Source of the DNA: a virus
Length of the DNA: 64,000 nucleotides
Direction: 5' to 3' (one strand)
Virus record (IMG/VR): IMGVR_UViG_3300009181_006602
Location: 26,525 to 90,524 of that record
Within the stretch, counting starts at the first letter, position 1; each line of letters opens with the position of its first letter. The translations under genes and the position numbers were made by a program. Shown one piece after another: positions 1 to 64,000 of this stretch. The notes below the pieces were generated by a model. The model had not been told where the DNA came from and did not search any database. It was given only the letters and a program-made list of their open reading frames with translations.

Positions 1-501
1 AGTTTCGCGCTTAATTTGATCTCTTGAAAACAAGCGCTTAAATGCAATAAACATTGCTGAGTCAACAGTAGTCGTAGTCGTTCCTTCAAGCGGCACTTTA
101 AACAATGAATCGCTATTGCCTAAAAGCGTTTGTGCAAACTGTCGATAAACATCAACTTTTTCGCGCATCATTAATGAGCTACTGGGATACAAGGCTTTTC
201 CTGTAGCATCAACATCAGTTTTAGTAATTGCAGCTATTCCTGTTGTAAGTGATCCTTCAGGCGCAATACCGACAGTTATATCAAACACGGCATTCGCTGT
301 TTGTAACGTAAAGTCTTGATCATAAACAGTTTGAAATAACGATGAAGTGACGCCAGGACCGACCCCGCCTGTCACGAAATGCTGATATTTTCTTCTAGAT
401 GTTGAACCGCTTATATCTTCTTGTAAAACATCAATAAGCTGATTTAAAAAAGATCTTGCAGTCTTTATATCGCCAGGTGCTAATTCGTGAAATGTCGCCA
501 T
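1..501 (-). CDS. Hypothetical virion-type protein, C-terminus outside window
   Basis: The reading frame is open from an ATG whose complement lies at 499-501 down to base 1, giving 167 codons with no stop, so the C-terminus lies outside the window. The protein begins MATFHELAPGD and has short hydrophobic beta-type stretches and no membrane segment. I do not recognise the family. It is the downstream-most visible member of a leftward run of large virion-type genes, which is the only basis for suspecting a structural or tail role. An AGGA-like element sits about 8 bases upstream of the ATG. Confidence 0.7.
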   Translation of the reverse strand, partial: MATFHELAPGDIKTARSFLNQLIDVLQEDISGSTSRRKYQHFVTGGVGPGVTSSLFQTVYDQDFTLQTANAVFDITVGIAPEGSLTTGIAAITKTDVDATGKALYPSSSLMMREKVDVYRQFAQTLLGNSDSLFKVPLEGTTTTTVDSAMFIAFKRLFSRDQIKRET

Positions 502-530
502 CTTAATTTCCTCGTAATTTAGATCTTATA

Positions 531-1238
531 TCAACGCATCGATGAAGTAATAGTAACGGGTAATTCGACTACTGAGCCAGAACTTCTACCAACTATCTTG
601 ATAGATGTTGTTATTATCCGGGCGCTGTCTGTAGTGATTCTACCATAAGTAGTAAAAATTGTTGATGTTAATGGTTTGACTTTAAGACTAAATTCCAATG
701 TTGGAACTGTCCCGCCATTCGTGGTTCTAATAACGTACTTTGCGATTTTATTAGAATCGGGAGAACCTACGGCTGATTGATTCAGTATGGTCAAAAATAG
801 ATCAGGTATATACACGTCAAAGTTAGTTTCGATTATATCTGCGTCAATTGTCGATTCGCCACCTTGTGGTTGTTGTTCTATTTTGATCGAAGCGGTAACA
901 TTTTCTCCGCTAGTAGATAATACCACGGAAGTTTGAGTCGTTGGTACTAATGTCAATCTAGGTAAGTAAATAAATGGTCTCGGAGCACTAATCATTCTAT
1001 ATTTAAGACCTAGATTTTGATTAGTAAATGCTTCAAAAATCGGAGTATTTTTTTCAATTTTCTCTCTTCCGATTGTTCTGCCGTATTTTGTAATAATGCC
1101 ATAATTGACTTCGTCGTCGCCTAAAGAAAATTTTGCGACTCTAAAAGAACCGTCATTTCTTGCTAGCGCTTGCCGACCGAAATCCGTTAGTACTGCGTCT
1201 AATATGATATTGTTCGTTGAATTATCTAAATAGCCCAA
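531..1238 (-). CDS. Virion-type protein with 'LDN...ILDAVLT..GR' N-terminus
   Basis: 235 residues starting at a TTG codon. The protein opens MGYLDNSTNNIILDAVLT and continues with GRQALARNDGS and FSLGDDEVNYG. A related opening occurs in the 332-residue protein encoded at 9887-10885, so the two are probably paralogues sharing an assembly or docking module. The rest is beta-rich and threonine-rich with no membrane segment. I recall this opening from structural proteins of large environmental phages, but give no specific function. The TTG start is supported by a strong GGAGG seven bases upstream and by the match of this N-terminus to the paralogue. Confidence 0.7.
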   Translation of the reverse strand: MGYLDNSTNNIILDAVLTDFGRQALARNDGSFRVAKFSLGDDEVNYGIITKYGRTIGREKIEKNTPIFEAFTNQNLGLKYRMISAPRPFIYLPRLTLVPTTQTSVVLSTSGENVTASIKIEQQPQGGESTIDADIIETNFDVYIPDLFLTILNQSAVGSPDSNKIAKYVIRTTNGGTVPTLEFSLKVKPLTSTIFTTYGRITTDSARIITTSIKIVGRSSGSVVELPVTITSSMR

Positions 1239-1245
1239 TTTGAAG

Positions 1246-1250
1246 CCTCC
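1246..1250 (-). promoter_or_regulatory. Ribosome binding site fixing a TTG start
   Basis: On the minus strand GGAGG is followed by seven bases (CTTCAAA) and then TTG. No in-frame ATG gives the conserved N-terminus, so this site decides the start of the gene ending at 531. Confidence 0.7.
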
Positions 1251-1301
1251 ACATGCATAATCTTACAATAGATATCGAATCAATAAAATTATAGCTCTAA
1301 A

Positions 1302-3443
1302 TTAAACCGTTGTCAATTCATAAGGGTCATCTATGACAATCTTTAATGAATCACTTTTTTGATTTTGAAGATTAATAAATTGAATCTTATAATAAGCATT
1401 GTCTTGTTTCGTAGAAACCATTCGCTGAATTAATCCAGTTTCATTGATTATCTTAAAATATTCAGGCATAAAATAAACCTTTAGTTTAGTAGAACTAAAT
1501 CCATCAGTCTTTATAACGTCTTTAAACGCGTCGACGTTTATGTGCAAGTTCGGATAAGGTTTCGGTGCACCGGCCGAACTAATCAATTTTTTCACCAAAA
1601 TATTTTTAAAAAAATCAAAAGTAACTTCAAACTGCGAACCATAGTTTGAAGACATCCCGTGTGCATCGATTGAAGTAATAGCGTAAATATATTTAGAAGA
1701 TTTTTGACTTTCAACGTCGATCTTAAAATCTTCATCTATAAAAAACAATACAGGTTGATCAGAATATTCAACAAACTGTAGAACTTCTGGGGACATATTT
1801 TTAGCGTTGCCGTCGACAACTTCTCCGGTACGATACTTTAATTTAGATTGATCAAAGCACTTTTGTACGATTAATTCAAACGGTTCTTCAATCTTTTCTC
1901 TTCTAAAAACTTGAAATTGTGTAATGTCTCTTTGCGAATTAACCGGCATGCCCCAGGCAACTTGTAGGCTTTTTTTCCTATAATCCCATATAAAATTTAG
2001 TTCTACTGGATGAGGAGGTGGAACAAATTCAAAGGTTTTGACTGTAGTCGTAACAGGATGCGATCCTATATAATATTGAATTTCCCTTATTTCATTTGTT
2101 TCTTCGTCATAACCCGTTGTAGAAATTCTTACAATCGATCTAATAGAATAAAAATACTCTTTACCTAAAAGAATAGACGTATCAATAAAATCGAGTACAT
2201 AAGCATTTTCTACTGTGTAAGTTTTATCCTTTTCATAACCATCTGCAGTATAGATGGATCTTTCTATCAGATAACCGATTAATCCTGCAGAAGTTTCAAA
2301 AGCATCAGGCGTTTGTATCGCAGGACCGACATACACAGGTTGTGTGTATACGTCGTCTATCTCTGCAGTTTCTTTATGGACAAGCGTATAGTTTTTATTT
2401 ATTTTTTTCCTTTCGTGAGGAAATAAAGAAGATGAAGCAAATATGTCTATTGCAGCTAATTTATTAATCTGCAAATTTAACGGATTTTTATTTGCTTTAG
2501 CTTTTAATGCTTCATATCCGGAATTAATTTTTATTTGATTATTACTAGAATCATAAAAAGTTATACCATGACTACGCGCAGAATCAGTAGCAATATCCTC
2601 TACGCTTTTTACCGAGGATGCTATATTTAAAAACTTATCCTTTTCCGATACAGCGCCTCTAATTGTTTGATTAGTTAAAGAATAGTTTTTTAGTGAATTT
2701 TTGTTATATGTATCGACAAGTTTTGATAAGCTAAATCCTGAATCGCCTAGTTCATCATTTGATAACGAATATTGTTGTTGTTTATTTATTTGATTAATAG
2801 AATTAGGAAATGTGTCTCTAGCTTGTCGCGCAGGTTGAGCAGCAGTTATAACTTTTGGAATACCCATAGGCGAGCTATAGTCTATAGAAGTTTTATTTTG
2901 CGTGAAACTTGTATTAGTCATTGATGATTGAGGAACATCCATGGAGTCTTTGCTAGTGCCGGCCGCTATCTCAGGAAAAGCATCTTCTATCCCAGGATAT
3001 AACTTTCCGCCGAGACTCATTATCTCAGAACTTGCGTCTCGAATAGAATCATAATTTGAAACAGAGTGAGAAGAAAACTTCGATTTTAAAAAAGATTCTT
3101 CGGTTTGAATTTTATCTAAATTTGATTCAATCGAAGTAGCCGGGCTGTTGGCAAGAAGAAGTCCTGCAGGTGCAATAGACCCTACAGGACCGTGCCATTG
3201 AAGTTTAATGTATCGTGGAATACGGAGCGAGAAATCTATAACTTCAGAATTGATTTGTTCTATAGACTTTCTTTTTAAATGATTGGGGATATTAGAATTT
3301 TCATTAGTTCGTTCATCTATTGTGTAATAGTTGTAAAAAAAATTTGAAATAAACTCAGTAACGTTGGGTACCTTCATAGAAACTACAGGCGACGATGGCT
3401 TAGAAAAACTAGACATTACTGTTTCTGGTTTAGAAAATGTCAT
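1302..3443 (-). CDS. Large virion-type protein with fibronectin-III-like C-terminal region
   Basis: 713 residues. The N-terminal third is Ser/Asn-rich. From about residue 475 (PPPHPVELNFIWDYRKKSLQ onward) the sequence looks like a fibronectin type III-type beta-sandwich: a WG-containing strand, then FQVFRRE, and later KYIYAITSIDAHGMSS. FnIII-like modules are common in phage tail and baseplate proteins. Its ATG overlaps the stop of the upstream 1335-residue gene by four bases (ATGA), implying translational coupling. Precise role unknown; tail sheath-associated, baseplate or appendage protein is inference. Confidence 0.65.
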   Translation of the reverse strand: MTFSKPETVMSSFSKPSSPVVSMKVPNVTEFISNFFYNYYTIDERTNENSNIPNHLKRKSIEQINSEVIDFSLRIPRYIKLQWHGPVGSIAPAGLLLANSPATSIESNLDKIQTEESFLKSKFSSHSVSNYDSIRDASSEIMSLGGKLYPGIEDAFPEIAAGTSKDSMDVPQSSMTNTSFTQNKTSIDYSSPMGIPKVITAAQPARQARDTFPNSINQINKQQQYSLSNDELGDSGFSLSKLVDTYNKNSLKNYSLTNQTIRGAVSEKDKFLNIASSVKSVEDIATDSARSHGITFYDSSNNQIKINSGYEALKAKANKNPLNLQINKLAAIDIFASSSLFPHERKKINKNYTLVHKETAEIDDVYTQPVYVGPAIQTPDAFETSAGLIGYLIERSIYTADGYEKDKTYTVENAYVLDFIDTSILLGKEYFYSIRSIVRISTTGYDEETNEIREIQYYIGSHPVTTTVKTFEFVPPPHPVELNFIWDYRKKSLQVAWGMPVNSQRDITQFQVFRREKIEEPFELIVQKCFDQSKLKYRTGEVVDGNAKNMSPEVLQFVEYSDQPVLFFIDEDFKIDVESQKSSKYIYAITSIDAHGMSSNYGSQFEVTFDFFKNILVKKLISSAGAPKPYPNLHINVDAFKDVIKTDGFSSTKLKVYFMPEYFKIINETGLIQRMVSTKQDNAYYKIQFINLQNQKSDSLKIVIDDPYELTTV

Positions 3444-6400
3444 GATGCTTCCGTCCCTTCATACGTTTCTAACGCTACATAATATTTGTCGAATGTAGGT
3501 TCATTTATGTCATTTCTACTTAACGAAGAAATGTCGCCTGTCGAGCCAATATACTTTTCTATTACGCTTTGTGGCGTCCTTTCATCAATTTCGAAATCGT
3601 CTGGATCGAAGATAATGTGAAATGCTCTGTCAAACTTTTTTGGTAAAATTAACGATCTTATCATTGATAAATCGCTAGTTAGCAACGTGTCATCATTATA
3701 GAAGTTTTCTGCGGTGCTTTTCATAGCAGTGCTGCCTCCAGGCAATTCGGCAACAAACTTAGAGAATTGAGATTGAGATTTTTGAGAGATAACATTATAT
3801 TGTTGATATTTGTGTTCGTCAAAAGGCAGGTCTGTAGTGAGTCGTAAATACTCTTCCATTAAAAAGCTTGTCGAATGATTATCAAAAATTTCACTAAAAT
3901 CTTTATCTGATAAAAATGAATAATCTGTATCTTTAAGAGACGATTTTTCTAATGCATCTATCAATTTAAAATTATAATCTTCTGTATTTTTCAAATGTGG
4001 TATATTTTCGATTACGTTTTTATCAAACAACTGAAATGAAGAAGCTTCTGACATCATCCCGCGGGGAGAATTTGATGGACCTGTTGTTGTAAATATATCT
4101 TCGCTTTCTGATACGCTAAATCCATTATCAACGAAGTTTTTCAAAATTCTAGTCGGAAACAATCCTAGATCGAAAAGATATTTTTTTGGTCTATAGATCA
4201 CATCCGGTAAAAATGAATTTACTCTATAGATACACAAATTAACCAAACTATTTCTATGTCGAAGTCCGCTTAAGTTAGAAGAATTTATTCTCATTCTTCT
4301 GTGCAGCTTTTGAGGTATACCTATCGAAATAATTTTTTTATTAGAACCTACACCTTCGACAAATTCTTTGGATGCTAAAAACCCCTTTAAAAAAGTGTTC
4401 CAGGCGACGAGATGAACATCTTCTATAGGCAACACACTTTCGATATTATTAACATCTCTTAGACTTTGAAAATGAGGATTTGAATCTCTAATAGGAGAAA
4501 TGTAATCTTTTGCTAGTCTAGTTGCATAATCTTCAAATTTACTTCTCATCAATAAGAGTTGTTCTTCAGACAATAAAGATCTAGCTAACGCTGGATTGCC
4601 TATTTGTCTAGACAATATAAGCAATGTTCTTCCGTATAATCCTGATTTGAGCGACAAATTATTTTTTAATAACGTAAATTCACTTTTTAGTTGATAAACG
4701 AATGAATAAAATTTATCAATAAATCTAGTCGTTTTTGTATTGTAATCCGTCAACATGTTTTCTACCTTAACAATAATTTCATCATAATGTAGCGCAACTA
4801 ATTGAGGAACATTCGAATTAGAGGGTAGGTCAAAAATCCTAATTTCACGTTTAAATGTTGGTGGCAATTCAAAAACTCTTATGTTTTGTTTAGGCGTATT
4901 TATTTTTTTAATTCCGGTTATCGAAGAATTATAGACTTTATTTGCACTTGAGAATAAAGTTGGCGAGTTGGGAAGTCCAAAAGATTGATTTTTATACACA
5001 TCGTTTTCAATTAAATTAAACTTAGTAATCCCTTGATTCGCCTCTGACGCGCTAAGAAAAACTTGAACAACTGAATTTTTTATCTTATTAATCGTTATTT
5101 TGTGGCTTGATTCTCCGCGCGCGGAAGGCTTCTTTATTGACCCTAATCTCTCAGGATTAGCAAGATGAACCATTAAGCAGCATAATTTGAATATAGAAAT
5201 TAGATATAAGGTTTTTTGAATTCCTGTGTATGTTGATTTTTTATCTGCTGAAAAACCTGTATTGTTATTAGTGATATTTAAAATTTGAGTTGCAGCGGCA
5301 AAATTACTTCTATTTTGATCTAGAAAAAATCTTCCGTTAGTTTTTGAATTTTGGTTATCAACATCAAAATTTTCATTAAATTGAGTCAGCAGCGCGCCAA
5401 TCTTACTTAATATTTTTAAACCTGAAGAGCCATTAGAATTATATTGAGACAATAGTGCTTGTTTTATTACGTTAAGCGACAAAACAGTTTCTTCGCGGAC
5501 CTTTGATGTAGCGTCTATGACTTCTTCAACAAATAAGCTTTTAACTCTTTTCATGATAGTCTCTACCAGGATTATTCTAATAGTACTATCAGCAGGAGCA
5601 GAAACATCACCATAGTTTGATTCATTCGCCGTCGAAAATGCATTTGCAGAATACATCTGTAGTAAAAACAATAAAGACTGTAATTCAGCGTCGTCTTTAT
5701 CCAATGCCAGTGAAATCAATAATGCGCTCACATCGTTATCTTTATCTTTAAATTGCTTATTAGTCCATAACTTAGGACCGCCGCTTCGCCTTAATAAACC
5801 TGATCCGTCTAAAATATTTTTTTCTATATGTCTAAGCAAATTCACAGGATTAGAAAGAGAATCTTTTATGTCTTCTTGCAGTCGATTTTTTGCGCTCGCC
5901 GAGTTTACTTCGGCTGAGAGTCGCACAAATGTATTAGTTAGTGAGACGCCTGATTCTGAAGCTTTCGTAATTTTGTTCAATGCGCTTGAATATGGAATTG
6001 CTGGCTTAAATGATAAATCATCTTTAACCATCTTTAACATATTCGTGGCGGAATTTAGTCTTGATGAATATCGATCTAAACGCGTGGCATCGAACCCTCC
6101 TTTAACTGGGTTTATAGAACTCTCAAGATAATAAATCGTTCCAGGTGTTATTACTACGTTAGGTCTTACAGTACCTACATTGTCGTTAATATATCTATCC
6201 TCAAATGACAACACCTCTACTCCATCTGGTTCTATGGTTTGTGCTAAACTAACCAGTGACTTGCCACCCCCAAGAGGCGTCGGCGCAATATCTGTTATAT
6301 CGTCGCCGACTTGTCCAATAAAATAATTCCAGATATTAGAGTTTTTACCGCCAAAATTGAATGGATAACCGTAATCAGTAACGATCGTTGATCTCATTTT

Positions 6401-7447
6401 AGTAGAATAAACGTACTCTTTACATAAAAGATGACTTAGCTTTGCTATCGATTCATCTATACTAGAGGCATCAGAAAATATTTTTTCATTAAAAATAGAA
6501 CTATTGATATCGTTTGAACTAAACGCAGCAGCGGTAACTGTTATAATCGCGCCGATAGAACCAGCATCGCTTTTTAATAAACTTTGTATAGGGTAAGTTA
6601 GCACTTGTTTTTCATTAAATTTAAACTTTTTTATTAATGAAGACCTAGCAGGATTAAGACTAAGTGCGTCGTAATAAGAAGAATTATAAGGATCTATTCC
6701 TAAAGCCGTACCGTCAGATAAAAAAGACTGAGGCATTCCATTAGCTAAAATTTCTTTTAATTCTAGACAACTTTGCAGCCAGATCTTAGTCGGTGTCCAC
6801 GAATTAGTAACATTAGAAGACTCGTTTAATATATCTTCAACGCTTAGTGGTAGCGAATTAGCATAAAAATTTTGCGCGTCCGGATCAGTCAAGTCGTAAT
6901 CAGATGGAAGTATATCAATAAGCTTTAATATATTAATGTCGATCGGATATCTAAAATCCAACTTTTTTCTAATTGATGAAAAATGATTTAAAAGTTCCTC
7001 AATCCCGCTAGAATGTGTCAGCAGATATTCGGATATTCGATCAGCGCGACCTTCGGCATCAGCTTGTAAAGAGTTTCCGACTAAAGGATTAGTAAGTAAA
7101 TCTTGTATAATTTTTGATGATCTAATAAGAATAGAATCTTGTTTCGTTTGTAAATATTCTCCGAATTCGTTTAATCGATTTTGACTATCGTAAACAGGTA
7201 AGAAACTTGAAAAAGCTATAATCTCAGGACTATTACTAATAATACCTGTAGTCGTATCAAAAGGCTCAACTTTTTTTTGTTGATTTATGCTAGGAATCGT
7301 AAACGTTTCATCTAAATTAGTCTTTGAAGTTTCATAAGAAACACTAGAAGGCTTAGGAATTTCAAAATTAGCAATATTATGAGCAGAACCCCCGATGGAT
7401 TGAGCAACTACGTTTCCGTGTCTTAAGACTCTAGATTTTGATAACAT
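3440..7447 (-). CDS. Very large virion-type protein (1335 aa), function unknown
   Basis: One uninterrupted 1335-residue frame, rich in Ser, Asn, Leu and Ile, with many predicted helical stretches and no signal peptide or clear membrane segment. No catalytic motif was found. Start: ATG at 7445-7447 with GGAG about six bases upstream, directly abutting the stop of the gene at 7448-9874. Its place between two other long structural-type genes suggests a virion or baseplate component. I cannot name a family. Confidence 0.6.
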   Translation of the reverse strand: MLSKSRVLRHGNVVAQSIGGSAHNIANFEIPKPSSVSYETSKTNLDETFTIPSINQQKKVEPFDTTTGIISNSPEIIAFSSFLPVYDSQNRLNEFGEYLQTKQDSILIRSSKIIQDLLTNPLVGNSLQADAEGRADRISEYLLTHSSGIEELLNHFSSIRKKLDFRYPIDINILKLIDILPSDYDLTDPDAQNFYANSLPLSVEDILNESSNVTNSWTPTKIWLQSCLELKEILANGMPQSFLSDGTALGIDPYNSSYYDALSLNPARSSLIKKFKFNEKQVLTYPIQSLLKSDAGSIGAIITVTAAAFSSNDINSSIFNEKIFSDASSIDESIAKLSHLLCKEYVYSTKMRSTIVTDYGYPFNFGGKNSNIWNYFIGQVGDDITDIAPTPLGGGKSLVSLAQTIEPDGVEVLSFEDRYINDNVGTVRPNVVITPGTIYYLESSINPVKGGFDATRLDRYSSRLNSATNMLKMVKDDLSFKPAIPYSSALNKITKASESGVSLTNTFVRLSAEVNSASAKNRLQEDIKDSLSNPVNLLRHIEKNILDGSGLLRRSGGPKLWTNKQFKDKDNDVSALLISLALDKDDAELQSLLFLLQMYSANAFSTANESNYGDVSAPADSTIRIILVETIMKRVKSLFVEEVIDATSKVREETVLSLNVIKQALLSQYNSNGSSGLKILSKIGALLTQFNENFDVDNQNSKTNGRFFLDQNRSNFAAATQILNITNNNTGFSADKKSTYTGIQKTLYLISIFKLCCLMVHLANPERLGSIKKPSARGESSHKITINKIKNSVVQVFLSASEANQGITKFNLIENDVYKNQSFGLPNSPTLFSSANKVYNSSITGIKKINTPKQNIRVFELPPTFKREIRIFDLPSNSNVPQLVALHYDEIIVKVENMLTDYNTKTTRFIDKFYSFVYQLKSEFTLLKNNLSLKSGLYGRTLLILSRQIGNPALARSLLSEEQLLLMRSKFEDYATRLAKDYISPIRDSNPHFQSLRDVNNIESVLPIEDVHLVAWNTFLKGFLASKEFVEGVGSNKKIISIGIPQKLHRRMRINSSNLSGLRHRNSLVNLCIYRVNSFLPDVIYRPKKYLFDLGLFPTRILKNFVDNGFSVSESEDIFTTTGPSNSPRGMMSEASSFQLFDKNVIENIPHLKNTEDYNFKLIDALEKSSLKDTDYSFLSDKDFSEIFDNHSTSFLMEEYLRLTTDLPFDEHKYQQYNVISQKSQSQFSKFVAELPGGSTAMKSTAENFYNDDTLLTSDLSMIRSLILPKKFDRAFHIIFDPDDFEIDERTPQSVIEKYIGSTGDISSLSRNDINEPTFDKYYVALETYEGTEAS

Positions 7448-9874
7448 TTATTTCTCCGAAATTTGTTGTTTAAAATACAACTCTTCTGGATCTACGACAA
7501 CAGCATTAGATCTTAACGCTGTACCTACTGAAAAGTCATATAAAACAGGAATCACATAATAAATAATTGTTCCTACGTCTGCTGGACCTAAAAAGTCGAA
7601 TAATTCTTGTCCTATGAACGCGCCTAATAATTGTCTAGTCGAATTAGCTTCTTTGACAACAACAAAATGATCAAACTCAGATAAATTACCCGTTAGGCTC
7701 CAGTGTAGTCTAATTTTATTTGCATCGATCCTTTCAGCAGCGAGCGAATTAATCATATATAGCTTATTCATGCCCGTCAGCAAATAGGTCGCTGTTACGC
7801 CTATCTCTCCATCCTCATCTATTTTTTTCATTATCATGTTATCTTGTTCATCAATAGCGGGAATGGTTCCACTTTCCAAATAAGAAGGTTGTCTCCACTT
7901 GTGAGGCTTATAACTAAAGGTCGATGGTGGCTCGCCGCCGTGATGGGGCAGATTCACTAAATGAACCAGCCCTTTAATCATAGTAGCTGGATTTCTAGCA
8001 TACGTTCTTACTTCATATAGATAATCGGCCGTGACATCTAAGTCTTCTATTCCATGCATCTTTCTATTGCTCATATCATCATTAAGAAAATATTCGCTTT
8101 GGCTATTTCCCAATGATGCGTTCGATGTCAAATCGCTAAAAAATTCTCTAACTCCATTTTTTAAATTTATTCTTGCAACTTTATGATAGACTATATCGTC
8201 TAGTTTGTCTAAACCAGTATTTGGATTTACCTCTATAGAAACACCTGGGGCGTTTGCTGCAATAAGGCCGATTTTGTCAGAAACATAAGACCGAGTGCTG
8301 GTAATATTAAATCTGAAATTAGGACGACCATCAACTAAAGTTGATGTATGATTAGACGTTGCAACAGCAATTCCTTTATTATTAATTTTAAAATATTGAT
8401 GTATCTTGCTAATGGATTGCCTTACTTCGCCAGTCGTCGTTTTATAACTCAAAAAATATTCATATATATCTCCACTTTTTACTTGGTCATCTACTAATAA
8501 AGTAGTGTCTCCTTCAAAATCTCTATATGGAATAATCACTTCTTTTTTTTCAAAAGAAGAACCGTTCCATGTAGATCTACTAATTTGAAATTGTGCTGCA
8601 TAAGATGGCGGATAGTTTAATGTAATCTCTACAGCGTCTGTCACACCAACATTTAATTTATCAGTAACTATCAAAGTTACGGTATCAATAGGCGTATTTT
8701 GTCCAGAAATTACGCCATCAGCGCGCGGATTCAACGTTGTAGTTAAGGCATCGCCTGTGATACATCTAAATATATTAAATTTGTTGTCAGGTATAGCTTC
8801 GCTTATAGCACATTCATCACCAACCACTAAAGTAGTATATTCGCTAGCTATACTATAGCGAGTACATTCTCCACGATTATTCATTTCCTTTTTTTCTATT
8901 CTTATGTAACTAGAATTAGGATCATTTTGTATAACGCTAACTTCTTGACGGTCTTTCGTCGGTGCCGCAAGTTTAGGACGAATAATCGGTTGCTTAAAAA
9001 ACTTTAAGTGTTTTGTAAGATTGACCGAAGTCGTCTTTCTTTCGACAGGAACTTCGTTTACAATAAGTCTTGCTTTTTTATTTCTTTCTAGTTTAAAAAG
9101 TTCTAATTGTACTTCGAAACTTCCTTGCACCAGATTTTTTGGTATCAATAGATACACTGGTATAGACACCTTATCAACAAGCTTTCTTTTTTTTGCTGAC
9201 CGATAATAGGCACTTTCGCGAGGCAAAGATTGCAGCGCATCGCGTATATAATATTTTCTAATCGAGTTAATAATTTCGTAATCAGTCCTATCAAGTTGTA
9301 AATTGACAACTTTCATCGGATGGACAAGAAAATTAGAAATTAATTCTAGATTAAGTTTTCTAATATCACCTTGATCGACATCGGATGAATCGTATAATGC
9401 ATTACGGTTATTAACTAATTCTAAACTATCTAAATAAGAATACATCCCTTCTATCTGAGATGCATGTACTCCAGACTGTAGCGCGCGCGCTACCTCGGGG
9501 TCTATATAATCGCGTAGATTAGCAACGCCTTCTGCAATTACACTATTGCTTTTTGCTATAGCTTGTTTCACTTGTCTAACGTGTTTAAATTGAATATTTT
9601 CAATTTCAAACTTGCCTTGTTGTGCTATAATGGCTTTTTTCTTTGGAGGCTGCGCACTTAATTTTTGAATATTAGAATTGTCTTCAATAAAAACATTTTG
9701 ATTAATACACTTGATGACTACTTTACTAAGGAATTTATTGGCTATCGCTATTTTAGAAACTCTAAAAACGAATTCAAAAACGTATGCTTCTTCGATTTCG
9801 TCAATTAACGTTGCGAAATGAGGCGTAAATTCTATTAGGTTTTTTTGTTTATTCGTAAAAGAATATGATTGCAT
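7448..9874 (-). CDS. Large virion-type protein (808 aa) with beta-sandwich repeats
   Basis: 808 residues. The first half is mixed alpha/beta. The second half holds at least two stretches that read like fibronectin-III or related beta-sandwiches: SGDIYEYFLSYKTTTGEVRQ, and near the C-terminus FDHFVVVKEA followed by GTIIYYVIPVLYDFS. Similar sequences occur in the 713-residue protein two genes downstream, so the group probably forms one assembly. It starts at ATG 9872-9874 with a purine-rich GAGAGAAG upstream and is separated by 12 bases from the next upstream gene. Function not recognised. Confidence 0.6.
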   Translation of the reverse strand: MQSYSFTNKQKNLIEFTPHFATLIDEIEEAYVFEFVFRVSKIAIANKFLSKVVIKCINQNVFIEDNSNIQKLSAQPPKKKAIIAQQGKFEIENIQFKHVRQVKQAIAKSNSVIAEGVANLRDYIDPEVARALQSGVHASQIEGMYSYLDSLELVNNRNALYDSSDVDQGDIRKLNLELISNFLVHPMKVVNLQLDRTDYEIINSIRKYYIRDALQSLPRESAYYRSAKKRKLVDKVSIPVYLLIPKNLVQGSFEVQLELFKLERNKKARLIVNEVPVERKTTSVNLTKHLKFFKQPIIRPKLAAPTKDRQEVSVIQNDPNSSYIRIEKKEMNNRGECTRYSIASEYTTLVVGDECAISEAIPDNKFNIFRCITGDALTTTLNPRADGVISGQNTPIDTVTLIVTDKLNVGVTDAVEITLNYPPSYAAQFQISRSTWNGSSFEKKEVIIPYRDFEGDTTLLVDDQVKSGDIYEYFLSYKTTTGEVRQSISKIHQYFKINNKGIAVATSNHTSTLVDGRPNFRFNITSTRSYVSDKIGLIAANAPGVSIEVNPNTGLDKLDDIVYHKVARINLKNGVREFFSDLTSNASLGNSQSEYFLNDDMSNRKMHGIEDLDVTADYLYEVRTYARNPATMIKGLVHLVNLPHHGGEPPSTFSYKPHKWRQPSYLESGTIPAIDEQDNMIMKKIDEDGEIGVTATYLLTGMNKLYMINSLAAERIDANKIRLHWSLTGNLSEFDHFVVVKEANSTRQLLGAFIGQELFDFLGPADVGTIIYYVIPVLYDFSVGTALRSNAVVVDPEELYFKQQISEK

Positions 9875-9886
9875 CGTAACTTCTCT

Positions 9887-10885
9887 CTAAAAATCTTCTT
9901 CATTAGATCCGAAGACTAAAGTAAATAAATGTATGAAACAATCAGATCCCGAATCATCGACTATAAGTTTTCCAATAAAAAACACGTGATGACTTGCTAC
10001 TTTGATAGATTGCGAATTATTATAAACCTTGCCGTAGTCAATAACGTCTAGTTTTCTTACTTCGTTATTTGTTATTTCAAAAAATTGTGCAACAATATCA
10101 TTATCTCTTGATGTTGGATCGAAATAAATTACTCTTGAGTTTTCTTCATAGCTCTTTAGTTCTTGCGTTATTCTTTTAAACGTAAGTTTTTCAATTTTCC
10201 CCCATGGAGGATAGTTTCCTAACCCATATCCGCTATTAATTAAAGCTGAGATGTTCGTTTTGTCAGCGGTGCCTGGTCTTGTCTTCTTAATAGGTGGCAG
10301 CCATTTAAAGTTAATTAAATTTCTTAACTTTTCATCATTAAATAGTGAGTCTATTAAAGACGTATTCGTTGGTTGAATTAATTGAATCGTTTCTTTATTA
10401 GGTACGATTTTAAATTCTACCTCGTTAGGGCTCAAGGCAAATTGATCATCATTAAACAATCTGTCTATCGTACTTAAAATTTGTAGTTGTTTGAAACTAT
10501 CTATAGAGGAACTTAATATACCTTCTATTTGAGAAGCGAATTTAGATCCAGAGACTATGGTATCGGAAATGGAGCCAGATATAAAATTCGTCTCTACTTT
10601 TTTTAATTTCCCGCGACTAATGTTATGAGTAGGATTGTATGAATTTAATAAACCTGAATCATCTGCTTCAAAAGTTATTTGATCTTGTGGAACGTTAAAC
10701 GCTTCAAGATATATTTTCCTAGTCGGGTCTATGTGGCCTTCTAATGTATCTGATTCATAAACAACATGAGCGTCGGTAAACGTAGCGTAATTGATACTAA
10801 ACGTGTTAGCAGCAAGTTGACGTCTACCTTCATGCGTTATAATCGCATCAATCACTCTAGATTTATTATCTAATATTCCGCTCAT
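9887..10885 (-). CDS. Virion-type protein, paralogous N-terminus to the 531-1238 protein
   Basis: 332 residues from ATG at 10883-10885. A longer frame could use TTG at 10898-10900, but the ATG gives MSGILDNKSRVIDAIITHEG followed by RRQLAANTFSINYATFTDA, which lines up with MGYLDNSTNNIILDAVLT and GRQALARNDGSFRVAKFS of the protein at 531-1238. The shared pattern (LDN, hydrophobic stretch, GR..LA, then F.V/I.YA.F) suggests a common docking module. The remainder is unlike the paralogue. It is the first gene of the leftward structural run, next to phoH. Exact role unknown. Confidence 0.65.
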   Translation of the reverse strand: MSGILDNKSRVIDAIITHEGRRQLAANTFSINYATFTDAHVVYESDTLEGHIDPTRKIYLEAFNVPQDQITFEADDSGLLNSYNPTHNISRGKLKKVETNFISGSISDTIVSGSKFASQIEGILSSSIDSFKQLQILSTIDRLFNDDQFALSPNEVEFKIVPNKETIQLIQPTNTSLIDSLFNDEKLRNLINFKWLPPIKKTRPGTADKTNISALINSGYGLGNYPPWGKIEKLTFKRITQELKSYEENSRVIYFDPTSRDNDIVAQFFEITNNEVRKLDVIDYGKVYNNSQSIKVASHHVFFIGKLIVDDSGSDCFIHLFTLVFGSNEEDF

Positions 10886-10935
10886 GTTTCTACATACCAA
10901 ATATGTAAGATTGTTAGAATGTGGCCTATTTAGTG

Positions 10936-12351
10936 CTAGAGTATCTTGGATGCCAAGGTGGCTAATTCCGAGCGCTCGCCCTTAATAAGACTAACATGAC
11001 CTGCGATGCTATGTTCTTTAAACTTTTCAACTGCATAAGTTAAGCCATTTGTAAAAGTATCAACGTGAACGTTGTCAATCTGTTCAATGTCTCCAGTGAG
11101 AACTATTTTAGTTCCGTCGCCAACTCGAGTAATAATAGTCTTCAATTCATGCATCGAAAGATTTTGAGCCTCATCAATAATAACATAAGCGTTTGGAATT
11201 GATCGACCTCGAATAAATGTAATCGCCTCTATTTCAATAAGCCCTTTTTCTTGCATTAGTGCCAAATAATATTCATCGCTAATTCTAGACTTTGCTGAGT
11301 CGGCCACAGCACGTTTTTTATTTCCTTTTCTATTATTCATTAAGAAATTAATATTATCTCTAATTGGTGCTATCCATGGTTCCATTTTTTCTTCGAGTGT
11401 GCCTGGAAGAAATCCGATGTCTTTACCGACAGGCTGGACAGGTCTAGTCACAATAAGCTTTTCATATTTAGCATGGTCAGGACTTCCTATTCCTTTAAGC
11501 TGTTCTAGTGCAGCCGCAATAGCCAATAAAGTTTTTCCTGTACCTGATGGACCAGTTAGCGTAAGAAGTTTAATATCATTGTCGAATAGTAGATCTAACG
11601 AAAATGTTTGTTCTTTGTTACGAGGCTTAAGTCCAAAAGCTTGTTCAATTTTAGCAATAGGAATTAACGGTTGCGAAGGCTCAATACACTTTGTCAACGC
11701 TGATCTTGTCGTCTTTCCGTCTATGCCTGTGTTTTTTATTACAACTATTTGATTTGGATACAACGAGTTGTTGCTTGCTTCTTCAGGCGAAAGTAATAAC
11801 TCACTTTCTTTATAAAATTGTTCTACACGATTCTCATTGACCTCGACAACAGCAACGCCTCTATAGAAGTGCTCGGCGTCAGGAGTTACTCTCATGTTTA
11901 AATAATCCTCGCACTTGATTCCTAAAGAATCGCACTTAATTCTAACATTAATATCCTTACTAACAAGAATAGCAAACTTACTATTCTCATAATTGTTAAA
12001 GACGCTTTCTTGCTTAAGCTGCAACATAAAAGAAATAATCATGTTATCTACCTTGGAAGATGATAGCTCAGGAGGCAAATTAATTAAGCTTCCAGGATTT
12101 ATTGCGGCAATTCTTAACGTGCCACCTCTTTGTAGCGCAACGCCTTCAACTAAACTACCTTTTAATCGCAGCGCGTCGAGTGTCTTAGATGTTTGTCTAG
12201 CATTTCTTCCAACCTCATCAAGACGACTTTTATGATGATCAAGTTCTTCGAGTACTGCCATCGGTATAATAAGATCATTGTCTTCAAATGAAAATATCGC
12301 AGATGGATCACTAAGCAAAACGTTGGTGTCTAAAACGTATGTTTTTTTCAT
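10936..12351 (-). CDS. phoH: PhoH family protein (PIN domain + PhoH ATPase)
   Basis: 471 residues from the ATG at 12349-12351; a TTG five codons upstream is less likely. The N-terminus is a PIN-type RNase domain (KKTYVLDTNVLLSDP, then an acidic EELD). The C-terminal half is a PhoH P-loop ATPase: Walker A GPSGTGKT near residue 268, then TRPVQPVGKDIGFLPGTLEE, and Walker B VIIDEAQN followed by LTGDIEQID. PIN-PhoH proteins (PhoH2/YlaK type) are RNA helicase/RNase enzymes in bacteria, and phoH is a very common auxiliary gene in marine and T4-like phages. Role in infection is unproven; RNA turnover is the usual inference. It is divergent from the sigma-like gene at 12430 and shares its AT-rich control region. 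Confidence 0.93.
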   Translation of the reverse strand: MKKTYVLDTNVLLSDPSAIFSFEDNDLIIPMAVLEELDHHKSRLDEVGRNARQTSKTLDALRLKGSLVEGVALQRGGTLRIAAINPGSLINLPPELSSSKVDNMIISFMLQLKQESVFNNYENSKFAILVSKDINVRIKCDSLGIKCEDYLNMRVTPDAEHFYRGVAVVEVNENRVEQFYKESELLLSPEEASNNSLYPNQIVVIKNTGIDGKTTRSALTKCIEPSQPLIPIAKIEQAFGLKPRNKEQTFSLDLLFDNDIKLLTLTGPSGTGKTLLAIAAALEQLKGIGSPDHAKYEKLIVTRPVQPVGKDIGFLPGTLEEKMEPWIAPIRDNINFLMNNRKGNKKRAVADSAKSRISDEYYLALMQEKGLIEIEAITFIRGRSIPNAYVIIDEAQNLSMHELKTIITRVGDGTKIVLTGDIEQIDNVHVDTFTNGLTYAVEKFKEHSIAGHVSLIKGERSELATLASKIL

Positions 12352-12398
12352 ATAACCTATAAACAATTATACTATATAATTAAACAATTAAATACTGA
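12352..12398. promoter_or_regulatory. Divergent AT-rich promoter region (candidate -10 boxes both ways)
   Basis: The short space between phoH and the sigma-like gene holds TATAAT on the plus strand at 12375-12380 and TATAAT on the minus strand (complement at 12366-12371). No good -35 hexamer is visible for either. Divergent transcription from here is inferred from gene orientation. Confidence 0.4.
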
Positions 12399-12435
12399 TT
12401 TCATAGGATTGTCTAAGTTAGACAATCCTATGAAA
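12399..12435. promoter_or_regulatory. Perfect 37-bp palindrome over the start of the sigma-like gene
   Basis: Two 18-bp arms (left TTTCATAGGATTGTCTAA, right its exact reverse complement) are separated by the single base G at 12417. The right arm contains the only early ATG (12430-12432) of the downstream gene. As DNA it could be an operator for a dimeric repressor. As RNA it would fold into a long hairpin that hides the start codon. There is no T-tract, so a terminator is unlikely. Confidence 0.75.
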
Positions 12436-12699
12436 AGAAAAAAACTAAAAACGATATCAGATAATACTTGTTTTTCACTTCATGAACATTACAATGTTGA
12501 ATGTCAAAAAAAGACTTGCAACAATTGGATCAATTATTCAGAAGGAAAAAACTGTGTTGTAATATCTTCAAAGTCTGGTCCTAAAACTCTTCAGGAGATT
12601 GGTCAAATCTATAATTTAACTAGAATGAGAATTTGCCAAATAGAAAAAAATATCTATGAAAAAGTAAAAAACTTAATCATTCAAGAAATTCAAGAATAA
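12430..12699 (+). CDS. Small sigma-70 region 4-like DNA-binding protein
   Basis: 89 residues. The C-terminal half reads like sigma-70 region 4: GPKTLQEIGQIYNLTRMRIC then QIEKNIYEKVKNL at residues 50-82, matching the usual TL.EIG..F.VTR.R.RQIE helix-turn-helix. Ahead of it are cysteines at about 14, 25, 30 and 42, which might bind a metal. It lacks regions 2 and 3, so it cannot be a complete sigma factor; a promoter-recognition or anti/co-sigma role is inferred. The ATG lies inside the 37-bp palindrome and has no clear Shine-Dalgarno. A TTG start at 12409 is possible but also sits in the palindrome. It converges with the next gene with no bases between the two stop codons. Confidence 0.75.
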   Translation: MKRKKLKTISDNTCFSLHEHYNVECQKKTCNNWINYSEGKNCVVISSKSGPKTLQEIGQIYNLTRMRICQIEKNIYEKVKNLIIQEIQE

Positions 12700-13284
12700 T
12701 CATTTTTTGTTATTCGTCAATCTTGAAGTCTTATCTCGCTTTTTTTGCTTTGGCATTATGCTGTTGATAACCTCGACAGCTTCTACAGCTTCTACAGATT
12801 CTACAGCTTCTACAGCTTCTACAGACTCTACAGCCTCTACAGATTCTACAGCCTCTACAGATTCTACAGCCTCTACAGATTCTACAGCCTCTACAGATTC
12901 TACAGCCTCTACAGATTCTACAGCTTCTATAACGTCTATAGTCTCGATAGCTTCGAGAACTGCAGGAAGTACATAAGACGTATTTTCTAAGAGCTCACTT
13001 GTCTTAGTAACTTCGGCTGCTGAAGCGAAATGTAAACCATTTTTAACTTCAGCAGCTATCGTTAACTTTTCGTTTAACGAAATATGATTAGTGACAGGTG
13101 CTAGCACGGAAGACGTTACTTTAAAAGACGATTCTTCTACTTTTTGCTCAGGCTCAAGTTTTAGTTTCGTCTTAGCAGATTCGTCAACAAGACAGCCAGA
13201 CTTGTTAGTCTTAGTGTGACATTTTTTAGGATCTAATTCTAGATTAAAAATATCAGCTAATATTGCTTTGTTGTGCGCAGGCAT
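12700..13284 (-). CDS. Low-complexity protein with VEAVES hexapeptide repeats
   Basis: 194 residues from ATG at 13282-13284; a TTG three codons upstream is the alternative. The N-terminal part (MPAHNKAILADIFNLELD) is ordinary. From about residue 120 the chain becomes a run of alternating VEAVES/VEA units, then ends in a lysine-rich tail (KQKKRDKTSRLTNNKK). The run would be a highly acidic, extended or helical segment. No known domain recognised. The repeat is built from nine-base units, so the antisense frames are also open, which makes coding status slightly uncertain. The adjoining 13290-13478 gene ends just upstream, suggesting a small operon. Confidence 0.6.
   Translation of the reverse strand: MPAHNKAILADIFNLELDPKKCHTKTNKSGCLVDESAKTKLKLEPEQKVEESSFKVTSSVLAPVTNHISLNEKLTIAAEVKNGLHFASAAEVTKTSELLENTSYVLPAVLEAIETIDVIEAVESVEAVESVEAVESVEAVESVEAVESVEAVESVEAVEAVESVEAVEAVEVINSIMPKQKKRDKTSRLTNNKK
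12775..12930. repeat. Tandem 9/18-bp minisatellite inside a coding region
   Basis: The plus strand shows repeated TCTACAGNN nine-mers. From about 12821 to 12920 these organise into an 18-base unit ACAGATTCTACAGCCTCT repeated a little over five times with almost no substitutions. Unit length is a multiple of three, so copy-number changes keep the reading frame. The near-identity of copies points to recent expansion by slippage or recombination. Confidence 0.9.
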
Positions 13285-13289
13285 AAAAA

Positions 13290-13478
13290 TCAATCTTTCT
13301 TATCAGTCTCAATTGTCAACTTAACAAGCTCTTTAGACTTTGTTTGAAGTTGACGAAGACCTTTTCTAGCCCGAACGCCTGCTGCGGCTGTACCGTTCGC
13401 ATTTTTTAACATGTCTGGTTCGAGAGCTTCAACTAGCGTCTTAAATTCGTTCCACTTATCTAAAACTGTATTTTCCAT
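13290..13478 (-). CDS. Hc1-like small protein (histone H1-like)
   Basis: 62 residues. The pattern WNEFKTLVEALEPDMLKNA, GTAAAGVRARKGLRQLQ, KSKELVKLTIETDKK resembles the N-terminal helical part of the chlamydial Hc1 / bacterial histone-H1-like family (long amphipathic helix, AA..R.RK..RQL, then K..V). The very basic C-terminal tail of full-size Hc1 is missing, so the protein is nearly charge-balanced. DNA binding or a nucleoid role is therefore inference only. The start is supported by AGGA about eight bases upstream of ATG. It is followed closely by the VEAVES-repeat gene. Confidence 0.7.
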   Translation of the reverse strand: MENTVLDKWNEFKTLVEALEPDMLKNANGTAAAGVRARKGLRQLQTKSKELVKLTIETDKKD

Positions 13479-13539
13479 ATTTTTTTCCTAAGCGTATCTA
13501 GAACATATTCATATAAATTGTGTAACAGTAAATATAAAT

Positions 13540-15186
13540 TCAACAACTAATATTAAACTCTTTTAGAAATAGGTTTCTATTCATTTTATAAAATCTTTCC
13601 CAATCGCTATCGAGAATATAAGACGCGGCATGGTCGGTTTCATTTCTAATAGATCTGCCTAAGGATTGAATGATAGACTTAGCAGTCATATAAGAATACC
13701 ACTTTTCGTTTTTTTCCATGCGCTTCTTAACCACTAAACTACCGAGGTAAGGAAAAGGCACTTTACATATAATCTGAAATCTACTTAAATCATCCCGTAA
13801 GTCTACGCCTTCCATCATTGATGGACTTAACAAAACAGTCGGATCTTTACTACTAATATGAATATTTAAAACTTCGTCTCTATTAATCGAATCATGAAGC
13901 AATAATCGAGGGGAGTTAATATTCTCCTTGACGTATTTCGCAATCCTATAGTTCGTACAATGAATGATACCTTTGTCATTTGAGTGCTTCTCTAAAAGCA
14001 TCTTAACAGTTTCTACCATAACGGGTAATGTTTTATCTATCATGGATTTTGACATACTTCCAACAGGAATATAATGAATTGGTCTATTTTCTATCGGAAA
14101 TGGCGAAGGAATAGACAAGTAAGCTACATCGTTTAAATCTAGACCTAGTGAAGAACAAAAAATGTTTTTATCTACGATAGTAGCAGACATCATGAGTATC
14201 CTGCCTCCAAGCTTAAAAAGTGTATCATGACTATAAGGAGAAACATTGATAGATTTAAATTCGTATTTCTTACCTGCATTTTTACTATCAGATGCTGGGA
14301 TAGCTACGTTCATCGTCCAGTTTTCAGTATTATAAACCTCAATAAATTTATCGATTTTATTAAGATGTTTATCTAGTAACTCATATTGTTTTGAATAAAT
14401 TCCGTATCCTTCAATATCATTACTAAGTTTTAATAGCGACTTTTCTATTGAGCGCATATGCTTTTTTAGTGCCTTTAGATAAGTCGTCTTTACCCATTCG
14501 TGGATGATTGTTTGCGAATCTGAGCGTGGTGGTTTACACTTAACAATATCTCTCGCAAACTTTTCAGAAAAAGTAACTTCGATAAATTTGCTTAATTCAG
14601 ATTCTGTATTGTGAGCTTCATCAATAACCAATAACGCTCTAGGTTCTAATTTGCCTGAATATGCAGATTCAGCAAGAATATACGGAAAATTCGTTATAGA
14701 AATAGGCGAGTCAATAAACTGTTGCTTTTCTATTGAATATGGACAATTAGTCTTGCAATGCTTTTGAAATTCAGTACCTACCAACTGTTTTGTCAATTTA
14801 GACAACACTCTTTTAGATTCTGCGCAGGTTTGATCTTCATAAAACCCACAATGATAATTACTGGAAGACTTGATAGACTTAACTAGATTTTTCTCTGACG
14901 TCGGTCCAAAATCGTTTAAATACTGTTGTTGCAATATTTTTTGTGTAGTGACGATATAAGTCCCTGTGAGCGTGTCACCATTTTGATCGCGTAAAGAAGA
15001 TCCATGCGCATCCATATATCTAGCTACACATACGCCCGTAGCTGATTTACCTACGCCTGTGCCTAGTTCTAGGACTACGTATTTTTTCCCGCTTTCGAAT
15101 GCATCAAGAACATATTCAATAGCTTTTCCTTGTTCGGGTCTAATTTTTGAGAAAGGAAAGTATCGTATATAGTCATGAAGAGGCAT
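13540..15186 (-). CDS. DinG/XPD-like superfamily 2 DNA helicase with Fe-S cluster motif
   Basis: 548 residues. Walker A LELGTGVGKSAT (Lys47) follows a Q-motif-like region. Four cysteines at 113, 121, 144 and 148 are spaced like the 4Fe-4S cluster of XPD/DinG. Walker B is VIDEAHN (DEAH at 189-192). Late motifs are SPSMMEGVDLRDD (motif V) and QSLGRSIRNETDHA (motif VI). This set is diagnostic of the Rad3/XPD/DinG family of 5'-3' DNA helicases. The nuclease domain found in some DinG proteins is absent. Probable role: phage DNA replication, repair or recombination. It is a single gene with short spacers on both sides. Confidence 0.9.
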   Translation of the reverse strand: MPLHDYIRYFPFSKIRPEQGKAIEYVLDAFESGKKYVVLELGTGVGKSATGVCVARYMDAHGSSLRDQNGDTLTGTYIVTTQKILQQQYLNDFGPTSEKNLVKSIKSSSNYHCGFYEDQTCAESKRVLSKLTKQLVGTEFQKHCKTNCPYSIEKQQFIDSPISITNFPYILAESAYSGKLEPRALLVIDEAHNTESELSKFIEVTFSEKFARDIVKCKPPRSDSQTIIHEWVKTTYLKALKKHMRSIEKSLLKLSNDIEGYGIYSKQYELLDKHLNKIDKFIEVYNTENWTMNVAIPASDSKNAGKKYEFKSINVSPYSHDTLFKLGGRILMMSATIVDKNIFCSSLGLDLNDVAYLSIPSPFPIENRPIHYIPVGSMSKSMIDKTLPVMVETVKMLLEKHSNDKGIIHCTNYRIAKYVKENINSPRLLLHDSINRDEVLNIHISSKDPTVLLSPSMMEGVDLRDDLSRFQIICKVPFPYLGSLVVKKRMEKNEKWYSYMTAKSIIQSLGRSIRNETDHAASYILDSDWERFYKMNRNLFLKEFNISC

Positions 15187-15238
15187 AAGTATATACTACG
15201 ACTATTACGAAAAACTTTGCACCAGTTACATCAAGAAT

Positions 15239-15835
15239 TTATTCGGCGCCGATAATTTTATCTACAATTCCCATTTCAACGGCTTGTTGAGGCGTCAAGA
15301 AAAAGTCATGACCAGCTTTCATAAGTTTGTCAATATTTTCTTTTTTCATCTTTGTTTCTGACATGAGAGCTGTAACCATTAGTTCATGCAATCTTTCAAA
15401 TTCCTTCATTTCGTTCATGGCCTCGAATACGTTGCCAAGCACTCCACCTGAAATAGGATGAATCATAATTCTAGCAGAACGTCCTATCATTCTCTTGCCT
15501 TTGACACCAGAAGCAAGAAGCAAAACACCGGCTGACATAACCTTACCTAATGCTATGGTATAGACATCGCATGGGAGGAATTTAATGGTATCATAAAGAG
15601 AGAACATCTCATCGACTGATCCACCATAAGTTGAAATTACAAGATGAATTGGTTTGTGATTTTGATTTGCGAGATGAAGAAGTTGAACAATTACGCTGGA
15701 TATTGAGTGTTCATTAACTTCCCCATGAAGAACTACCAGTCTATCATCAGCGCCATGGGCGAGACTAGAGACGTAGTACGAATCATCGCTACTATTTGAT
15801 TTATTTTTATAAGCTGCGCTAACTGATCTACCCAT
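15239..15835 (-). CDS. clpP: ClpP-like serine protease
   Basis: 198 residues from the ATG at 15833-15835. A longer frame starting at 15862 exists, but the internal ATG has AAGGAA six bases upstream and overlaps the upstream stop by eight bases, so it is preferred. Family signatures: VISTYGGSV (oxyanion strand), GKVMSAGVLLLASG with the nucleophile Ser101, RIMIHP with His126, and GHDFFLTPQQAVEMGIVD with Asp177. The catalytic triad is thus complete. ClpP proteases degrade proteins with a AAA+ partner such as ClpX; no such partner is visible here, so it may use the host's, or act as a capsid-maturation protease as some phage ClpP-like enzymes do. Confidence 0.92.
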   Translation of the reverse strand: MGRSVSAAYKNKSNSSDDSYYVSSLAHGADDRLVVLHGEVNEHSISSVIVQLLHLANQNHKPIHLVISTYGGSVDEMFSLYDTIKFLPCDVYTIALGKVMSAGVLLLASGVKGKRMIGRSARIMIHPISGGVLGNVFEAMNEMKEFERLHELMVTALMSETKMKKENIDKLMKAGHDFFLTPQQAVEMGIVDKIIGAE

Positions 15836-16070
15836 TGTGTATTCCTTCGTATATACCAGCAATCGTTAAGTTTGGTACTAACTCTTTTAAAAAGCCAGAA
15901 ATATTCTGTGCCTTTTCGATATCTTCTAACTCTAAACTCAAATAATACATAATGAGATATTTTTGTCTTTCTGATATTCCAAATTGATATATCTCACCAA
16001 TAATTTTACGAGCAATAATGCTTTCTTCAGCTAGTTTATCTGCATTTGTTGAACCATAAAGTTCGCTCAT
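15828..16070 (-). CDS. Small hypothetical protein (80 aa)
   Basis: 80 residues, mostly helical and acidic, beginning MSELYGSTNADKLAEESIIA. No motif recognised. It overlaps the upstream zinc-ribbon-like gene by four bases and the downstream clpP by eight bases, so the three are translationally coupled. That coupling makes a partner or regulator of the protease a possibility, but nothing in the sequence shows it. Confidence 0.65.
   Translation of the reverse strand: MSELYGSTNADKLAEESIIARKIIGEIYQFGISERQKYLIMYYLSLELEDIEKAQNISGFLKELVPNLTIAGIYEGIHNG
15842..15847 (-). promoter_or_regulatory. Ribosome binding site deciding the clpP start
   Basis: AAGGAA on the minus strand followed by six bases and ATG at 15833-15835. 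It lies inside the 3' end of the upstream gene and supports the shorter ClpP. Confidence 0.65.
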
Positions 16071-16537
16071 ATTAATAGCCCAGATGATCTAGTGAATACT
16101 TCTACTTTACAAAGAGAATCACTTAAAATTACGATATACTTACCATGAATTTCTTCACCTTCAGTTTCTGTAGTCATAATTGCAAATTCTCCCCATTTTT
16201 TATTTTCTACAATAAATCTTGTAGCTTCCCAAGTTGCAAGATCAGCGAAACTGGCTTCGAGTACATTAGCAAAGTTAGGGTGCAAAGATGATTTGATGTC
16301 TTCAATTTTCATTAAAGAGTTCATGTTTTCCTTGGTGGGTAATACCTCAGACTTACACACATCGGTAACCTTATGTATGATTCCGCAATTGTTGCATTGC
16401 GCATATTTAGCAACAACATTCTCATCGTCATCTAGAACTGAAAAAACAACAAATTGATGTGGTGGTGGATTCTCTAACTTTTTAAATTGAGGTAGAACGC
16501 AGCGACACCTAATAAGATGTTTTTGTCCTCTACTCAT
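16067..16537 (-). CDS. Hypothetical protein with zinc-ribbon-like cysteines
   Basis: 156 residues. Cysteines at the N-terminus (IRCRC) and a CNNCG knuckle around residue 50, within AQCNNCGIIHKVTDVC, suggest a small zinc ribbon. The rest is alpha/beta with several aromatic residues (ADLATWEATRFIVENKKW). It overlaps both neighbours by four bases, placing it in one operon with the 87-residue gene upstream and the 80-residue gene and clpP downstream. Similar small Cys-containing proteins occur in large phages, function unknown. Confidence 0.65.
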   Translation of the reverse strand: MSRGQKHLIRCRCVLPQFKKLENPPPHQFVVFSVLDDDENVVAKYAQCNNCGIIHKVTDVCKSEVLPTKENMNSLMKIEDIKSSLHPNFANVLEASFADLATWEATRFIVENKKWGEFAIMTTETEGEEIHGKYIVILSDSLCKVEVFTRSSGLLI

Positions 16538-16797
16538 TTTTTCTTTTTTGGCGTTTCGTCGGTGACGCCTTCCACGAACGTTGTCTTCAACGAACGTTGA
16601 AAATTACTTAAACCTCTTTGATAACCTTGTGTTATAGAAATATCAACCATATCAACCACCAGTCTAAGTTGGTCATCTGTTAATTTTTGTCCGAGTGCGC
16701 CGGTGCTATTAGCAGAACTTAAATTAGCTTTAGTTAAATCTTTAGAATAATTAAGTAAGTTCAAAACTTCTTTAGAAACTTTATCTATTTTGTTCAT
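16534..16797 (-). CDS. Small hypothetical protein (87 aa)
   Basis: 87 residues, helical, starting MNKIDKVSKEVLNLLN and ending in a lysine tail (DETPKKKK). No family recognised. It appears to be the promoter-proximal gene of the leftward clpP operon. Upstream on the minus strand, at the complement of 16823-16832, CAATAAATAC resembles the T4 late promoter core TATAAATA, but the match is imperfect. Confidence 0.6.
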   Translation of the reverse strand: MNKIDKVSKEVLNLLNYSKDLTKANLSSANSTGALGQKLTDDQLRLVVDMVDISITQGYQRGLSNFQRSLKTTFVEGVTDETPKKKK

Positions 16798-16863
16798 TTG
16801 TGTACCGTATAAAAAGAATAATGTATTTATTGATGCAGGTAAACGTCGGGAGCCAGAAATACT

Positions 16864-18036
16864 ATGAAAACATTAAAACAAGAATATAAATTAAAAAAAA
16901 TAAATGAGCTTAAGCACAGAGTAAGGAAATCAGAACTAATCTTAATAGAAAACGATAAAGATATTCAAACGTCTTTGCTGCTCGAGGCGCTCGATGAGGA
17001 TGAGTATAAAAAGGCTACAGAAGTCATAGAAAAACTTAGAAAAATTTCTGGCGTAGCTAAAAGTCTGAATTTAAGCATATTACCTAAAGCTATAGAGGAT
17101 TGTGTTAAGGATATAAATACATTCGCTGGTGGCGACTTCAAAACAAAGGCTATGGGACAATTGGCTTCTTTATTTAGCAAATCAGCTCCTTCTAGTAACC
17201 CTATATTAAAAGGATTGTCTTTTGCTAGCGCACTAGAAGCTGGTTTTAAATCACTTCAAACAGTCGTAAAAAATAACATCAAAGACATTCAAAACAAGAT
17301 GGACGTTTCGATCATCAAATCATCGGAAGAAGATCCTGCGATACAAAAAAACATCTCTAATGCGCTGACTAAATCATTTATACCAGCCGGTGTATTCGGA
17401 AAGTTATTCGGTAAAATTCCTTATATTGCTGATTCTAAAAAATTGATCGAAGAAATAATGACATTAACGCCTGACCAGATTAATCAGATATATGAGCCGC
17501 TCAATAGCGGTACTAAGGCCGCTGATGTCGATCAAAACATAACAGACGAAGATGCCAACGATGCTGCAGCTAAAGAAATAGGAGACAAAGAAGGCGGTAA
17601 GGAGGCTGGCGAAGATGAAGCTAAGGAGACTAGTTCTGGTAAATCACAAAAAGGTAAAGCAAAAGATGCGCTAGTAAGTGCAACACAAAAGGCTGCGAAA
17701 AGTGCTGGCATAACTGATGGCGAGGCTATGAATTCTTTAATGAAAGAATTAGGTTATGAACTAGGCTCTTTCGAGGGGTCTTTAGTCGCACCTGCATTAA
17801 CAGAGTTGATGGCAGATAAAAATATAGATGCTGATCAAATAGACGGATTCATTAAGGGCATGATGACGGATTTTGAAACAGAATTTAAAAATGATATTGA
17901 TAAAAAAATAAAAGCAAACGCTGACAAAATTAAAAAGGACGCAGCTGCTAAAGCTAAAAAAGCCAGTGGTGATTCAAAGAAAACACCTAGCGCTGCTGAA
18001 ATTCAACAAGCTTTTATAGACAGCGTAGAGGTGTAA
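16864..18036 (+). CDS. Ala/Lys/Asp-rich helical protein, function unknown (390 aa)
   Basis: 390 residues. The N-terminal 70 residues are strongly charged and coiled-coil-like (KQEYKLKKINELKHRVRKS). A hydrophobic middle part includes KSFIPAGVFGKLFGKIPYIA. An acidic low-complexity linker (around 225-265, EDANDAAAKEIGDKEGGKEA) precedes a Lys/Ala-rich C-terminus. No enzyme motif. This composition is seen in phage internal head, scaffold or ejected proteins, but that is only a possibility. It is a single rightward gene flanked by leftward genes and followed by its own terminator, so it is a stand-alone transcription unit. Start: ATG 16864 with GGGAG eleven bases upstream. Confidence 0.7.
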   Translation: MKTLKQEYKLKKINELKHRVRKSELILIENDKDIQTSLLLEALDEDEYKKATEVIEKLRKISGVAKSLNLSILPKAIEDCVKDINTFAGGDFKTKAMGQLASLFSKSAPSSNPILKGLSFASALEAGFKSLQTVVKNNIKDIQNKMDVSIIKSSEEDPAIQKNISNALTKSFIPAGVFGKLFGKIPYIADSKKLIEEIMTLTPDQINQIYEPLNSGTKAADVDQNITDEDANDAAAKEIGDKEGGKEAGEDEAKETSSGKSQKGKAKDALVSATQKAAKSAGITDGEAMNSLMKELGYELGSFEGSLVAPALTELMADKNIDADQIDGFIKGMMTDFETEFKNDIDKKIKANADKIKKDAAAKAKKASGDSKKTPSAAEIQQAFIDSVEV

Positions 18037-18053
18037 GAGTCATATAATAAATT

Positions 18054-18083
18054 AATCCGTATTCTTTAGATGCGGATTTTTTT
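18054..18083 (+). terminator. Rho-independent terminator after the 390-aa gene
   Basis: AATCCGTAT (18054-18062) pairs with ATGCGGATT (18070-18078), allowing one T-G pair, with a seven-base loop. The T-tract at 18077-18083 follows directly. On the opposite strand the stem is not followed by a T-run, so it serves the rightward gene. Confidence 0.8.
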
Positions 18084-18102
18084 ATTAAAGAACTATAAAT
18101 CG

Positions 18103-19257
18103 TTATGATATTATACAACCAAGACGATTATATTCTTTAAAAAAGGAACTGTAATAATGCTCGGCTACCTTTAGTGACGTTAACGGATATAAGTTACCAT
18201 TGTATTCAATGACACCATGGGTAGCAGCTATCTTAATCGCTCGAAGCGCTCTATCAATCATGAAACTTCTTTTATACGTATTGTGATCTGCTTTTAACGA
18301 TATTGTTACTCTATTCGATCCTAGATTTTTTATTCTTTTTGCCATCAACTCTTTCGTTGCTGTTAATTCAACTTCTAGTAATTTTTTTTGAAGTAATAAT
18401 ATATGTCGATCAACGTCAAGTCTAGTATTACATTTTTCTACTAAAATACCGGCTTCACTAATGTTAATATAGTCAACACGAGGGGCTAATGATATATCGA
18501 CATTGTTAATCAATTGTCCTTTTAAAGTTGATATTAGATCGCCACCAGAAACTATTGCAATATCGTTCAATAAATTAACACCGTCTAAATCATACTTGAC
18601 TATAAATGGCAATATGGATAGCGAACCTCTTTCGCAGTTAACCTTGATAGTATGTGCTACATCATCAGACATGCCTCGTACAAAAAGAAAAACATTGTCC
18701 TTTATTTGTGAAGCGTCTTCTAGTATGCGATGTATTTCTGAAACTGATTCTACATATCCATCGATGCATATCACCTTAGGACCTAGATATTTCGAATTTT
18801 TTAATTTTAATATTGAAACAACATCAGGGAAAAAGCTACCATCATTTAGCTCAACTACGTCTTCATTGTGTTGCTGGTTTAATAAAACGACTTTACCGTT
18901 TAGACCAGCTAAACATATTGCCTCGTGTACAAGATCTGCTAGCCCTTTATCAACATATGTTGATATAAGCGTTTTTAAGTTAACGCCATCCAACTTTTGA
19001 CAAAAGTTGTTGCAATCGATCTTGTTATTTTTATCTACGTTTAAAAGAAGCTGCAACATTAAATCAGATGCCCCAGCTGAGAGAGTCTCTACTTTGATTA
19101 AGTACGTTAACAATAAATTAGAAATCGCAGTTTTTGTGGATGTTTCAAATTTTAATTGTTGCAGCGCTTGTAGTCCTAAGTTTGTATTAAGACAATTTTT
19201 ATAATTTTTTAAAATGCTAGCTAAATGTACGTCAAGTTCTTTTGTAACTATTTCCAC
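18103..19257 (-). CDS. Divergent, shortened GroEL-like chaperonin
   Basis: 384 residues against about 545 for GroEL, from a GTG start (19255-19257). GroEL landmarks read in order. TAISNLLL...LSAGAS (43-64) aligns without gaps to TATVLAQA...AAGAN. HEAICLAGLNGKVVLL (111-126) matches the intermediate domain. PKVICIDGYVESVSEIHRIL (160-179) and LLNDIAIVSGGDLIS (229-243) match the apical domain. RIKNLGSNRVTISLKA and DRALRAIKIAATHGVI (308-350) match the return to the equatorial domain. By hand alignment the ATPase residues Asp87 (in GDGTT) and Asp398 are replaced by Thr39 and Arg336. The GGG nucleotide loop is also lost, and most of both equatorial ends is missing. It may be an ATP-independent, apical-domain chaperone or a decoy/partner of host GroEL. 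Confidence 0.75.
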   Translation of the reverse strand: MEIVTKELDVHLASILKNYKNCLNTNLGLQALQQLKFETSTKTAISNLLLTYLIKVETLSAGASDLMLQLLLNVDKNNKIDCNNFCQKLDGVNLKTLISTYVDKGLADLVHEAICLAGLNGKVVLLNQQHNEDVVELNDGSFFPDVVSILKLKNSKYLGPKVICIDGYVESVSEIHRILEDASQIKDNVFLFVRGMSDDVAHTIKVNCERGSLSILPFIVKYDLDGVNLLNDIAIVSGGDLISTLKGQLINNVDISLAPRVDYINISEAGILVEKCNTRLDVDRHILLLQKKLLEVELTATKELMAKRIKNLGSNRVTISLKADHNTYKRSFMIDRALRAIKIAATHGVIEYNGNLYPLTSLKVAEHYYSSFFKEYNRLGCIIS

Positions 19258-19294
19258 ATATAGATGTTATTCATTTATAGCGAAAAAGTACAAA

Positions 19295-19834
19295 CTATGG
19301 AGAGTTTTTTATCGAACTAAAAAATAACTTTAAAACGACAGCAATAAGGCCACCTCCTAAAGCAGCACCGACCCATTTGATGCCAGAAAATAGAACATTT
19401 TGAAACTTTTCAACATTACTCATTGAAATTTCAAGCTTTTGTATTTTTATTTGCATCAATCCAGATTCTTTTTCTAGTGTATCTTCAGCTTCGTTAGATA
19501 GTCGCTTCCACGTTGAATATTCTATAAGCTGTTTTTCTATTTCTGTCACCGAATCAATATTAGCAGCCTTGTTTAAAGCGATTCTAGAAAAAAGTCCATC
19601 ATCAGGATCGTAAATCGCTTCGTGTATTTTATCAACTTTTTGAATGATTTGAGCTTGACATTTTTCTATATTATCAACATTAAATAACAACTTATCAAAT
19701 CCGCCATTTAAGGCCGGACTTATATCCAGCTTGGCATAAATATTTTTTAATAAATCCTTGGACTCTTGATCATCCAAAGAGTCGTCTTCTTTTTCGATTT
19801 TTAAAGATCTTTTATGAAAAGTTTTTTTGTTCAT
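19295..19834 (-). CDS. Coiled-coil protein with C-terminal membrane anchor
   Basis: 179 residues. The N-terminus is charged (MNKKTFHKRSLKIEKEDDS), the middle is a long heptad-like helix with several Glu/Lys pairs, and residues about 148-172 form one hydrophobic segment, GIKWVGAALGGGLIAVVLKL, ending in a short tail. The topology is that of a tail-anchored or spanin/holin-like helper, but there is no family match by eye. It lies 37 bases upstream of the GroEL-like gene on the same strand, so they probably share a transcript starting in the divergent region at 19.84-20.05 kb. Confidence 0.65.
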   Translation of the reverse strand: MNKKTFHKRSLKIEKEDDSLDDQESKDLLKNIYAKLDISPALNGGFDKLLFNVDNIEKCQAQIIQKVDKIHEAIYDPDDGLFSRIALNKAANIDSVTEIEKQLIEYSTWKRLSNEAEDTLEKESGLMQIKIQKLEISMSNVEKFQNVLFSGIKWVGAALGGGLIAVVLKLFFSSIKNSP

Positions 19835-19840
19835 ATCGAT

Positions 19841-19848
19841 TATTTATA
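19841..19848 (-). promoter_or_regulatory. T4 late promoter-like TATAAATA box
   Basis: On the minus strand TATAAATA is followed by ATCGAT and then the ATG of the 179-aa gene. TATAAATA is the core recognised by T4 gp55, and a gp55-like gene lies at 41760. At the usual spacing transcription would start almost at the ATG, giving a nearly leaderless mRNA. That makes the call uncertain. Confidence 0.4.
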
Positions 19849-19882
19849 AGTAACTTATAATTAAGAAAATTTTAAGATTATT

Positions 19883-19962
19883 TATCTTATCTTATCTTAT
19901 CTTATCTTATCTTATCTTATCTTTATCTTAGATCTTATCTTATCTTTATCTTAGATCTTAGG
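19883..19962. repeat. Pentanucleotide and 23-bp tandem repeats in a divergent intergenic region
   Basis: Positions 19883-19920 are about 7.6 perfect copies of a five-base unit (TATCT/CTTAT). This runs into a 23-base unit starting CTTTATCTTAGATCTTATC at 19921 and again, incomplete, at 19944. The whole tract is pyrimidine-rich on the plus strand apart from the As. It lies between two divergently transcribed genes, where repeats of this kind may bind protein or ease unwinding. Confidence 0.9.
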
Positions 19963-19968
19963 TGTCTT

Positions 19969-19988
19969 TATTAAATGTACATTTAATA
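19969..19988. promoter_or_regulatory. Perfect 20-bp palindrome next to a -10-like box
   Basis: TATTAAATGTACATTTAATA is its own reverse complement, centred on GTAC. TATAAT at 19987-19992 overlaps its right edge and could be the -10 of a rightward promoter for the glycan island, although no -35 hexamer is evident. An operator overlapping a promoter is the natural reading. Confidence 0.55.
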
Positions 19989-20057
19989 TAATAATTCAAA
20001 GTATAGAAACCTTCTTAACTAATTTAAGAAATATTATTAATATCAAAGAATATAAAT

Positions 20058-22010
20058 ATGCCAACATTTAATACCAAAGACGAGATATTTGGATCTAAAA
20101 TAAAAGACCAGCATCAAGTGATCTTTGTCGCCGACCTTTTCGTTGAGGATTATATCGGTGGAGCAGAATTAACATCAGAGGCCCTTATTTCTGAATCGCC
20201 TTATGGCGTTTTGAAGCTTAAATCGCAAGACGTTACTATGGATCTCTTGCAGCAAGGTGCCGATAAGTTTTGGATTTTTGGAAATTTTTCTGCGCTTAAC
20301 CCGCAACTAATCCCCAGCATAGTAGCTAATCTTAAATATTCAGTGCTTGAATACGACTACAAGTATTGTCGCTATCGATCCCCAGAAAAACACTTGTCCG
20401 TTACAGAAAAATCTTGCGACTGTCATGAACAAATTAATGGTAAATTGATATCTGCTTTTTATTGCGGAGCACAAGGGATGTGGTGGATGTCAGAAGGACA
20501 AAAAGACCATTACACTAGTTTGTTTCCGTTTTTATTAGAAAAATCAAACGTTGTTCTATCCAGCGTTTTTAATAAAAAAACTTTAGGGACCATCAGGGCG
20601 CTCAGAGAAGGCATTCTAAAGTCAAAAGAGGAACGTAAAAAGTGGATTGTTCTTGGGTCAGAATCGTGGATAAAAGGTTTTGATGATGCAAAAAGTTGGT
20701 GTAAGGAAAATGTTAAAGACGTCGATGTGTTATGGAACATGTCTTATGAAACGACTTTAACAAAAATTGCTATAGCCGAAGGATTTGTTTATTTACCACG
20801 AGGTAAAGACACCTGCCCACGAATGGTTATTGAAGCTAAACTATTAGGTTGCACGCTACACATTAATGATAACGTTCAACACAAAAATGAAGAATGGTTC
20901 GCTACTGATGACATTGAATCGATTGAAGCATATCTTTATGCAGCGCCTGGTTTATTTTGGAATGGAATTAGAAGTATGATGAACTATAAACCAACCATCA
21001 GCGGATACACACAAACTCGAAACTGTATTGAACAAAATTACCCGTGGGAACAATCTATTAAGTCGTTACTAGGATTTTGTAATGAGGTTATTATAGTAGA
21101 CGGAGGTTCAACAGACGGTACTTGGGAAAGACTTTTAGAGATTCAGCAAATCGAACCTCGAGTGAAGCCATTTCAAATAACAAGAGATTGGAATGATAAA
21201 CGCTTTGCTCTTTTCAATGGGCAACAAAAAGCTGAAGCCCGATCTAAATGTATAAGCGAATTTTGCTGGCAGGTCGATATCGATGAAGTCGTACACGAAG
21301 ATGACTATTCTAAGATAATTGACCTCGTAACGAAATTTCCAAAAGGTGTCGATCTTATAGCACTCCCAGTTGTTGAATATTGGGGTGGACCTGAAAAGGT
21401 TCGCGTTGATGTTAATCCTTGGAAATGGAGATTAAGCCGTAATAATCCTAACATTACGCACGGTTTACCAAAGTCCCATCGTAGATTTGATGATGAGGGT
21501 ACCATGTTCTCTATTGGCTCAGATGGAGATGACTATATCTACAAGGATACTTTGGAAAATGTACCGTGCGTATCATTCTACACGAACGAAGTTGATTCTG
21601 CTCGCCAAGCGGCGATGAGCGGCAATAAACAAGCTCTTGTGGCTTATGAAAATTGGCTTAATCAAGTTGTCGAACAACTTCCAGGAGTCTATCATTATTC
21701 ATGGTATGATCTCGAGAGAAAGATCCACACATATAAGGGTTTTTGGTCGCGCCACTGGACGTCGCTCTATAATCAAGTACAAGAAGATGTATCAGAGAAC
21801 AACAAGTTTTTTGACAAGAAGTGGTCCGACGTGAATGACGAAGAGATTAAAGATCTTGCAGTTCGTATGAAGGCCGAGCTGGGTGGCTGGATATTTCACC
21901 ATCGTGTTGACTTTTCCAAACCGACACCATGGTTAATCATCAAAAAATCAGAGCCGGCAGTAATGACAACCAGGGGACAAGTGTTTAGTTCGGAGATCGC
22001 CACCACATGA
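20058..22010 (+). CDS. Two-domain glycosyltransferase (GT-B-like + GT2)
   Basis: 650 residues. Residues 1-300 look like a GT4-type GT-B enzyme: IGGAELTSEAL near the N-terminus, GSESWIKGFDDA, and an acidic site in CPRMVIEAKLLGC. From about residue 320 there is a family 2 GT-A domain: NYPWEQSIKSLLGFCNEVII, VDGGSTDGTWE, then the metal-binding WQVDIDEVVHED near 405. It is the first gene of the rightward glycan island and overlaps the next GT gene by four bases. Probably adds two successive sugars. The start codon overlaps a TATAAATA sequence and has no evident Shine-Dalgarno. Confidence 0.82.
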   Translation: MPTFNTKDEIFGSKIKDQHQVIFVADLFVEDYIGGAELTSEALISESPYGVLKLKSQDVTMDLLQQGADKFWIFGNFSALNPQLIPSIVANLKYSVLEYDYKYCRYRSPEKHLSVTEKSCDCHEQINGKLISAFYCGAQGMWWMSEGQKDHYTSLFPFLLEKSNVVLSSVFNKKTLGTIRALREGILKSKEERKKWIVLGSESWIKGFDDAKSWCKENVKDVDVLWNMSYETTLTKIAIAEGFVYLPRGKDTCPRMVIEAKLLGCTLHINDNVQHKNEEWFATDDIESIEAYLYAAPGLFWNGIRSMMNYKPTISGYTQTRNCIEQNYPWEQSIKSLLGFCNEVIIVDGGSTDGTWERLLEIQQIEPRVKPFQITRDWNDKRFALFNGQQKAEARSKCISEFCWQVDIDEVVHEDDYSKIIDLVTKFPKGVDLIALPVVEYWGGPEKVRVDVNPWKWRLSRNNPNITHGLPKSHRRFDDEGTMFSIGSDGDDYIYKDTLENVPCVSFYTNEVDSARQAAMSGNKQALVAYENWLNQVVEQLPGVYHYSWYDLERKIHTYKGFWSRHWTSLYNQVQEDVSENNKFFDKKWSDVNDEEIKDLAVRMKAELGGWIFHHRVDFSKPTPWLIIKKSEPAVMTTRGQVFSSEIATT

Positions 22011-22744
22011 AGAATCGTTTTGTCTTCGTCGTTCCGTATTACAATGCGGAAGAAGACATATCAAAGACCCTCCACTCTATAATGGCCCAAAGTTATGATG
22101 AGTGGAGGGCTATTGTTATCAACGATATGTCTACCGACAATGGATCTAATCTCACCTCGCGAATAGTCGATGGGTCCATCCATCGAGACAAATTTACTCT
22201 CGTAGACAGGGTAGAGAAGCATGGAGAAGTTCGTAATACTCTTGTATCGTTAGATTCGATAGAAGATGATGAGGTTGTATGTCGATTGGACGGCGGAGAC
22301 TGGCTACTGGAAAACGATCTACTATGGGTGCTTAACGAAACGTACAATGATCCATCTCAGGCGGTCGCCTGGACAGCGCACAGGTGGAGCTATACAACAA
22401 GAAATATCTCTGGACCTTTAAATTTACAATCGAGTCAAACTGTCTATCAACACCCGTGGGTTTCAAGTCACCTGAAGACATTTCGTGCAGGACAACTTCG
22501 TAAAGTTCCAAAAGCTAACTTTTTTACAGACTCAGGCGAGTACATAATGATTGCATGCGATCAAGCGATATTCTTACCAATGATGCATCTCTCCCATGGA
22601 GAAGGAAAAAAGTTGAACTTCGTACCTATTGTCGGATACCATTACAATATCAATCTAGGAAATAAAAATTTATTTACTTCGAATAGAGCGATCAATCAAA
22701 AGATGTCAGCTGAGACGATCCGCGAAAGAGGATTTTTAGAGTGA
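22007..22744 (+). CDS. Family 2 glycosyltransferase
   Basis: 245 residues. Typical GT2 opening FVFVVPYYNAEEDISKTLHS, then SMAQSY-like and VINDMSTDNGS (nucleotide-binding), and the DxD-type VCRLDGGDW around residue 90. Overlaps both the preceding and following genes by four bases (ATGA and GTGA), so it is translationally coupled in the island. Its G+C appears a little higher than its neighbours, for example in 22140-22320, hinting at separate origin. Sugar donor unknown. Confidence 0.85.
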   Translation: MKNRFVFVVPYYNAEEDISKTLHSIMAQSYDEWRAIVINDMSTDNGSNLTSRIVDGSIHRDKFTLVDRVEKHGEVRNTLVSLDSIEDDEVVCRLDGGDWLLENDLLWVLNETYNDPSQAVAWTAHRWSYTTRNISGPLNLQSSQTVYQHPWVSSHLKTFRAGQLRKVPKANFFTDSGEYIMIACDQAIFLPMMHLSHGEGKKLNFVPIVGYHYNINLGNKNLFTSNRAINQKMSAETIRERGFLE

Positions 22745-23631
22745 AGATATTGTTAGACAACGTTGATATCAATTCTTCCTCAGGCCCAAACTCTTTTGGT
22801 CGATTGTTATCAGAAGAACTCAAAAGAGTTGGTCACCATATTAGCTCGCGATTAATAGATCCAGACGTTCAACTTTCTTTTATAGTCGCATCTCAAAAAA
22901 AAGCTAAACTAGCTTTACGCCTTGATGGAATATACTTTAACTCTCGACAAGATTGGGAATCCATGAATTCGTCTATTAAGAATTCGTTTAATCTTGCAGA
23001 CGTAGTAATATACCAATCTAATTTTAATAAAACATTGACTGAAAAGTTTTTTGGATATGCAAAAAACTCATTCGTAATAAATAATGGTACTTGTTTAGAA
23101 ACTATTCGTAGTATTAATCCATTAGCTCAACAAGAGCTTGACGAGTATTCAGAAGTATGGTCGTGTGCATCCTCTTGGAGACCTCACAAAAGACTAAAGG
23201 AAAATATCGGTTATTTTTTAGAAAAAGCGCCTATTGATTCTTGTCTTATTGTTGCCGGTGAAAATCCAGATCACGTCATTAAGCACCCTAGGATATTTTA
23301 TGTAGGACAACTTTCTTGGAGAGATTGCATATCTCTATATAAAAGATCAACTACTTTTTTACATTTAGCATTTTTAGATCACTGTCCTAATGTTGTTATC
23401 GACGCTGTTGCTTCTGGTTGTAAGTTGATTGTGGCATCTAGCGGAGGAACAAGCGAGATTGCAGGACTTAATGCTTTGGTCATTAAAGATTTGGATTGGG
23501 ATATGTCGCCGCTTGACCTTTATTCGCCGCCTGCTTTAGATTACTCTAAAGAAAAGCAAAATTGTGTTATATCAAATATTAATATAATCGATGTCGGCAC
23601 TCGCTATATAAATGCGCTAGGATCAATATGA
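22741..23631 (+). CDS. Family 4 (GT-B) glycosyltransferase
   Basis: 296 residues with GTG start at 22741. C-terminal half has the GT4 donor-binding signature: CPNVVIDAVASGCKLIVASS followed by GGTSEIAGLNALVI. Middle shows VIYQSNFNKTLTEKFFG and SCASSWRPHKRLKENI (donor-site K/R). Short for GT4 (usually 350-400), mainly in the N-terminal acceptor domain. Four-base overlaps on both sides. Donor and acceptor unknown. Confidence 0.8.
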   Translation: MKILLDNVDINSSSGPNSFGRLLSEELKRVGHHISSRLIDPDVQLSFIVASQKKAKLALRLDGIYFNSRQDWESMNSSIKNSFNLADVVIYQSNFNKTLTEKFFGYAKNSFVINNGTCLETIRSINPLAQQELDEYSEVWSCASSWRPHKRLKENIGYFLEKAPIDSCLIVAGENPDHVIKHPRIFYVGQLSWRDCISLYKRSTTFLHLAFLDHCPNVVIDAVASGCKLIVASSGGTSEIAGLNALVIKDLDWDMSPLDLYSPPALDYSKEKQNCVISNINIIDVGTRYINALGSI

Positions 23632-23984
23632 AAAACATACACGAATCTGTTAGTTGTTTGTTGACAGCAAAGCTTGTTAAATACAAAAACGAGAAATTGA
23701 ACGTCGCCACTTGTACTTTAATATATCAAGATATATTTGAAACTTTCGTTGATGTAATTCAAGAATCACAAATCGAAATAAGCAATGAAGCAATGAATAT
23801 GATATGTCAAATGTATTATGACGTAGTTGCCATCAACGGAAATCAAGAGTTGGATCCAAACATTTTCTCACAAAGAGCTAGCGTAAAAAATATAGAAACA
23901 AAAGAACTAGCATTGTTAGCTAGCATTTTTTCTAATACGCCTTTTGCTGTGCCTTTTATTCTTGAAGTAAAAAAGAGGTCGTAA
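23628..23984 (+). CDS. Hypothetical protein in glycan island (118 aa)
   Basis: 118 residues, helical, with a few cysteines (SVSCLLTAKLV, VATCTLIYQDIFETF). No signal peptide, membrane segment or known motif. Overlaps the GT4 gene upstream by four bases and is one base from the GDP-mannose dehydratase gene downstream, so it is embedded in the sugar operon. Role unknown. Confidence 0.6.
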   Translation: MKNIHESVSCLLTAKLVKYKNEKLNVATCTLIYQDIFETFVDVIQESQIEISNEAMNMICQMYYDVVAINGNQELDPNIFSQRASVKNIETKELALLASIFSNTPFAVPFILEVKKRS

Positions 23985-23985
23985 T

Positions 23986-24978
23986 ATGAGTAAGCGTGCT
24001 TTCATAACAGGCGTAACTGGTCAGGATGGTAGCTATCTTGTTGATCTTTTGGCATCAAAAGGTTACGAAGTACACGGTCTTATCAGACAATCTACGCAAT
24101 TTACGCCTGATCGTTGGGGACACTTAAAAGGAGCAATGTTGTCTAAAAAGCTAGAAGTTCATCATGGCGATCTAATGGACGCATCAGGAATGAGAGTAAT
24201 ATTAGAAACCATTCAACCTGACGAAGTTTATAATCTCGCAGCGCAAAGCCATGTTGGTATATCTTTTGAACAGCCAGTTAATACTTCAGAAGTTACAGCT
24301 CTTGGCACGCTTTATCTATTAGATGCGATCAAACGTTCTAAATTAAATTGTAAATTTTATCAGGCATCATCAAGCGAGATGTTCGGAAAAGTTAAACTGA
24401 CTCCGCAAAACGAAGAAACGCCTTTTTATCCTAGAAGCCCATACGGTTGCGCAAAAGTATACGCTCATTATATTACACAAAACTATAGAGAATCCTATGA
24501 CATCTTTGCATGCTCAGGCATTTTATTCAATCATGAATCCGAGCGAAGAGGAGAAAACTTTGTGACTCGTAAAATCACAAGAGCCATTGGTCGTATTAAA
24601 GCTGGTTTGCAAAACGAGTTGCGAATGGGAAATACGACGGCGCTTAGAGACTGGGGATATGCACCTGAATACGTTGAAGCAATGTGGCTAATGTTGCAAC
24701 AAGATCAGCCTAACGATTATGTGATAGGTACAGGAACGCAACACTCTGTTCAAGAATTTATCGATGCAGCTTTCGCCATCGCCGGCCTTGATAAAGATCA
24801 ATATATCAAAATAGATCAGAAATTTATGAGACCGTCGGAAGTAGATACACTTATCGCCGATACTTCGAAGGCTAAAGAAGTTTTGGGTTGGACACCTCAA
24901 GTTGACTTTAACACGCTTGTTAAAAAGATGGTAGAGCATGATATTGCGTTGGCAGAGAAGGAAAAATCTCTTTTCTAA
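23986..24978 (+). CDS. gmd: GDP-mannose 4,6-dehydratase
   Basis: 330 residues, close to the usual length for bacterial Gmd. Extended SDR family: NAD(P)-binding ITGVTGQDGSYL at 8-18, YNLAAQSHVGISFEQPVN (Gmd signature), SSSEMFG, and the catalytic SPYGCAKVYAHY with Tyr153 and Lys157, then FNHESERRGENFVTRKI, also characteristic of Gmd. It converts GDP-mannose to GDP-4-keto-6-deoxymannose, precursor of GDP-fucose, GDP-rhamnose or GDP-perosamine. No fucose synthase is seen nearby, so the next step may be by a host or elsewhere-encoded enzyme. Confidence 0.95.
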   Translation: MSKRAFITGVTGQDGSYLVDLLASKGYEVHGLIRQSTQFTPDRWGHLKGAMLSKKLEVHHGDLMDASGMRVILETIQPDEVYNLAAQSHVGISFEQPVNTSEVTALGTLYLLDAIKRSKLNCKFYQASSSEMFGKVKLTPQNEETPFYPRSPYGCAKVYAHYITQNYRESYDIFACSGILFNHESERRGENFVTRKITRAIGRIKAGLQNELRMGNTTALRDWGYAPEYVEAMWLMLQQDQPNDYVIGTGTQHSVQEFIDAAFAIAGLDKDQYIKIDQKFMRPSEVDTLIADTSKAKEVLGWTPQVDFNTLVKKMVEHDIALAEKEKSLF

Positions 24979-24983
24979 TAATC

Positions 24984-25883
24984 ATGAATAAAGTTTTTGT
25001 ATTAAGACCATCAGAAGATTGGATCGTCGATAGACTAGTCGATGAATGGTACACGGGCAATTCTGATATGTCAGTCCATGATTCAAATCAAGCAGATGTG
25101 ATATGGTTACTCGCAAACTGGTGTTATAAGCGTATTGATAGAAATTTATTGATAAGCAAAAAAGTGATCACTACTATTCATCATGTTGTTAGTGAGAAAT
25201 TTGATCAAGCTAAATTGTTAGATTTTCAGTATAGAGACTCTATAACCAGTGTTTATCATGTACCCAATGGTCACACAGAAAGTATCGTAAAACAATTAAC
25301 TAAAAAAGCTATACATGTAATTCCATATTGGGCTAATCAAAACATCTGGAGACAAACTGGCGACAAGTTAATGTTAAGAGAAAAATACGGTTTGACTATC
25401 GACGGATATTTGATAGGGTCATTTCAAAGAGATACAGAAGGACATGATTTAAAGACTCCAAAACTAGAAAAGGGTCCTGACCTACTGGTAGATGCTATAG
25501 AAAAGCTTTGGATAACTAATAAATCAATTCATGTTGTTTTAGCTGGTTGGCGCCGACAATATGTGATATCTAGACTTGAGCAAGCTGGTATACCTTATAC
25601 ATACTTTGATCGACCTTCGCAAGAAACAATAAATGAGTTATACCAAACGTTGGATCTATATCCTGTCACCGCTAGAGCAGAAGGTGGGCCACAGTCTCTA
25701 ATAGAATGCGGATTATTGAACATCCCAGTAGTTTCTAGAGATATTGGTATAGCAAGTCAAGTTCTTCCTAAAGAATCAATTTCAGCTGACGTTGCGAGTG
25801 CTACACCGAATATACCGACAATAGATAACTTAAAATTGCCTAGTGGATATCTTAGCTATAGAAATTTGATAAACTCGCTATAA
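24984..25883 (+). CDS. Family 4-like (GT-B) glycosyltransferase
   Basis: 299 residues. VIPYWANQNIWRQTGD, then LREKYGLTIDGYLIGSFQRD, the usual switch into the donor domain, then LEKGPDLLVDAIEKL, and AEGGPQSLIECGLLNIPVVS with the EX7E-like site. The N-terminal part is short. It starts five bases after gmd. Donor unknown; a GDP-deoxyhexose is attractive given its neighbour but unproven. Confidence 0.8.
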   Translation: MNKVFVLRPSEDWIVDRLVDEWYTGNSDMSVHDSNQADVIWLLANWCYKRIDRNLLISKKVITTIHHVVSEKFDQAKLLDFQYRDSITSVYHVPNGHTESIVKQLTKKAIHVIPYWANQNIWRQTGDKLMLREKYGLTIDGYLIGSFQRDTEGHDLKTPKLEKGPDLLVDAIEKLWITNKSIHVVLAGWRRQYVISRLEQAGIPYTYFDRPSQETINELYQTLDLYPVTARAEGGPQSLIECGLLNIPVVSRDIGIASQVLPKESISADVASATPNIPTIDNLKLPSGYLSYRNLINSL

Positions 25884-25912
25884 AAACGTTGGCGTGTTTC
25901 ATTGACGAAGTT

Positions 25913-25916
25913 GGAG
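25913..25916 (+). promoter_or_regulatory. Ribosome binding site deciding the methyltransferase start
   Basis: GGAG with a six-base spacer before ATG 25923 favours this start over the upstream TTG. Confidence 0.55.
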
Positions 25917-25922
25917 TTTAAA

Positions 25923-26738
25923 ATGCAAAACAATTGGTATGATGATTTGTGCGAATATTATAAAGTGACGCCTGAAGTCGCGACACAACTAGGTACGCGT
26001 AGCGCCGGTAGAAAACCAAATTTACCAGGATCATCTACAACACATGCTGTTAGCAACAAGACATTTGAAGAGATATGGGCTTCGGCGCCTAGAGACAACG
26101 AAGAACAAATTTTTCAATTTTATAAAGATCAAGGTGCATGGTCGGCTTTTAGACAAGTCGTTCGACATAAAGATATGACGAACCTACACTTAGATCTTTT
26201 GTCTAGAACAATAAAAACAAATTCTACTTTTTGTGAGTATGGTTGTGGAGTAGCGCCATTTACTTATACATTGTTAAAAAATATTGATGTTAATGAATGT
26301 TTAAACATTTATATTTCAGATGTAGAAAGTGAACATTTTACATTTGGTGCTTGGCGATTAAAAAAATTAATAGAGTCTAGAGATTTAAAAAATATAAAGT
26401 TTGAACCGGTAACTATATTGCCTAATTCATTACCTCAATATTCAAAAATGTTAGATATAGTTTTTATATTCGAGGTCTTAGAACACGTTCCTAACCCAGT
26501 AACATTATTAAAAAATCTTTCGTCACAAATGAGTGCCGGCGGATTATTTTGCGAAAACTTTATCAAACATGTTCATGATCCGAACGAACAACCCGGACCT
26601 GATTTAGAATCAGCTGCAATGTTAAGAGATCAATATTATGAAAACTTGAGTACGGACTTTAAATTATTTATTGGCGAATTTCCCAGTCTTAGTCCGAATC
26701 AAACTAGGGTTTGGAAAAAAAATGAAAATCTATTTTAA
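25923..26738 (+). CDS. SAM-dependent methyltransferase (class I)
   Basis: 271 residues from the ATG at 25923, chosen over a TTG at 25902 because GGAG lies seven bases ahead. SAM-binding motif I reads FCEYGCGVAPFTYTLL, and the later DIVFIFEVLEHVPNPVTLLK is the typical motif around the active-site strand of Methyltransf_11/23 enzymes. In a glycan island it most likely methylates a sugar or a sugar precursor. Its 3' end overlaps the next gene by 17 bases. Confidence 0.85.
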   Translation: MQNNWYDDLCEYYKVTPEVATQLGTRSAGRKPNLPGSSTTHAVSNKTFEEIWASAPRDNEEQIFQFYKDQGAWSAFRQVVRHKDMTNLHLDLLSRTIKTNSTFCEYGCGVAPFTYTLLKNIDVNECLNIYISDVESEHFTFGAWRLKKLIESRDLKNIKFEPVTILPNSLPQYSKMLDIVFIFEVLEHVPNPVTLLKNLSSQMSAGGLFCENFIKHVHDPNEQPGPDLESAAMLRDQYYENLSTDFKLFIGEFPSLSPNQTRVWKKNENLF

Positions 26739-27642
26739 TAGACGACCTGTTAAAGGTCCTTGGGGAGGCGGTTCTAAAGTGCTTTCTTCCGTCGTAGAAG
26801 AATGTCACAAGCGTAATCATGCAGTGATATTCGAAGAACAATTAGATCTTACTAATGGAGATGTTGATCTAATCGTGTGCTTGGATCCTAGACCTAATCA
26901 AAGCGTTGATTTTAAAAAGATGCTTGAATACAAGGAGAAGTTTGGAAAAAAAATTCTTCAAAGAGTCGGTGATCTTGGTACACATGGGAAACCAGAACTT
27001 TTTGAACTTTTGAAAAAAACTACGCCACTAGTAGATGTTCTCGTATTTCCTAGTAACTGGGCAAAAAAATATTTAAATCAAGACGACTCAATACAACAAT
27101 ATGTAATTAAAAATGCGCCATTACCAGCGTTTGTCTTTAGCAAGAATTACGAAAAATCATTTGATGAGAAAATAAATCTTGTAACTCATCACTGGTCTGA
27201 TAATGTCAATAAAGGATTCGACTTTTATCAAGAGTTAGACAATTATTGTTTAAATTCTAAAAAGTTTACATTTACATATATCGGAAGGGCTCCTCGAAAT
27301 ATTTCCTTTAATAGACACCTACCTCCACACGATGTAAGCGGATTAATCGATGAGTTGCCAAATTATCACATATACGTTACAGCTTCTAAACTTGAGGCTG
27401 GCGCTAATCATGTTCTTGAGGCATTAGCGTTGAATTTGCCTGTACTTTATCACAGCGATGGAGGCAGCATACATGAATATTGCAAAGATCATGGATTTTC
27501 TTATACCAATTTAGAAGAATTAACGTATATCTTAGAAAACCATATTGAACACATCTATTCCATTTTTATAAAAATGTCTGTAACCAGGCAATCCTTAGAC
27601 ATGGCAAAAGAATACGTAAATTTATTTGAGACCCTCGCGTGA
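26722..27642 (+). CDS. Family 4-like (GT-B) glycosyltransferase
   Basis: 306 residues from ATG 26722; a longer frame opens at 26671 but its extra 17 residues are out of character and MKIYFNRRPVKGPWGGGSKV is a normal GT-B start. Donor-domain signatures: SDNVNKGFDFYQEL, YIGRAPRN, and ASKLEAGANHVLEALALNLP followed by VLYHSDGGSIHEY (EX7E motif). It overlaps the methyltransferase gene by 17 bases and the deacetylase-like gene by four. Donor unknown. Confidence 0.82.
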   Translation: MKIYFNRRPVKGPWGGGSKVLSSVVEECHKRNHAVIFEEQLDLTNGDVDLIVCLDPRPNQSVDFKKMLEYKEKFGKKILQRVGDLGTHGKPELFELLKKTTPLVDVLVFPSNWAKKYLNQDDSIQQYVIKNAPLPAFVFSKNYEKSFDEKINLVTHHWSDNVNKGFDFYQELDNYCLNSKKFTFTYIGRAPRNISFNRHLPPHDVSGLIDELPNYHIYVTASKLEAGANHVLEALALNLPVLYHSDGGSIHEYCKDHGFSYTNLEELTYILENHIEHIYSIFIKMSVTRQSLDMAKEYVNLFETLA

Positions 27643-28346
27643 AAATTAATATTAGTATAGACGATGTTTCTCCGCATCCCCTTTCTTCTATACGCGTTAT
27701 AGAAAGATGTAATGAGATTATATCGATATTCCCAAGCGTAAAGTTTAGTCTCTTTGTTCCGGTCGCCTATTGGCGAACAGTTAAACATGGAACTACCACT
27801 GACAAACCTTTAAATATCGATCTTTTTCCTGATTTTTGTAATTTTATTAGTAAACTTTCAAAAGAAAATTTTGAAATTTGTTATCATGGATTTTATCATG
27901 GTATACCTGGTATAAGCGACAACGATGAATTTCAACGATTAAATGCAGACGAGGCTAAACAAAAATTTCAAACCATGTTTGAAGTTGTTGATCGAGCAGG
28001 CTTAGGGACTATTTTTAAGCCTATATTTAGACCGCCTGCGTGGAGAATGTCGCCAGACGCTATTAACGTTGCTCAATTATCAGGTATAGAAATATTAGCT
28101 CTTTCTCCAAAGACATATGCTAGAAAAATTTACGACGGCGCAGAAAATACTTTTGATAAAATTGTTTATTATAATTGCAATCCTCCGTTTGATGAGCTTA
28201 ACGCTTTTTCTCCTTATACCGAAATTGTCTACCACGCTTGTGAATGGGACTCGAATTATTTAAGCAAAGAAAAAACAATAGAATTAAAAAACTTTTTGCA
28301 ATTACAAAACAATGCAGAATTTTGTTTTATGAAAGATCTTATATGA
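27639..28346 (+). CDS. Polysaccharide deacetylase-like protein
   Basis: 235 residues with GTG start overlapping the previous stop. NINISIDDVSP-type opening (metal-binding Asp pair, ISIDDV), FSLFVPVAYW, FEICYHGFYHG (paired His motif) and FRPPAWRMSPDAI are the NodB/DUF2334-type motifs in order. Family members remove N- or O-acetyl groups from polysaccharides or sugar intermediates in a metal-dependent way. No signal peptide, so it should act in the cytoplasm, perhaps on a lipid- or nucleotide-linked sugar. Overlaps the cupin gene by four bases. Confidence 0.8.
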   Translation: MKINISIDDVSPHPLSSIRVIERCNEIISIFPSVKFSLFVPVAYWRTVKHGTTTDKPLNIDLFPDFCNFISKLSKENFEICYHGFYHGIPGISDNDEFQRLNADEAKQKFQTMFEVVDRAGLGTIFKPIFRPPAWRMSPDAINVAQLSGIEILALSPKTYARKIYDGAENTFDKIVYYNCNPPFDELNAFSPYTEIVYHACEWDSNYLSKEKTIELKNFLQLQNNAEFCFMKDLI

Positions 28347-28780
28347 TAATCTTAAAAAAGATTCAAAAGATAAAAACGCCGGATGGTTGTATGATTCCCA
28401 TATATAGAAATTGGGATAATGAAACCAACGAAGGTCATGAACCTAAAATGGTTTATGCTACAATGATAATGTCTAAAACAGAAAAAGATATTATACTTCA
28501 CGAACGTAGAATTGCTTATATGACCTGCATACAAGGCGTTGTCCAATTAGAAACTCACGTTGAAAATACGATTAAGACAACTTCGCTGTCTTCTAAAGAA
28601 GATGTAAACGGGATGATCGACCTTGTTATTATTCCTGCCAATATGCCAATAAAGTTGTCAAATCATGGTGACGAAACGGCGATTATCATAAATTGCCCCA
28701 GCCCGTCTTGGCATCCAAATGATCCTGACACCATAAAATTTAAAAATTGGAGTGAATTTAAAAAATGGAAAAAAGACTAA
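28343..28780 (+). CDS. Cupin-type sugar epimerase/isomerase-like protein
   Basis: 145 residues from ATG 28343, which overlaps the previous stop (ATGA); a longer frame from 28244 lies wholly inside the previous gene. IILHERRIAYMTCIQGVVQL, DLVIIPANMPIKLSNHG and PSPSWHPNDPDTIKFK resemble the small RmlC/FdtA/WxcM-like cupins that act on 4-keto-6-deoxy nucleotide sugars. It directly precedes a dTDP/UDP-sugar 4,6-dehydratase gene (16-base overlap), whose product would be its substrate. Epimerase versus 3,4-ketoisomerase cannot be decided by eye. Confidence 0.65.
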   Translation: MIILKKIQKIKTPDGCMIPIYRNWDNETNEGHEPKMVYATMIMSKTEKDIILHERRIAYMTCIQGVVQLETHVENTIKTTSLSSKEDVNGMIDLVIIPANMPIKLSNHGDETAIIINCPSPSWHPNDPDTIKFKNWSEFKKWKKD

Positions 28781-29739
28781 AAAAACCTTGTCACTTTTTA
28801 GTGACAGGCGGTTTGGGGTTTATAGGTAGCTTCTTCATAGAAAAATGCTTGTCTTTAGGTCATAGCGTAACGAACATCGATAAGATCACCTATGCTTCGA
28901 ATACTGATATAAAGTTTATCGGAGAATATAAATTCATTCAAGAAGACATATGCGACATTAAAGAAATACCCAACTGTGACATTATAGTAAATTTCGCCGC
29001 CGAGTCACATGTAGATAATTCAATAACTGAAAGCTTTAACTTTTTGAATTCCAACGTTAAGGGTATTTATAACTTGTTGGAAATAATAAAGAACAACAAA
29101 ATAAAAAGTGCTTTGGCGGCTCAAAAATATGCTAGTCCATTATTTGTACAGATTAGCACCGACGAAGTCTTTGGAGATATAGCTGAAGGATTTTTTAAGG
29201 AAGAAGATAGACACAAAGCCAGCAATCCTTATTCGGCGACTAAAGCCGCCGCAGAACAAATATTATTTGCGTGGGCCAGAACTTATGATATACCTTTTTT
29301 GATGACTAGAACAACGAACAATTATGGTAAAAGGCAACATCCTGAAAAGTTGATACCGAGAGTTATAACGAAGTTACTAGCAGGAGAAAAAGCCCCTATT
29401 CACGGTAACGGTTCATATATTAGAAACTGGATTCACGTCGAAGATAATATCGAAGCGATATTACGAGTTATCGATCTTGGAACTCTAAATGAAGTTTATC
29501 ATATTGCTTCCGAAGAAGAATATACTGTTAATGAAGTTGTCGAGCGAATTTGTAGAGTTTTAAATTTAAACTTTAAAGACAGAACAGACTATAGTTCAGA
29601 TAGAGCCGGTGCTGATTCAAGGTATGCACTTGATTTTCAAAAGATAACAAAACTAGGCTGGGTTCCAAAGAGAAGCCTTGAAGAATCACTAATAGAAATC
29701 GTAGAACACTATAGAAATAAAAATGATACCACTTTTTAA
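28765..29739 (+). CDS. rfbB: dTDP-glucose 4,6-dehydratase-like enzyme
   Basis: 324 residues. FLVTGGLGFIGSFFIEKC (NAD-binding), NFAAESHVDNSI, the diagnostic STDEVFGDI (Thr132-Asp133-Glu134), and NPYSATKAAAEQI with Tyr156 and Lys160; then TTNNYGKRQHPEKLIPRVI. These are the RmlB hallmarks. It makes dTDP-4-keto-6-deoxyglucose, the branch point to rhamnose and 3- or 4-amino-6-deoxysugars. A UDP-GlcNAc 4,6-dehydratase function is possible but less supported. Overlaps its cupin neighbour by 16 bases and the aminotransferase by 17. Confidence 0.9.
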   Translation: MEKRLKKPCHFLVTGGLGFIGSFFIEKCLSLGHSVTNIDKITYASNTDIKFIGEYKFIQEDICDIKEIPNCDIIVNFAAESHVDNSITESFNFLNSNVKGIYNLLEIIKNNKIKSALAAQKYASPLFVQISTDEVFGDIAEGFFKEEDRHKASNPYSATKAAAEQILFAWARTYDIPFLMTRTTNNYGKRQHPEKLIPRVITKLLAGEKAPIHGNGSYIRNWIHVEDNIEAILRVIDLGTLNEVYHIASEEEYTVNEVVERICRVLNLNFKDRTDYSSDRAGADSRYALDFQKITKLGWVPKRSLEESLIEIVEHYRNKNDTTF

Positions 29740-30814
29740 GATTCATTCGCCCGCAGGCGTCGGAACAAAAATACAAGAAGTTTTTGATGCAGGAGTTATA
29801 ACTGAAGGAGAATTCTCTGATAAATTCGAAAGCGAGTTTGGTTCTTACGTTGGTAATTCAAACTGCTCTTTAGTTAATAGTTGTACTTCGGCTTTGACAC
29901 TTGCATATAGATTATCAGATCTAGGTCCTGATACGGAAATTATCACGACCCCTATGACCTGTATGGCAACCAACGAACCAGCCCATCTAACAGGAGCAAA
30001 GCTGGTTTTTGCTGACATTGACCCGACAACAGGTAATATTGATCCAGAATCAATAAAGAAAAGGTTATCAAAACGAACTAAAGCAGTCGTCGCCGTTCAT
30101 TGGTCTGGTCAACCTTTCGATATTAACTCAGTACGACATGTCGTTAAACAATATAATCCAAATATCAAGATTATAGAAGACGCCGCCCATGCGCTTGGAG
30201 CGTCTTATGAAAACAAACCTATAGGAGGTCATTCTGATTATGTTTGTTTTTCATTTCAAGCTATCAAACACCTAACGACCGTTGATGGTGGAGCAGTATG
30301 TTCTCTTTTAACAAATGACGACGCCAGGATAAAAAAAATTCGTTGGTTCGGTTTAGATAGAAAATACGTTGGTCCGCGGTGGGAACAAGATATAACAGAA
30401 TCAGGTTATAAGTTTCACATGAATAACGTAAATGCTATCATCGGATTAGAACAGATGAAGCATTTAGACTTTATTGTTAATTCTCATAAGAAAAATGGTA
30501 AACTATACGATACAAGGATAAACAATCCTAAAATCGAAAAGCTTCGTCGAGATAGTTGCGCAGAGTCTTCTTACTGGATCTATTCGTTACTCGTTGACAA
30601 CAAAGAAAAATTCAAACAACATCTTGCTATGAACGGGATAGCTTCAGATGTAGTTCACGTGCGTAACGATCACTATAGCGTCTTTGGAGATTTTAAACAA
30701 CAAGACCTCAGCGGGACCGATAAGTTTTGTAATAAGATGATTAATATACCTGTAGGTTGGTGGTTGAGCGATGCCGATTTAGATAAAATAGTCGATGTCG
30801 TTAATAACTACTAA
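29723..30814 (+). CDS. DegT/DnrJ/EryC1-family PLP aminotransferase
   Basis: 363 residues. PLP-enzyme signatures: NSCTSALTLAYRL (phosphate cradle), TTPMTCMATNEPAHLTGAK, IEDAAHALGASY (Asp153 that contacts the pyridine nitrogen), and FSFQAIKHLTTVDGGAV with Schiff-base Lys182. Such enzymes transaminate keto groups of nucleotide 4-keto-6-deoxysugars. The gene order dehydratase, aminotransferase, GNAT fits formation of an N-acetylated amino-deoxysugar. It overlaps rfbB by 17 bases. Confidence 0.93.
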   Translation: MIPLFKIHSPAGVGTKIQEVFDAGVITEGEFSDKFESEFGSYVGNSNCSLVNSCTSALTLAYRLSDLGPDTEIITTPMTCMATNEPAHLTGAKLVFADIDPTTGNIDPESIKKRLSKRTKAVVAVHWSGQPFDINSVRHVVKQYNPNIKIIEDAAHALGASYENKPIGGHSDYVCFSFQAIKHLTTVDGGAVCSLLTNDDARIKKIRWFGLDRKYVGPRWEQDITESGYKFHMNNVNAIIGLEQMKHLDFIVNSHKKNGKLYDTRINNPKIEKLRRDSCAESSYWIYSLLVDNKEKFKQHLAMNGIASDVVHVRNDHYSVFGDFKQQDLSGTDKFCNKMINIPVGWWLSDADLDKIVDVVNNY

Positions 30815-31285
30815 ATGTATATGATGATAAGTTTAAGACGCGTTAATAAAAGCGATCTTGGTTTTATTAACACCATTAGAAATGACACGTCGACAAGAAG
30901 TCAGTTAGAGAATACTAATACTATTTCTTTAGAAGAAACAGTCAAATGGTTTAATGAAAAATCTCCAATTTGGTTTATTATTAATCGCGAAATTGAACAA
31001 GTAGGTTATATTAGAACTAGCTTCGATACGGGTACTTCTATCTGTATAGGCTGTGATATAGCGCCAGCACAAAGAGGAAAAGGATATGCCGAGGCAGCAT
31101 ATCGACACTTGATTCCTGAGCTATATGAAAAAGGCTATTCAATAATTTGGTTAGATGTATATCGTGACAATATACCTGCATATAACTTATATAAAAAACT
31201 AGGATTCTATGAAGTCGGATCAAGTTGTAGAATTATTAATAATAGAGAATACATCACGATGATCCACGCGAGGAAGAATACGTGA
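30815..31285 (+). CDS. GNAT-family N-acetyltransferase
   Basis: 156 residues. ISLRRVNKSDLGFINTIRND is a GNAT opening, and CDIAPAQRGKGYAEAAYRHL holds the acetyl-CoA pyrophosphate loop (Q/RxxGxG/A as QRGKGYA). WLDVYRDNIPAYNLYKKLGF is the classical motif B. It follows the aminotransferase immediately, so its likely job is to acetylate the new amino group, as FdtC, PseH or PglD do. Start could also be Met3 or Met4. Confidence 0.88.
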   Translation: MYMMISLRRVNKSDLGFINTIRNDTSTRSQLENTNTISLEETVKWFNEKSPIWFIINREIEQVGYIRTSFDTGTSICIGCDIAPAQRGKGYAEAAYRHLIPELYEKGYSIIWLDVYRDNIPAYNLYKKLGFYEVGSSCRIINNREYITMIHARKNT

Positions 31286-32088
31286 CAGTAGATTTGCAAA
31301 TAGCGATACCGTGTGGTCCTAATAGCGAAAGATTCGCCAACTTTTTAATTAAGACTATCGAATCCACAATATCGAAAACATTGAATTATCGTTTTTTAAT
31401 AGGTGTCAATAAACCTAAAGTCGATAAGACCATAATAATCGGTGACCATCCTGCAAATAAATTTGATTTTATAGAAGAATTTTCGCAAGAGACAAGTAGC
31501 CTAGGCCACGCGCATTGTCTTAATCTCATGTTAAAAAACATGAATTCTAAGTTTGGATTTTTTTTAGATTCTGACGTGGCAGTTCTAGAAAAAAATTGGG
31601 ATATTCTATTATTGGATAAGTTAAAAGATAGAACTATCATGATAGGTAGCGAATATCATCACTCTGATGGCAAGATGGTGAAAAAGCCTAATGTTATTAC
31701 TTGCGCGTTTGACATCGAAATCTTTAAAAAACTAAAGCTAAACTTTACGCCTTCTTTAAAAAAGATAGTTACGACTCATGAAACAGCACAGTTTTATGGA
31801 ACACAAATTGGGCAATCCATTATGTTGGATACAGGTTGCGAAATTATGGAAACTATCTCAAAAAACGGATATGAAACAGACACTCTAAAAATAGTGTCTT
31901 CTCGTTATCAAGAAACCGTGTCTGAATTAAAGGTCTTAGATTCTTATCAACGCGGTGAAGAATATCATCTAAACGATAAGCCTATTTGTACTCATATAGG
32001 ACGATCATTAACTAGAGATTTCAAAAAAGACCCTATCGTCAAGGCGTGGAAAGATAGCGTTGAACATTGGCTTTATGGGAAAATCTGA
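31282..32088 (+). CDS. GT-A-fold glycosyltransferase-like protein
   Basis: 268 residues with GTG start preceded by GAGGAA. LQIAIPCGPNSERFANFLIK, TSSLGHAHCLNLML and the DxD-containing FGFFLDSDVAVLEKNWDIL (metal and nucleotide binding) resemble GT2-like enzymes. Later THETAQFYGTQIGQSIMLDT is not a standard motif. Donor unknown. Overlaps the GNAT gene by four bases and the following gene by 14. Confidence 0.72.
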   Translation: MTVDLQIAIPCGPNSERFANFLIKTIESTISKTLNYRFLIGVNKPKVDKTIIIGDHPANKFDFIEEFSQETSSLGHAHCLNLMLKNMNSKFGFFLDSDVAVLEKNWDILLLDKLKDRTIMIGSEYHHSDGKMVKKPNVITCAFDIEIFKKLKLNFTPSLKKIVTTHETAQFYGTQIGQSIMLDTGCEIMETISKNGYETDTLKIVSSRYQETVSELKVLDSYQRGEEYHLNDKPICTHIGRSLTRDFKKDPIVKAWKDSVEHWLYGKI

Positions 32089-32707
32089 TCCTATTATACT
32101 CAAGGAATATGCCAGATTTCTTGAAAGCGAAATAAGTTTATGTAACTCGGTGGCATTTTTAGGATTTAATCAAGAGAATTCTTTTACGCTTGGTGTCAAG
32201 GCAGATGTAAGACATTTTTATGATGCGCAATTAAACAATTGGGATATTAACGATGACTGGTCATTGAAACAAAATTACGATTTAATCGTGTGTACGCGGT
32301 GTGCTTATTTCTCAAAAGAACCTTCAAGGTTTATAGAAAAGTGTAAACAACATCTTAACGATGCCGGCCTTGCGATGGTCGACTGGGGCTTAGGCGACCA
32401 TTGGAGATTTAACAACTACAAGGTAGGTTGGTTACGAGATGGGGAACACGAGTTTGCCTACAAACAAGAAAATTTTTTGTATTCTTGCTTTTGGAATGAA
32501 AATCTACGAAAAGACGTTAATGTAGAATTATTTTGGAACCAGATTTTAACAAACAAAAAATTTGGCTACACGTTAAATAACGACTTAGAAGAAGTCATAA
32601 AAGAAGAGGTGCCGAGCTTAGTCAATTATGACATAAAAAAAATTAAAACTATTTTTCTTTGGCCTGAATCTCCGCAACTTTATATTATTACATTAATTCA
32701 AAAATGA
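32075..32707 (+). CDS. Methyltransferase-like protein
   Basis: 210 residues from ATG 32075, preferred to an upstream start at 32060 because both lie in the previous gene and MGKSDPIILKEYARFLES is a natural N-terminus. VAFLGFN, YDLIVCTRCAYFSKEPSRFI and GLAMVDWGLGDHWRFNNYKV fit the strand order of a SAM methyltransferase (post-motif region), but the glycine-rich motif I is poor. Related proteins are seen in surface-glycan clusters. Function is a guess. Confidence 0.5.
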   Translation: MGKSDPIILKEYARFLESEISLCNSVAFLGFNQENSFTLGVKADVRHFYDAQLNNWDINDDWSLKQNYDLIVCTRCAYFSKEPSRFIEKCKQHLNDAGLAMVDWGLGDHWRFNNYKVGWLRDGEHEFAYKQENFLYSCFWNENLRKDVNVELFWNQILTNKKFGYTLNNDLEEVIKEEVPSLVNYDIKKIKTIFLWPESPQLYIITLIQK

Positions 32708-32714
32708 GCGAGAT

Positions 32715-33698
32715 ATGACAGCAATGCCAAAACTAGGATTTATTCTTGACGGAATGACATATTTGAAGTATTACATTCCATTGATAGAGGAAGCAAACAC
32801 ACGTGGCTTTCACTCAACTTTTTTAATTTCTAGAAGCTACAAATATAACTGTCCTTATGTAAGTGACCACCAGCAGATATTAAAAAATATTTGCGATATC
32901 TATAATATAGACTTACAAATCCTCGATGAAAAAATCACTAAAAAGCTTGACGTTATATTCACTGTAGAAGGAACAAAGATACAACACATCGAAAAATCTA
33001 AAATCTTTTCTTTGTGTTACTCAACAGACTTTACATTATCGTATGAATCTTATATTGATAACGTAAAATACGCGATTATGTCTAGCAAGTTTATTGCGAA
33101 CTATTATGGGAAAACAAAAAGCAATAATCTTTATCTTGGAACTCCAAAGTTTGATGTCAAGTTAGATGATGCAATAATTAGAAATAAATACAATTTAGAT
33201 AACGATAAATATGTCACCATATTTTATCCGCGTTTAAGAGACATCTCGAGCGCGCCTTTAAGAAAAATAACGGAAGATTTAAATAAATTAGGTTATAAGC
33301 CTATTCTTAAAACTAGATTAAAAGATCCTATCGCAGAGGCTGATTATCATTTGTCTAAATTTAATTTTGCAGACGCTTCATGGCATCCCCATACATCGCT
33401 TGAATTAATAAAAATTAGCGATTTTGTTATTAATTTTAGTTCCAGCGCAATAGAAGAAACTACAGCATTACAAACACCACTAATTAATTTCCATATTAAG
33501 CCATTTAAAAAGCCTTTTGAATTCTTATATGAGTCTTCTTTCGTTCAAAATATGGACACAAATTATTCATTACAGGAATTCAAAAATGCGGTTGATAGAC
33601 TAACAACGCTTGATTTTTCTAATGATTTCTTTGAAGCTAATAAAAAAATGTTCGATACAAAAGTTTCATCAAAAGATATTATTGACAAAATAACATGA
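32715..33698 (+). CDS. GT-B-like transferase, CDP-glycerol phosphotransferase-like
   Basis: 327 residues. GFILDGMTYLKYYIPLIEEA opens a GT-B fold. YVTIFYPRLRD, GYKPILKTRLKDP and SDFVINFSSSAIEETTALQT then PLINFHIKPF match the C-terminal half of CDP-glycerol:polyol phosphotransferases and related UDP-GlcNAc 2-epimerase/PseG-like GT-B proteins. Given NeuA- and NeuB-like genes just downstream, a hydrolase or epimerase step of nonulosonate synthesis is one option and teichoic-type phosphotransfer another. Confidence 0.6.
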   Translation: MTAMPKLGFILDGMTYLKYYIPLIEEANTRGFHSTFLISRSYKYNCPYVSDHQQILKNICDIYNIDLQILDEKITKKLDVIFTVEGTKIQHIEKSKIFSLCYSTDFTLSYESYIDNVKYAIMSSKFIANYYGKTKSNNLYLGTPKFDVKLDDAIIRNKYNLDNDKYVTIFYPRLRDISSAPLRKITEDLNKLGYKPILKTRLKDPIAEADYHLSKFNFADASWHPHTSLELIKISDFVINFSSSAIEETTALQTPLINFHIKPFKKPFEFLYESSFVQNMDTNYSLQEFKNAVDRLTTLDFSNDFFEANKKMFDTKVSSKDIIDKIT

Positions 33699-34255
33699 AA
33701 GTTACAGTAATCATTCCAGCCCGCGGAGGTTCAAAAAGATTAAAAAATAAAAACGTGTACCTAGTTTGGGGTATGCCTATGATTTATTGGGCAATTAAAG
33801 CATGCAAGGAATCTAAGCATAATCTTGATGTATGGGTCACAACTGACACGTCAGACATAGCAAAAATAGCTGAATCATTCGGTGCTAATATTATTATGCG
33901 AGATGATTCTACTTCTAATGATTTAACATTTAAGCAAGTTGCCATTAGAGAAGCCGCCGCTAAAATAGATTCACAAAAGGGTCAAAGCGAAATTTATATT
34001 TCATTGCAACCAAATTCTCCTGAAATTAAATCTATCGATCTTGATGGTGCCATAGATTGCTTATTGAAAAACAATAAAGATGAAATAATTAGCGTAGACT
34101 CAAACTTTATGCAAAATGGAGCGTTTAGAATTTTCAAAGGAAAATATGTTTATCAACAAGATCTATCAACAAATTGCGGGTTTTATATTTGCAATTTAAA
34201 GGACATACATACAGTTAAAGATGTTGAGGCCTTGATAGACGAAAAGAAAAATTAG
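33695..34255 (+). CDS. Acylneuraminate cytidylyltransferase-like (CMP-nonulosonate synthetase)
   Basis: 186 residues, shorter than the usual 220-230. VTVIIPARGGSKRLKNKNVY is the CTP-binding P-loop of NeuA/PseF/LegF, followed by MPMIYWAIKACKES, VWVTTDTSDIAKIAESFGA and YISLQPNSPEIKSIDLDGAI. QNGAFRIFKG and the GFYI strand are kept, but the dimerisation region is trimmed. It activates a nine-carbon 2-keto sugar acid as its CMP derivative. The NeuB-like gene lies 78 bases downstream. Overlaps the previous gene by four bases. Confidence 0.85.
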   Translation: MKVTVIIPARGGSKRLKNKNVYLVWGMPMIYWAIKACKESKHNLDVWVTTDTSDIAKIAESFGANIIMRDDSTSNDLTFKQVAIREAAAKIDSQKGQSEIYISLQPNSPEIKSIDLDGAIDCLLKNNKDEIISVDSNFMQNGAFRIFKGKYVYQQDLSTNCGFYICNLKDIHTVKDVEALIDEKKN

Positions 34256-34333
34256 ATTTATAGATTGCAGTGCGAATATCGGTCAATCAATAGAGCGGGC
34301 AATTAAATGCTTTAATTAAATAGGATTAATAAC

Positions 34334-35023
34334 ATGACATATATTATAAGCGAAATTTGTGGTCAGTGGGGCGGTTCAGAGAGAAAAGCAGAACAAATGA
34401 TTCTTCAATCGAAGATGATGGGAGCCGATGCAGTTAAAGTACAACTATTCGACACATATAAACTGCCAGGACAAGATCGACACCTATGGGAATATTTGTC
34501 GATGAAGAGAGAATGTTTTATTCGTTTGGCTGAGTTTAGTAAGAGATTGAATATTGATTTTTTTGCTTCCGCTTTTGACGAAGAGAGGTTTCAATGGATT
34601 CAAGACGCCAATCTAAAATATAATAAAATAGCAAGTTCATTAATAGAACTTGATCCAGATCTTTGCAGAGTTATGTTAGATTCTAATATGAAAACTTTTT
34701 TCTCTTTAGGTAAGTGGAACAATACAAACTTACCTTTCGAAGATACTAATATTGAATATTTTCATTGCGTAGCAAAGTATCCGCATACATTCGAAGAAGC
34801 GCTTCAAACCTTGCCACAAACTTTTGATAATAGAGTGTCTGGTTACTCAGATCATGTAGTCGGAATAGATGCAGCGAAAGAAGCTGCTCGCCGTGGCGCA
34901 AAATATATTGAGAAACACTTTACGTTAGACAAAAATTCGCAATCTAAGACTGAAGGAGCCCACGCGTGCAGTATGGACATGGAAGACTTAAGATGTTTGA
35001 GATTATTTTGTGATTCGCTATGA
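34334..35023 (+). CDS. NeuB-family nonulosonic acid synthase, TIM barrel only
   Basis: 229 residues; classic NeuB/PseI/LegI are about 335-350. IISEICGQWGGSERKAEQMI, GADAVKVQLFD, KIASSLIELD, FHCVAKYPHTFEEAL, SGYSDHVVGIDAAKEAARRG and IEKHFTLDK are the successive barrel motifs. The usual GPDHAFS site reads EGAHACSM. The C-terminal SAF (antifreeze-like) lid domain is missing, and the gene ends in an ATGA overlap with a glycosyltransferase gene, so this is the natural end and not a frameshift. It condenses phosphoenolpyruvate with an N-acyl hexosamine-type sugar. Start supported by AGGA nine bases upstream. Confidence 0.87.
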   Translation: MTYIISEICGQWGGSERKAEQMILQSKMMGADAVKVQLFDTYKLPGQDRHLWEYLSMKRECFIRLAEFSKRLNIDFFASAFDEERFQWIQDANLKYNKIASSLIELDPDLCRVMLDSNMKTFFSLGKWNNTNLPFEDTNIEYFHCVAKYPHTFEEALQTLPQTFDNRVSGYSDHVVGIDAAKEAARRGAKYIEKHFTLDKNSQSKTEGAHACSMDMEDLRCLRLFCDSL

Positions 35024-35805
35024 TAGATTTTTCTATAATCGTCACAATAAAAAATAGAAAAGAACATTTTTTAAAAACGTTTTCTTCTTTGGTTACCCAA
35101 CAACAACCATGGTCATACGAGGTTAATTTTATCGATTATGGTTCTCAGGATGGCTTTGGCGAATCTTTAAAAAAAGAGACGATAAGATACACGGATCTTT
35201 TTTCAGATTCGCTTAAAGCGATTAATAGAATCTTTATAGAAGACGATCTTAAGTTCAATAGCGGCAAAGCAAAAAACATAGGTTCTTATTTTTCTAGTGG
35301 GAATTTTGTTTCATTCTCCGACGTTGATGTATTTCTTGGTATGGATTATCATCGACATTGGCTTCAGCTGTTGATGTATAATGACAAACACTTTTTTTCT
35401 TCTCGTGTACAAGAAACTACAGAAAGATGTTCTAGACGATTAACTTCAAAAACCAATTATGGAAATATGATAGTTGCTAAATCTAGCTTTAATGTTGTGG
35501 GTGGTTTCGATGAAAATAATCCGACGTGGGGCGGCGATGATGATGATATCGTTCATAGATTAAAGTTATATGGATTAAGAGAAATTAATCCTCATGATGT
35601 TTATGAATCACATCACACTAGCATTATTCATGATGACGAGCTTAGAACTAAATTTCTTGAATCATCGGAAAAAGATTCTATAATATCAAAACAAAAGCTA
35701 ATTGCTATTTATAATAATACAAGTTTTATTAATCCCAATTTTTTGTTTTTTTACAATGATATAAAAAGTTTAGTTAAAGTTGAAAAAATATATGAACGTA
35801 CCTGA
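35020..35805 (+). CDS. Family 2 / galactosyltransferase-type glycosyltransferase
   Basis: 261 residues. FSIIVTIKNRKEHFLKTFSS (GT2 N-terminus), NFIDYGSQDG, the DxD motif in VSFSDVDVFLGMD, and GGFDENNPTWGGDDDDIVHR, which is the C-terminal Glyco_transf_7C/galactosyltransferase signature. Overlaps the synthase gene by four bases and the next GT gene by 14. Donor could be UDP-hexose; not proven. Confidence 0.85.
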   Translation: MIDFSIIVTIKNRKEHFLKTFSSLVTQQQPWSYEVNFIDYGSQDGFGESLKKETIRYTDLFSDSLKAINRIFIEDDLKFNSGKAKNIGSYFSSGNFVSFSDVDVFLGMDYHRHWLQLLMYNDKHFFSSRVQETTERCSRRLTSKTNYGNMIVAKSSFNVVGGFDENNPTWGGDDDDIVHRLKLYGLREINPHDVYESHHTSIIHDDELRTKFLESSEKDSIISKQKLIAIYNNTSFINPNFLFFYNDIKSLVKVEKIYERT

Positions 35806-36412
35806 TGTTTCAATAATCGTTACTAACTATAACTATGCGCCTTATCTTCAGCGTTGTTTAAGAAGCATTTTAAATCAAGAAAGTATTAATCATGAAATCA
35901 TTGTTATCGATGATTGTTCTACAGATAATTCTTTAGAGACACTAAACGTTTTTAAAAATGACGTCAAAATTCTTTCGACACAAACAAATTCTGGCGTAGC
36001 AGCAGCCGCTAACATCGGTATAAAAGCAGCCCGCGGACAATTTATAATAAGAGTTGATGCAGATGACTACGTGTCTTCTAACATGTGCTATTTCATGAAA
36101 ACATATTTAGAATCAAATCATGATGCATTCTGTGTGTCATGCGATTATCATATAGTCGATAATCACGAAAACTCCGTACAAAGAAAATACGCAGAAAAAG
36201 ATCCTATCTCATGCGGTATTATGTATAGAAAAGATCTTTTCTTACAACTTGGCGGATACAACGACGCTATGAGACATAGAGAAGAAGAAGAACTTCGAAA
36301 AAGATTAGGCGAATATTATCAAATACATCACCTAAAAATCCCATTCTATCGTTATAGAATGCACAATAGTAACAAGACAAAAACGTCAGAATATAGTGAA
36401 TGCAAAATTTAA
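35792..36412 (+). CDS. Family 2 glycosyltransferase
   Basis: 206 residues from ATG 35792; a TTG at 35780 is less likely. VSIIVTNYNYAPYLQRCLRS, IIVIDDCSTDNSLETL and FIIRVDADDYVSSNM form a textbook GT2 core with DxDD. The C-terminal part is short (GGYNDAMRHREEEELRKRLG then the end), so it is a compact single-domain enzyme. It overlaps the preceding GT gene by 14 bases. Confidence 0.87.
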   Translation: MNVPDVSIIVTNYNYAPYLQRCLRSILNQESINHEIIVIDDCSTDNSLETLNVFKNDVKILSTQTNSGVAAAANIGIKAARGQFIIRVDADDYVSSNMCYFMKTYLESNHDAFCVSCDYHIVDNHENSVQRKYAEKDPISCGIMYRKDLFLQLGGYNDAMRHREEEELRKRLGEYYQIHHLKIPFYRYRMHNSNKTKTSEYSECKI

Positions 36413-36423
36413 TATTAAAAATC

Positions 36424-36427
36424 GAGG
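36424..36427 (+). promoter_or_regulatory. Ribosome binding site deciding the dehydrogenase start
   Basis: GAGG before ATG 36432 supports this start over the in-frame ATG at 36396. Confidence 0.5.
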
Positions 36428-36431
36428 TTTT

Positions 36432-37187
36432 ATGAGAGTCGGTATTCTTGGATATGGAGAGATAGGACAAGCTATTCATAAGTTGTATAGCAATTCATGC
36501 AATAACTTGAATACGCAAATATTCATTAAAGATTTAAATAGAAATGATGAATTTCAAAATTTAGATGTTTTAAACGTGTCTATTCCATATAATGATTCTT
36601 TCAATTTTATAGATGTTGTAAGCACCATTGCGATTGAATCAAATGCAAAAATGTTGATTGTTCACTCGACGATACAGGTCGGCACTATTAAAAAATTAAA
36701 AGAAATATTGCCGAATACAAAAATTGCGCATTCTCCGTGCAGAGGAATTCATCCAAATCTTTATGAAGGATTATTAACATTTCCAAAATTCGTTGGAGCA
36801 ACATCAACGTTAGACGCTGACGAAGTTGCGCAACATTTGCATTTAATTAATATTAAAACTTTTATTTGCAAAAATTCTGAAACAACAGAATTAGCTAAAT
36901 TATTAGATACAAGTTATTATGGAATCTGTATCGCGTTTCATGGAGAAGCTTTTAAAATATGCGAAAAAGCTAATGCAGACTTTGAACAAGCCATGACTAT
37001 ATACAACACATCATACAACGATGGATATACAAAATTAGGAAAACAAAACGTTGTAAGACCAGTTCTTACTTCCCCCGTTGACGGAATCGGTGGCCACTGC
37101 GTTGTAGAAAATGCAGAATTGTTATTAAAACAATTTAACTCGACTGCATTAAATTTGATTGTTGAATATAAAAAGGAAAACAAATGA
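36432..37187 (+). CDS. Short UDP-sugar dehydrogenase-family protein
   Basis: 251 residues from ATG 36432, chosen because GAGG lies four bases upstream and VGILGYGEIGQAIHKLY should be near the N-terminus. VHSTIQVGT, TTELAKLLDTSYYG and GIGGHCVVENAEL with catalytic-type Cys223 place it in the UDP-Glc/UDP-ManNAc (WecC-like) dehydrogenase family, but the C-terminal UDP-binding domain is absent. It may be a single-step oxidoreductase or work with the 313-residue paralogue immediately downstream (four-base overlap). Confidence 0.72.
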   Translation: MRVGILGYGEIGQAIHKLYSNSCNNLNTQIFIKDLNRNDEFQNLDVLNVSIPYNDSFNFIDVVSTIAIESNAKMLIVHSTIQVGTIKKLKEILPNTKIAHSPCRGIHPNLYEGLLTFPKFVGATSTLDADEVAQHLHLINIKTFICKNSETTELAKLLDTSYYGICIAFHGEAFKICEKANADFEQAMTIYNTSYNDGYTKLGKQNVVRPVLTSPVDGIGGHCVVENAELLLKQFNSTALNLIVEYKKENK

Positions 37188-38125
37188 CACCAATTGCGAT
37201 TGCAATTATCGGACAAGGTTTTGTAGGAGGGTCTTTAGCTACTATTTTTTCCGAACGAGGTTTTGATGTTTATGCTTATGATAAAGCAGGAAAGTATGCA
37301 AAAGGATCTCTACCAAGCCATGGAGATCCAGTTGCAAGTTACCCAGGATCCATTGCAGAATTAATTGGGGATAATGAGAATGGTGGAACACCGGGGTTTT
37401 CTAATGTTTATTTTGTGTGTCTTCCAACACCAATGAATGAAGATGGATCAGCCGATCTTTCTATCGTAGAAGGTGCATTAAAAGAATTGGCAGCTGTTCC
37501 TGGTGAACGAATTGCAGTAGTTAAATCAACTGTTCCACCAGGATCGACTGATCGCTGGAATAAAGAGTTTTTAGAATCTGGACTTCATGTAATTTTTAAT
37601 CCAGAATTTCTAACAGAAGCAAATGCGTTAGATGATATGCGAAACCAAAGTCGTATCATTCTTGGAGGTCCACGCCCGTGGATTAATACCGTTAAGCAAG
37701 TTTTTCAAACAGCATTTCCAAAAGTTCCTCTTATTAAAACATCATCTACTACTGCTGAAATGATAAAATACGTTACTAATAACTTTTTAACTGTAAAGGT
37801 TATGTTCGCAAATGAAATGTATCAAATTTGCAATGCTTTAGATAAAGCCGGCGCCAATGTAGACTATGATAAAGTAATTGAATATGCAAAATATGACAAG
37901 AGATTAGGCGATAGTCATTGGGCAGTGCCAGGTCCAGATGGTCATCTTGGAGTAGGTGGAAGCTGCTTTTGTAAAGACATCAATGCAATGACATATGTTG
38001 CTGATCAATTGAATATTGACACGCCTGTGTTGGACGGCGCGTGGAAAAAGAACTTAGAAGTCCGTCCTGAAAGAGACTGGGAATTGCTTATAGGCCGTGC
38101 TGTCTCCACTAAAAATAACAAGTAA
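37184..38125 (+). CDS. UDP-glucose/GDP-mannose dehydrogenase family protein
   Basis: 313 residues. AIAIIGQGFVGGSLATIFSE (NAD-binding), CLPTPMNEDGSADLS, VKSTVPPGSTDRW, FNPEFLTEANALDDM, TAEMIKYVTNNFL and GVGGSCFCKDINAM with catalytic Cys261 are all conserved family motifs. The C-terminal UDP-binding Rossmann domain is shortened (about 390 residues in typical enzymes). Probably oxidises a nucleotide sugar at C6 to the uronate. It overlaps the related gene upstream by four bases and has a good Shine-Dalgarno (AAGGA). Confidence 0.88.
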   Translation: MTPIAIAIIGQGFVGGSLATIFSERGFDVYAYDKAGKYAKGSLPSHGDPVASYPGSIAELIGDNENGGTPGFSNVYFVCLPTPMNEDGSADLSIVEGALKELAAVPGERIAVVKSTVPPGSTDRWNKEFLESGLHVIFNPEFLTEANALDDMRNQSRIILGGPRPWINTVKQVFQTAFPKVPLIKTSSTTAEMIKYVTNNFLTVKVMFANEMYQICNALDKAGANVDYDKVIEYAKYDKRLGDSHWAVPGPDGHLGVGGSCFCKDINAMTYVADQLNIDTPVLDGAWKKNLEVRPERDWELLIGRAVSTKNNK

Positions 38126-38161
38126 TGAACTAACACATGCTTGCGTAATATAATTGTTTTA

Positions 38162-38983
38162 ATGGAAGAAGATGTTAAGTTTGAGATTCTGCCTACAGGA
38201 AAACAGCATGTTTCTTTTTCAGAAGTAAAGCTTTGGAAAGAATGTTCTTATCATCACAATTTAGTTCACATCAAAAAGTTAAGTCTTTTTAAGCCTTCAC
38301 CGGCGCTTGATTTTGGAACTGCTATTCACGCTTCATGTGAACACTATCTTTTAACTCGCGAAATGAAACCTGAAATTGCTTTCGACAGCATGGAAAAAGC
38401 ATGGGCAACAAATTCGACGCCTGAAAATCCAGACTTTACCCAAGCTTCATTAGCAAAATCAAAATTAGAAGCCGCAACAATTCTTTCTGAACTCCCAAAA
38501 TTTCTTGATGAAACATTTCCTGAATGGGAAACAATTTCTGCTGAACATCAGCTATACGAACCGATCAATAATCATCCTCATGCCTTTAAGGGGTTTATCG
38601 ACGGCGTGATTAAAGCGAAAGGAAAACGTGGTGAAACAATCTATTGGGTTATCGATTGGAAATCGACCGCTCGTGGATGGTATCGAGATAAACGTTCAGA
38701 TCCAATGGTAGCAGCGCAGTTAGCATTATATAAAAACTATTGGTGCCAAAAAAATCCCGAGATTCCATTTAAGGATGTTCGTTGCGGTTTCGTTCTTCTT
38801 AAGAAGTCTGCGAAACAAGGAGAGCATTGCGAGCTATTTTCAGTTCCATTAGGCGAAGTACCAATTAATCGTTCTCTTAAGGTCGTTAGTAACATGATAA
38901 CTGCTGTAAAAAAAGGAATTGCTTTAAAAAATAGAGACGCTTGCACTTGGTGTGAATATAAAGATACTGAACACTGTATCTAA
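38162..38983 (+). CDS. RecB/Cas4-like PD-(D/E)XK exonuclease with Fe-S cysteines
   Basis: 273 residues from ATG 38162 (a TTG at 38141 is possible). The RecB nuclease set is complete: His56 in GTAIHASCEHY, Asp147 in FIDGVI, DWK (Asp165, Lys167) and QLALY (Gln186, Tyr190). Four cysteines, Cys28 near the N-terminus and Cys261, Cys264, Cys272 at the C-terminus (CTWCEYKDTEHC), follow the Cas4/AddB iron-sulphur pattern. Expected activity is 5'-3' or end-directed DNA exonuclease in replication or recombination. It interrupts the sugar genes. A TATAAT at 38149-38154 might give it its own promoter. Confidence 0.9.
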   Translation: MEEDVKFEILPTGKQHVSFSEVKLWKECSYHHNLVHIKKLSLFKPSPALDFGTAIHASCEHYLLTREMKPEIAFDSMEKAWATNSTPENPDFTQASLAKSKLEAATILSELPKFLDETFPEWETISAEHQLYEPINNHPHAFKGFIDGVIKAKGKRGETIYWVIDWKSTARGWYRDKRSDPMVAAQLALYKNYWCQKNPEIPFKDVRCGFVLLKKSAKQGEHCELFSVPLGEVPINRSLKVVSNMITAVKKGIALKNRDACTWCEYKDTEHCI

Positions 38984-39015
38984 AAAGATTACAAGACTCA
39001 AAAAATAGTTACGAT

Positions 39016-39019
39016 AGGA
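39016..39019 (+). promoter_or_regulatory. Ribosome binding site deciding the 39025 start
   Basis: AGGA five bases before ATG 39025; it overlaps the alternative ATG at 39019, which therefore lacks a site of its own. Confidence 0.5.
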
Positions 39020-39024
39020 TGGTA

Positions 39025-40269
39025 ATGAGCGACAAGAAAACCATATTAATGTTAAGCGACCACCCACTCTCGACCTCGGGCGTGGGTACACAAGCCCGAT
39101 GGTTGATTCATGGATTGATTAATACAGGAAAATATAGCTTCAAGTGTTTTGGCGGTGCAGTAAAACATGATGACTATAATTTAAACGTAGTCAATAAAGA
39201 TTTTATTATTAAACCAACCGACGGCTTTGGAGATAGAAACTTATTAAGACAAACGTTGGTTCAACTTCGTCCAGATGCGTTAATGCTTTTTACTGACCCA
39301 CGATTCTTTATTTGGGTTTGGGAAATGGCAGATGAGATTAAACAAATTTGTCCAATAACTTATTGGCATCTTTGGGACAATTATCCTTGGCCAAGTTTCA
39401 ATGAAGTTCTTTATGAGTCGACGGATTTAATCAATTGTATTAATTGGCCAACTTATGAAATGGTTAAAGAACGATTTCCTGAAAAAGCGAATTACGTACC
39501 TCATGCAGTACCAAAAGAAGTCTATAAGCCACTTCCTGAAGCTAGTGTTTTAGCATTTAAGAAAAAGCTTTTAGGAGAGAATAGAGCTGATCACTTTGTA
39601 GCTGGTTATGTAAGTCGTAATGCAAGACGAAAGATGCCAGGCGATATTTTAATTTCTTGGAAGATGTTTTTAGAAAAGCTGGAAGAAAAACATGGACATC
39701 GTAAAGCTACGATGGTTATGCATACTGAACCGTTAGATCCAGAAGGACCAAACCTATATCACGTTATAGACATGTTAAACATACAAAATGATGTTATTTT
39801 TTCCAAAGATAGAACGCCGTTTGAAGATATGGCATTGTTGTATAACTCTTTCGATACTATTGTTAATCGTAGTTGTAATGAAGGATTCGGTTTACCTACA
39901 CTAGAATCAATGATGTGTGGTAAACCTATCATAGCAATTAAAACGGGCGGTCTAACCAGACAAGTTGAAGACTTAGAGACAGGCGAACAATTCGGAATAG
40001 GATTAGATCCTGAAGTAAAATCATTGGTTGGGAATCAAATGGTTCCATATATCTACGAAGATTTTATTTCGCATGAAACTATGGCCAATGCGTTTATGAA
40101 GATGTACGAGTTAGGTCCTGAAGGACGTAAGGAATTAGGATCTAAGGCGATGGCACACGCTCATAAAAATTACAATATAGAAAAAACAGTTGAAACTTGG
40201 GATAAAACATTGTCAAATACAATAAACACATGGAAAAACGATAAGTTATGGTCTCACAAGGAGATTTGA
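39025..40269 (+). CDS. Family 4 glycosyltransferase
   Basis: 414 residues, full length for GT4. The N-terminus KTILMLSDHPLSTSGVGTQA carries the glycine-rich loop. The donor domain has CNEGFGLPTLESMMCGKPII (EX7E) followed by AIKTGGLTRQVEDLETGEQF. YVSRNARRKMPGD precedes it. It is coupled to the next GT4 gene, one base apart. These two full-length enzymes look less reduced than the GT genes further upstream. Confidence 0.9.
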   Translation: MSDKKTILMLSDHPLSTSGVGTQARWLIHGLINTGKYSFKCFGGAVKHDDYNLNVVNKDFIIKPTDGFGDRNLLRQTLVQLRPDALMLFTDPRFFIWVWEMADEIKQICPITYWHLWDNYPWPSFNEVLYESTDLINCINWPTYEMVKERFPEKANYVPHAVPKEVYKPLPEASVLAFKKKLLGENRADHFVAGYVSRNARRKMPGDILISWKMFLEKLEEKHGHRKATMVMHTEPLDPEGPNLYHVIDMLNIQNDVIFSKDRTPFEDMALLYNSFDTIVNRSCNEGFGLPTLESMMCGKPIIAIKTGGLTRQVEDLETGEQFGIGLDPEVKSLVGNQMVPYIYEDFISHETMANAFMKMYELGPEGRKELGSKAMAHAHKNYNIEKTVETWDKTLSNTINTWKNDKLWSHKEI

Positions 40270-40270
40270 A

Positions 40271-41437
40271 ATGAAAAAAGTTGTTGTAAGAGGTCCCGCT
40301 TTAACTCAATCAGGATACGGTGTTCATTGTAGGCAAGTTGCTGCGTGGCTTTTATCCAAATCGAATGTCGACGTAAAGTTTCAAGCGCTACCTTGGGGAA
40401 ACACTCCTTGGATATTAGATAAAAATGTCCAAAGAGGTTTAATAGATAAGATTACAAAGAATTCTGTAGAGCTGTCTGTGCCCGACGATAAGCGGTATGA
40501 TGTTTCTTTTCAGCTACAGCTTCCTAACGAATGGGACCGGTCTATAGCAAGGTTTAATGTTGGTATGACAGCCGCAGTCGAAACTGATACGTGTAATCCA
40601 GCATGGGCCGAAGCATGCAATAAAATGAACTTAATCATAGTTCCATCGGCTCATGCAGCAAATTGTTTAAAAAATGGAGGAACAATTAATGTTCCAATTG
40701 TCGTAGTTCCCGAATCTTTTTGCGATGAAATATTAGAAGAAACCAATGATCAATTGCCAGATTTTTCTACGAACTTTAATTTCTTAATATTTGGTCAAAT
40801 CACTGGCGACAATTCGCTTAATGATCGTAAAAATATCATACTTACGATTAAGTGGCTTTGCGAAGTTTTTAAGAACGATAAAGATGTTGGTATAGTAATA
40901 AAAACAAATCTTGGTCGTAATACGGCGATAGATAAACGTCGTACAGAACAATTGATAAATACTGTGGTTAAACAATGTAGACATGGAGATTTTCCTAAAG
41001 TACATTTATTGCATGGTGAGATGTCAAATTCTGAAGTTGCTACGCTTTATAAACATAAGCAAATAAAGGCACTCGTATCTTTGACCCGAGGCGAAGGTTA
41101 TGGTTTGCCGATTCTTGAAGCCGCAGCCAGCGGTTTACCTGTAATAGCGACAGGATGGTCTGGTCACACTGAGTTCCTTAAACATGGAAAGTATATTTCG
41201 ATATCGTATGATCTAAAGCAAATACATGCATCTAGGGTTGATAATCAAATATTCGTTCCTCATGCGAAATGGGCAGAAGTAATTGAGGAAGATGTTAAGA
41301 AAAAATTAATAAAGTTTCGAAACAACCCTACGATTCCTTGCGAATGGGCAGTAGAATTAGCTTCTGTTATAAAACAGAAGTATTCTTCTGAGGCTATATT
41401 CAAAACTTATGATGAGGTGACTAAAGAAATAATATGA
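40271..41437 (+). CDS. Family 4 glycosyltransferase
   Basis: 388 residues. VVRGPALTQSGYGVHCRQVA (glycine-rich acceptor loop), LIFGQITGDNSLNDRKNIIL, and TRGEGYGLPILEAAASGLPV with the EX7E pair, then IATGWSGHTEFLKHGKY. An excellent AAGGAG lies seven bases before the ATG. Ends in a four-base overlap with a small membrane protein gene. Last glycosyltransferase of the island. Confidence 0.9.
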   Translation: MKKVVVRGPALTQSGYGVHCRQVAAWLLSKSNVDVKFQALPWGNTPWILDKNVQRGLIDKITKNSVELSVPDDKRYDVSFQLQLPNEWDRSIARFNVGMTAAVETDTCNPAWAEACNKMNLIIVPSAHAANCLKNGGTINVPIVVVPESFCDEILEETNDQLPDFSTNFNFLIFGQITGDNSLNDRKNIILTIKWLCEVFKNDKDVGIVIKTNLGRNTAIDKRRTEQLINTVVKQCRHGDFPKVHLLHGEMSNSEVATLYKHKQIKALVSLTRGEGYGLPILEAAASGLPVIATGWSGHTEFLKHGKYISISYDLKQIHASRVDNQIFVPHAKWAEVIEEDVKKKLIKFRNNPTIPCEWAVELASVIKQKYSSEAIFKTYDEVTKEII

Positions 41438-41754
41438 TTATTTTGATTTTTGTTTCGTTGATCGTTTCTATAGCTTCATTTTATGCTCTTTATTATAGTG
41501 TAAAAAGAAACTTCGAACTTATCGATTTGCTAGAAGAAACTAACGAACAAATTGATAAAGCCATAGAAACGTTAGACGATTGTTATAAAAGAATAGATAA
41601 AAAAGCTAAGCTAGAATTATTCTCGAACGAACCTGCAGTTCGCGAATTAGTCGAAGACATGAAGATGGCCCGCTCCGCGATTCTATTAATTTCTGAAAAA
41701 CTAACTGGAGATAAAAATGAAGAGCGCCTCGCCGCGGCCGCGCAAGAAAGTTAA
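41434..41754 (+). CDS. Small membrane-anchored coiled-coil protein
   Basis: 106 residues. Residues 2-22 are one hydrophobic helix (IILIFVSLIVSIASFYALYY), then a long charged coiled coil (IDLLEETNEQIDKAIETLDD). The shape recalls small phage proteins found next to late regulators and baseplate genes, role unknown. It overlaps the GT gene by four bases and lies five bases before the gp55-like gene. Confidence 0.7.
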   Translation: MIILIFVSLIVSIASFYALYYSVKRNFELIDLLEETNEQIDKAIETLDDCYKRIDKKAKLELFSNEPAVRELVEDMKMARSAILLISEKLTGDKNEERLAAAAQES

Positions 41755-41759
41755 CGACG

Positions 41760-42587
41760 ATGATAAGAAAAAACAAAAAAGAACAAGATAAGAAACTCGA
41801 TGAAAAATCTTGTTCTGTAAACATTGTAGACGTTGTAGATGCTGTAGATGCTGTAGTCGTAGTGCAAGAAAAAGAGCAAAAAGAAAAAATAAAAAAAGTA
41901 GATCCTGCAAAGCTATATTTTAATGCAGATACACAACGTGCCATCGTCGAATTTCAATCTACCGAAGATCGTGTCGTTCGTGAACGACTTTACGTATTGG
42001 AGATAATGCCAGCTTTTCAAAAGTTGGTAGAAAATCTTATTAATATTCATAAATTTGCAGGATTACACGACTCGTATGATGATCTAAGAAATGATTGTAT
42101 TAATTTTTTATTTGAAACTATTTGTAAGTTTGACGACTCCCGTGGAACAAATGCGTTTTCTTATTTTAACGTCGTAGCTAAAAACTGGTTGATAATAAAG
42201 TCTAAACAGAAATCTCAAAAATCTAAAAAGAATGTTAGCCTAGACGATCTTAGTCTTCTTTCGGCTCATGAAAAAAATATACTTGAAGAACATAACGTTT
42301 TGCCTTCGCAAGATTTGTTTTTAGATAGTTTAATATCATCTAAATCAATAGGCGTCTTACTATGCGATATTAGGGAAAAGTTGCGAACAGAAAATGAATT
42401 AACGTGCATTAATTCTATCATAACGATATTTCAAAATATAGAAGATATAGATTTATTAAATAAAAATGCAATATTGTTATATATGAGAGAATTGTCTGGG
42501 CTTAGTCCAAAACAATTGACAACGACAATGCAAGTTATAAAAAAACATTATAAAAAAATTAAAAACGAACAAAGAAATGAGTTGTGA
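41760..42587 (+). CDS. T4 gp55-like late sigma factor
   Basis: 275 residues. Residues about 100-145, YDDLRNDCINFLFETICKFD then RGTNAFSYFNVVAKNWLI, match the conserved core of phage late sigma factors (gp55 type, sigma region 2-like). An N-terminal extension of about 60 residues is highly charged and includes a short VVDAVDAVDAVVVV run. The C-terminal part (ELSGLSPKQLTTTMQVIKKH) could be the region contacting DNA or a clamp coactivator. gp55 directs RNA polymerase to TATAAATA late promoters. Placed just ahead of the baseplate genes. Confidence 0.82.
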   Translation: MIRKNKKEQDKKLDEKSCSVNIVDVVDAVDAVVVVQEKEQKEKIKKVDPAKLYFNADTQRAIVEFQSTEDRVVRERLYVLEIMPAFQKLVENLINIHKFAGLHDSYDDLRNDCINFLFETICKFDDSRGTNAFSYFNVVAKNWLIIKSKQKSQKSKKNVSLDDLSLLSAHEKNILEEHNVLPSQDLFLDSLISSKSIGVLLCDIREKLRTENELTCINSIITIFQNIEDIDLLNKNAILLYMRELSGLSPKQLTTTMQVIKKHYKKIKNEQRNEL

Positions 42588-42944
42588 GTGGAAACGTCGC
42601 TAGAAAATTCCGAACTTAAACTAGAAACCAAAGTAAGAGATTTTTCCAGTTTGCTAGATCAAATAGACGGTTTATCAGATAAAAAGAAAAAACTTTGGAA
42701 AGAAATATATGAGAACGCTATTTGTGATAGACAAAATGCTTATGTTCTATTCGCAAAACTAGTCAACATCGTCGAGGACAAAAGTTCAGAACATGCGGTG
42801 CACGGTAAATCGTTATCTTCTTATATAGAAAAGATGAGTAAAGCCAACGATCAATTAATTAAGTTAGCTGAACTTATCTCAAGAAATGAAAAGACGAATG
42901 ACGAGATAGACTCGGACGAAATGTTTAAAAAGATAAACGGATAG
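42588..42944 (+). CDS. Small helical hypothetical protein (118 aa)
   Basis: 118 residues with GTG start directly after the sigma gene stop. Entirely helical and charged (ETSLENSELKLETKVRDFSS, then LDQIDGLSDKKKKLWKEIYE). No motif recognised. It sits between the sigma factor and the spike-like gene with no spacer on either side, so it is part of the same operon. A chaperone or assembly role is possible. Confidence 0.6.
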   Translation: METSLENSELKLETKVRDFSSLLDQIDGLSDKKKKLWKEIYENAICDRQNAYVLFAKLVNIVEDKSSEHAVHGKSLSSYIEKMSKANDQLIKLAELISRNEKTNDEIDSDEMFKKING

Positions 42945-42945
42945 T

Positions 42946-44472
42946 ATGTCGCTATTTAATAATACAAAACCTGGTAACATGATCTCTCGCCTCGGTGAAG
43001 GCGGAATATCAAGAGTTACAAATCAGATTAAAGATGCGATTGATCCGCCTCAACCAACTTTTAAACGTATGATAGTCTTGGACGTTATTCACGATCCGCA
43101 AATAATAGACGACAATAAAATAAGCTATTGGGAAAACGTAATTAGGGTTACAAATTCTAGATTTGCTAAAATGTTGCCTCGCAATTCTGTTATTGCGCAA
43201 CCTGCGACCATCTCGTCCACGCGTATTTCTCAACCAATGTTTTTGTTGCCTTTTTTCCCCTCGCATCTAGCCTTGCCATGCAAACCAGGAGAAATGGTTT
43301 GGACAATGTTTGAAGATCCAAATGCAGAAATTAAAGAAATGGGATATTGGTTTTGTAGAATTTCAGAACCTCATTTTATAGATGACGTAAATCATACGCA
43401 TCATGCTATGCAGCTTGATCAATCTCTAAAAGCTTCTATAAAAAAGAATATGCAGGGAGAAGCCGGTACAGGTCCTGTTTATGAATTAAGAAATGGAAAA
43501 ACTATAAGTACCAAAGATGGTGTTAGAACAACAATTATCGATTCAAAATTAATACAAACAGATGATGAATCAGTATTCGAAAAATTAATAACAAATTCAG
43601 ATGCTGCACAAATTATTCAATACGAAGCGATTCCAAGATTTAGAAAACGACCAGGCGATATTGCCTTAGAAGGTAGCAACAATACACTAATAGTCTTAGG
43701 AACTGATCGCACTGGTGAGGCTGCAAAAATTTCGTTAGACGCGTCACAACCGGGTAGAGGAATATTACCAGATCGTACATTTGATTTTTTTGGATACTCA
43801 GGTGCTATCGATCTTGTCGCAGGAAGAGGAATGACACCTACGACTGGCGGCACCTCCGCAATAACAAAAAAAATTAGCGATGGACAAGAACTAAAAAAAG
43901 AACTTTTAAAAATACCGGACGAATTGTCACCCGCCGAAGGAGATCCAGACTTTACACAAGATCGTAGCAGAATACTGATATCGCAAAGAACTCTCCCAGA
44001 CGCAAACTTTGGTCTAAAAGACTACATAAGCAAAAAATTATCAATATCTGATACCGCATCTGGCGATGCTGGCATCGTAATAAAGTCGGATAAAATTAGA
44101 ATCATAGCTCGTTCTGATATTTCTTTCATAGTTACAAACTTCGAAGATCTACAAGTCGCAGAACAAACAGTAAAATCTGGTTCATCAGATACAGCAAAGT
44201 GGGCGTCAATTACTATAAGAGCTAATGGCGATATAATTTTTACCCCTAGCGACAAAGGTTATATCAAATTAGGCGGAGACGATGCAAAACAGGCTATCGT
44301 TTGTACAGCAAATCCAGCCACCACGACTGAAGGATCAGTCACATCGTTGCCGATTGCTTCAACGTCAGGAGGATTTATTGGTACAACAGGTGGCAACGCC
44401 GATGCCTCAGCAACAAAATTGTCTTCAGCTCCTGATTTAGGAACTTTTTCGAAAAAAGTTTTAATTAAATAG
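42946..44472 (+). CDS. Probable baseplate hub/spike protein (gp5 OB-fold-like)
   Basis: 508 residues. FKRMIVLDVIHDPQIIDDNK, YWENVIRVTNSRF, FFPSHLALPCKPGEMVWTMF and GYWFCRISEPHFIDD follow the pattern of the T4 gp5-type OB-fold (a beta barrel with a PGE/W loop). The C-terminal half is beta-rich: RTTIIDSKLIQTDD, IVIKSDKIRIIARSDISF and DIIFTPSDKGYIKLGGDDAK, which reads like the repeating strands that precede spike beta-helices. No lysozyme domain. Position before a peptidase-bearing tail protein and gp25/gp6 supports a hub or spike role. Confidence 0.6.
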   Translation: MSLFNNTKPGNMISRLGEGGISRVTNQIKDAIDPPQPTFKRMIVLDVIHDPQIIDDNKISYWENVIRVTNSRFAKMLPRNSVIAQPATISSTRISQPMFLLPFFPSHLALPCKPGEMVWTMFEDPNAEIKEMGYWFCRISEPHFIDDVNHTHHAMQLDQSLKASIKKNMQGEAGTGPVYELRNGKTISTKDGVRTTIIDSKLIQTDDESVFEKLITNSDAAQIIQYEAIPRFRKRPGDIALEGSNNTLIVLGTDRTGEAAKISLDASQPGRGILPDRTFDFFGYSGAIDLVAGRGMTPTTGGTSAITKKISDGQELKKELLKIPDELSPAEGDPDFTQDRSRILISQRTLPDANFGLKDYISKKLSISDTASGDAGIVIKSDKIRIIARSDISFIVTNFEDLQVAEQTVKSGSSDTAKWASITIRANGDIIFTPSDKGYIKLGGDDAKQAIVCTANPATTTEGSVTSLPIASTSGGFIGTTGGNADASATKLSSAPDLGTFSKKVLIK

Positions 44473-44473
44473 C

Positions 44474-47191
44474 ATGGGCGTTTTAGATGATATTGGCGTT
44501 TTAGAAAAAGGAGGAGTACTTTCTACAAGCGCTTTTTCTGGTTTTGTTAATGACGTAAAAAAAAGATTAACAACAGGCAAAGGCATTTTTAAATCGCCGA
44601 CTATCGGCAAACAAGCTGATCCAATAGAAAATTTTAATCTTGCAAAAATAGAAGATCCACTTTTGTTTCCAGATTTTCATAGAATTTGGAAAGATAGATA
44701 CACAAAAACAGTTCAACAATTAAATGTCGTAGGTGCATTTAATTCTGTTCCTAAGATTCCGGCGGCGCCGTTAATAGACCCCACTGCGTTAGCTAAAATA
44801 ATGGGCGCGCCGTCGCCACCACCTGCAAAGTTTCCTGACGTGCTGCTCGAGATGCAAGGATTGTCTGCTCCTGGAAACAACCTACCACCTCCTACCATCA
44901 AGGATGTTATTGTACTCCCCCAACCCAACATAAATACTGCAATATTTTTTGATAAATATTTAAAAGGGTTAGATCCGCTCGACCCTAAAATAATACCAAA
45001 ACTGATAGCCGCGCTCAATAAAGAGCCGGCCAAGATAAGTCCTAAACGACCTAATCCATTAACAAAAAAACACGGTTATATTGAACAACACGATTTTGAA
45101 AATGCTGTATATGCTGCTCAAATAAACGCGCATGCACAATTAATGATTCGCGCAGCAGACCCAACGTTTTTGCCTATGTTAATAGCGCAAATGGCATCTG
45201 GACAAAATGAGATGCTTCTTACTGAAGTATATGCTTTAGTCGCCCAATACCAACCGACACAAATGGCTACAAGCGTATTTGAGCTTGCAGCACAAGAAGT
45301 GCTAATGCAACATCAGGTAAAGTTGCAGTGTATCGCTCTCCTAGGACAAAATATAGGCAGCGGTGAAGTAATAAAGGCGCTTGCAGCTACTCCTGAAGAT
45401 CAAGGCGGATTAGGTCTATTGAATATGTCAAAATCCAAAAGTGACCAAATACCTGGCGACGAGAAGCCGGCATACGCGAGTGATGCAAACGCAGGATCGA
45501 CTGTATCTTCTCCTACGCTTTCAGGCGGTGGGTCGCAGGCAACGACCACGGGAGATCAAAATCCTTTTATGCAAGGCCAGTCTGTACAAGATGAAATACC
45601 ACCAGGACCTACTCCTACAAGCGAGACGACTTATGGAGGTGGCAACACAATAGGAGGAGACACTCCCCCAGATGAATATCCTCCTGCAGCTAGCACAAGT
45701 CCTGACGCACCATCGCAACAACCATCAGGATTTGGATTTGGAGGACAACCTGATGAATCACCACCTGCCGAAGGTCAAGCGGGTTCTTCGAATCAAAACG
45801 CCCAAAACTCCGGCGCATCATCAACACAACAACAATCACCATTTGGGTTTGAACCACCGGATGAAGTACAACCTTCTGGTGTACAAGGTAACGGAGGCAG
45901 TTCTCAATCTAACGTTTCTCCATGGGCTAGCCCGCCTGCAGACGATTATCCTACTCAAGGAAATCAAGGTCAAACTTCTCCGCCTGGCGCAGGTGGTGGC
46001 TGGGGCGGCGCGCCGGCAGACGAAGGTTCAATATCACAAGAGCCTGCGAAACTACCACAAGAAGCACCCGAAGGTGGTCAAACGGGGGAAATAGAAAACC
46101 CGTCAGATCCTGCTCAAGACCCCGATGTACCGTTAGAGCCGGTACCAATTATCTCTTCAGACAAAATGGAGGTTCCTCCTGGGCCCACGGGGAGTGCCAA
46201 TTCTTCTAATGACGATGACGACGAATATGCGAGTCCTGCTGGCGGCAAAAGTAGTAAAAGCGGAATGAAACCGTCAGGCAAAATCAGACAAAGACTTAAA
46301 GACCTAATCGAAGGCGGAGATTCTTGCGATGGATGCTTAGGACCATTACCCAACTGGAGCAAGGATCATGGCGCGCCGAACACAAAGAATCAAATCAACT
46401 TTGTAGGCTACGCGCAAGGTGCATCAAGCCCCAAGTGGAAAGACCCAATTCGAGGCGCCGATGGCATCATCGGCGCTGGCTTTGGCGACAAAGAGACAAT
46501 CCAGAAGCTGCTTGACTCACCAAATAAGGGCAACCCCGTTCAAGCTGTTCCGACTTCTTGTGGACAATTGTCTAGTTGGATATTCAATAATTTAGTAGGT
46601 ACTGGAACAAAACAGATAACATTTATTGTTAACGAAGGTAATGACAACAGACAGACAACGAATTCGACCTTCGCCCATGGCCAAAACTCGTATGGTCGAA
46701 ATAATAGCGTAAAGCTTGGAGGGACAGGCTTCGAATTCGTATATCTTGGCGCCACGCTCGGCGCGTGGACAAGCATGTTTAAAACCGAAGACCTTGTTAA
46801 TAGGACGCCAAGATATGGAGATGTTTATCTCACTTGCGAAGGGTCCGGCGGCGGAGGGCCAGGCACCATCCGCCACACAGGTGTTATAGTAGAATGGCGT
46901 CCTGACGAAGGTTGGTTTGGTACCGCCGACGCCGGTCAAGGCAATATGGGATCCGCCGTCGGGGGGTCGGCGAGGGACGCGACGCAAGGTATGGCGTATA
47001 CTATAAGACTGTTACGTCTCGATGCACCGGGGACATCATACTTCGTCACGGCAGAAGGTCACCAAGCCAAGGCACCTGTCTATTTGGCAGGATTTATGAA
47101 TATGCAAGTTTTTATTGAAAAAATCAAATCTTATGGCGGTGCAGTATGGGGCGAGGATAACAAGAATAAACCTACGTGGATACCTGGGTAG
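44474..47191 (+). CDS. Tail-associated protein with Pro-rich linker and cysteine peptidase/amidase-like domain
   Basis: 905 residues. Residues 1-310: helical structural part. About 310-615: low-complexity Pro/Gly/Gln/Ser linker with a recurring P(P/A)DE/PADD motif (TPPDEYPPA, QPDESPPAE, EPPDEVQPS, SPPADDYPT, APADEGSIS). About 640-905: a globular domain with TSCGQLSSWIF (Cys696), GDVYLTCEG and RHTGVIVEWRP (His801), the Cys/His arrangement of CHAP or NlpC/P60 papain-fold hydrolases. It likely cuts host peptidoglycan during injection. The C-terminal part is markedly richer in G+C than the rest. Follows the spike-like gene by one base. Confidence 0.72.
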   Translation: MGVLDDIGVLEKGGVLSTSAFSGFVNDVKKRLTTGKGIFKSPTIGKQADPIENFNLAKIEDPLLFPDFHRIWKDRYTKTVQQLNVVGAFNSVPKIPAAPLIDPTALAKIMGAPSPPPAKFPDVLLEMQGLSAPGNNLPPPTIKDVIVLPQPNINTAIFFDKYLKGLDPLDPKIIPKLIAALNKEPAKISPKRPNPLTKKHGYIEQHDFENAVYAAQINAHAQLMIRAADPTFLPMLIAQMASGQNEMLLTEVYALVAQYQPTQMATSVFELAAQEVLMQHQVKLQCIALLGQNIGSGEVIKALAATPEDQGGLGLLNMSKSKSDQIPGDEKPAYASDANAGSTVSSPTLSGGGSQATTTGDQNPFMQGQSVQDEIPPGPTPTSETTYGGGNTIGGDTPPDEYPPAASTSPDAPSQQPSGFGFGGQPDESPPAEGQAGSSNQNAQNSGASSTQQQSPFGFEPPDEVQPSGVQGNGGSSQSNVSPWASPPADDYPTQGNQGQTSPPGAGGGWGGAPADEGSISQEPAKLPQEAPEGGQTGEIENPSDPAQDPDVPLEPVPIISSDKMEVPPGPTGSANSSNDDDDEYASPAGGKSSKSGMKPSGKIRQRLKDLIEGGDSCDGCLGPLPNWSKDHGAPNTKNQINFVGYAQGASSPKWKDPIRGADGIIGAGFGDKETIQKLLDSPNKGNPVQAVPTSCGQLSSWIFNNLVGTGTKQITFIVNEGNDNRQTTNSTFAHGQNSYGRNNSVKLGGTGFEFVYLGATLGAWTSMFKTEDLVNRTPRYGDVYLTCEGSGGGGPGTIRHTGVIVEWRPDEGWFGTADAGQGNMGSAVGGSARDATQGMAYTIRLLRLDAPGTSYFVTAEGHQAKAPVYLAGFMNMQVFIEKIKSYGGAVWGEDNKNKPTWIPG
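46340..47080 (+). other. High-G+C patch coding the peptidase-like domain
   Basis: A hand count gives about 43 of 60 G+C in 46921-46980 and about 35 of 60 in 46801-46860, while most of the window looks near one third G+C. The boundaries roughly match the C-terminal hydrolase domain of the 905-residue protein, suggesting that the domain came from a different genome. Confidence 0.6.
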
Positions 47192-47293
47192 ATTTGATCT
47201 TATAGGAAAGTTACTATCCTTAACGAATAGTTCTAGTGGTATTGTAGTAAGTAAGTAGGTTTCATTTTAACAAATTAGCATAGATAGAACTGT

Positions 47294-47764
47294 ATGGCGA
47301 CGATAAATTTTAAAAGCGTAGGTACAACAGGTAAAAAGCTCATTGAGAGTAATTTAATGCCTAGTTTAAAGCCTATTGGAATAAAGACGCCATTAAAATT
47401 AGGTAAAAAATACGGAATATTTGACATGTATACGAACATGTCAGATACAATCCATGATAACTTAAGAAATCTTATACTCACAAATTGGGGCGAAAGATTA
47501 GGACTTTATTATTTCGGTGCTAATTTGAAACCGTTAGTTACTGAGTATTCGGTTCAAGAACAATTCGATTCAGAGGCTGTAATTAGAATAAAAACAGCTG
47601 CTAGCTCATGGATGCCATACATAAATTTAATTGATTATGTATCGGATTTTGAAAGTTTCACGAGTCTTTCGTCGGTTGCACATATGAAAATATTGATAAC
47701 CTATTCAGTTCCGCAATTAGCGGTTGAAGATCGTCAGTTACGAGTTAATTTATTCGTATTATAA
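47294..47764 (+). CDS. Baseplate wedge protein, gp25/lysozyme-like family
   Basis: 156 residues. FDMYTNMSDTIHDNLRNLIL, TNWGERLGLYYFG and LVTEYSVQEQFDSEAVIRIK carry the GPW/gp25 signature (an N(L/I)R.L..T..GER segment). gp25 joins the sheath to the wedge in T4-like tails. A 102-base spacer precedes it, with no obvious terminator or TATAAATA box. The Shine-Dalgarno is weak. Confidence 0.9.
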   Translation: MATINFKSVGTTGKKLIESNLMPSLKPIGIKTPLKLGKKYGIFDMYTNMSDTIHDNLRNLILTNWGERLGLYYFGANLKPLVTEYSVQEQFDSEAVIRIKTAASSWMPYINLIDYVSDFESFTSLSSVAHMKILITYSVPQLAVEDRQLRVNLFVL

Positions 47765-47779
47765 TGGAAAATTAAGAAA

Positions 47780-49636
47780 ATGGCCACTGACCCTAAAAAA
47801 ATCACAAAAGAGATAAGACAACGTCGTTATTTGGCTCGCGACTTCGATTCGTTTCGTCAAACGTTGTTAGATTATGCTCGTCAATATTATCCAGATCGTA
47901 TTCAGGACTTTTCTGAAGCCTCTATAGGCGGTTTGTTTTTAGACATGGCTGCGTACGTTGGTGACAATCTATCGTTTTATTTGGATCATCTTTATGGAGA
48001 GTTAAATCCAGAAACTGCAGTTGAGAATGGCAGTATCGAGCGGGCCCTTCGAAGTTCTGGCGTGGCCATTGCTGGCTCGGCACCTGCGTCTGTCAACGTC
48101 ACTGTGTATATAGAGGTGATGACAGCAAATTCTGGCGATGATGGTCCTGACATAAGTCTTTTGCCCGTGATTAAAGAAGGTTGTCTTTTTACAAGTGACA
48201 GTGGTATACCCTTTACGCTGGTCGATGATATAAAGTTTATAATAGATCCTGATGAAAATGGCGAATATACTATAAATCCAGCAGTGAAAAAGAAGATTGG
48301 ACGTCGAAGAACAGACGGTGCTATAGTAAGTTATTTTCTTTCGCTAGATGGACTTTGCGTTTCAGGTAGAGAAACGCGACAAGTTGTTTCTGTCGGCGGA
48401 TTTATCCCGTTTCGAAAGATTCAATTAGCACAATCAAATATTACAGAAATAGTGAATGTATATGACGATTATGGCAATACATATTATGAAGTTGGCGCGC
48501 TATCACACGATGTAGTCTATAGAAATGTATTGAATTCGTCCTATGATAGTAGTCTTGTAAAAGACGGACTAAGAGTCGTTCACGCGCCATATAGATTCAC
48601 TAAATTAACAGATTTAGCCACGCGAAAAACGATATTGGTCTTCGGAGGTGGTTCGGCAGCTTCGCTCGAAGATGATGTCATTCCAGATCCGACAGAGTTT
48701 GCATTGCCATTGCCATACTCAAAAACGATTAAAAGAACTTCCTTAAATCCTGAAAAGTTATTAACGACAAATACGCTTGGCGTAATTTCTTCTGATACTA
48801 ATATAACAATTACGTACAGACACGGTGGAGGCTTAAGTCACAATATTTCTCCAAATTCGTTAACAACTATTACAAGTCTAACGATGGATTTTCCAAAAAA
48901 CCCCTCTAATGCCGATGCTGTTAAAGTTAGAAACTCTATAGAAATAGGTAATACCATGATGGCTTCTGGCGGTGAAGACGCGCTATCTTCAAGAGAATTA
49001 ATCGCCTTAATTCCTGCAGTGAAAAACTCGCAAGAAAGAATAGTGACAAAAGAAGATTTGTTGGCCCGCGTATATACGATGCCATCTAACTTAGGAAGAG
49101 TATTTAGAGCATCTATAGCTGCGAATCCGAATAATCCGCTTTCTACGCAATTGTTTATTATATCGCGAGATAATAATCAAAGACTTATCATGTCGCCTGA
49201 TAGTTTAAAAATAAATTTAAGAAAATATCTTAATTCCTATAGAATGATATCTGACGCAATTGATGTCCTAGACGCGCAAGTTGTCGACCTACAACTAAAA
49301 TTTACTGTTGTAGTTGACCCTTCGTTGAATAGAACATCGGTGCTCTCTGTAGTTTTAACTAAGCTTCAAAGACAGTTTGAGATTAGAAAAATGTATATAG
49401 ACCAGCCGCTTATTATATCCGATATAACTAACACGATTTATTCGACACAAGGCGTTGTGGCTGTTGACTCAGTAGAGCTAGCTAACATTTCTGGCGTTGT
49501 TGATAATAGAGTTTATAGCGATGTCTTTTATGATGTAAAAAGCAATACGAAACGCCAGATGTTGTTCCCGCCGATGGGAGGAATATTTGAAATAAGATAT
49601 CCTGATGTCGATATCATAGCTAAGGTGGTGACCTGA
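47780..49636 (+). CDS. Baseplate wedge protein, gp6/J-like family
   Basis: 618 residues, similar to T4 gp6 (660). IRQRRYLARDFDSFRQTLLD, YYPDRIQDFSEASIGGLFLD, and MAAYVGDNLSFYLDHLYGEL form the conserved gp6/BpJ N-terminus; ISSDTNITITYRHGGGLSHN and RELIALIPAVKNSQERIVTK, then DLLARVYTMPSNLGRVFRAS, match the C-terminal region. gp6 forms the inner ring of the baseplate. Overlaps the following gene by one base. Confidence 0.92.
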   Translation: MATDPKKITKEIRQRRYLARDFDSFRQTLLDYARQYYPDRIQDFSEASIGGLFLDMAAYVGDNLSFYLDHLYGELNPETAVENGSIERALRSSGVAIAGSAPASVNVTVYIEVMTANSGDDGPDISLLPVIKEGCLFTSDSGIPFTLVDDIKFIIDPDENGEYTINPAVKKKIGRRRTDGAIVSYFLSLDGLCVSGRETRQVVSVGGFIPFRKIQLAQSNITEIVNVYDDYGNTYYEVGALSHDVVYRNVLNSSYDSSLVKDGLRVVHAPYRFTKLTDLATRKTILVFGGGSAASLEDDVIPDPTEFALPLPYSKTIKRTSLNPEKLLTTNTLGVISSDTNITITYRHGGGLSHNISPNSLTTITSLTMDFPKNPSNADAVKVRNSIEIGNTMMASGGEDALSSRELIALIPAVKNSQERIVTKEDLLARVYTMPSNLGRVFRASIAANPNNPLSTQLFIISRDNNQRLIMSPDSLKINLRKYLNSYRMISDAIDVLDAQVVDLQLKFTVVVDPSLNRTSVLSVVLTKLQRQFEIRKMYIDQPLIISDITNTIYSTQGVVAVDSVELANISGVVDNRVYSDVFYDVKSNTKRQMLFPPMGGIFEIRYPDVDIIAKVVT

Positions 49637-51144
49637 TGTTCCGTATATTAAAGGCTAATAAAGACACATATATTACTAACAAGTATGTAGATAGCGTTCA
49701 AGCAAAAAGCGGTAACGTTGGTACTGCAGGAACGGTGGATCTTTTTAAGTTGTATGGAATTACTAATATTGATGGTACACCTCAAAGCGAGCTATCACGA
49801 ATTTTAATACACTTTGATTTGGATCCGCTTATAGATCTAGTAGACAAAGGAAAAATTGATATTTCGCATTCAAGTTTTAAGTGTCACTTAAATTTAAAAG
49901 ACGTATATGGAGGACAAACGACACCTAACAATTTTGTGGTAAACGTTTTCCCATTATCTGCGTCGTTTGATGAAGGCTTAGGTAAGGACACATCATATTA
50001 TGTAGACGAAGATATTGCAAACTTTTTTTCAGCATCTAGGACAGCTAAATGGTTTGGAGAAGGATGCACTTTAGCATGTTTTTCAACTGGTAGCGGAGAC
50101 TATATAACAAGTTCTGTCACGATTAATGACACGCGTGTTTCTCAAACATTTATAACGGGAGAAGAAAACCTGTTCGTTGATGTAACTAGGATAGTATCTG
50201 CAACATTAAAAGGAGATCTACCTGATACAGGATATCGAATTTCTTTTAACGATGCTATCGAGACTGACACTTACACTTACTTCGTTAAAAGATTCGCATC
50301 CAGACATGCGTATGATGAAACCAAACACCCGCAACTGTTCGTTAAATTCGATGACTCTATATTTGATGAAACATCAAACTTGCGAATTGATCTGCCTGTT
50401 TCTTCAAGCATATTTCTTTATAACTATGTTCATGGTCAATTAACAAATTTAGTTTCTGCCTCGAACCACGTTACTGGAAGTAATTGTATTTTGTTAGAAC
50501 TCAAAACAGAGGCTTCAGGCGTCGGTGCTTATTCGCTATTTTTTACTGGGTCGCAACATTATTTTGGCACGCTACCTGTTGCAGGAATATATTCTGCATC
50601 TATATCGATACCATTAACAAACGCTAATATCAAAGCGAGTTATTTACAAACAGGTTCTATTAGCTTTGTGCCTGTATGGAGTTCTATCGATCGAAAGCTA
50701 GCATATGTAACAGGATCTAGTATCATTGCATACGCGCCTGATAGAACTAACAGTAAATTAAATCCGCGAAAATATACGGTTAACGTATTGGGAATAAATA
50801 GCGATTACACAGAAGAAGAAGAAGTTTCTTTAAGAGTAAATATTTTTGACGAAAACAGTCCAATAATTAAAGCCGTTAGATTGCCACATGAACTACCCGG
50901 ATTAGTGTTGAAGAACTCTTATTACGCTATTAGAAATTCAATAACTAATGAATATGTTATACCTTTCGACACTATAACAAATTCTACAAAGTTAAGTAGC
51001 GATTCTAAGGGCATGTATTTTAATTTTAATACGACGGCGCTGACGTCTCAACGATCATATACAGTCGATATAATGACTATAGTTGATGGTCAACAACAGA
51101 AATATCTAAACGCTTCTCCTACGTTTAGAATAATAAAAATCTAG
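49636..51144 (+). CDS. Baseplate/tail protein with DNRLRE-like N-terminal domain
   Basis: 502 residues. ILKANKDTYITNKYVDSVQA, NVGTAGTVDLFKLYG and SRILIHFDLDPLIDL resemble the beta-sandwich DNRLRE domain (tyI.n......N.G....L....s.....L.FDL). The rest is beta-rich, with repeated GSIS/GSS-like strands. Overlaps the gp6-like gene by one base and is followed by a LamG-bearing gene, so it is presumably a wedge or appendage component. Exact T4 equivalent not evident. Confidence 0.6.
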   Translation: MFRILKANKDTYITNKYVDSVQAKSGNVGTAGTVDLFKLYGITNIDGTPQSELSRILIHFDLDPLIDLVDKGKIDISHSSFKCHLNLKDVYGGQTTPNNFVVNVFPLSASFDEGLGKDTSYYVDEDIANFFSASRTAKWFGEGCTLACFSTGSGDYITSSVTINDTRVSQTFITGEENLFVDVTRIVSATLKGDLPDTGYRISFNDAIETDTYTYFVKRFASRHAYDETKHPQLFVKFDDSIFDETSNLRIDLPVSSSIFLYNYVHGQLTNLVSASNHVTGSNCILLELKTEASGVGAYSLFFTGSQHYFGTLPVAGIYSASISIPLTNANIKASYLQTGSISFVPVWSSIDRKLAYVTGSSIIAYAPDRTNSKLNPRKYTVNVLGINSDYTEEEEVSLRVNIFDENSPIIKAVRLPHELPGLVLKNSYYAIRNSITNEYVIPFDTITNSTKLSSDSKGMYFNFNTTALTSQRSYTVDIMTIVDGQQQKYLNASPTFRIIKI

Positions 51145-51157
51145 GCTTTAATCGATT

Positions 51158-54100
51158 ATGATTACAAAAAAAAATTATATACAAGCGTCGTCATTTATCA
51201 AAGCCGCGTTGACCGAAACCAGGCCAGTACAACTAACGTTTAAAGACTTGTTACATACCAACATCGAGAGTACATCGTCTTTTCAATATGACCCGTTAGA
51301 TTATCCTATAAAAAGTACGCAACAGCTTAACATCGATTGGTCGAAATTCGAAGAACACACTTTCTTTCAATCAGCAGAAGTAAAAACTAATATTGCGTTC
51401 GATCAAATCATCAATGGGTTTCCTTTTGATGGTACAAGAATTGAAGTAGAAAGATTTTTTGAAAAGCTAACAGGATATGAAAAGTGGATATATGATCAAT
51501 TCCCAAAATTTGCAGGACAGCTGCACTTTTCAGGTACTCAAGTAGGGGAAAATCCATTAAACGGGTATGCAGCAGGTCGAGGTTCACGTGTCGAAGTTAA
51601 GGATTCTGCAGGATGGATGTTTCCTGAAATATCAAAAAACGATTCAGGCGCCGCTGTGTTAAATCCGCCTATCGATAAATCATTCACAATCGAAACGCAT
51701 ATATTCGTTCCTAATCAAAGCAATGATAGACAAGTTGTTTTTCAAAAGTTGTCTTCAAATAAAAGTCAAGGTTTTACTTTTTACTTAGAACCTTCAACTA
51801 ACTCTTATGTAACTGGCACTTTTTGTATAGTTTCTGGCGGCGTTAGCAATTTTGTAGATTGCATTTTCGCTAAAGGAGAATTTAACCATCTATGCATGTC
51901 TTTAAATCGAGAAGCAGGAGATAACTATCTACAAGTTTTTGTTAATGAACAACTACGAAATGAAAGTAAAAAGCAAAAAGTCATTAAAGAATTTACTGAC
52001 ACTTCTTCTTTAATCATCGGTTCAGGCTCTTCTTTTTATGTAGACAACGTCTACAAAACGCCTGAACAAACATTTAGTGGAACGTTAGACGAATTTAGAA
52101 TTTTCCACGCGTATAGAACTATTCAACAGCAACGAGCCTATTCGTCTAAAGGTCTGTACTCATCAGAATATTTGAAGCTATATTTTAGATTTAATGAACC
52201 ATCGTCTTCTTTGTCTTCAAATCCTAGTGACACAGTTAATTCTATCGTTTTGGATAGTTCGGGAAATTCGCTTCATGGACTTATCGAAAACTTTGACGTG
52301 TCGTTAAGACAATCTACAGCCAGTGATTCTTTAAGTTTAATGACGGCAGAAAGACCTGAATTTAAAACTGTACTGTTTCCATACAATCCTGACATAATAT
52401 CGTTAAATGAGACGCTACTATTTTCTGCTAGCGTATATGACGAAGCTAATCCAAACTTAATTACGAAATTAATTCCGAGACATTATCTTCATGAAGGCGG
52501 AGAAGTTGAAGGATTAAAACGTACTGAAATAGAAGGAACCATTGGCACTTCTTATGGTGGAGAAGGAATACCTGGACAAGGCCAATTAGGCTCATCACAA
52601 ATAATACTGACGTTTCTATACATCTGGGCAAAGTTTTTTGATGATATAAAAATGTTTGTCGACGCGTTTGGCACGCTGAAAACAGTCGATTATGCGCTGC
52701 CAGGTACCATGCCAGATAATTTCTTAAATAGCTTTGCAAATTCATATGGCGTATTTTTGCCTCCATTTTTTAACGATGCTAGCATGCTTCAATACATCGA
52801 TGGAGAGGACATTAGCAAAAGCGAATTGTCAACTTCAACGCTTAAACAAATACAATCTAATTTATTGCGACGCATCTTAGTGAATATGCCTGACATTCTA
52901 AAGTCCAAAGGCACGCAGCATAGTATTAGATCTTATTTAAGGTCAGTGGGAATAGATCCTGACAATAGTGTTAGAATAAGAGAATTCGGTGGTCCTTCTT
53001 TAAATCAATTCGGTATAAGTAGAGAGAAAAGAACCGAATATTCTTCTGCGGTAGATTTTCAAACTGCATCATTGGTAACAACATCGTTTCTTTCTGCTTC
53101 AAGAGTAGAACCTGGATTTCCTTATGCTGTTGGTCCGTTTAGCGAAGGTGTGTCTACAAATAATAGCGATGGTTTATTGACGTCAGGTTCTTGGACATAC
53201 GAAGGTTGCTATCGATATACTGCAAAAAGCTTAAAAAAATTCGGCGGCTCATTGCAGTCTCTTGCAAGACTAGAAGTAACTGGATCAGCAGCAACCATAC
53301 GACCAGGTGTTATTCTTAATCTTGTAGCTTCTAGTTCATTAATCGCTTATATTCGACCAGGTATGTCTTCAACTTCGCCTACGTTACAATTGACTTTACC
53401 TGTTAATATACTTAATGGAGAAAAGTGGAATGTGTCAGTCGGTTGTTATCGTAATGATTCAATAAAGAGCACTGTGTCTTCATCTTATTTTCTTAGAGCC
53501 GGAACACAAAATGATGGCGATATTTCGAAGACATATACAACGTCTTCTTTCTTTTATGAAACACCATCTGGCGAAGCTAACGCTTTTAGAGTACTGTCTT
53601 CGACGAATAACGCCTCAGGTTCAAGAATAGCAATAGGAAAAAACAGCAGCATTCCCGAAGGAAACATGGGTTATTTATATCTTAATAACACCGTTGCCGC
53701 CATCGCTGATGCTCGCGAAACCGAATGCGTCGGGCAAGTCAGTAACGTTCGCTTTTGGTCAAAAGGACTAACGGAATCTGAATGGAGAGAGCATATTAGA
53801 AACCCGAAGTCTGTCGGCGTAGACGATGCTTTAACGAATTACAATTATGTAACTGCTAAAACTGGTTCATTTGAAAAATTACGTTTAAGTACTTTAGAAA
53901 AGCAAACCGCTAGAACAGCTTCTTTATCTGGTGAAATAATATTTAACGACTTTAGCGAAAACGGCATTAATGTAATTGGTTCACAATTCGTCGCTGCTCA
54001 ACAAGTATTTGTAGGCGATATTTACGGATACAGTTACTTATCTCCGTATTTTGATGAATACTCTTCCACAGAAAAGATTCGAATTAGAGGATTTAACGAG

Positions 54101-54607
54101 CTAGAATATCTCAAGGACGCGCCTTACGCTACGATAGGTCCTGCATACGAACTTCCTCCAGGAGAAACTCCTCAAGACGATGTCAGATTCTCGATAGAGT
54201 TTTCATTAATAGATGCGCTAAACAAAGATATCATTAATATGTTCGCAAATCACGATGTCCTGGCAACAGCTATAGGCGCTCCTGAATTGATGTTCTCACC
54301 AGATTATCCTGATTTGGAAAAATTACGAGACATTTATTTTAATCGACTAAAAGATAAAATGAACTTTAGAAACTTCTTTGAGTTCTATAAATGGTTCGAT
54401 TTATCAATGAGTAATTTCATAGAGCAACTTATTCCAAGAAAAACAAGATTTAAAGGAATGAATTTTGTAATAGAATCTCATATTCTAGAACGCCACAAAG
54501 TGGAATATAAGTCAAATGAAATTTATTTAGGTGATTCAGGTCTTCGTAGTCGTCTTAAGGACGTTCTACTAGCGCAGCAGGTCGTAGGAACTATAAATAG
54601 ATTTTAA
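51158..54607 (+). CDS. Large baseplate/adhesion protein with two LamG-like domains
   Basis: 1149 residues. A concanavalin/LamG-type domain at about 170-345: KSFTIETHIFVPNQSNDRQV, FNHLCMSLNREAGDNYLQVF and FSGTLDEFRIFHAYRTIQQQ. A second, weaker one at about 700-890 ends in VSNVRFWSKGLTESEWREHI. The rest is helical and beta-mixed, with a C-terminal NFIEQLIPRKTRFKGMNFVI. LamG modules in phage baseplates often bind surface glycans. A gp7- or gp10-like place in the baseplate is possible from gene order only. Confidence 0.65.
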   Translation: MITKKNYIQASSFIKAALTETRPVQLTFKDLLHTNIESTSSFQYDPLDYPIKSTQQLNIDWSKFEEHTFFQSAEVKTNIAFDQIINGFPFDGTRIEVERFFEKLTGYEKWIYDQFPKFAGQLHFSGTQVGENPLNGYAAGRGSRVEVKDSAGWMFPEISKNDSGAAVLNPPIDKSFTIETHIFVPNQSNDRQVVFQKLSSNKSQGFTFYLEPSTNSYVTGTFCIVSGGVSNFVDCIFAKGEFNHLCMSLNREAGDNYLQVFVNEQLRNESKKQKVIKEFTDTSSLIIGSGSSFYVDNVYKTPEQTFSGTLDEFRIFHAYRTIQQQRAYSSKGLYSSEYLKLYFRFNEPSSSLSSNPSDTVNSIVLDSSGNSLHGLIENFDVSLRQSTASDSLSLMTAERPEFKTVLFPYNPDIISLNETLLFSASVYDEANPNLITKLIPRHYLHEGGEVEGLKRTEIEGTIGTSYGGEGIPGQGQLGSSQIILTFLYIWAKFFDDIKMFVDAFGTLKTVDYALPGTMPDNFLNSFANSYGVFLPPFFNDASMLQYIDGEDISKSELSTSTLKQIQSNLLRRILVNMPDILKSKGTQHSIRSYLRSVGIDPDNSVRIREFGGPSLNQFGISREKRTEYSSAVDFQTASLVTTSFLSASRVEPGFPYAVGPFSEGVSTNNSDGLLTSGSWTYEGCYRYTAKSLKKFGGSLQSLARLEVTGSAATIRPGVILNLVASSSLIAYIRPGMSSTSPTLQLTLPVNILNGEKWNVSVGCYRNDSIKSTVSSSYFLRAGTQNDGDISKTYTTSSFFYETPSGEANAFRVLSSTNNASGSRIAIGKNSSIPEGNMGYLYLNNTVAAIADARETECVGQVSNVRFWSKGLTESEWREHIRNPKSVGVDDALTNYNYVTAKTGSFEKLRLSTLEKQTARTASLSGEIIFNDFSENGINVIGSQFVAAQQVFVGDIYGYSYLSPYFDEYSSTEKIRIRGFNELEYLKDAPYATIGPAYELPPGETPQDDVRFSIEFSLIDALNKDIINMFANHDVLATAIGAPELMFSPDYPDLEKLRDIYFNRLKDKMNFRNFFEFYKWFDLSMSNFIEQLIPRKTRFKGMNFVIESHILERHKVEYKSNEIYLGDSGLRSRLKDVLLAQQVVGTINRF

Positions 54608-54622
54608 TAAAGCGTAATAACC

Positions 54623-55546
54623 ATGGCCTTATTTTCAAAGAATTTTTATTCATCGATCCAGCAGTATAGCGCGCTAGAAAAGCGAGCCTTTATCGAGGCG
54701 CCCCTTATCTATGACACGGTGATTGGTGTAAACTCCTCCAGTATTAATACTTCGGGGTTCGACGCCTATAGACAAGGTGTAGAAATTACTTTAGAAAAAC
54801 ATTCTGTTGGTTCTTTTAAAATAACCGCCGGAACGCCTGGTCATATTATCAAACCTGTTTGTTACGGTATTAATGATTTAGACATTATCTCGACAGGCTC
54901 TTTCGTTGAGATGGATTATTTTAAACCTATTAATTACGTGCTATTACAGGAATCCATCAAAGCGCCCATAGTCGTTTCTGATAATAATCAAGCAGAAAAT
55001 TATATCTTAAATGGCATCATCGAACCTTTAACAATCCGTTCCGTTATTTCTTTTTTCTCCATAGAGTTTCCTTATGAATCTCACGCTTTTCGTGCAGATA
55101 TGATGGCCGGTAATCAAGAACACTTTAAACGTTCTAGTGATAGAATTTTAACTATAGACTATACACCTAAAAAACTTGTTCCACTAAAGACATTAGCTTC
55201 AGGGACGGTATCTAGACGAGCGTTTGTTAATAACGAATTATTCCTCGACGCGTTCGAAGTCATACATTCAGGTTCATCCATCGCCCGCCAAAGCATGGGT
55301 TTCTTAGACGATCAACACAACTATATAGATAGCTTCGTTGATGGTGCTACTTACGATTATTTAAAAAATCTAGGAATTACTGTTGCAACCCATGGTGAAG
55401 ACATGGTGAGGGTTTTTCAAATAATGACGGGCTCCACAGACAACTACGTACCGCCTGGTAAAAAATCTGCGACATGTGGTTTTATATATGATAATATAGG
55501 GAATGTAGGAACTGACTCGATCGCCTTTGGAGGCATGACATACTGA
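54623..55546 (+). CDS. Tail/baseplate protein (307 aa), function unknown
   Basis: 307 residues, beta-rich, starting MALFSKNFYSSIQQYSALEK. No enzyme motif. Its context between two large structural genes suggests an adaptor or baseplate component. GC is a little higher in the first 150 bases. The gene begins 15 bases after the LamG protein. Confidence 0.55.
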   Translation: MALFSKNFYSSIQQYSALEKRAFIEAPLIYDTVIGVNSSSINTSGFDAYRQGVEITLEKHSVGSFKITAGTPGHIIKPVCYGINDLDIISTGSFVEMDYFKPINYVLLQESIKAPIVVSDNNQAENYILNGIIEPLTIRSVISFFSIEFPYESHAFRADMMAGNQEHFKRSSDRILTIDYTPKKLVPLKTLASGTVSRRAFVNNELFLDAFEVIHSGSSIARQSMGFLDDQHNYIDSFVDGATYDYLKNLGITVATHGEDMVRVFQIMTGSTDNYVPPGKKSATCGFIYDNIGNVGTDSIAFGGMTY

Positions 55547-55547
55547 A

Positions 55548-58508
55548 ATGGCAACGACTAAAGCACTGCGCGCTCGAGCGCCTCGTAAGACAGAAAATTA
55601 CGTTGCGTCAATTAAGCGATTGTTTGGAGATCCACAAACAGTGCCAGATAAACAATTTCTGGCAGGGAAATATATCATTTCTGGTACTAATCTAATAACT
55701 CCGAGTGCAAATGAAGAAGCTTATTCCATCGTAGAACCGATCGGATTCGGAATAGAAATAAACGGTAAAACGTATACAGAGTTTTCTGTCGCCATGGCAG
55801 GCTGGATATTTTTAAGAGACCCAGCAGGTGGTTCGACAGCCGTCGACTTTTGGACCGATATCTTAAACGGATTTACTAACATTTACGATAATAACTCGAT
55901 AAGCGCCTCGTTTTCTTATAATCACATTTTTTTACCTATTTGGTTCGACAGAAATCATAGTCCTGGCAGCACTGTCGCCGCGATCAAAGCATTTGATGCT
56001 TCTTCAACAATAACTGACAACATACAGGCTAACATCGAAGCAGGAATTGATACTGATCAATGGCCATATGATTCGCTAGATTATGGTGTACGTTATGTTA
56101 ACTATTATGATAGCAATAAGGGTAAATGTTTGCTGGTTAGATGGACAGCTTCACAAAGATTTTATAATCATAGACTAAAGTTTGAGATTGCATTATTCGA
56201 AAATGGCGTAATCGAATATCGTTATTGGCCGTTAAAAAAGTTTAAGTCTCCTTATCCTGCTGCAGCAGCCGCTTCGTCGGCCACGGTAGGCGTATTTTGG
56301 CATGAATCAGGAAAGTCTTATCAGTGGCGAGATTTTGCGCCACTTTTAGGTTATCAATTAGGCCAAAGAAATATGTCGCAACTCGGTGGCGCAACTTATT
56401 CGACCACGTACACTGACAACTCCGCGGTGTATGCTAATAGACTTAGTGCGACTGAGTGGCCCAAGAATGGCGCGATTATAACCTATACCCCACCTGTAAA
56501 TCCAGGTAAGTTTTTGCCTAGAAAGATCTCTTCTCTTATTGGCACGACAAGACATCTAGCTCCTAATAGCGGATTGTTTGATGATAGAAAAACAATTAAC
56601 TTTTATTCTGGCAGCGCAACTCGCACAGTAAATATGCCTTCCACGATACCATCTAGATTATTAGGCGACACAAGCGGAGATGTGAACATTTCTTTGAGAC
56701 AGCTATTGTTTACATCTGGTAGTTTAGAAATCCACGGTGCGATGAAAAAAAGCGTTATTGACTCAAATCTCGAAATATTAAATGTTCTAGACGTTTTACA
56801 AAAACCATTCAATAATTCTTTTAACGAATCTCAAAAAAATTATCAAGAAACTGCATCAACGTCAAGTTTCTATATGACAGGATCGGCCCTCGAAATTTTC
56901 GGAGACGGTTTTACCGCGCCGCTTAAATCAAAAACGCAATTTCACTTTTCTTTGCCAGTGACAAAACAAGTCACGATGCCTTCGCTCACGTCATCGCTTT
57001 ATTATTACGATTCGAATAGAAAAACGTGGACAATGGTTGATTCAAGCGGTTATAGAAATCCTGAAAGAATTTTTTCTGAATTTGACAATATCACCTATGC
57101 TGATAGCTATAACACCGATTTCACAACTATATATCGAGTTGTAGAGACCTCGAGAGGTTTCGATTCGGTCGGTAGAAAATTAGTTTCTGGTTCTAATGTA
57201 AGCGACTTTGCTTATAATAACGCCGGTTCCGGTGCACTAACGTTTCAAAGCTCCGACGCGTTAGGAGCGATTGTCAATGATTACAATAATGTGCTACCGC
57301 AATTGAGAAGCAATGTTACTCCTATCTCACGAGACTACAATAATTCTATAACTGATAATCCTGCATTTTTCCCAACGACCGATCAAACGTTTAGCTTTCC
57401 TGTTGAAGAGGCTTTTTTAGTAGAAAAGATCGTTGTTGATATACCGTTATATATAAACGGCGCGTGGTTTAATGATTTGACGACGTGCGTTCGCCCTCAT
57501 GCACATTTTACAGGCGCAATAGCAAACGATCCCCAAGCAATTGGAAGATTTTTAGGTCCTATAGATTTTGGCGGACCTGGTATCACATTCGCATTAATGT
57601 GTGGAAGAAGAGGCGAAAACAATACGTACTTGGATCTAATAGCATCAGGCACGATTACACACATGAATGATGCAATAGCAGATGTAATATTAAAAAAGGA
57701 TCCTAGCGCGCACTATCACAGTATGCGTCCTACGGGTTTTCTTTCGTTTTCTAATCCGACTTATATTATTTCTGGTAGTAATAATATTTTTGAAGGAACT
57801 GTCAAACTCGAGATGGAAGCTTCTGTAGCAGGCGGCCTAACATTCGCTAGAAATGACAGGTCACTTTTGTCAGCTTCAGCTGATCCATTCGATCCTGATG
57901 AGTATGACTATCTAGTTAGCAATAGAAATAAAGCGATAGAACTGTTAACAACAAAATCAATTCTCACTGATGGTGGAGTTGCCTTTAACACCTATGATCG
58001 ACTTAGAACAACATTAGGTGACTATCTAACAAGAACTCCGCGCGTTTATCTACAACAAGTAAGTCCTTTATCCCGCGGCTCTGCAAAATTTAATTTCAAT
58101 GGTAATTCAATATTAGGCGGAAATATAGCTAGTTTTAATCTAGAACCTGTCGTAAAAAATCCGCTATATTCTGGTTACGCTACATCTGCTGAGCTATCAG
58201 CAAAATACACTGACCAAATTAATAGTGCGAGTTTTGGTTTCGATGCAGTTTCTATTTACTCTACAGTAGATAGTCGTCCTGCGCCATATTTGATATTACC
58301 TGGTGACAAACTTACAATTTCCATGTCGAAAACTAGACCTGTGATTCATAAGGCTGTCGATACAGGCGATGGCTTTGTGAATTTCGGTGCACGCTACGAA
58401 ACATATATATTGACAGGCAGTCATGGAACTGTTATGTTGAATACAGGTTCTATTAATATAACAGTCTATGGTAGCTATATCCAGGAAGGCATGGAATATC
58501 ACCCATGA
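55548..58508 (+). CDS. Large virion protein (986 aa), beta-rich
   Basis: 986 residues, starting MATTKALRARAPRKTENYVA. The N-terminal third has alternating beta strands (FSVAMAGWIFLRDPAGG, FSYNHIFLPIWFDRN, LLVRWTASQRFYNHRLKFEI, ALFENGVIEYRYW) that resemble a nidogen-type beta domain, though weakly. The rest has TGS/SGS-rich strands typical of tail fibres or baseplate decorations. Overlaps the following gene by four bases. Function unknown. Confidence 0.55.
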   Translation: MATTKALRARAPRKTENYVASIKRLFGDPQTVPDKQFLAGKYIISGTNLITPSANEEAYSIVEPIGFGIEINGKTYTEFSVAMAGWIFLRDPAGGSTAVDFWTDILNGFTNIYDNNSISASFSYNHIFLPIWFDRNHSPGSTVAAIKAFDASSTITDNIQANIEAGIDTDQWPYDSLDYGVRYVNYYDSNKGKCLLVRWTASQRFYNHRLKFEIALFENGVIEYRYWPLKKFKSPYPAAAAASSATVGVFWHESGKSYQWRDFAPLLGYQLGQRNMSQLGGATYSTTYTDNSAVYANRLSATEWPKNGAIITYTPPVNPGKFLPRKISSLIGTTRHLAPNSGLFDDRKTINFYSGSATRTVNMPSTIPSRLLGDTSGDVNISLRQLLFTSGSLEIHGAMKKSVIDSNLEILNVLDVLQKPFNNSFNESQKNYQETASTSSFYMTGSALEIFGDGFTAPLKSKTQFHFSLPVTKQVTMPSLTSSLYYYDSNRKTWTMVDSSGYRNPERIFSEFDNITYADSYNTDFTTIYRVVETSRGFDSVGRKLVSGSNVSDFAYNNAGSGALTFQSSDALGAIVNDYNNVLPQLRSNVTPISRDYNNSITDNPAFFPTTDQTFSFPVEEAFLVEKIVVDIPLYINGAWFNDLTTCVRPHAHFTGAIANDPQAIGRFLGPIDFGGPGITFALMCGRRGENNTYLDLIASGTITHMNDAIADVILKKDPSAHYHSMRPTGFLSFSNPTYIISGSNNIFEGTVKLEMEASVAGGLTFARNDRSLLSASADPFDPDEYDYLVSNRNKAIELLTTKSILTDGGVAFNTYDRLRTTLGDYLTRTPRVYLQQVSPLSRGSAKFNFNGNSILGGNIASFNLEPVVKNPLYSGYATSAELSAKYTDQINSASFGFDAVSIYSTVDSRPAPYLILPGDKLTISMSKTRPVIHKAVDTGDGFVNFGARYETYILTGSHGTVMLNTGSINITVYGSYIQEGMEYHP

Positions 58509-59935
58509 GTCACTACGTAAATTCAGAATCGATATTTAGTGTTATTGGTGACTATCCTATAGTTGATCAATATGATATTTTATATTCAAATCTGCAAGCA
58601 GGTTCAACTTATGACAACTATGTTACGGGATCATTGTTAGCCAAAGTAAACGTGCTTGGAAGAACCGTGTATGTTCAAGGCGAAAGAGGACTGGCATTTA
58701 GTAAACTCACCGTCGACCGTGATGCAAGACCTTCAGCGTTATTAACAAGCCAGAAGGCTTCATATAATTTGCAACCTTGGCGTGAGCGCGCAGGGACAAT
58801 AAGAAACGTTAAACTATTTTCGACTGACGAAAGATTCTTCGACTCGCTAATACCTTCATTAATAGAGACTTTTAAAAAGCTCGACGGACAAATATTTAAA
58901 CTAGATCTCAGGATACCATCTAGTCTTGGCGAGCATAATGTTGTTGTATTCGATAATGATCCATTTAATCCATTTGAAGAACTCGTTGGCGCATCGCCTA
59001 TAGGTTTTGAAGCTTCATTTCCATTCGAACCTATGTTCTCTGGAATAAAAAGGAGTAAAACAATTGCGGAGTCATTCTCTTCAAAAATGGAATGGACGTC
59101 GTCGTCGGGCCTAAGCACAATGTCAAGCATCGCCGAATTTAAAACCAGAAATTTGCTAATTGTAGAACTAAATTCTGGATCAAATTTCGCTACGCCATAT
59201 TCATATGATGCTAATTATTGGCTTGGAGATCTTAGATATACTCTTTTTGGTAACGGAACACCAGCAATAGATGCTTCAAAAATATTATTTGGATTTGGAG
59301 ACAGAAGCTCGATTAAGAGCAAAGTCTCACCCTTCACAGGTTTATCGCATATTACCGGAAGAAGAAACTTAGTCGAACGCCGCCTGACGGCCAATGTAGC
59401 GTCGGCCTACTATTTTTCGTTAAGCCCAATCATCCGCGGATGGAAGTACGGATTAATCGATGGCAATCCTTGTTATACGAACTGTTTATATCGGCGTGAT
59501 CGATATGGACAGTTTAGAGATATGCTTGAACAACGTTTGAATTCTGCTTTTTATACTGATGAAAGTAATTCCCCTTTAAAATACTCAATGAGTGTAGAGC
59601 AACCTGCTGTATCAGGAGAATTGCCTGTTAAATCTACGTTTAGCTCCGTAAATTCGTCGCAAATAGCAAGTATGCCTTCTCTCGATAGCGTGATCAATGA
59701 GCCACCTATTCGTGTCAATTTTATGAGACAAGCATACATCGAAAACACGAGAGAGTTAGTGTATTATTCAGAAAAACCAGAAAATACATGGTCTTCAAAT
59801 TTAAGTCAATATGCTACATCTTCACTTCCATACTTCGATGACATTAGTAGAAATAGGAATCAAACAACAATACAGCGTGGGTCTACCGTTTTGTCTTCTC
59901 TTTCTGATTTGTTCGGCAATAGAACTATCGGATAA
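58505..59935 (+). CDS. Virion protein (476 aa), function unknown
   Basis: 476 residues, starting MSHYVNSESIFSVIGDYPIV. Beta-rich with several aromatic and charged patches, no motif recognised. Four-base overlap with the 986-residue protein, and 15 bases before the tail fibre. It could be the fibre's attachment protein, but only position suggests it. Confidence 0.55.
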   Translation: MSHYVNSESIFSVIGDYPIVDQYDILYSNLQAGSTYDNYVTGSLLAKVNVLGRTVYVQGERGLAFSKLTVDRDARPSALLTSQKASYNLQPWRERAGTIRNVKLFSTDERFFDSLIPSLIETFKKLDGQIFKLDLRIPSSLGEHNVVVFDNDPFNPFEELVGASPIGFEASFPFEPMFSGIKRSKTIAESFSSKMEWTSSSGLSTMSSIAEFKTRNLLIVELNSGSNFATPYSYDANYWLGDLRYTLFGNGTPAIDASKILFGFGDRSSIKSKVSPFTGLSHITGRRNLVERRLTANVASAYYFSLSPIIRGWKYGLIDGNPCYTNCLYRRDRYGQFRDMLEQRLNSAFYTDESNSPLKYSMSVEQPAVSGELPVKSTFSSVNSSQIASMPSLDSVINEPPIRVNFMRQAYIENTRELVYYSEKPENTWSSNLSQYATSSLPYFDDISRNRNQTTIQRGSTVLSSLSDLFGNRTIG

Positions 59936-59950
59936 TACAGGAACGTAAAG

Positions 59951-62900
59951 ATGCCTATCCCGCCAACAATCAAAAAAATTGAAGAATCTGGCCTCGTCTT
60001 TGCTAAAGACAAGACTACGAATCAAGTCACTACTATTGCAACAACTGCAGACATGCAGATAGGACTATCTAATAGTCCTGCAAATTTATCGATAAATGGA
60101 AGTCTTAGTGTTAAAACCATTGATATTGCTTTAGCAGCAGGAACTGCTTATGATATTCCAAACGCCGTCACGAATGTTAATGTTACTACGTCAGGCGCTT
60201 CAGGAACAGTTACACTTCGTCTACCATCGAATCCAAAAAAAGGTCAACTAATATACATTAAAGACGCCGCGGGAAATGCTACGGTAGTTTCCATTACTGT
60301 CATAGGGTCTCCTTTAGGAACAAAAAAGAACAATAATGTCACGGCGCACTTAATTGATAAAAGTAATTCAAGTTTAATAACAGCCAGTTATGGTGCGCTT
60401 CAGTTATTGTGGAACGATGTTGAATGGTACACAGTTTCCACGGCGGCGCTCACGGCAGGCGGTGGCGGCGGTTCCGGTGATGTTGTAGGTCCTGCCAGCG
60501 CAACAGACAACACTATCGCTAGATTCGATTTAACTACTGGAAAGTTGATACAAGGTTCTGGCGTTGTAATCGATGATAGTAATAACATCACGACAGCTGG
60601 CGATTTTGCTGTTAATGGTGGAGATCTAACATCTAGCGCAGTTACATTTAATCTTTTAAATTCTACAGTAACGACCCTTAACGTCGGTGGAGCAGCTACC
60701 ACAATCGAAATAGGCGCTGCTACAGGAACTACTTCTATCAACAATGCATTGACTGTCGATGGTAGCACAACACTAGGCGATTCATCAGTCGATACGGTCA
60801 CAATAAATGGGACGACGACGTTTGCTGGCTCTTCAGTAACTACGACGTTTAACGGAGATATTGCTGTTAACGGTGGAGATTTTACCTCCTCGGCAGCGAC
60901 CTTCAATCTTCTCAACTCGGGCGTCACAACTCTTAACATCGGCGGCGGCGCATCGACTGCGACGAATATCGGGCATGCGAGCGGTCTCACGACAATTGCT
61001 GGCGATCTCAAAGTTGCAGGAAATAATATCAGGTCATCTGGCGGATCAGCCGCGATCAACCTTTCTGGCACTAATGTTACCGTCTATGGTGATCTAGAGG
61101 TCGCCGGCGATGACATCCTGTCGTTTGGCGGCGTTTCCGCGATCAAATTGAACGGTAGTGGTAACGTTGCTATCTCAGGTGATCTCACTGTCACCGGCAA
61201 TAATATCAAGGCATCTGGCGGAACAACCGCAATCAGCCTTTCTGGTGCTGACGTAACAATCGCCGGCGACCTTGCTATTAACGGTGGAGATATAACTACC
61301 ACTGCTGCAACGATGAATCTTGTTAATGCTGCAACAACTGTTAATTTAGGTTCAACAGCCGTTGCTAGAACCACGAATATAGCTACAGGAGGTGCTGTTC
61401 AAACTGTTACACTCGGTTCTACAACGGGAGCTTCTGCTACAACAATTAATGCAGGTACAGGCGTTGTTACAATAGCATCTACCACGACATCTAATGCTGA
61501 TGCATTGATCGGTGCAGCTGAAATTGGTACACATCCATATGCAGGTAGCAACTACGCTATGTTTGGTCATAAGGATTTAAACCATGCTGTAGACGGAAAT
61601 TATGCCCTTGTTCAAAGTAACGTTGGTGATACATTTCTTGGGGCTGCTGCAGATAAAATAATTTATTTAAAGAATGGAACAAAGTTTCTAGGTTCTTTTT
61701 ATTACGACAGTAGCTTCTTTAACAAAACATTTCTTTATTTAGACGGTGCCGTAGGATCTCCAACAGTTGTCACGATAGGTTCAACACATACCACTTCGAC
61801 CACAACAATTAATGCAGGCTCAGGCTCAATTGATATTGGTGTAACTCCTCAATCAAGAAGTATAAATATAGGAACAGGTACATCGGTTCAAACAATTGGT
61901 ATCGGCACGGGAGCTGCTGCCAATGCAATCACGATAGGCAGCAACGCTGCCTCGATCGTTTCAATTAATGGCGGCGATGCTTTAAATCTATACACTGATA
62001 ACGGTTCATTAACGATTGATAGCGGTACAGGCAATACAAATATCGGAACCTTCGGTTACGCAAGAACCACAGATATAGCTACGGGAGCAGCCAATCAAAC
62101 TGTTACACTAGGTTCAACACACGGCGGTTCTTCTTTAACTTTAAGCGCAGGTTCTGGGAGTTTAAATCTAGGCACGTCAAATACTGCAAGAAGTATAAAT
62201 ATAGGAACAGGTACATCAATTCAAACAATCGGCATCGGAACAGGAGCTGCTGCCAATGCAATTACGATAGGCAGCAATGCTGCCTCGATCGTTTCAATTA
62301 ATGGCGGTGATGCTTTAAATTTGTACACTGATAACGGTTCATTAACGATTGATAGCGGTACTGGTAATACAAATATCGGAACCTTTGGTTATGCAAGAAC
62401 CACAGATATAGCTACAGGAGCAGCCAATCAAGTTGTTGCACTAGGTTCAACCCATGGAGGTTCTTCTTTAACTTTAAATGCAGGTTCTGGGAGTTTAAAT
62501 CTAGGCACGTCAAATGCTGTAAGAAGCATAAATATAGGAACAGGTACATCGGTTCAAACAATTGGTATCGGCACAGGAGCTGCTGCCAATGCAATCACAA
62601 TAGGTAGCAACGCTGCCTCGATCGTTTCAATTAATGGCGGTGATGCTTTAAATCTGTATACTGATAATGGTTCATTAACTATTGATAGCGGTACAGGCAA
62701 TACAAATATCGGAACCTTCGGTTATGCAAGAACTACAAGTATAGCTACGGGAGCAGCCAATCAAACTGTTACGCTGGGTTCAACGCATGGCGGTTCTGCT
62801 ACAACAATTAATGCAGGATCAGGCTCTATTACAATCACATCTACTACAACATCTAGTGCTGATGCATTAATCGGTGCCGCTGAAATTGGTACACACCCAT

Positions 62901-64000
62901 ACGCAGGTAGCAATTATGCTATGTTTGGTCACAAGGATTTAAACAACGCTGTAGACGGAAATTATGCCCTTGTTCAAAGTAATGTTGGTGATACATTTCT
63001 TGGGGCTGCTGCAGATAAAATAATTTATTTAAAGAATGGAACAAGGTTTCTAGGTTCTTTTTATTATGATAGTAGCTTCTTTAACAAAACATTTCTTTCT
63101 TTAGATGGTGCCGTAGGATCTCCAGCAGTTGTTACAATAGGTTCGACACATACCACTTCGACCACAACAATTAATGCAGGCTCAGGCTCAATTGATATTG
63201 GTATAACTCCTCAATCAAGAAGTATAAACATAGGAACAGGCACGTCGGTTCAAACAATTGGCATTGGCACGGGAGCTGCTGCAAATGCAATCACAATAGG
63301 CAGCAACGCTGCCTCGATCGTTTCAATTAATGGCGGTGATGCTTTAAACTTGTACACTGATAACGGTTCATTAACGATTGATAGCGGTACAGGCAATACA
63401 AATATCGGAACCTTTGGTTATGCAAGAACCACAGATATAGCTACAGGCGCAGCCAATCAAGCTGTTACACTAGGTTCAACACACGGCGGTTCTTCTTTAA
63501 CTTTAAATGCAGGCTCTGGTAGCTTGGGTATAGGCACATCAAACGCTGTAAGAAGCATAAATATAGGAACAGGTACATCGGTTCAAACAATCGGCATCGG
63601 CACAGGAGCTGCTGCCAATGCAATTACGATAGGCAGCAACGCTGCCTCGATCGTTTCAATTAATGGCGGTGATGCTTTAAATCTATACGCGGACAACGGT
63701 TCGCTAACGATTGATAGCGGTACGGGTAATACAAATATCGGAACTTTCGGTTATGCAAGAACCACAGATATAGCTACAGGAGCAGCCAATCAAACTGTTA
63801 CGCTGGGTTCGACGCATGGCGGTTCTTCTTTAACTTTAAATGCAGGTTCTGGTAGCTTGGATCTAGGTGTATCAAATGCTGTAAGAAGTATAAACATAGG
63901 AACAGGCACATCGGTTCAAACAATCGGCATCGGCACAGGAGCTGCTGCAAATGCAATTACGATAGGCAGCAACGCTGCCTCGATCGTTTCAATTAATGGC
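59951..64000 (+). CDS. Tail fibre protein, repeat-rich, C-terminus outside window
   Basis: Open for 1350 codons from ATG 59951 to the right edge with no stop. The first 190 residues form an N-terminal anchor (MPIPPTIKKIEESGLVFAKD, later a Gly-rich hinge AGGGGGSGDVVG). Residues about 200-510 carry imperfect beta repeats such as DFAVNGGDLTSSAVTFNLLN and TTLNVGG. From about residue 515 the chain is built from near-identical 111- and 121-residue modules (IGTGTSVQTIGIGTGAAANA, SINGGDALNLYTDNGSLTID). These repeats suggest a long beta-helical or beta-prism shaft. Start has AGGA about ten bases upstream. A chaperone or tip domain is presumably beyond the window. Confidence 0.88.
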   Translation, partial: MPIPPTIKKIEESGLVFAKDKTTNQVTTIATTADMQIGLSNSPANLSINGSLSVKTIDIALAAGTAYDIPNAVTNVNVTTSGASGTVTLRLPSNPKKGQLIYIKDAAGNATVVSITVIGSPLGTKKNNNVTAHLIDKSNSSLITASYGALQLLWNDVEWYTVSTAALTAGGGGGSGDVVGPASATDNTIARFDLTTGKLIQGSGVVIDDSNNITTAGDFAVNGGDLTSSAVTFNLLNSTVTTLNVGGAATTIEIGAATGTTSINNALTVDGSTTLGDSSVDTVTINGTTTFAGSSVTTTFNGDIAVNGGDFTSSAATFNLLNSGVTTLNIGGGASTATNIGHASGLTTIAGDLKVAGNNIRSSGGSAAINLSGTNVTVYGDLEVAGDDILSFGGVSAIKLNGSGNVAISGDLTVTGNNIKASGGTTAISLSGADVTIAGDLAINGGDITTTAATMNLVNAATTVNLGSTAVARTTNIATGGAVQTVTLGSTTGASATTINAGTGVVTIASTTTSNADALIGAAEIGTHPYAGSNYAMFGHKDLNHAVDGNYALVQSNVGDTFLGAAADKIIYLKNGTKFLGSFYYDSSFFNKTFLYLDGAVGSPTVVTIGSTHTTSTTTINAGSGSIDIGVTPQSRSINIGTGTSVQTIGIGTGAAANAITIGSNAASIVSINGGDALNLYTDNGSLTIDSGTGNTNIGTFGYARTTDIATGAANQTVTLGSTHGGSSLTLSAGSGSLNLGTSNTARSINIGTGTSIQTIGIGTGAAANAITIGSNAASIVSINGGDALNLYTDNGSLTIDSGTGNTNIGTFGYARTTDIATGAANQVVALGSTHGGSSLTLNAGSGSLNLGTSNAVRSINIGTGTSVQTIGIGTGAAANAITIGSNAASIVSINGGDALNLYTDNGSLTIDSGTGNTNIGTFGYARTTSIATGAANQTVTLGSTHGGSATTINAGSGSITITSTTTSSADALIGAAEIGTHPYAGSNYAMFGHKDLNNAVDGNYALVQSNVGDTFLGAAADKIIYLKNGTRFLGSFYYDSSFFNKTFLSLDGAVGSPAVVTIGSTHTTSTTTINAGSGSIDIGITPQSRSINIGTGTSVQTIGIGTGAAANAITIGSNAASIVSINGGDALNLYTDNGSLTIDSGTGNTNIGTFGYARTTDIATGAANQAVTLGSTHGGSSLTLNAGSGSLGIGTSNAVRSINIGTGTSVQTIGIGTGAAANAITIGSNAASIVSINGGDALNLYADNGSLTIDSGTGNTNIGTFGYARTTDIATGAANQTVTLGSTHGGSSLTLNAGSGSLDLGVSNAVRSINIGTGTSVQTIGIGTGAAANAITIGSNAASIVSING
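60860..61290 (+). other. High-G+C patch inside the tail fibre gene
   Basis: This stretch uses GC-ending codons (for example GGCGGCGGCGCATCGACTGC near 60941) unlike the AT-ending codons on both sides, while the protein repeat (FNLLNSG.TTLNIGGG) is close to that at 60,600-60,760. A hand count of line 60901-60960 gives about 34 of 60 G+C. It looks like an acquired or recombined repeat copy. Confidence 0.6.
61498..64000 (+). repeat. Hierarchical tandem repeat in tail fibre (333 bp within 1362 bp)
   Basis: The anchor TATAAATATAGGAACAGG (with small variation) recurs at 61861, 62194, 62527, 63223, 63556 and 63889. The spacings are 333, 333, 696, 333 and 333. The 696 gap is one 333-bp unit plus a 363-bp module (61498-61860, repeated at 62860-63222). 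Thus one 363-bp module plus three 333-bp units make a 1362-bp superunit, present once completely and once cut by the window edge. Copies differ mostly at synonymous sites. Confidence 0.93.

Follow-up and report, generated by a model that had tools for sequence, protein, structure and literature searches.

The locus

The window analysed here is a 64,000-nucleotide stretch of viral DNA that belongs to a 90.5-kb linear IMG/VR record. On its minus strand is a complete, frameshift-free open reading frame that resembles GroEL in its central part and is much reduced at either end (Table 1). Upstream of the GTG start only a few codons stay open, the next gene upstream ends at 19295 and the convergent downstream gene ends at 18036; the neighbours on both sides are thus too close for the missing GroEL ends to be hidden next door. 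A split gene, with the equatorial part encoded elsewhere, was rejected as well, since neither PF00118 nor a search for additional PHROG 5725 matches revealed any other GroEL-like stretch in the whole 90.5-kb record.

The rest of the record encodes a gp23-type major capsid protein (Pfam, 1.8e-76), a gp21-type prohead protease and a T4-type large terminase, and on these grounds the phage is T4-like. A large portal-like protein (L005 10068-13238, minus strand) carries what by eye is an apparent intein-like insert (CLHKDTKIAVPGG ... DTVISHN).

The short GroEL gene lies in a cluster whose order (179 aa, short GroEL, 87 aa, 156 aa, 80 aa, ClpP-like protease, DinG-like helicase, PhoH) is nearly fixed, on one strand, across 74 loci. 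A further group of distant, helicase-bearing loci (L019, L022-L024, L026, L027, L031 and L032) has no cluster gene besides the helicase. The 156-aa protein has six invariant residues (H7, C11, C13, C48, C51 and H55; zinc-ribbon-like by eye), a mean column identity of 50% over 52 members and a confident structural model (pLDDT 91); it gave no significant match to the PDB by sequence or fold and zero matches in the phage collection. The ClpP-like protease has an apparent Ser-His-Asp triad by eye and is distinct from the gp21-type prohead protease; no AAA+ unfoldase of its own was recognised beside it. TTATC tandem repeats (19878-19953; period 5, about 15 copies) lie upstream of the cluster, in the intergenic region between divergent genes, and a long run of plus-strand genes occupies 20058-42587, in which those at 20058-24978 resemble, by eye, glycosyltransferases and nucleotide-sugar enzymes, including a GDP-mannose dehydratase-like gene at 23986-24978.

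Table 1. Features of the short GroEL-like gene and its cluster. Coordinates are window positions, except the one prefixed L005; fractions give the number of loci with the gene.
Feature	Residues	Coordinates	Strand	Remarks
179-aa protein		19295..19834	-	C-terminal membrane-like segment (by eye); directly upstream in 53/74
Short GroEL-like gene	384 aa	18103..19257	-	apical and intermediate domains with reduced equatorial stump; GTG start at 19257, stop at 18103-18105
Equatorial stump	1-90	18988..19257	-	predicted helices 8-23, 28-33, 40-59, 63-72
Intermediate domain	91-120	18898..18987	-	equivalents of helices F and G
Apical domain	121-318	18304..18897	-	
Loop and helix H segment	166-186	18700..18762	-	DGYVESVSEIHRILEDASQIK; His176 = GroEL Leu234
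Helix I segment	197-211	18625..18669	-	SDDVAHTIKVNCERG; Lys205 = GroEL Val263
Second intermediate segment	319-348	18214..18303	-	with helix M; Arg336 = GroEL Asp398
C-terminal stump	349-384	18106..18213	-	short hairpin and one helix
87-aa conserved neighbour		16534..16797	-	46/74
156-aa Cys/His neighbour		16067..16537	-	70/74
80-aa conserved neighbour		15828..16070	-	65/74
ClpP-like protease		15239..15862	-	Pfam 3e-41; 61/74
DinG/XPD-type helicase		13540..15186	-	PHROG 2488; 63/74; anchor for finding relatives
PIN-PhoH protein		10936..12366	-	69/74
gp21-type prohead protease		L005 8579-9193		

Family of short forms and homology to GroEL

A single-sequence scan of viral contigs with the window protein found zero relatives; the family was gathered by scanning these contigs first for the neighbouring DinG-like helicase and then with a profile. 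This gave 75 non-identical short forms (the window protein included), all with intact frames and all in uncultured phage contigs. Their lengths are 369-509 aa, mostly 370-416 aa. Three longer members (L081, L085 and L103; 497-509 aa) have an extended N- or C-terminal part in which the ATPase motifs are still absent. Close pairs have dN/dS values of about 0.07-0.25, and the short forms are under purifying selection.

With three different members as queries, the phage collection yielded no short form, although GroEL homologues occur in 278 of its records. The most distant of these homologues match through the N-terminal stretch of the equatorial domain, where the ATP site lies, the opposite of what is seen with the short forms. 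A scan of bacterial and archaeal genomes returned a single weak match on a Bradyrhizobium contig (L124 7001-7387; 22% identity, 3e-5, to residues 229-354), which could be an ordinary GroEL.

The original prediction read the gene as GroEL through the intermediate and apical domains, and this was borne out. The window protein matches the PHROG 5725 GroEL profile at 5.2e-18 (profile positions 150-423 of 540) and, as a single sequence, PDB GroEL at 2e-8 (phmmer); a profile of 69 short forms matches PDB GroEL at 8e-33, and profile-profile comparison of short forms with full-length GroELs gives a probability of 99.7 (E 1.2e-25). The equivalents of GroEL Leu237, Asn265, Asp291 and Arg368 are retained. 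An AlphaFold monomer model of the window protein has a mean pLDDT of 90.7 and a pTM of 0.79, and a Foldseek search with the predicted structure against the PDB gave top matches that are all GroEL/Hsp60 (9e-22), the best listed TM-score (0.67) being to a subunit of the Thermus Cpn60/Cpn10 complex. Against the viral library there were nine significant matches, all of at least 511 aa, and the named ones are chaperonins. The window protein is homologous to GroEL over these two domains, well beyond chance. It has no match to Pfam PF00118, falling below the curated cut-off, and the same model matches 1 of 69 short forms, at 0.0048. Weak Pfam matches of the window protein to Radical SAM and YebF were dismissed as chance.

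A tree built from the apical and intermediate region places the short forms in one clade (support 100) on a long branch, apart from the full-length phage GroELs. The clade sits closer to full-length GroELs from large phages than to the E. coli protein, a placement that may reflect long-branch attraction.

Equatorial domain and nucleotide site

Five motifs (TxGP, KDG, GDGTTT, GGG and DPxKV) are all present in 13/13 full-length GroELs. Among the short forms, GDGTTT and DPxKV occur in 0/75, TxGP and KDG in 1/75 each, and GGG in 2/75. In the window protein, the equatorial stump lacks TLGP, KDG and GDGTTT and is among the least conserved regions (mean top-residue frequency about 0.3), while the C-terminal stump replaces the GGG loop together with about 130 residues of the equatorial domain. 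The family as a whole is shortened on both sides of the conserved core: the median number of residues before the Asp224 equivalent is 182, vs 231 in full-length GroELs, and after the Arg368 equivalent 76, vs 165, a loss of about 50 and about 90 residues, respectively. A complete equatorial domain is absent from the short forms, as had been proposed for the window protein when most of both ends of this domain were noted to be missing.

The gapless alignment by eye behind the original prediction also placed Thr39 and Arg336 opposite the two aspartates used by GroEL for ATP hydrolysis, Asp87 and Asp398. The replacement of Asp398 by Arg336 is firm, being recovered in our alignments, and an equivalent replacement is found in 74/75 short forms. 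For Asp87 one half of the claim stands: no alignment places an aspartate there (0/75 short forms), but the pairing with Thr39 holds only in the gapless alignment, the true counterpart being ambiguous because the equatorial stump is weakly conserved and different alignments place it differently. At position 52 an aspartate occurs in 4/75 short forms, within a poorly aligned stretch. The GGG loop, also predicted to be gone, is missing from the window protein and from 73/75 short forms. Motif loss across 75 related members, rather than merely private decay in one phage, makes the predicted loss of ATPase activity in the family well supported at the level of sequence. In GroEL, the ring contacts are made by the N- and C-terminal equatorial segments. 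The equatorial losses would accordingly remove the ring-contact segments together with the nucleotide site. Because the nucleotide site and the complete equatorial domain were both tested for and both are lacking, the short forms should not be filed as chaperonins; they are a chaperonin-derived family.

The apical groove and possible roles

The substrate-binding residues of GroEL include Tyr199, Tyr203, Phe204, Leu234, Leu237, Leu259 and Val263 (PMC3268035). At position 234, the short forms mostly have His (48/75) or Asn (19/75), with a hydrophobic residue in 4%, vs 100% of full-length GroELs; at position 263, Lys predominates (47/75), with a hydrophobic residue in 16%, again vs 100%. Position 259 is hydrophobic in 68% of short forms (Ala in the window protein), positions 237 and 264 are still hydrophobic, and positions 199, 203 and 204 are hydrophobic wherever a residue aligns. 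Conservation peaks in the segments of helices H and I, which line this groove: their mean top-residue frequencies are 0.69 and 0.68, against about 0.3 in the terminal stumps. As aligned, the groove between the two helices is recoded from hydrophobic to partly polar or charged, and such strong constraint on a groove of altered chemistry suggests that it binds a specific ligand rather than being generally sticky.

We consider that there is about an even chance that the short form is an ATP-independent, ring-less derivative of a chaperonin, whose recoded groove binds a specific partner or partners. Such a protein would have abandoned the chaperonin function itself: it would be a monomer or small oligomer and not a GroEL-type ring, would not hydrolyse ATP, and would bind in its groove one specific protein, or a few, from phage or host, with a dedicated role during infection as escort, assembly factor or adaptor. 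Its most probable ligands or functional partners would be the 156-aa Cys/His, 80-aa and 87-aa proteins of the cluster, or a phage morphogenesis protein. The fixed operon position speaks for shared regulation or function, not for contact.

A natural minichaperone, whose apical domain binds unfolded phage proteins such as the gp23-type capsid protein hydrophobically and without ATP, is rather unlikely. The apical domain is intact and the most conserved part of the protein, Leu237 and Val264 are retained, and the isolated GroEL apical domain has been studied as an aggregation suppressor (PMC4973282). Moreover, a gp23-type capsid gene was found in 20/24 records tested, and T4 gp23 requires GroEL and gp31 (PMC3012670). 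Some generic binding may persist, given the hydrophobic residues at 237 and 264 and, where aligned, at 199, 203 and 204. However, the changes of Leu234 to His or Asn and of Val263 to Lys across most short forms fall in the most conserved region and weaken the idea of a generic minichaperone, and many large carriers already have a full GroEL.

The idea of a regulator or lid, which would dock on a host or phage GroEL, on its co-chaperonin or on ring substrates and so alter the cycle, we regard as quite unlikely. Of the 11 carrier records that reach 190 kb or more, 9 also encode a separate, full-length GroEL whose motifs are intact, making the short form a paralogue in these phages, and no Cpn10 or gp31 was found in 52 records with PF00166, a model that does detect T4 gp31. 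(Two gp31-like candidates from PHROG 931, with E values of 0.004-0.008 over 33-52 positions inside larger frames, were put down to chance.) Against this, a full-length phage GroEL was found in 0/9 carriers of 120-190 kb and in none of the smaller carriers searched, so that such a partner is not obligatory; the absence is itself weak evidence, since the carrier records may be incomplete. The suggestion that the protein could join host GroEL rings as a subunit is unlikely to be correct because it lacks the N- and C-terminal equatorial ring-contact segments; it may still bind a GroEL ring in a different manner.

A role as substrate adaptor for the ClpP-like protease of the same cluster is improbable: in most loci the protease gene follows a few genes further downstream, in the same orientation, but in the divergent loci L015-L017, where the helicase is relocated and no ClpP was found in the cluster, the short GroEL gene is still linked to those for the 156-aa and 80-aa proteins. 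That the gene is a decaying GroEL pseudogene, as the large losses at both ends might suggest, is contradicted by the 75 intact frames, dN/dS well below 1, fixed gene order and sharply conserved helices H and I, and can be given almost no weight.

Returning to the ring-less derivative with a specific partner, we tentatively propose, at somewhat under an even chance, a narrower version: a new class of protein derived from chaperonins, in which an ATPase-less GroEL paralogue has had its groove re-specialised to one partner and works with the novel Cys/His protein as a system dedicated to assembly or escort in giant phages of the T4-like kind, alongside the normal GroEL cage or in place of it.

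Compared with GroEL/Hsp60 (PF00118, PHROG 5725), which it resembles in the sequence and fold of the intermediate and apical domains, the short form lacks the nucleotide motifs and most of the equatorial domain, has a recoded groove and falls under the Pfam cut-off. EL gp146, OBP gp246, AR9 gp228 and other phage GroELs are likewise GroEL homologues encoded by large phages, and three of them work without a co-chaperonin (PMC9598537); the characterised phage chaperonins, however, have three domains and ATPase activity, whereas the short form has no ATPase motifs. Engineered GroEL minichaperones (apical, residues 191-376; PMC4973282) also consist of an apical domain with no ATP site but are man-made, keep the hydrophobic groove and have no intermediate domain. 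Natural derivatives exist in the PIKFYVE Fab1_TCP domain, a chaperonin apical domain reused in a kinase, and in BBS6/10/12, of which BBS12 has no recognisable ATP-hydrolysis motif (PMC2846930). As described, these are eukaryotic and derived from group II chaperonins, and the BBS proteins keep three domains. In the literature covered, which was partial and hence weak evidence, no phage GroEL homologue without an ATP site was found.

A 2022 paper states that all known chaperonins, the phage ones too, have three domains (PMC9598537). The short-form family departs consistently from this rule across many phages, with the engine and the ring parts lost and the gripping groove strongly constrained in altered chemistry. 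Nature here provides a test of what the apical domain of a chaperonin is capable of by itself, and of the way in which a promiscuous folding machine can become a specific binder. The family may also be relevant to the folding or assembly of gp23-type capsids in large T4-like phages, a task for which T4 itself uses host GroEL and the phage gp31.

Follow-up and report, generated by a model that had tools for sequence, protein, structure and literature searches.

The closest described counterparts of the locus analysed here are the ulosonate synthases of the NeuB/SiaC, PseI and SpsE family (PF03102) and the CMP-sialic/Kdn/pseudaminic acid synthetases (NeuA and PseF; PF02348). The active-site residues of NeuB used in this work are those listed in PMC6795526, where replacement R314A in the Neisseria meningitidis enzyme (NmeNeuB) was found to abolish activity, and the residue following the motif K129-x-x-S is uniformly G in Neu/Leg synthases and F in Pse synthases (PMC7371886). 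A literature search on viral N-acetylneuraminate synthase and on phage-encoded pseudaminic or sialic acid found no relevant report. neuA/neuB are listed among virome KEGG functions in a paper on cellular contamination (PMC3877843), and a moraphage paper mentions core glycosyltransferases but not sialic-type genes (PMC12619734). A paper on a B. megaterium phage (PMC6292376) was discarded as a precedent, since it contained only a KDN reference and author names beginning with ‘Neub’.

Two proposed sugar-nucleotide modules in a phage glycan island

The window (the whole stretch of 64,000 nt that was analysed) originates from environmental DNA and corresponds to positions 26,525 to 90,524 of the IMG/VR record IMGVR_UViG_3300009181_006602. 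As judged from its gp20-type portal (Portal_T4) and gp23-type capsid (Gp23), this record represents a T4-like myovirus of bacteria. The genes of interest are part of a glycan island (Table 1), in which an Rfam search returned no match. A sequence-only reading of this DNA had proposed a sialic-type (pseudaminic/legionaminic) acid pathway, and the genes that it named were all recovered as intact open reading frames, at the coordinates it had assigned or very close to these, with family matches far beyond chance. Two weakly matching genes within the same interval, one GT2-like and one methyltransferase-like, had not been included in that reading, nor had the shortness of the NeuA- and NeuB-like proteins.

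We consider it probable that the interval consists of two independent sugar-nucleotide modules, the first (module 1, 28765-31285) comprising a dehydratase, an aminotransferase and a GNAT acetyltransferase, and the second (module 2, 32715-35023) comprising HYP327, NeuA’ and NeuB’ and leading to a CMP-activated ulosonic acid. The computed part of this proposal comprises the protein families and folds, the conservation of residues, the co-occurrence of the genes and the purifying selection on them, from which we infer the substrates, the acceptor and the biological role.

Table 1 Features of the phage glycan island and the matches on which their assignment is based
Feature	Coordinates	Strand	Evidence
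Glycan island (~21 kb)	20058..41437	+	Co-directional glycosyltransferases, methyltransferases and nucleotide-sugar enzymes (ORFs, Pfam/PHROG)
GDP-mannose 4,6-dehydratase (GMD)	23986..24978	+	PF16363 9.5e-132
DUF2334 protein, putative polysaccharide deacetylase-like	27639..28346	+	PF10096 3.7e-12
Small protein adjoining the dehydratase, cupin-like by eye only	28340..28780	+	No Pfam match; 82% identical in L002
Putative RmlB-type dTDP-glucose 4,6-dehydratase (module 1)	28765..29739	+	GDP_Man_Dehyd 7e-59; TIGR01181 5e-94; STDEVFG signature
PLP sugar 4-aminotransferase, AtmS13/CalS13 type (module 1)	29723..30814	+	PF01041 (DegT/DnrJ/EryC1/StrS) 7.5e-82
GNAT acetyltransferase, candidate 4-N-acetyltransferase (module 1)	30815..31285	+	PF00583 3.6e-14
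GT2-like protein (weak)	31282..32088	+	PF00535 0.0042, under cut-off
Methyltransferase-like protein (weak)	32060..32707	+	Kept in most related contigs
HYP327, GT-B-fold protein (module 2)	32715..33698	+	AF2 model pLDDT 92.7, GT-B fold
NeuA’, compact CMP-ulosonate synthetase, 186 aa (module 2)	33695..34255	+	PF02348 (CTP_transf_3) 1e-22
FkbM-type methyltransferase gene remnant (RFIDCSANIGQSIERAIKCFN*)	34256..34333	+	23-aa match, 74% identical, to the intact L001 FkbM
NeuB’, compact NeuB-type ulosonate synthase, 229 aa (module 2)	34334..35023	+	PF03102 2e-29, over cut-off
Glycosyltransferase (Glyco_tranf_2_2/Glyco_transf_7C)	35020..35805	+	Pfam
GT2 glycosyltransferase	35780..36412	+	In every related contig extending past NeuB’, 61-82% identity
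Nucleotide-sugar dehydrogenase-like protein	36396..37187	+	TIGR03026 3e-15; PF00984
Short UDP-glucose 6-dehydrogenase-like protein	37184..38125	+	TIGR03026 5.5e-58, first 295/413 positions; kept in most related contigs

Module 1 resembles TDP-sugar aminotransferase systems

The dehydratase scores best against TIGR01181 (315 bits, cut-off 365), as opposed to 109 bits for LegB (cut-off 475) and 20 bits for PseB (cut-off 408), and its PDB match is 2hun (1.7e-66). The closest PDB chains of the aminotransferase are 4zwv/4xau, which are of the AtmS13 type (1e-68), and CalS13 (4zas, 2.7e-62); the protein aligns over its full length to 4zwv (360 residues) and contains the PLP lysine context SFQAxKHLTxxDGG. 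Among NCBIfam models the best score of this aminotransferase is for PseC (226 bits, cut-off 423.5), that for LegC being 189 bits (cut-off 420), while the GNAT protein reaches only 32 bits against the PseH model. The dehydratase and aminotransferase families of module 1 match, at full length, those of systems in which AtmS13/CalS13 TDP-sugar aminotransferases are associated with RmlB, from which module 1 differs in being phage-borne, in adjoining a GNAT gene, in belonging to a phage record in which no RmlA was found, and in that its substrate is a predicted one. In the proposed route, host-supplied dTDP-glucose would be converted by the dehydratase into dTDP-4-keto-6-deoxyglucose, followed by transamination at C4 and then probable N-acetylation, and dTDP-4-acetamido-4,6-dideoxyhexose is the product that would best fit the encoded families.

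NeuA’ and NeuB’ are compact but retain core catalytic residues

NeuB’ consists of a TIM barrel only, its open reading frame ending directly after the barrel without an SAF domain, and all of its phage relatives are 226-239 aa in length, as compared to mostly 336-350 aa for NeuB in the bacterial loci examined. Its score against TIGR03569 (the N-acetylneuraminate synthase equivalog) is 100.8 bits, below the cut-off of 399.65. Active-site residues were read by alignment to NmeNeuB and tabulated over 17 sequences, which revealed that the equivalents of E25 (16/17, D in one), K53, Q55, F112, K129, Y186, S213, H215, E234 and H236 are kept, those of K53, K129, S213, H215, E234 and H236 being invariant, and that in the same alignment N184, D247 and R314, the latter together with the SAF domain, are absent from NeuB’. 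According to this alignment NeuB’ retains that end of the active site which binds PEP and the metal, and the missing N184, D247 and R314 serve the sugar end. The TIM barrel and the PEP/Mn-end residues are shared with the NeuB/SiaC, PseI and SpsE family, from which the NeuB’ sequences are set apart as a separate clade in the tree.

Considering that the SAF domain is missing and that R314A eliminates the activity of NmeNeuB, NeuB’ could use quite different chemistry. The residue following K129-x-x-S is variable in NeuB’ (S/M/I/R/G), as opposed to the uniform residues of the described synthases. Given the loss of N184, D247 and R314, the substrate is probably neither ManNAc nor a Pse/Leg precursor, and with sugar-binding residues and the SAF domain lacking, we do not expect one of the standard acids (Neu5Ac, Pse or Leg) as product.

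NeuA’ scores 81.5 bits against PF02348 (cut-off 22.6), and its AF2 model (pLDDT 92.3) is closest to CMP-NeuAc/Kdn/Pse synthetases (TMq 0.81-0.91), with KdsB and IspD lower. Its best NCBIfam model is PseF, at 84 bits, far under the curated cut-off of 205.7. NeuA’ has the fold and the N-terminal PARGGSKRLKNKN motif of NeuA and PseF, as well as the first Asp of their C-terminal DxD. It differs from them in being about 40 residues shorter (186 aa, versus about 232 aa for NeuA in the bacterial loci examined), in the change of QPTSP to Q(P/A)NSP, and in that of DID to D(I/V)H in 16/16 phage sequences, the resulting QxNSP and DxH motifs being invariant among NeuA’ sequences.

Module 2 is conserved independently of module 1

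HYP327, NeuA’ and NeuB’ co-occur in 15/15 non-redundant related viral contigs, most of which may be fragments. The aminotransferase (60-87% identical) was found only in L002, L009 and L026, in each case accompanied by a dehydratase and a GNAT, where L003, being the window’s own sequence, was left out of the aminotransferase relatives; in L001 and L010 the HYP327-NeuA’-NeuB’ arrangement is kept and the dehydratase-aminotransferase-GNAT cassette is missing. Module 1 is absent from most related phages that keep NeuA’/NeuB’. Among 13 virus records (that of the window and 12 related contigs, which are possibly fragments), none contains PseB over its cut-off and none matches PseG (TIGR03590). T4-like portal and/or capsid genes are present on 7 of the 13.

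These data bear on the earlier proposal of one nonulosonate pathway, in which the dehydratase, aminotransferase and GNAT would generate a 2,4-diacetamido-trideoxyhexose, to be released by HYP327 and converted to CMP-Pse/Leg by NeuB’ and NeuA’. Such a pathway is consistent with the co-directional arrangement of all genes within 7 kb, with PseC and PseF as top NCBIfam models and with NeuC as the top fold match of HYP327, yet the PseC and PseF scores are far under their cut-offs, the dehydratase scores closer to RmlB than to PseB/LegB, the cassette is separable, and the residue after K129-x-x-S conforms to neither pattern; we regard it as improbable. On the type of dehydratase, the separability of the cassette and the missing PseB/PseG in these 13 records, we rejected a single pathway to Pse or Leg: two separable modules had been merged into one pathway. 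The cassette as a source of earlier steps is not supported, considering the RmlB-like dehydratase, the nearest TDP-sugar type aminotransferases and the phages that keep NeuA’/NeuB’ without it. Mimicry of eukaryotic surfaces, a use raised in the earlier reading, likewise found no support. A dTDP-glucose-type dehydratase had been named beforehand as evidence against the pathway, and the sequence points to such an enzyme, though this concerns only the dehydratase half of that statement. What stands of the sialic-type proposal is an adjacent NeuB-type synthase and CMP-ulosonate-type cytidylyltransferase; as both are conserved across phages with core catalytic residues kept, a sialic-acid-like CMP-sugar is plausible.

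NeuB’ is under strong purifying selection: dS could be measured in two pairs, which gave dN/dS values of 0.036 and 0.028, synonymous sites being saturated in several pairs; for RmlB the value is 0.046. That NeuA’ and NeuB’ are enzymatically inactive leftovers of a host nonulosonate locus, in decay or put to another use, might be suggested by their shortening, by the loss of some sugar-binding residues and by the neighbouring FkbM gene, which is intact in L001, L009 and L010 and reduced to a remnant in the window’s genome, as seen in the identical locus L003. However, the short form is common to all relatives down to 38% identity and to a bacterial pair, the catalytic residues are invariant, dN/dS is low and the reading frames are intact. 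Decay was rejected on the grounds of conservation and selection, and the remnant reading as a whole is very improbable.

HYP327 is a candidate CMP-ulosonate transferase

HYP327 has no match in Pfam, NCBIfam or PHROG. In a fold search its top match is NeuC (Z 21.1), with TagF (Z 20.1) tied within 1, and in hhalign its C-terminal half (residues 131-327) matches NeuC with E 6.7e-8, which is better than the 9.4e-6 obtained for Glyphos. The gene is always located upstream of NeuA’, in 15/15 related contigs, and is split in L001. NeuC-type catalytic residues were sought with reference to GNE D112, R113, E134, D143, R147 and H220: GDRxE and HxxGGE..G..DE..RH, two motifs from the N-terminal part of NeuC, do not occur in the HYP327 family, equivalents of R19, R113 and H220 were not found in it, and the possible replacements E85 (14/15), D105 (13/15) and D115 (10/15) are not invariant.

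The fold, the C-terminal profile match and the constant position would agree with a NeuC-like UDP-sugar hydrolase/epimerase, as had been suggested earlier, which would make module 2 a self-contained path from UDP-sugar to CMP-ulosonate. That function is rather unlikely, considering the TagF tie, the missing motifs, the lack of any PF02350 match in the family and the presence of a genuine Epimerase_2 gene besides HYP327 in two related contigs. The fold resemblance stands without residue support, and in view of the equally good TagF match and the lack of the catalytic motifs, NeuC identity was not accepted and is kept as a rival. HYP327, which resembles NeuC in fold without its catalytic signature, may instead be a CMP-ulosonate transferase.

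Proposed product and its use

In the two-module proposal, NeuB’ would join PEP to an aldose, which probably comes from the host and is probably not ManNAc, to form a 2-keto-3-deoxy-ulosonic acid, which NeuA’ would activate with CTP and the adjoining HYP327 would most likely transfer. No source of free aldose for NeuB’ was identified; HYP327 could act as the sugar-releasing enzyme instead of as a transferase, and in the window’s phage the aminotransferase product may feed NeuB’, which is compatible with the co-occurrence data. The island glycosyltransferases would then join both sugars, together with the GMD and nucleotide-sugar dehydrogenase products, into a virion or host-envelope glycan. Most likely, then, the phage produces an ulosonic acid that is not one of the standard ones, is activated with CMP and is destined for a glycan of the virion or of the host surface.

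More tentatively, and with somewhat less than even confidence, we suggest that a T4-like phage clade with its own SAF-less synthase subfamily, the compact CMP-synthetases to match it and, in addition, a dedicated GT-B transferase produces an undescribed CMP-ulosonic acid (not Neu5Ac, Pse or Leg) which decorates virions or remodels the infected cell surface. If so, sialic-acid-type sugar synthesis would be a conserved trait of this phage group rather than a one-off host gene pick-up, and the compact enzyme set would allow one to ask if NeuB chemistry can do without the SAF domain and its arginine when the substrate is a different one. Because no PHROGs family matched NeuA’, NeuB’ or HYP327 at E <= 0.001 and no literature report was found, current annotation would largely miss the trait.

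Compact forms in bacteria and other phages

A compact NeuA’/NeuB’ pair was detected in 1/395 sampled Bacteroidota genomes (G058, locus L099), with the same short forms, 37-38% identity to the phage pair and, as in the phage, a glycosyltransferase-like gene, probably of the GT-B type, immediately upstream. This locus differs in being a bacterial surface-polysaccharide locus, in its upstream gene being of the MJ1255/MurG type, and in the presence of AsnB between the pair (NeuA’-AsnB-NeuB’). Another candidate, L033, was only a canonical NeuB cut by the contig end. Plasmid p6 of Azospirillum argentinense encodes a NeuB (WP_137119098.1; 232 aa) that is SAF-less like NeuB’, but in the tree it falls among canonical NeuBs and not within the phage clade, and no close NeuA’ lies nearby. 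On the strength of the Bacteroidota pair and this SAF-less protein, a phage-only origin of compact NeuB was rejected. The Kyanoviridae marine virus AG-345-L05 (MH319754) also carries a member of the NeuB family, with genes for an aminotransferase and an SpsF-like protein next to it; this NeuB differs from NeuB’ (28-30% identity, 272 aa) and groups with bacterial canonical NeuBs, by which placement it is a separate acquisition.

Two separable gene modules in a phage glycan island

The source virus record is 90.5 kb in length, of which the window represents bases 26525-90524, and since T4-type portal and Gp23 capsid genes are located in the part of the record beyond the window, the glycan island (see table) is attributed to a T4-like myovirus. 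An HNH-containing intein interrupts the T4-type portal protein of this record; the intein is missing from the portal ORFs (~580-670 aa) of five related contigs. The island encompasses many glycosyltransferases and methyltransferases, a GDP-mannose dehydratase and nucleotide-sugar dehydrogenase-like genes, and the abundance of the first two classes favours a glycan as its product. A gene for a GroEL-like protein lies beside it.

Coordinates of the features discussed
Feature	Sequence	Positions	Strand	Remark
Glycan island	window	~20058-41437
GroEL-like protein	window	18103-19257	minus	384 aa; phrog_5725, 5e-18
Dehydratase (module 1)	window	28765-29739
Aminotransferase (module 1)	window	29723-30814
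GNAT (module 1)	window	30815-31285
GT-B-fold protein (module 2)	window	32715-33698
NeuA' (module 2)	window	33695-34255		186 aa
FkbM methyltransferase remnant	window	34256-34333
NeuB' (module 2)	window	34334-35023		229 aa
GT2 gene	window	35780-36412
Two adjoining NDP-sugar-dehydrogenase-like genes	window	36396-38125
UDP-glucose dehydrogenase-like gene	window	37184-38125
Portal protein with intein	L102 (virus record)	10068-13238	minus	beyond window
Broken GT-B-fold gene	L001 (related contig)	7474-8484		two ORFs
AsnB-type and SAF-less NeuB genes	L099 (Bacteroidota locus)	11266-13823
AsnB-type and SAF-less NeuB genes	L104 (bacterial)	5140-7693
AsnB-type gene	L009 (related contig)	14879-16513
SDR - SpsF-like - aminotransferase - NeuB cluster	L006 (MH319754)	9364-12822		NeuB 272 aa

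All genes named in the sequence-only reading are present, and the families of the dehydratase, aminotransferase, GNAT, cytidylyltransferase (NeuA') and NeuB-type synthase (NeuB') are certain. Their interpretation as a single Pse/Leg-type pathway, some defining features of which are missing here, was abandoned on two grounds. Firstly, the dehydratase ranks as a dTDP-glucose 4,6-dehydratase (315 bits, versus 109 for LegB and 20 for PseB), an assignment made by ranking as the score lies below the TIGR01181 cut-off (365). Secondly, relatives of the module 2 proteins were retrieved from IMG/VR and the window's proteins mapped onto them, revealing that the dehydratase-aminotransferase-GNAT cassette is missing in L001, L010 and most other related contigs. 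A closely related aminotransferase (60-87%) occurs only in L002, L009 and L026, each time with a dehydratase and a GNAT. By the same mapping, all 15 non-redundant related contigs carry the GT-B-fold protein together with NeuA' and NeuB'; downstream, the GT2 gene follows in every contig that extends past NeuB', and the UDP-glucose dehydrogenase-like gene in most. The NeuA'-NeuB' gap is filled by varying genes, in some contigs an FkbM methyltransferase, which is intact in L001, L009 and L010, reduced to a remnant in the window and wholly missing in L002. In L001 the GT-B-fold gene is divided into two ORFs, NeuA' and NeuB' being intact.

Module 1 as a putative dTDP-sugar cassette

The best solved relatives of the dehydratase, which carries the STDEVFG motif, are likewise dTDP-glucose 4,6-dehydratases. 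The aminotransferase can be aligned over its full length with 4zwv/4xau (AtmS13) and with CalS13, both of which act on TDP-4-keto-6-deoxysugars as aminotransferases in antibiotic pathways. The counterparts in L009 rank as in the window. Given the adjacent GNAT, the simplest product would be a dTDP-4-acetamido-4,6-dideoxyhexose; no RmlA was found in the virus record, so dTDP-glucose would be host-supplied.

Module 2 resembles a CMP-ulosonate module

To judge from sequence, module 2 resembles a CMP-ulosonate module, one of its proteins belonging to the NeuB family and another to CTP_transf_3. The phage NeuB' profile matches N. meningitidis NeuB (1xuu) at 7e-21 and aligns best with 6ncs (5e-35). 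K53, H236 and D247 are likewise taken as active-site positions of the meningococcal structure. Comparison of 17 NeuB' sequences against these three positions and a published residue list (PMC6795526) showed that the PEP/metal/C1 end (K53, Q55, F112, K129, Y186, S213, H215, E234, H236) is kept in all 17, the E25 equivalent in 16, and T110 as S or T. The N184 position is instead A/P/S/C/V, the D247 equivalent is missing in these sequences, and NeuB' lacks the SAF domain that supplies R314, the R314A substitution of which abolishes meningococcal NeuB activity (PMC6795526). Moreover, the residue following K129-x-x-S, taken here as the position reported to be occupied by Gly in Neu/Leg synthases but by Phe in Pse synthases (PMC7371886), is S/M/I/R/G. 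NeuB' departs in defining features from canonical sialic acid synthases, and by this pattern its synthase chemistry is probably kept but its sugar specificity altered; the invariant E207 and H210 may form part of another sugar pocket. Purifying selection on NeuB' is strong: dN/dS was 0.036 and 0.028 for the two pairs whose dS could be measured, several other pairs being saturated at synonymous sites.

The AF2 model of NeuA' (pLDDT 92.3) matches CMP-NeuAc, CMP-Kdn and CMP-Pse synthetases (TMq 0.81-0.91) above KdsB and IspD; the protein is ~40 residues shorter than usual, with the QxNSP motif and C-terminal D-x-H invariant in 16 phage sequences. The two adjoining NDP-sugar-dehydrogenase-like genes are also short relative to bacterial enzymes, which, with NeuA' and NeuB', suggests a general compacting trend among the sugar enzymes of these phages.

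The GT-B-fold protein (AF2 model, pLDDT 92.7) had been proposed as the UDP-sugar hydrolase/epimerase. NeuC indeed ranks first by fold (Z 21.1), tied with TagF (20.1), and by profile comparison it precedes Glyphos and WecB (the latter a set of three sequences), over the C-terminal half only. The hydrolyzing-epimerase residues of NeuC, as catalogued for human GNE (PMC4793188), were however not found in the protein, and a transferase role is therefore tentatively rated as more likely than an epimerase role. A genuine UDP-GlcNAc 2-epimerase gene (PF02350) is present in the same island of L024 and L029. The module 2 sugar may decorate virions, or may modify the host envelope or DNA.

Relatives of NeuB' outside these phages

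Degenerate patterns, which reach near relatives only, retrieved no close bacterial relative of NeuB' from ~85,000 species genomes. When 118 and later 395 Bacteroidota genomes were searched with profiles, other phyla being covered through plasmids only, the compact pair was recovered in one genome, in a surface-polysaccharide locus with AsnB alongside and a MurG/MJ1255-like gene upstream. In the NeuB tree, the phage sequences and the Bacteroidota one constitute one side of a branch with 100/98 support, the bacterial sequence lying inside, though it and L029 are long branches. An Azospirillum plasmid encodes another SAF-less NeuB, outside this group, and SAF loss is therefore not unique to phages. 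SAF-less NeuB genes have AsnB-type amidotransferase genes as neighbours in two bacteria and in the island of the phage contig L009, hinting at an amidated product. Finally, the unannotated Kyanoviridae single-cell marine virus MH319754 carries a differing NeuB cluster, which is a second, separate phage acquisition of ulosonate-type genes.
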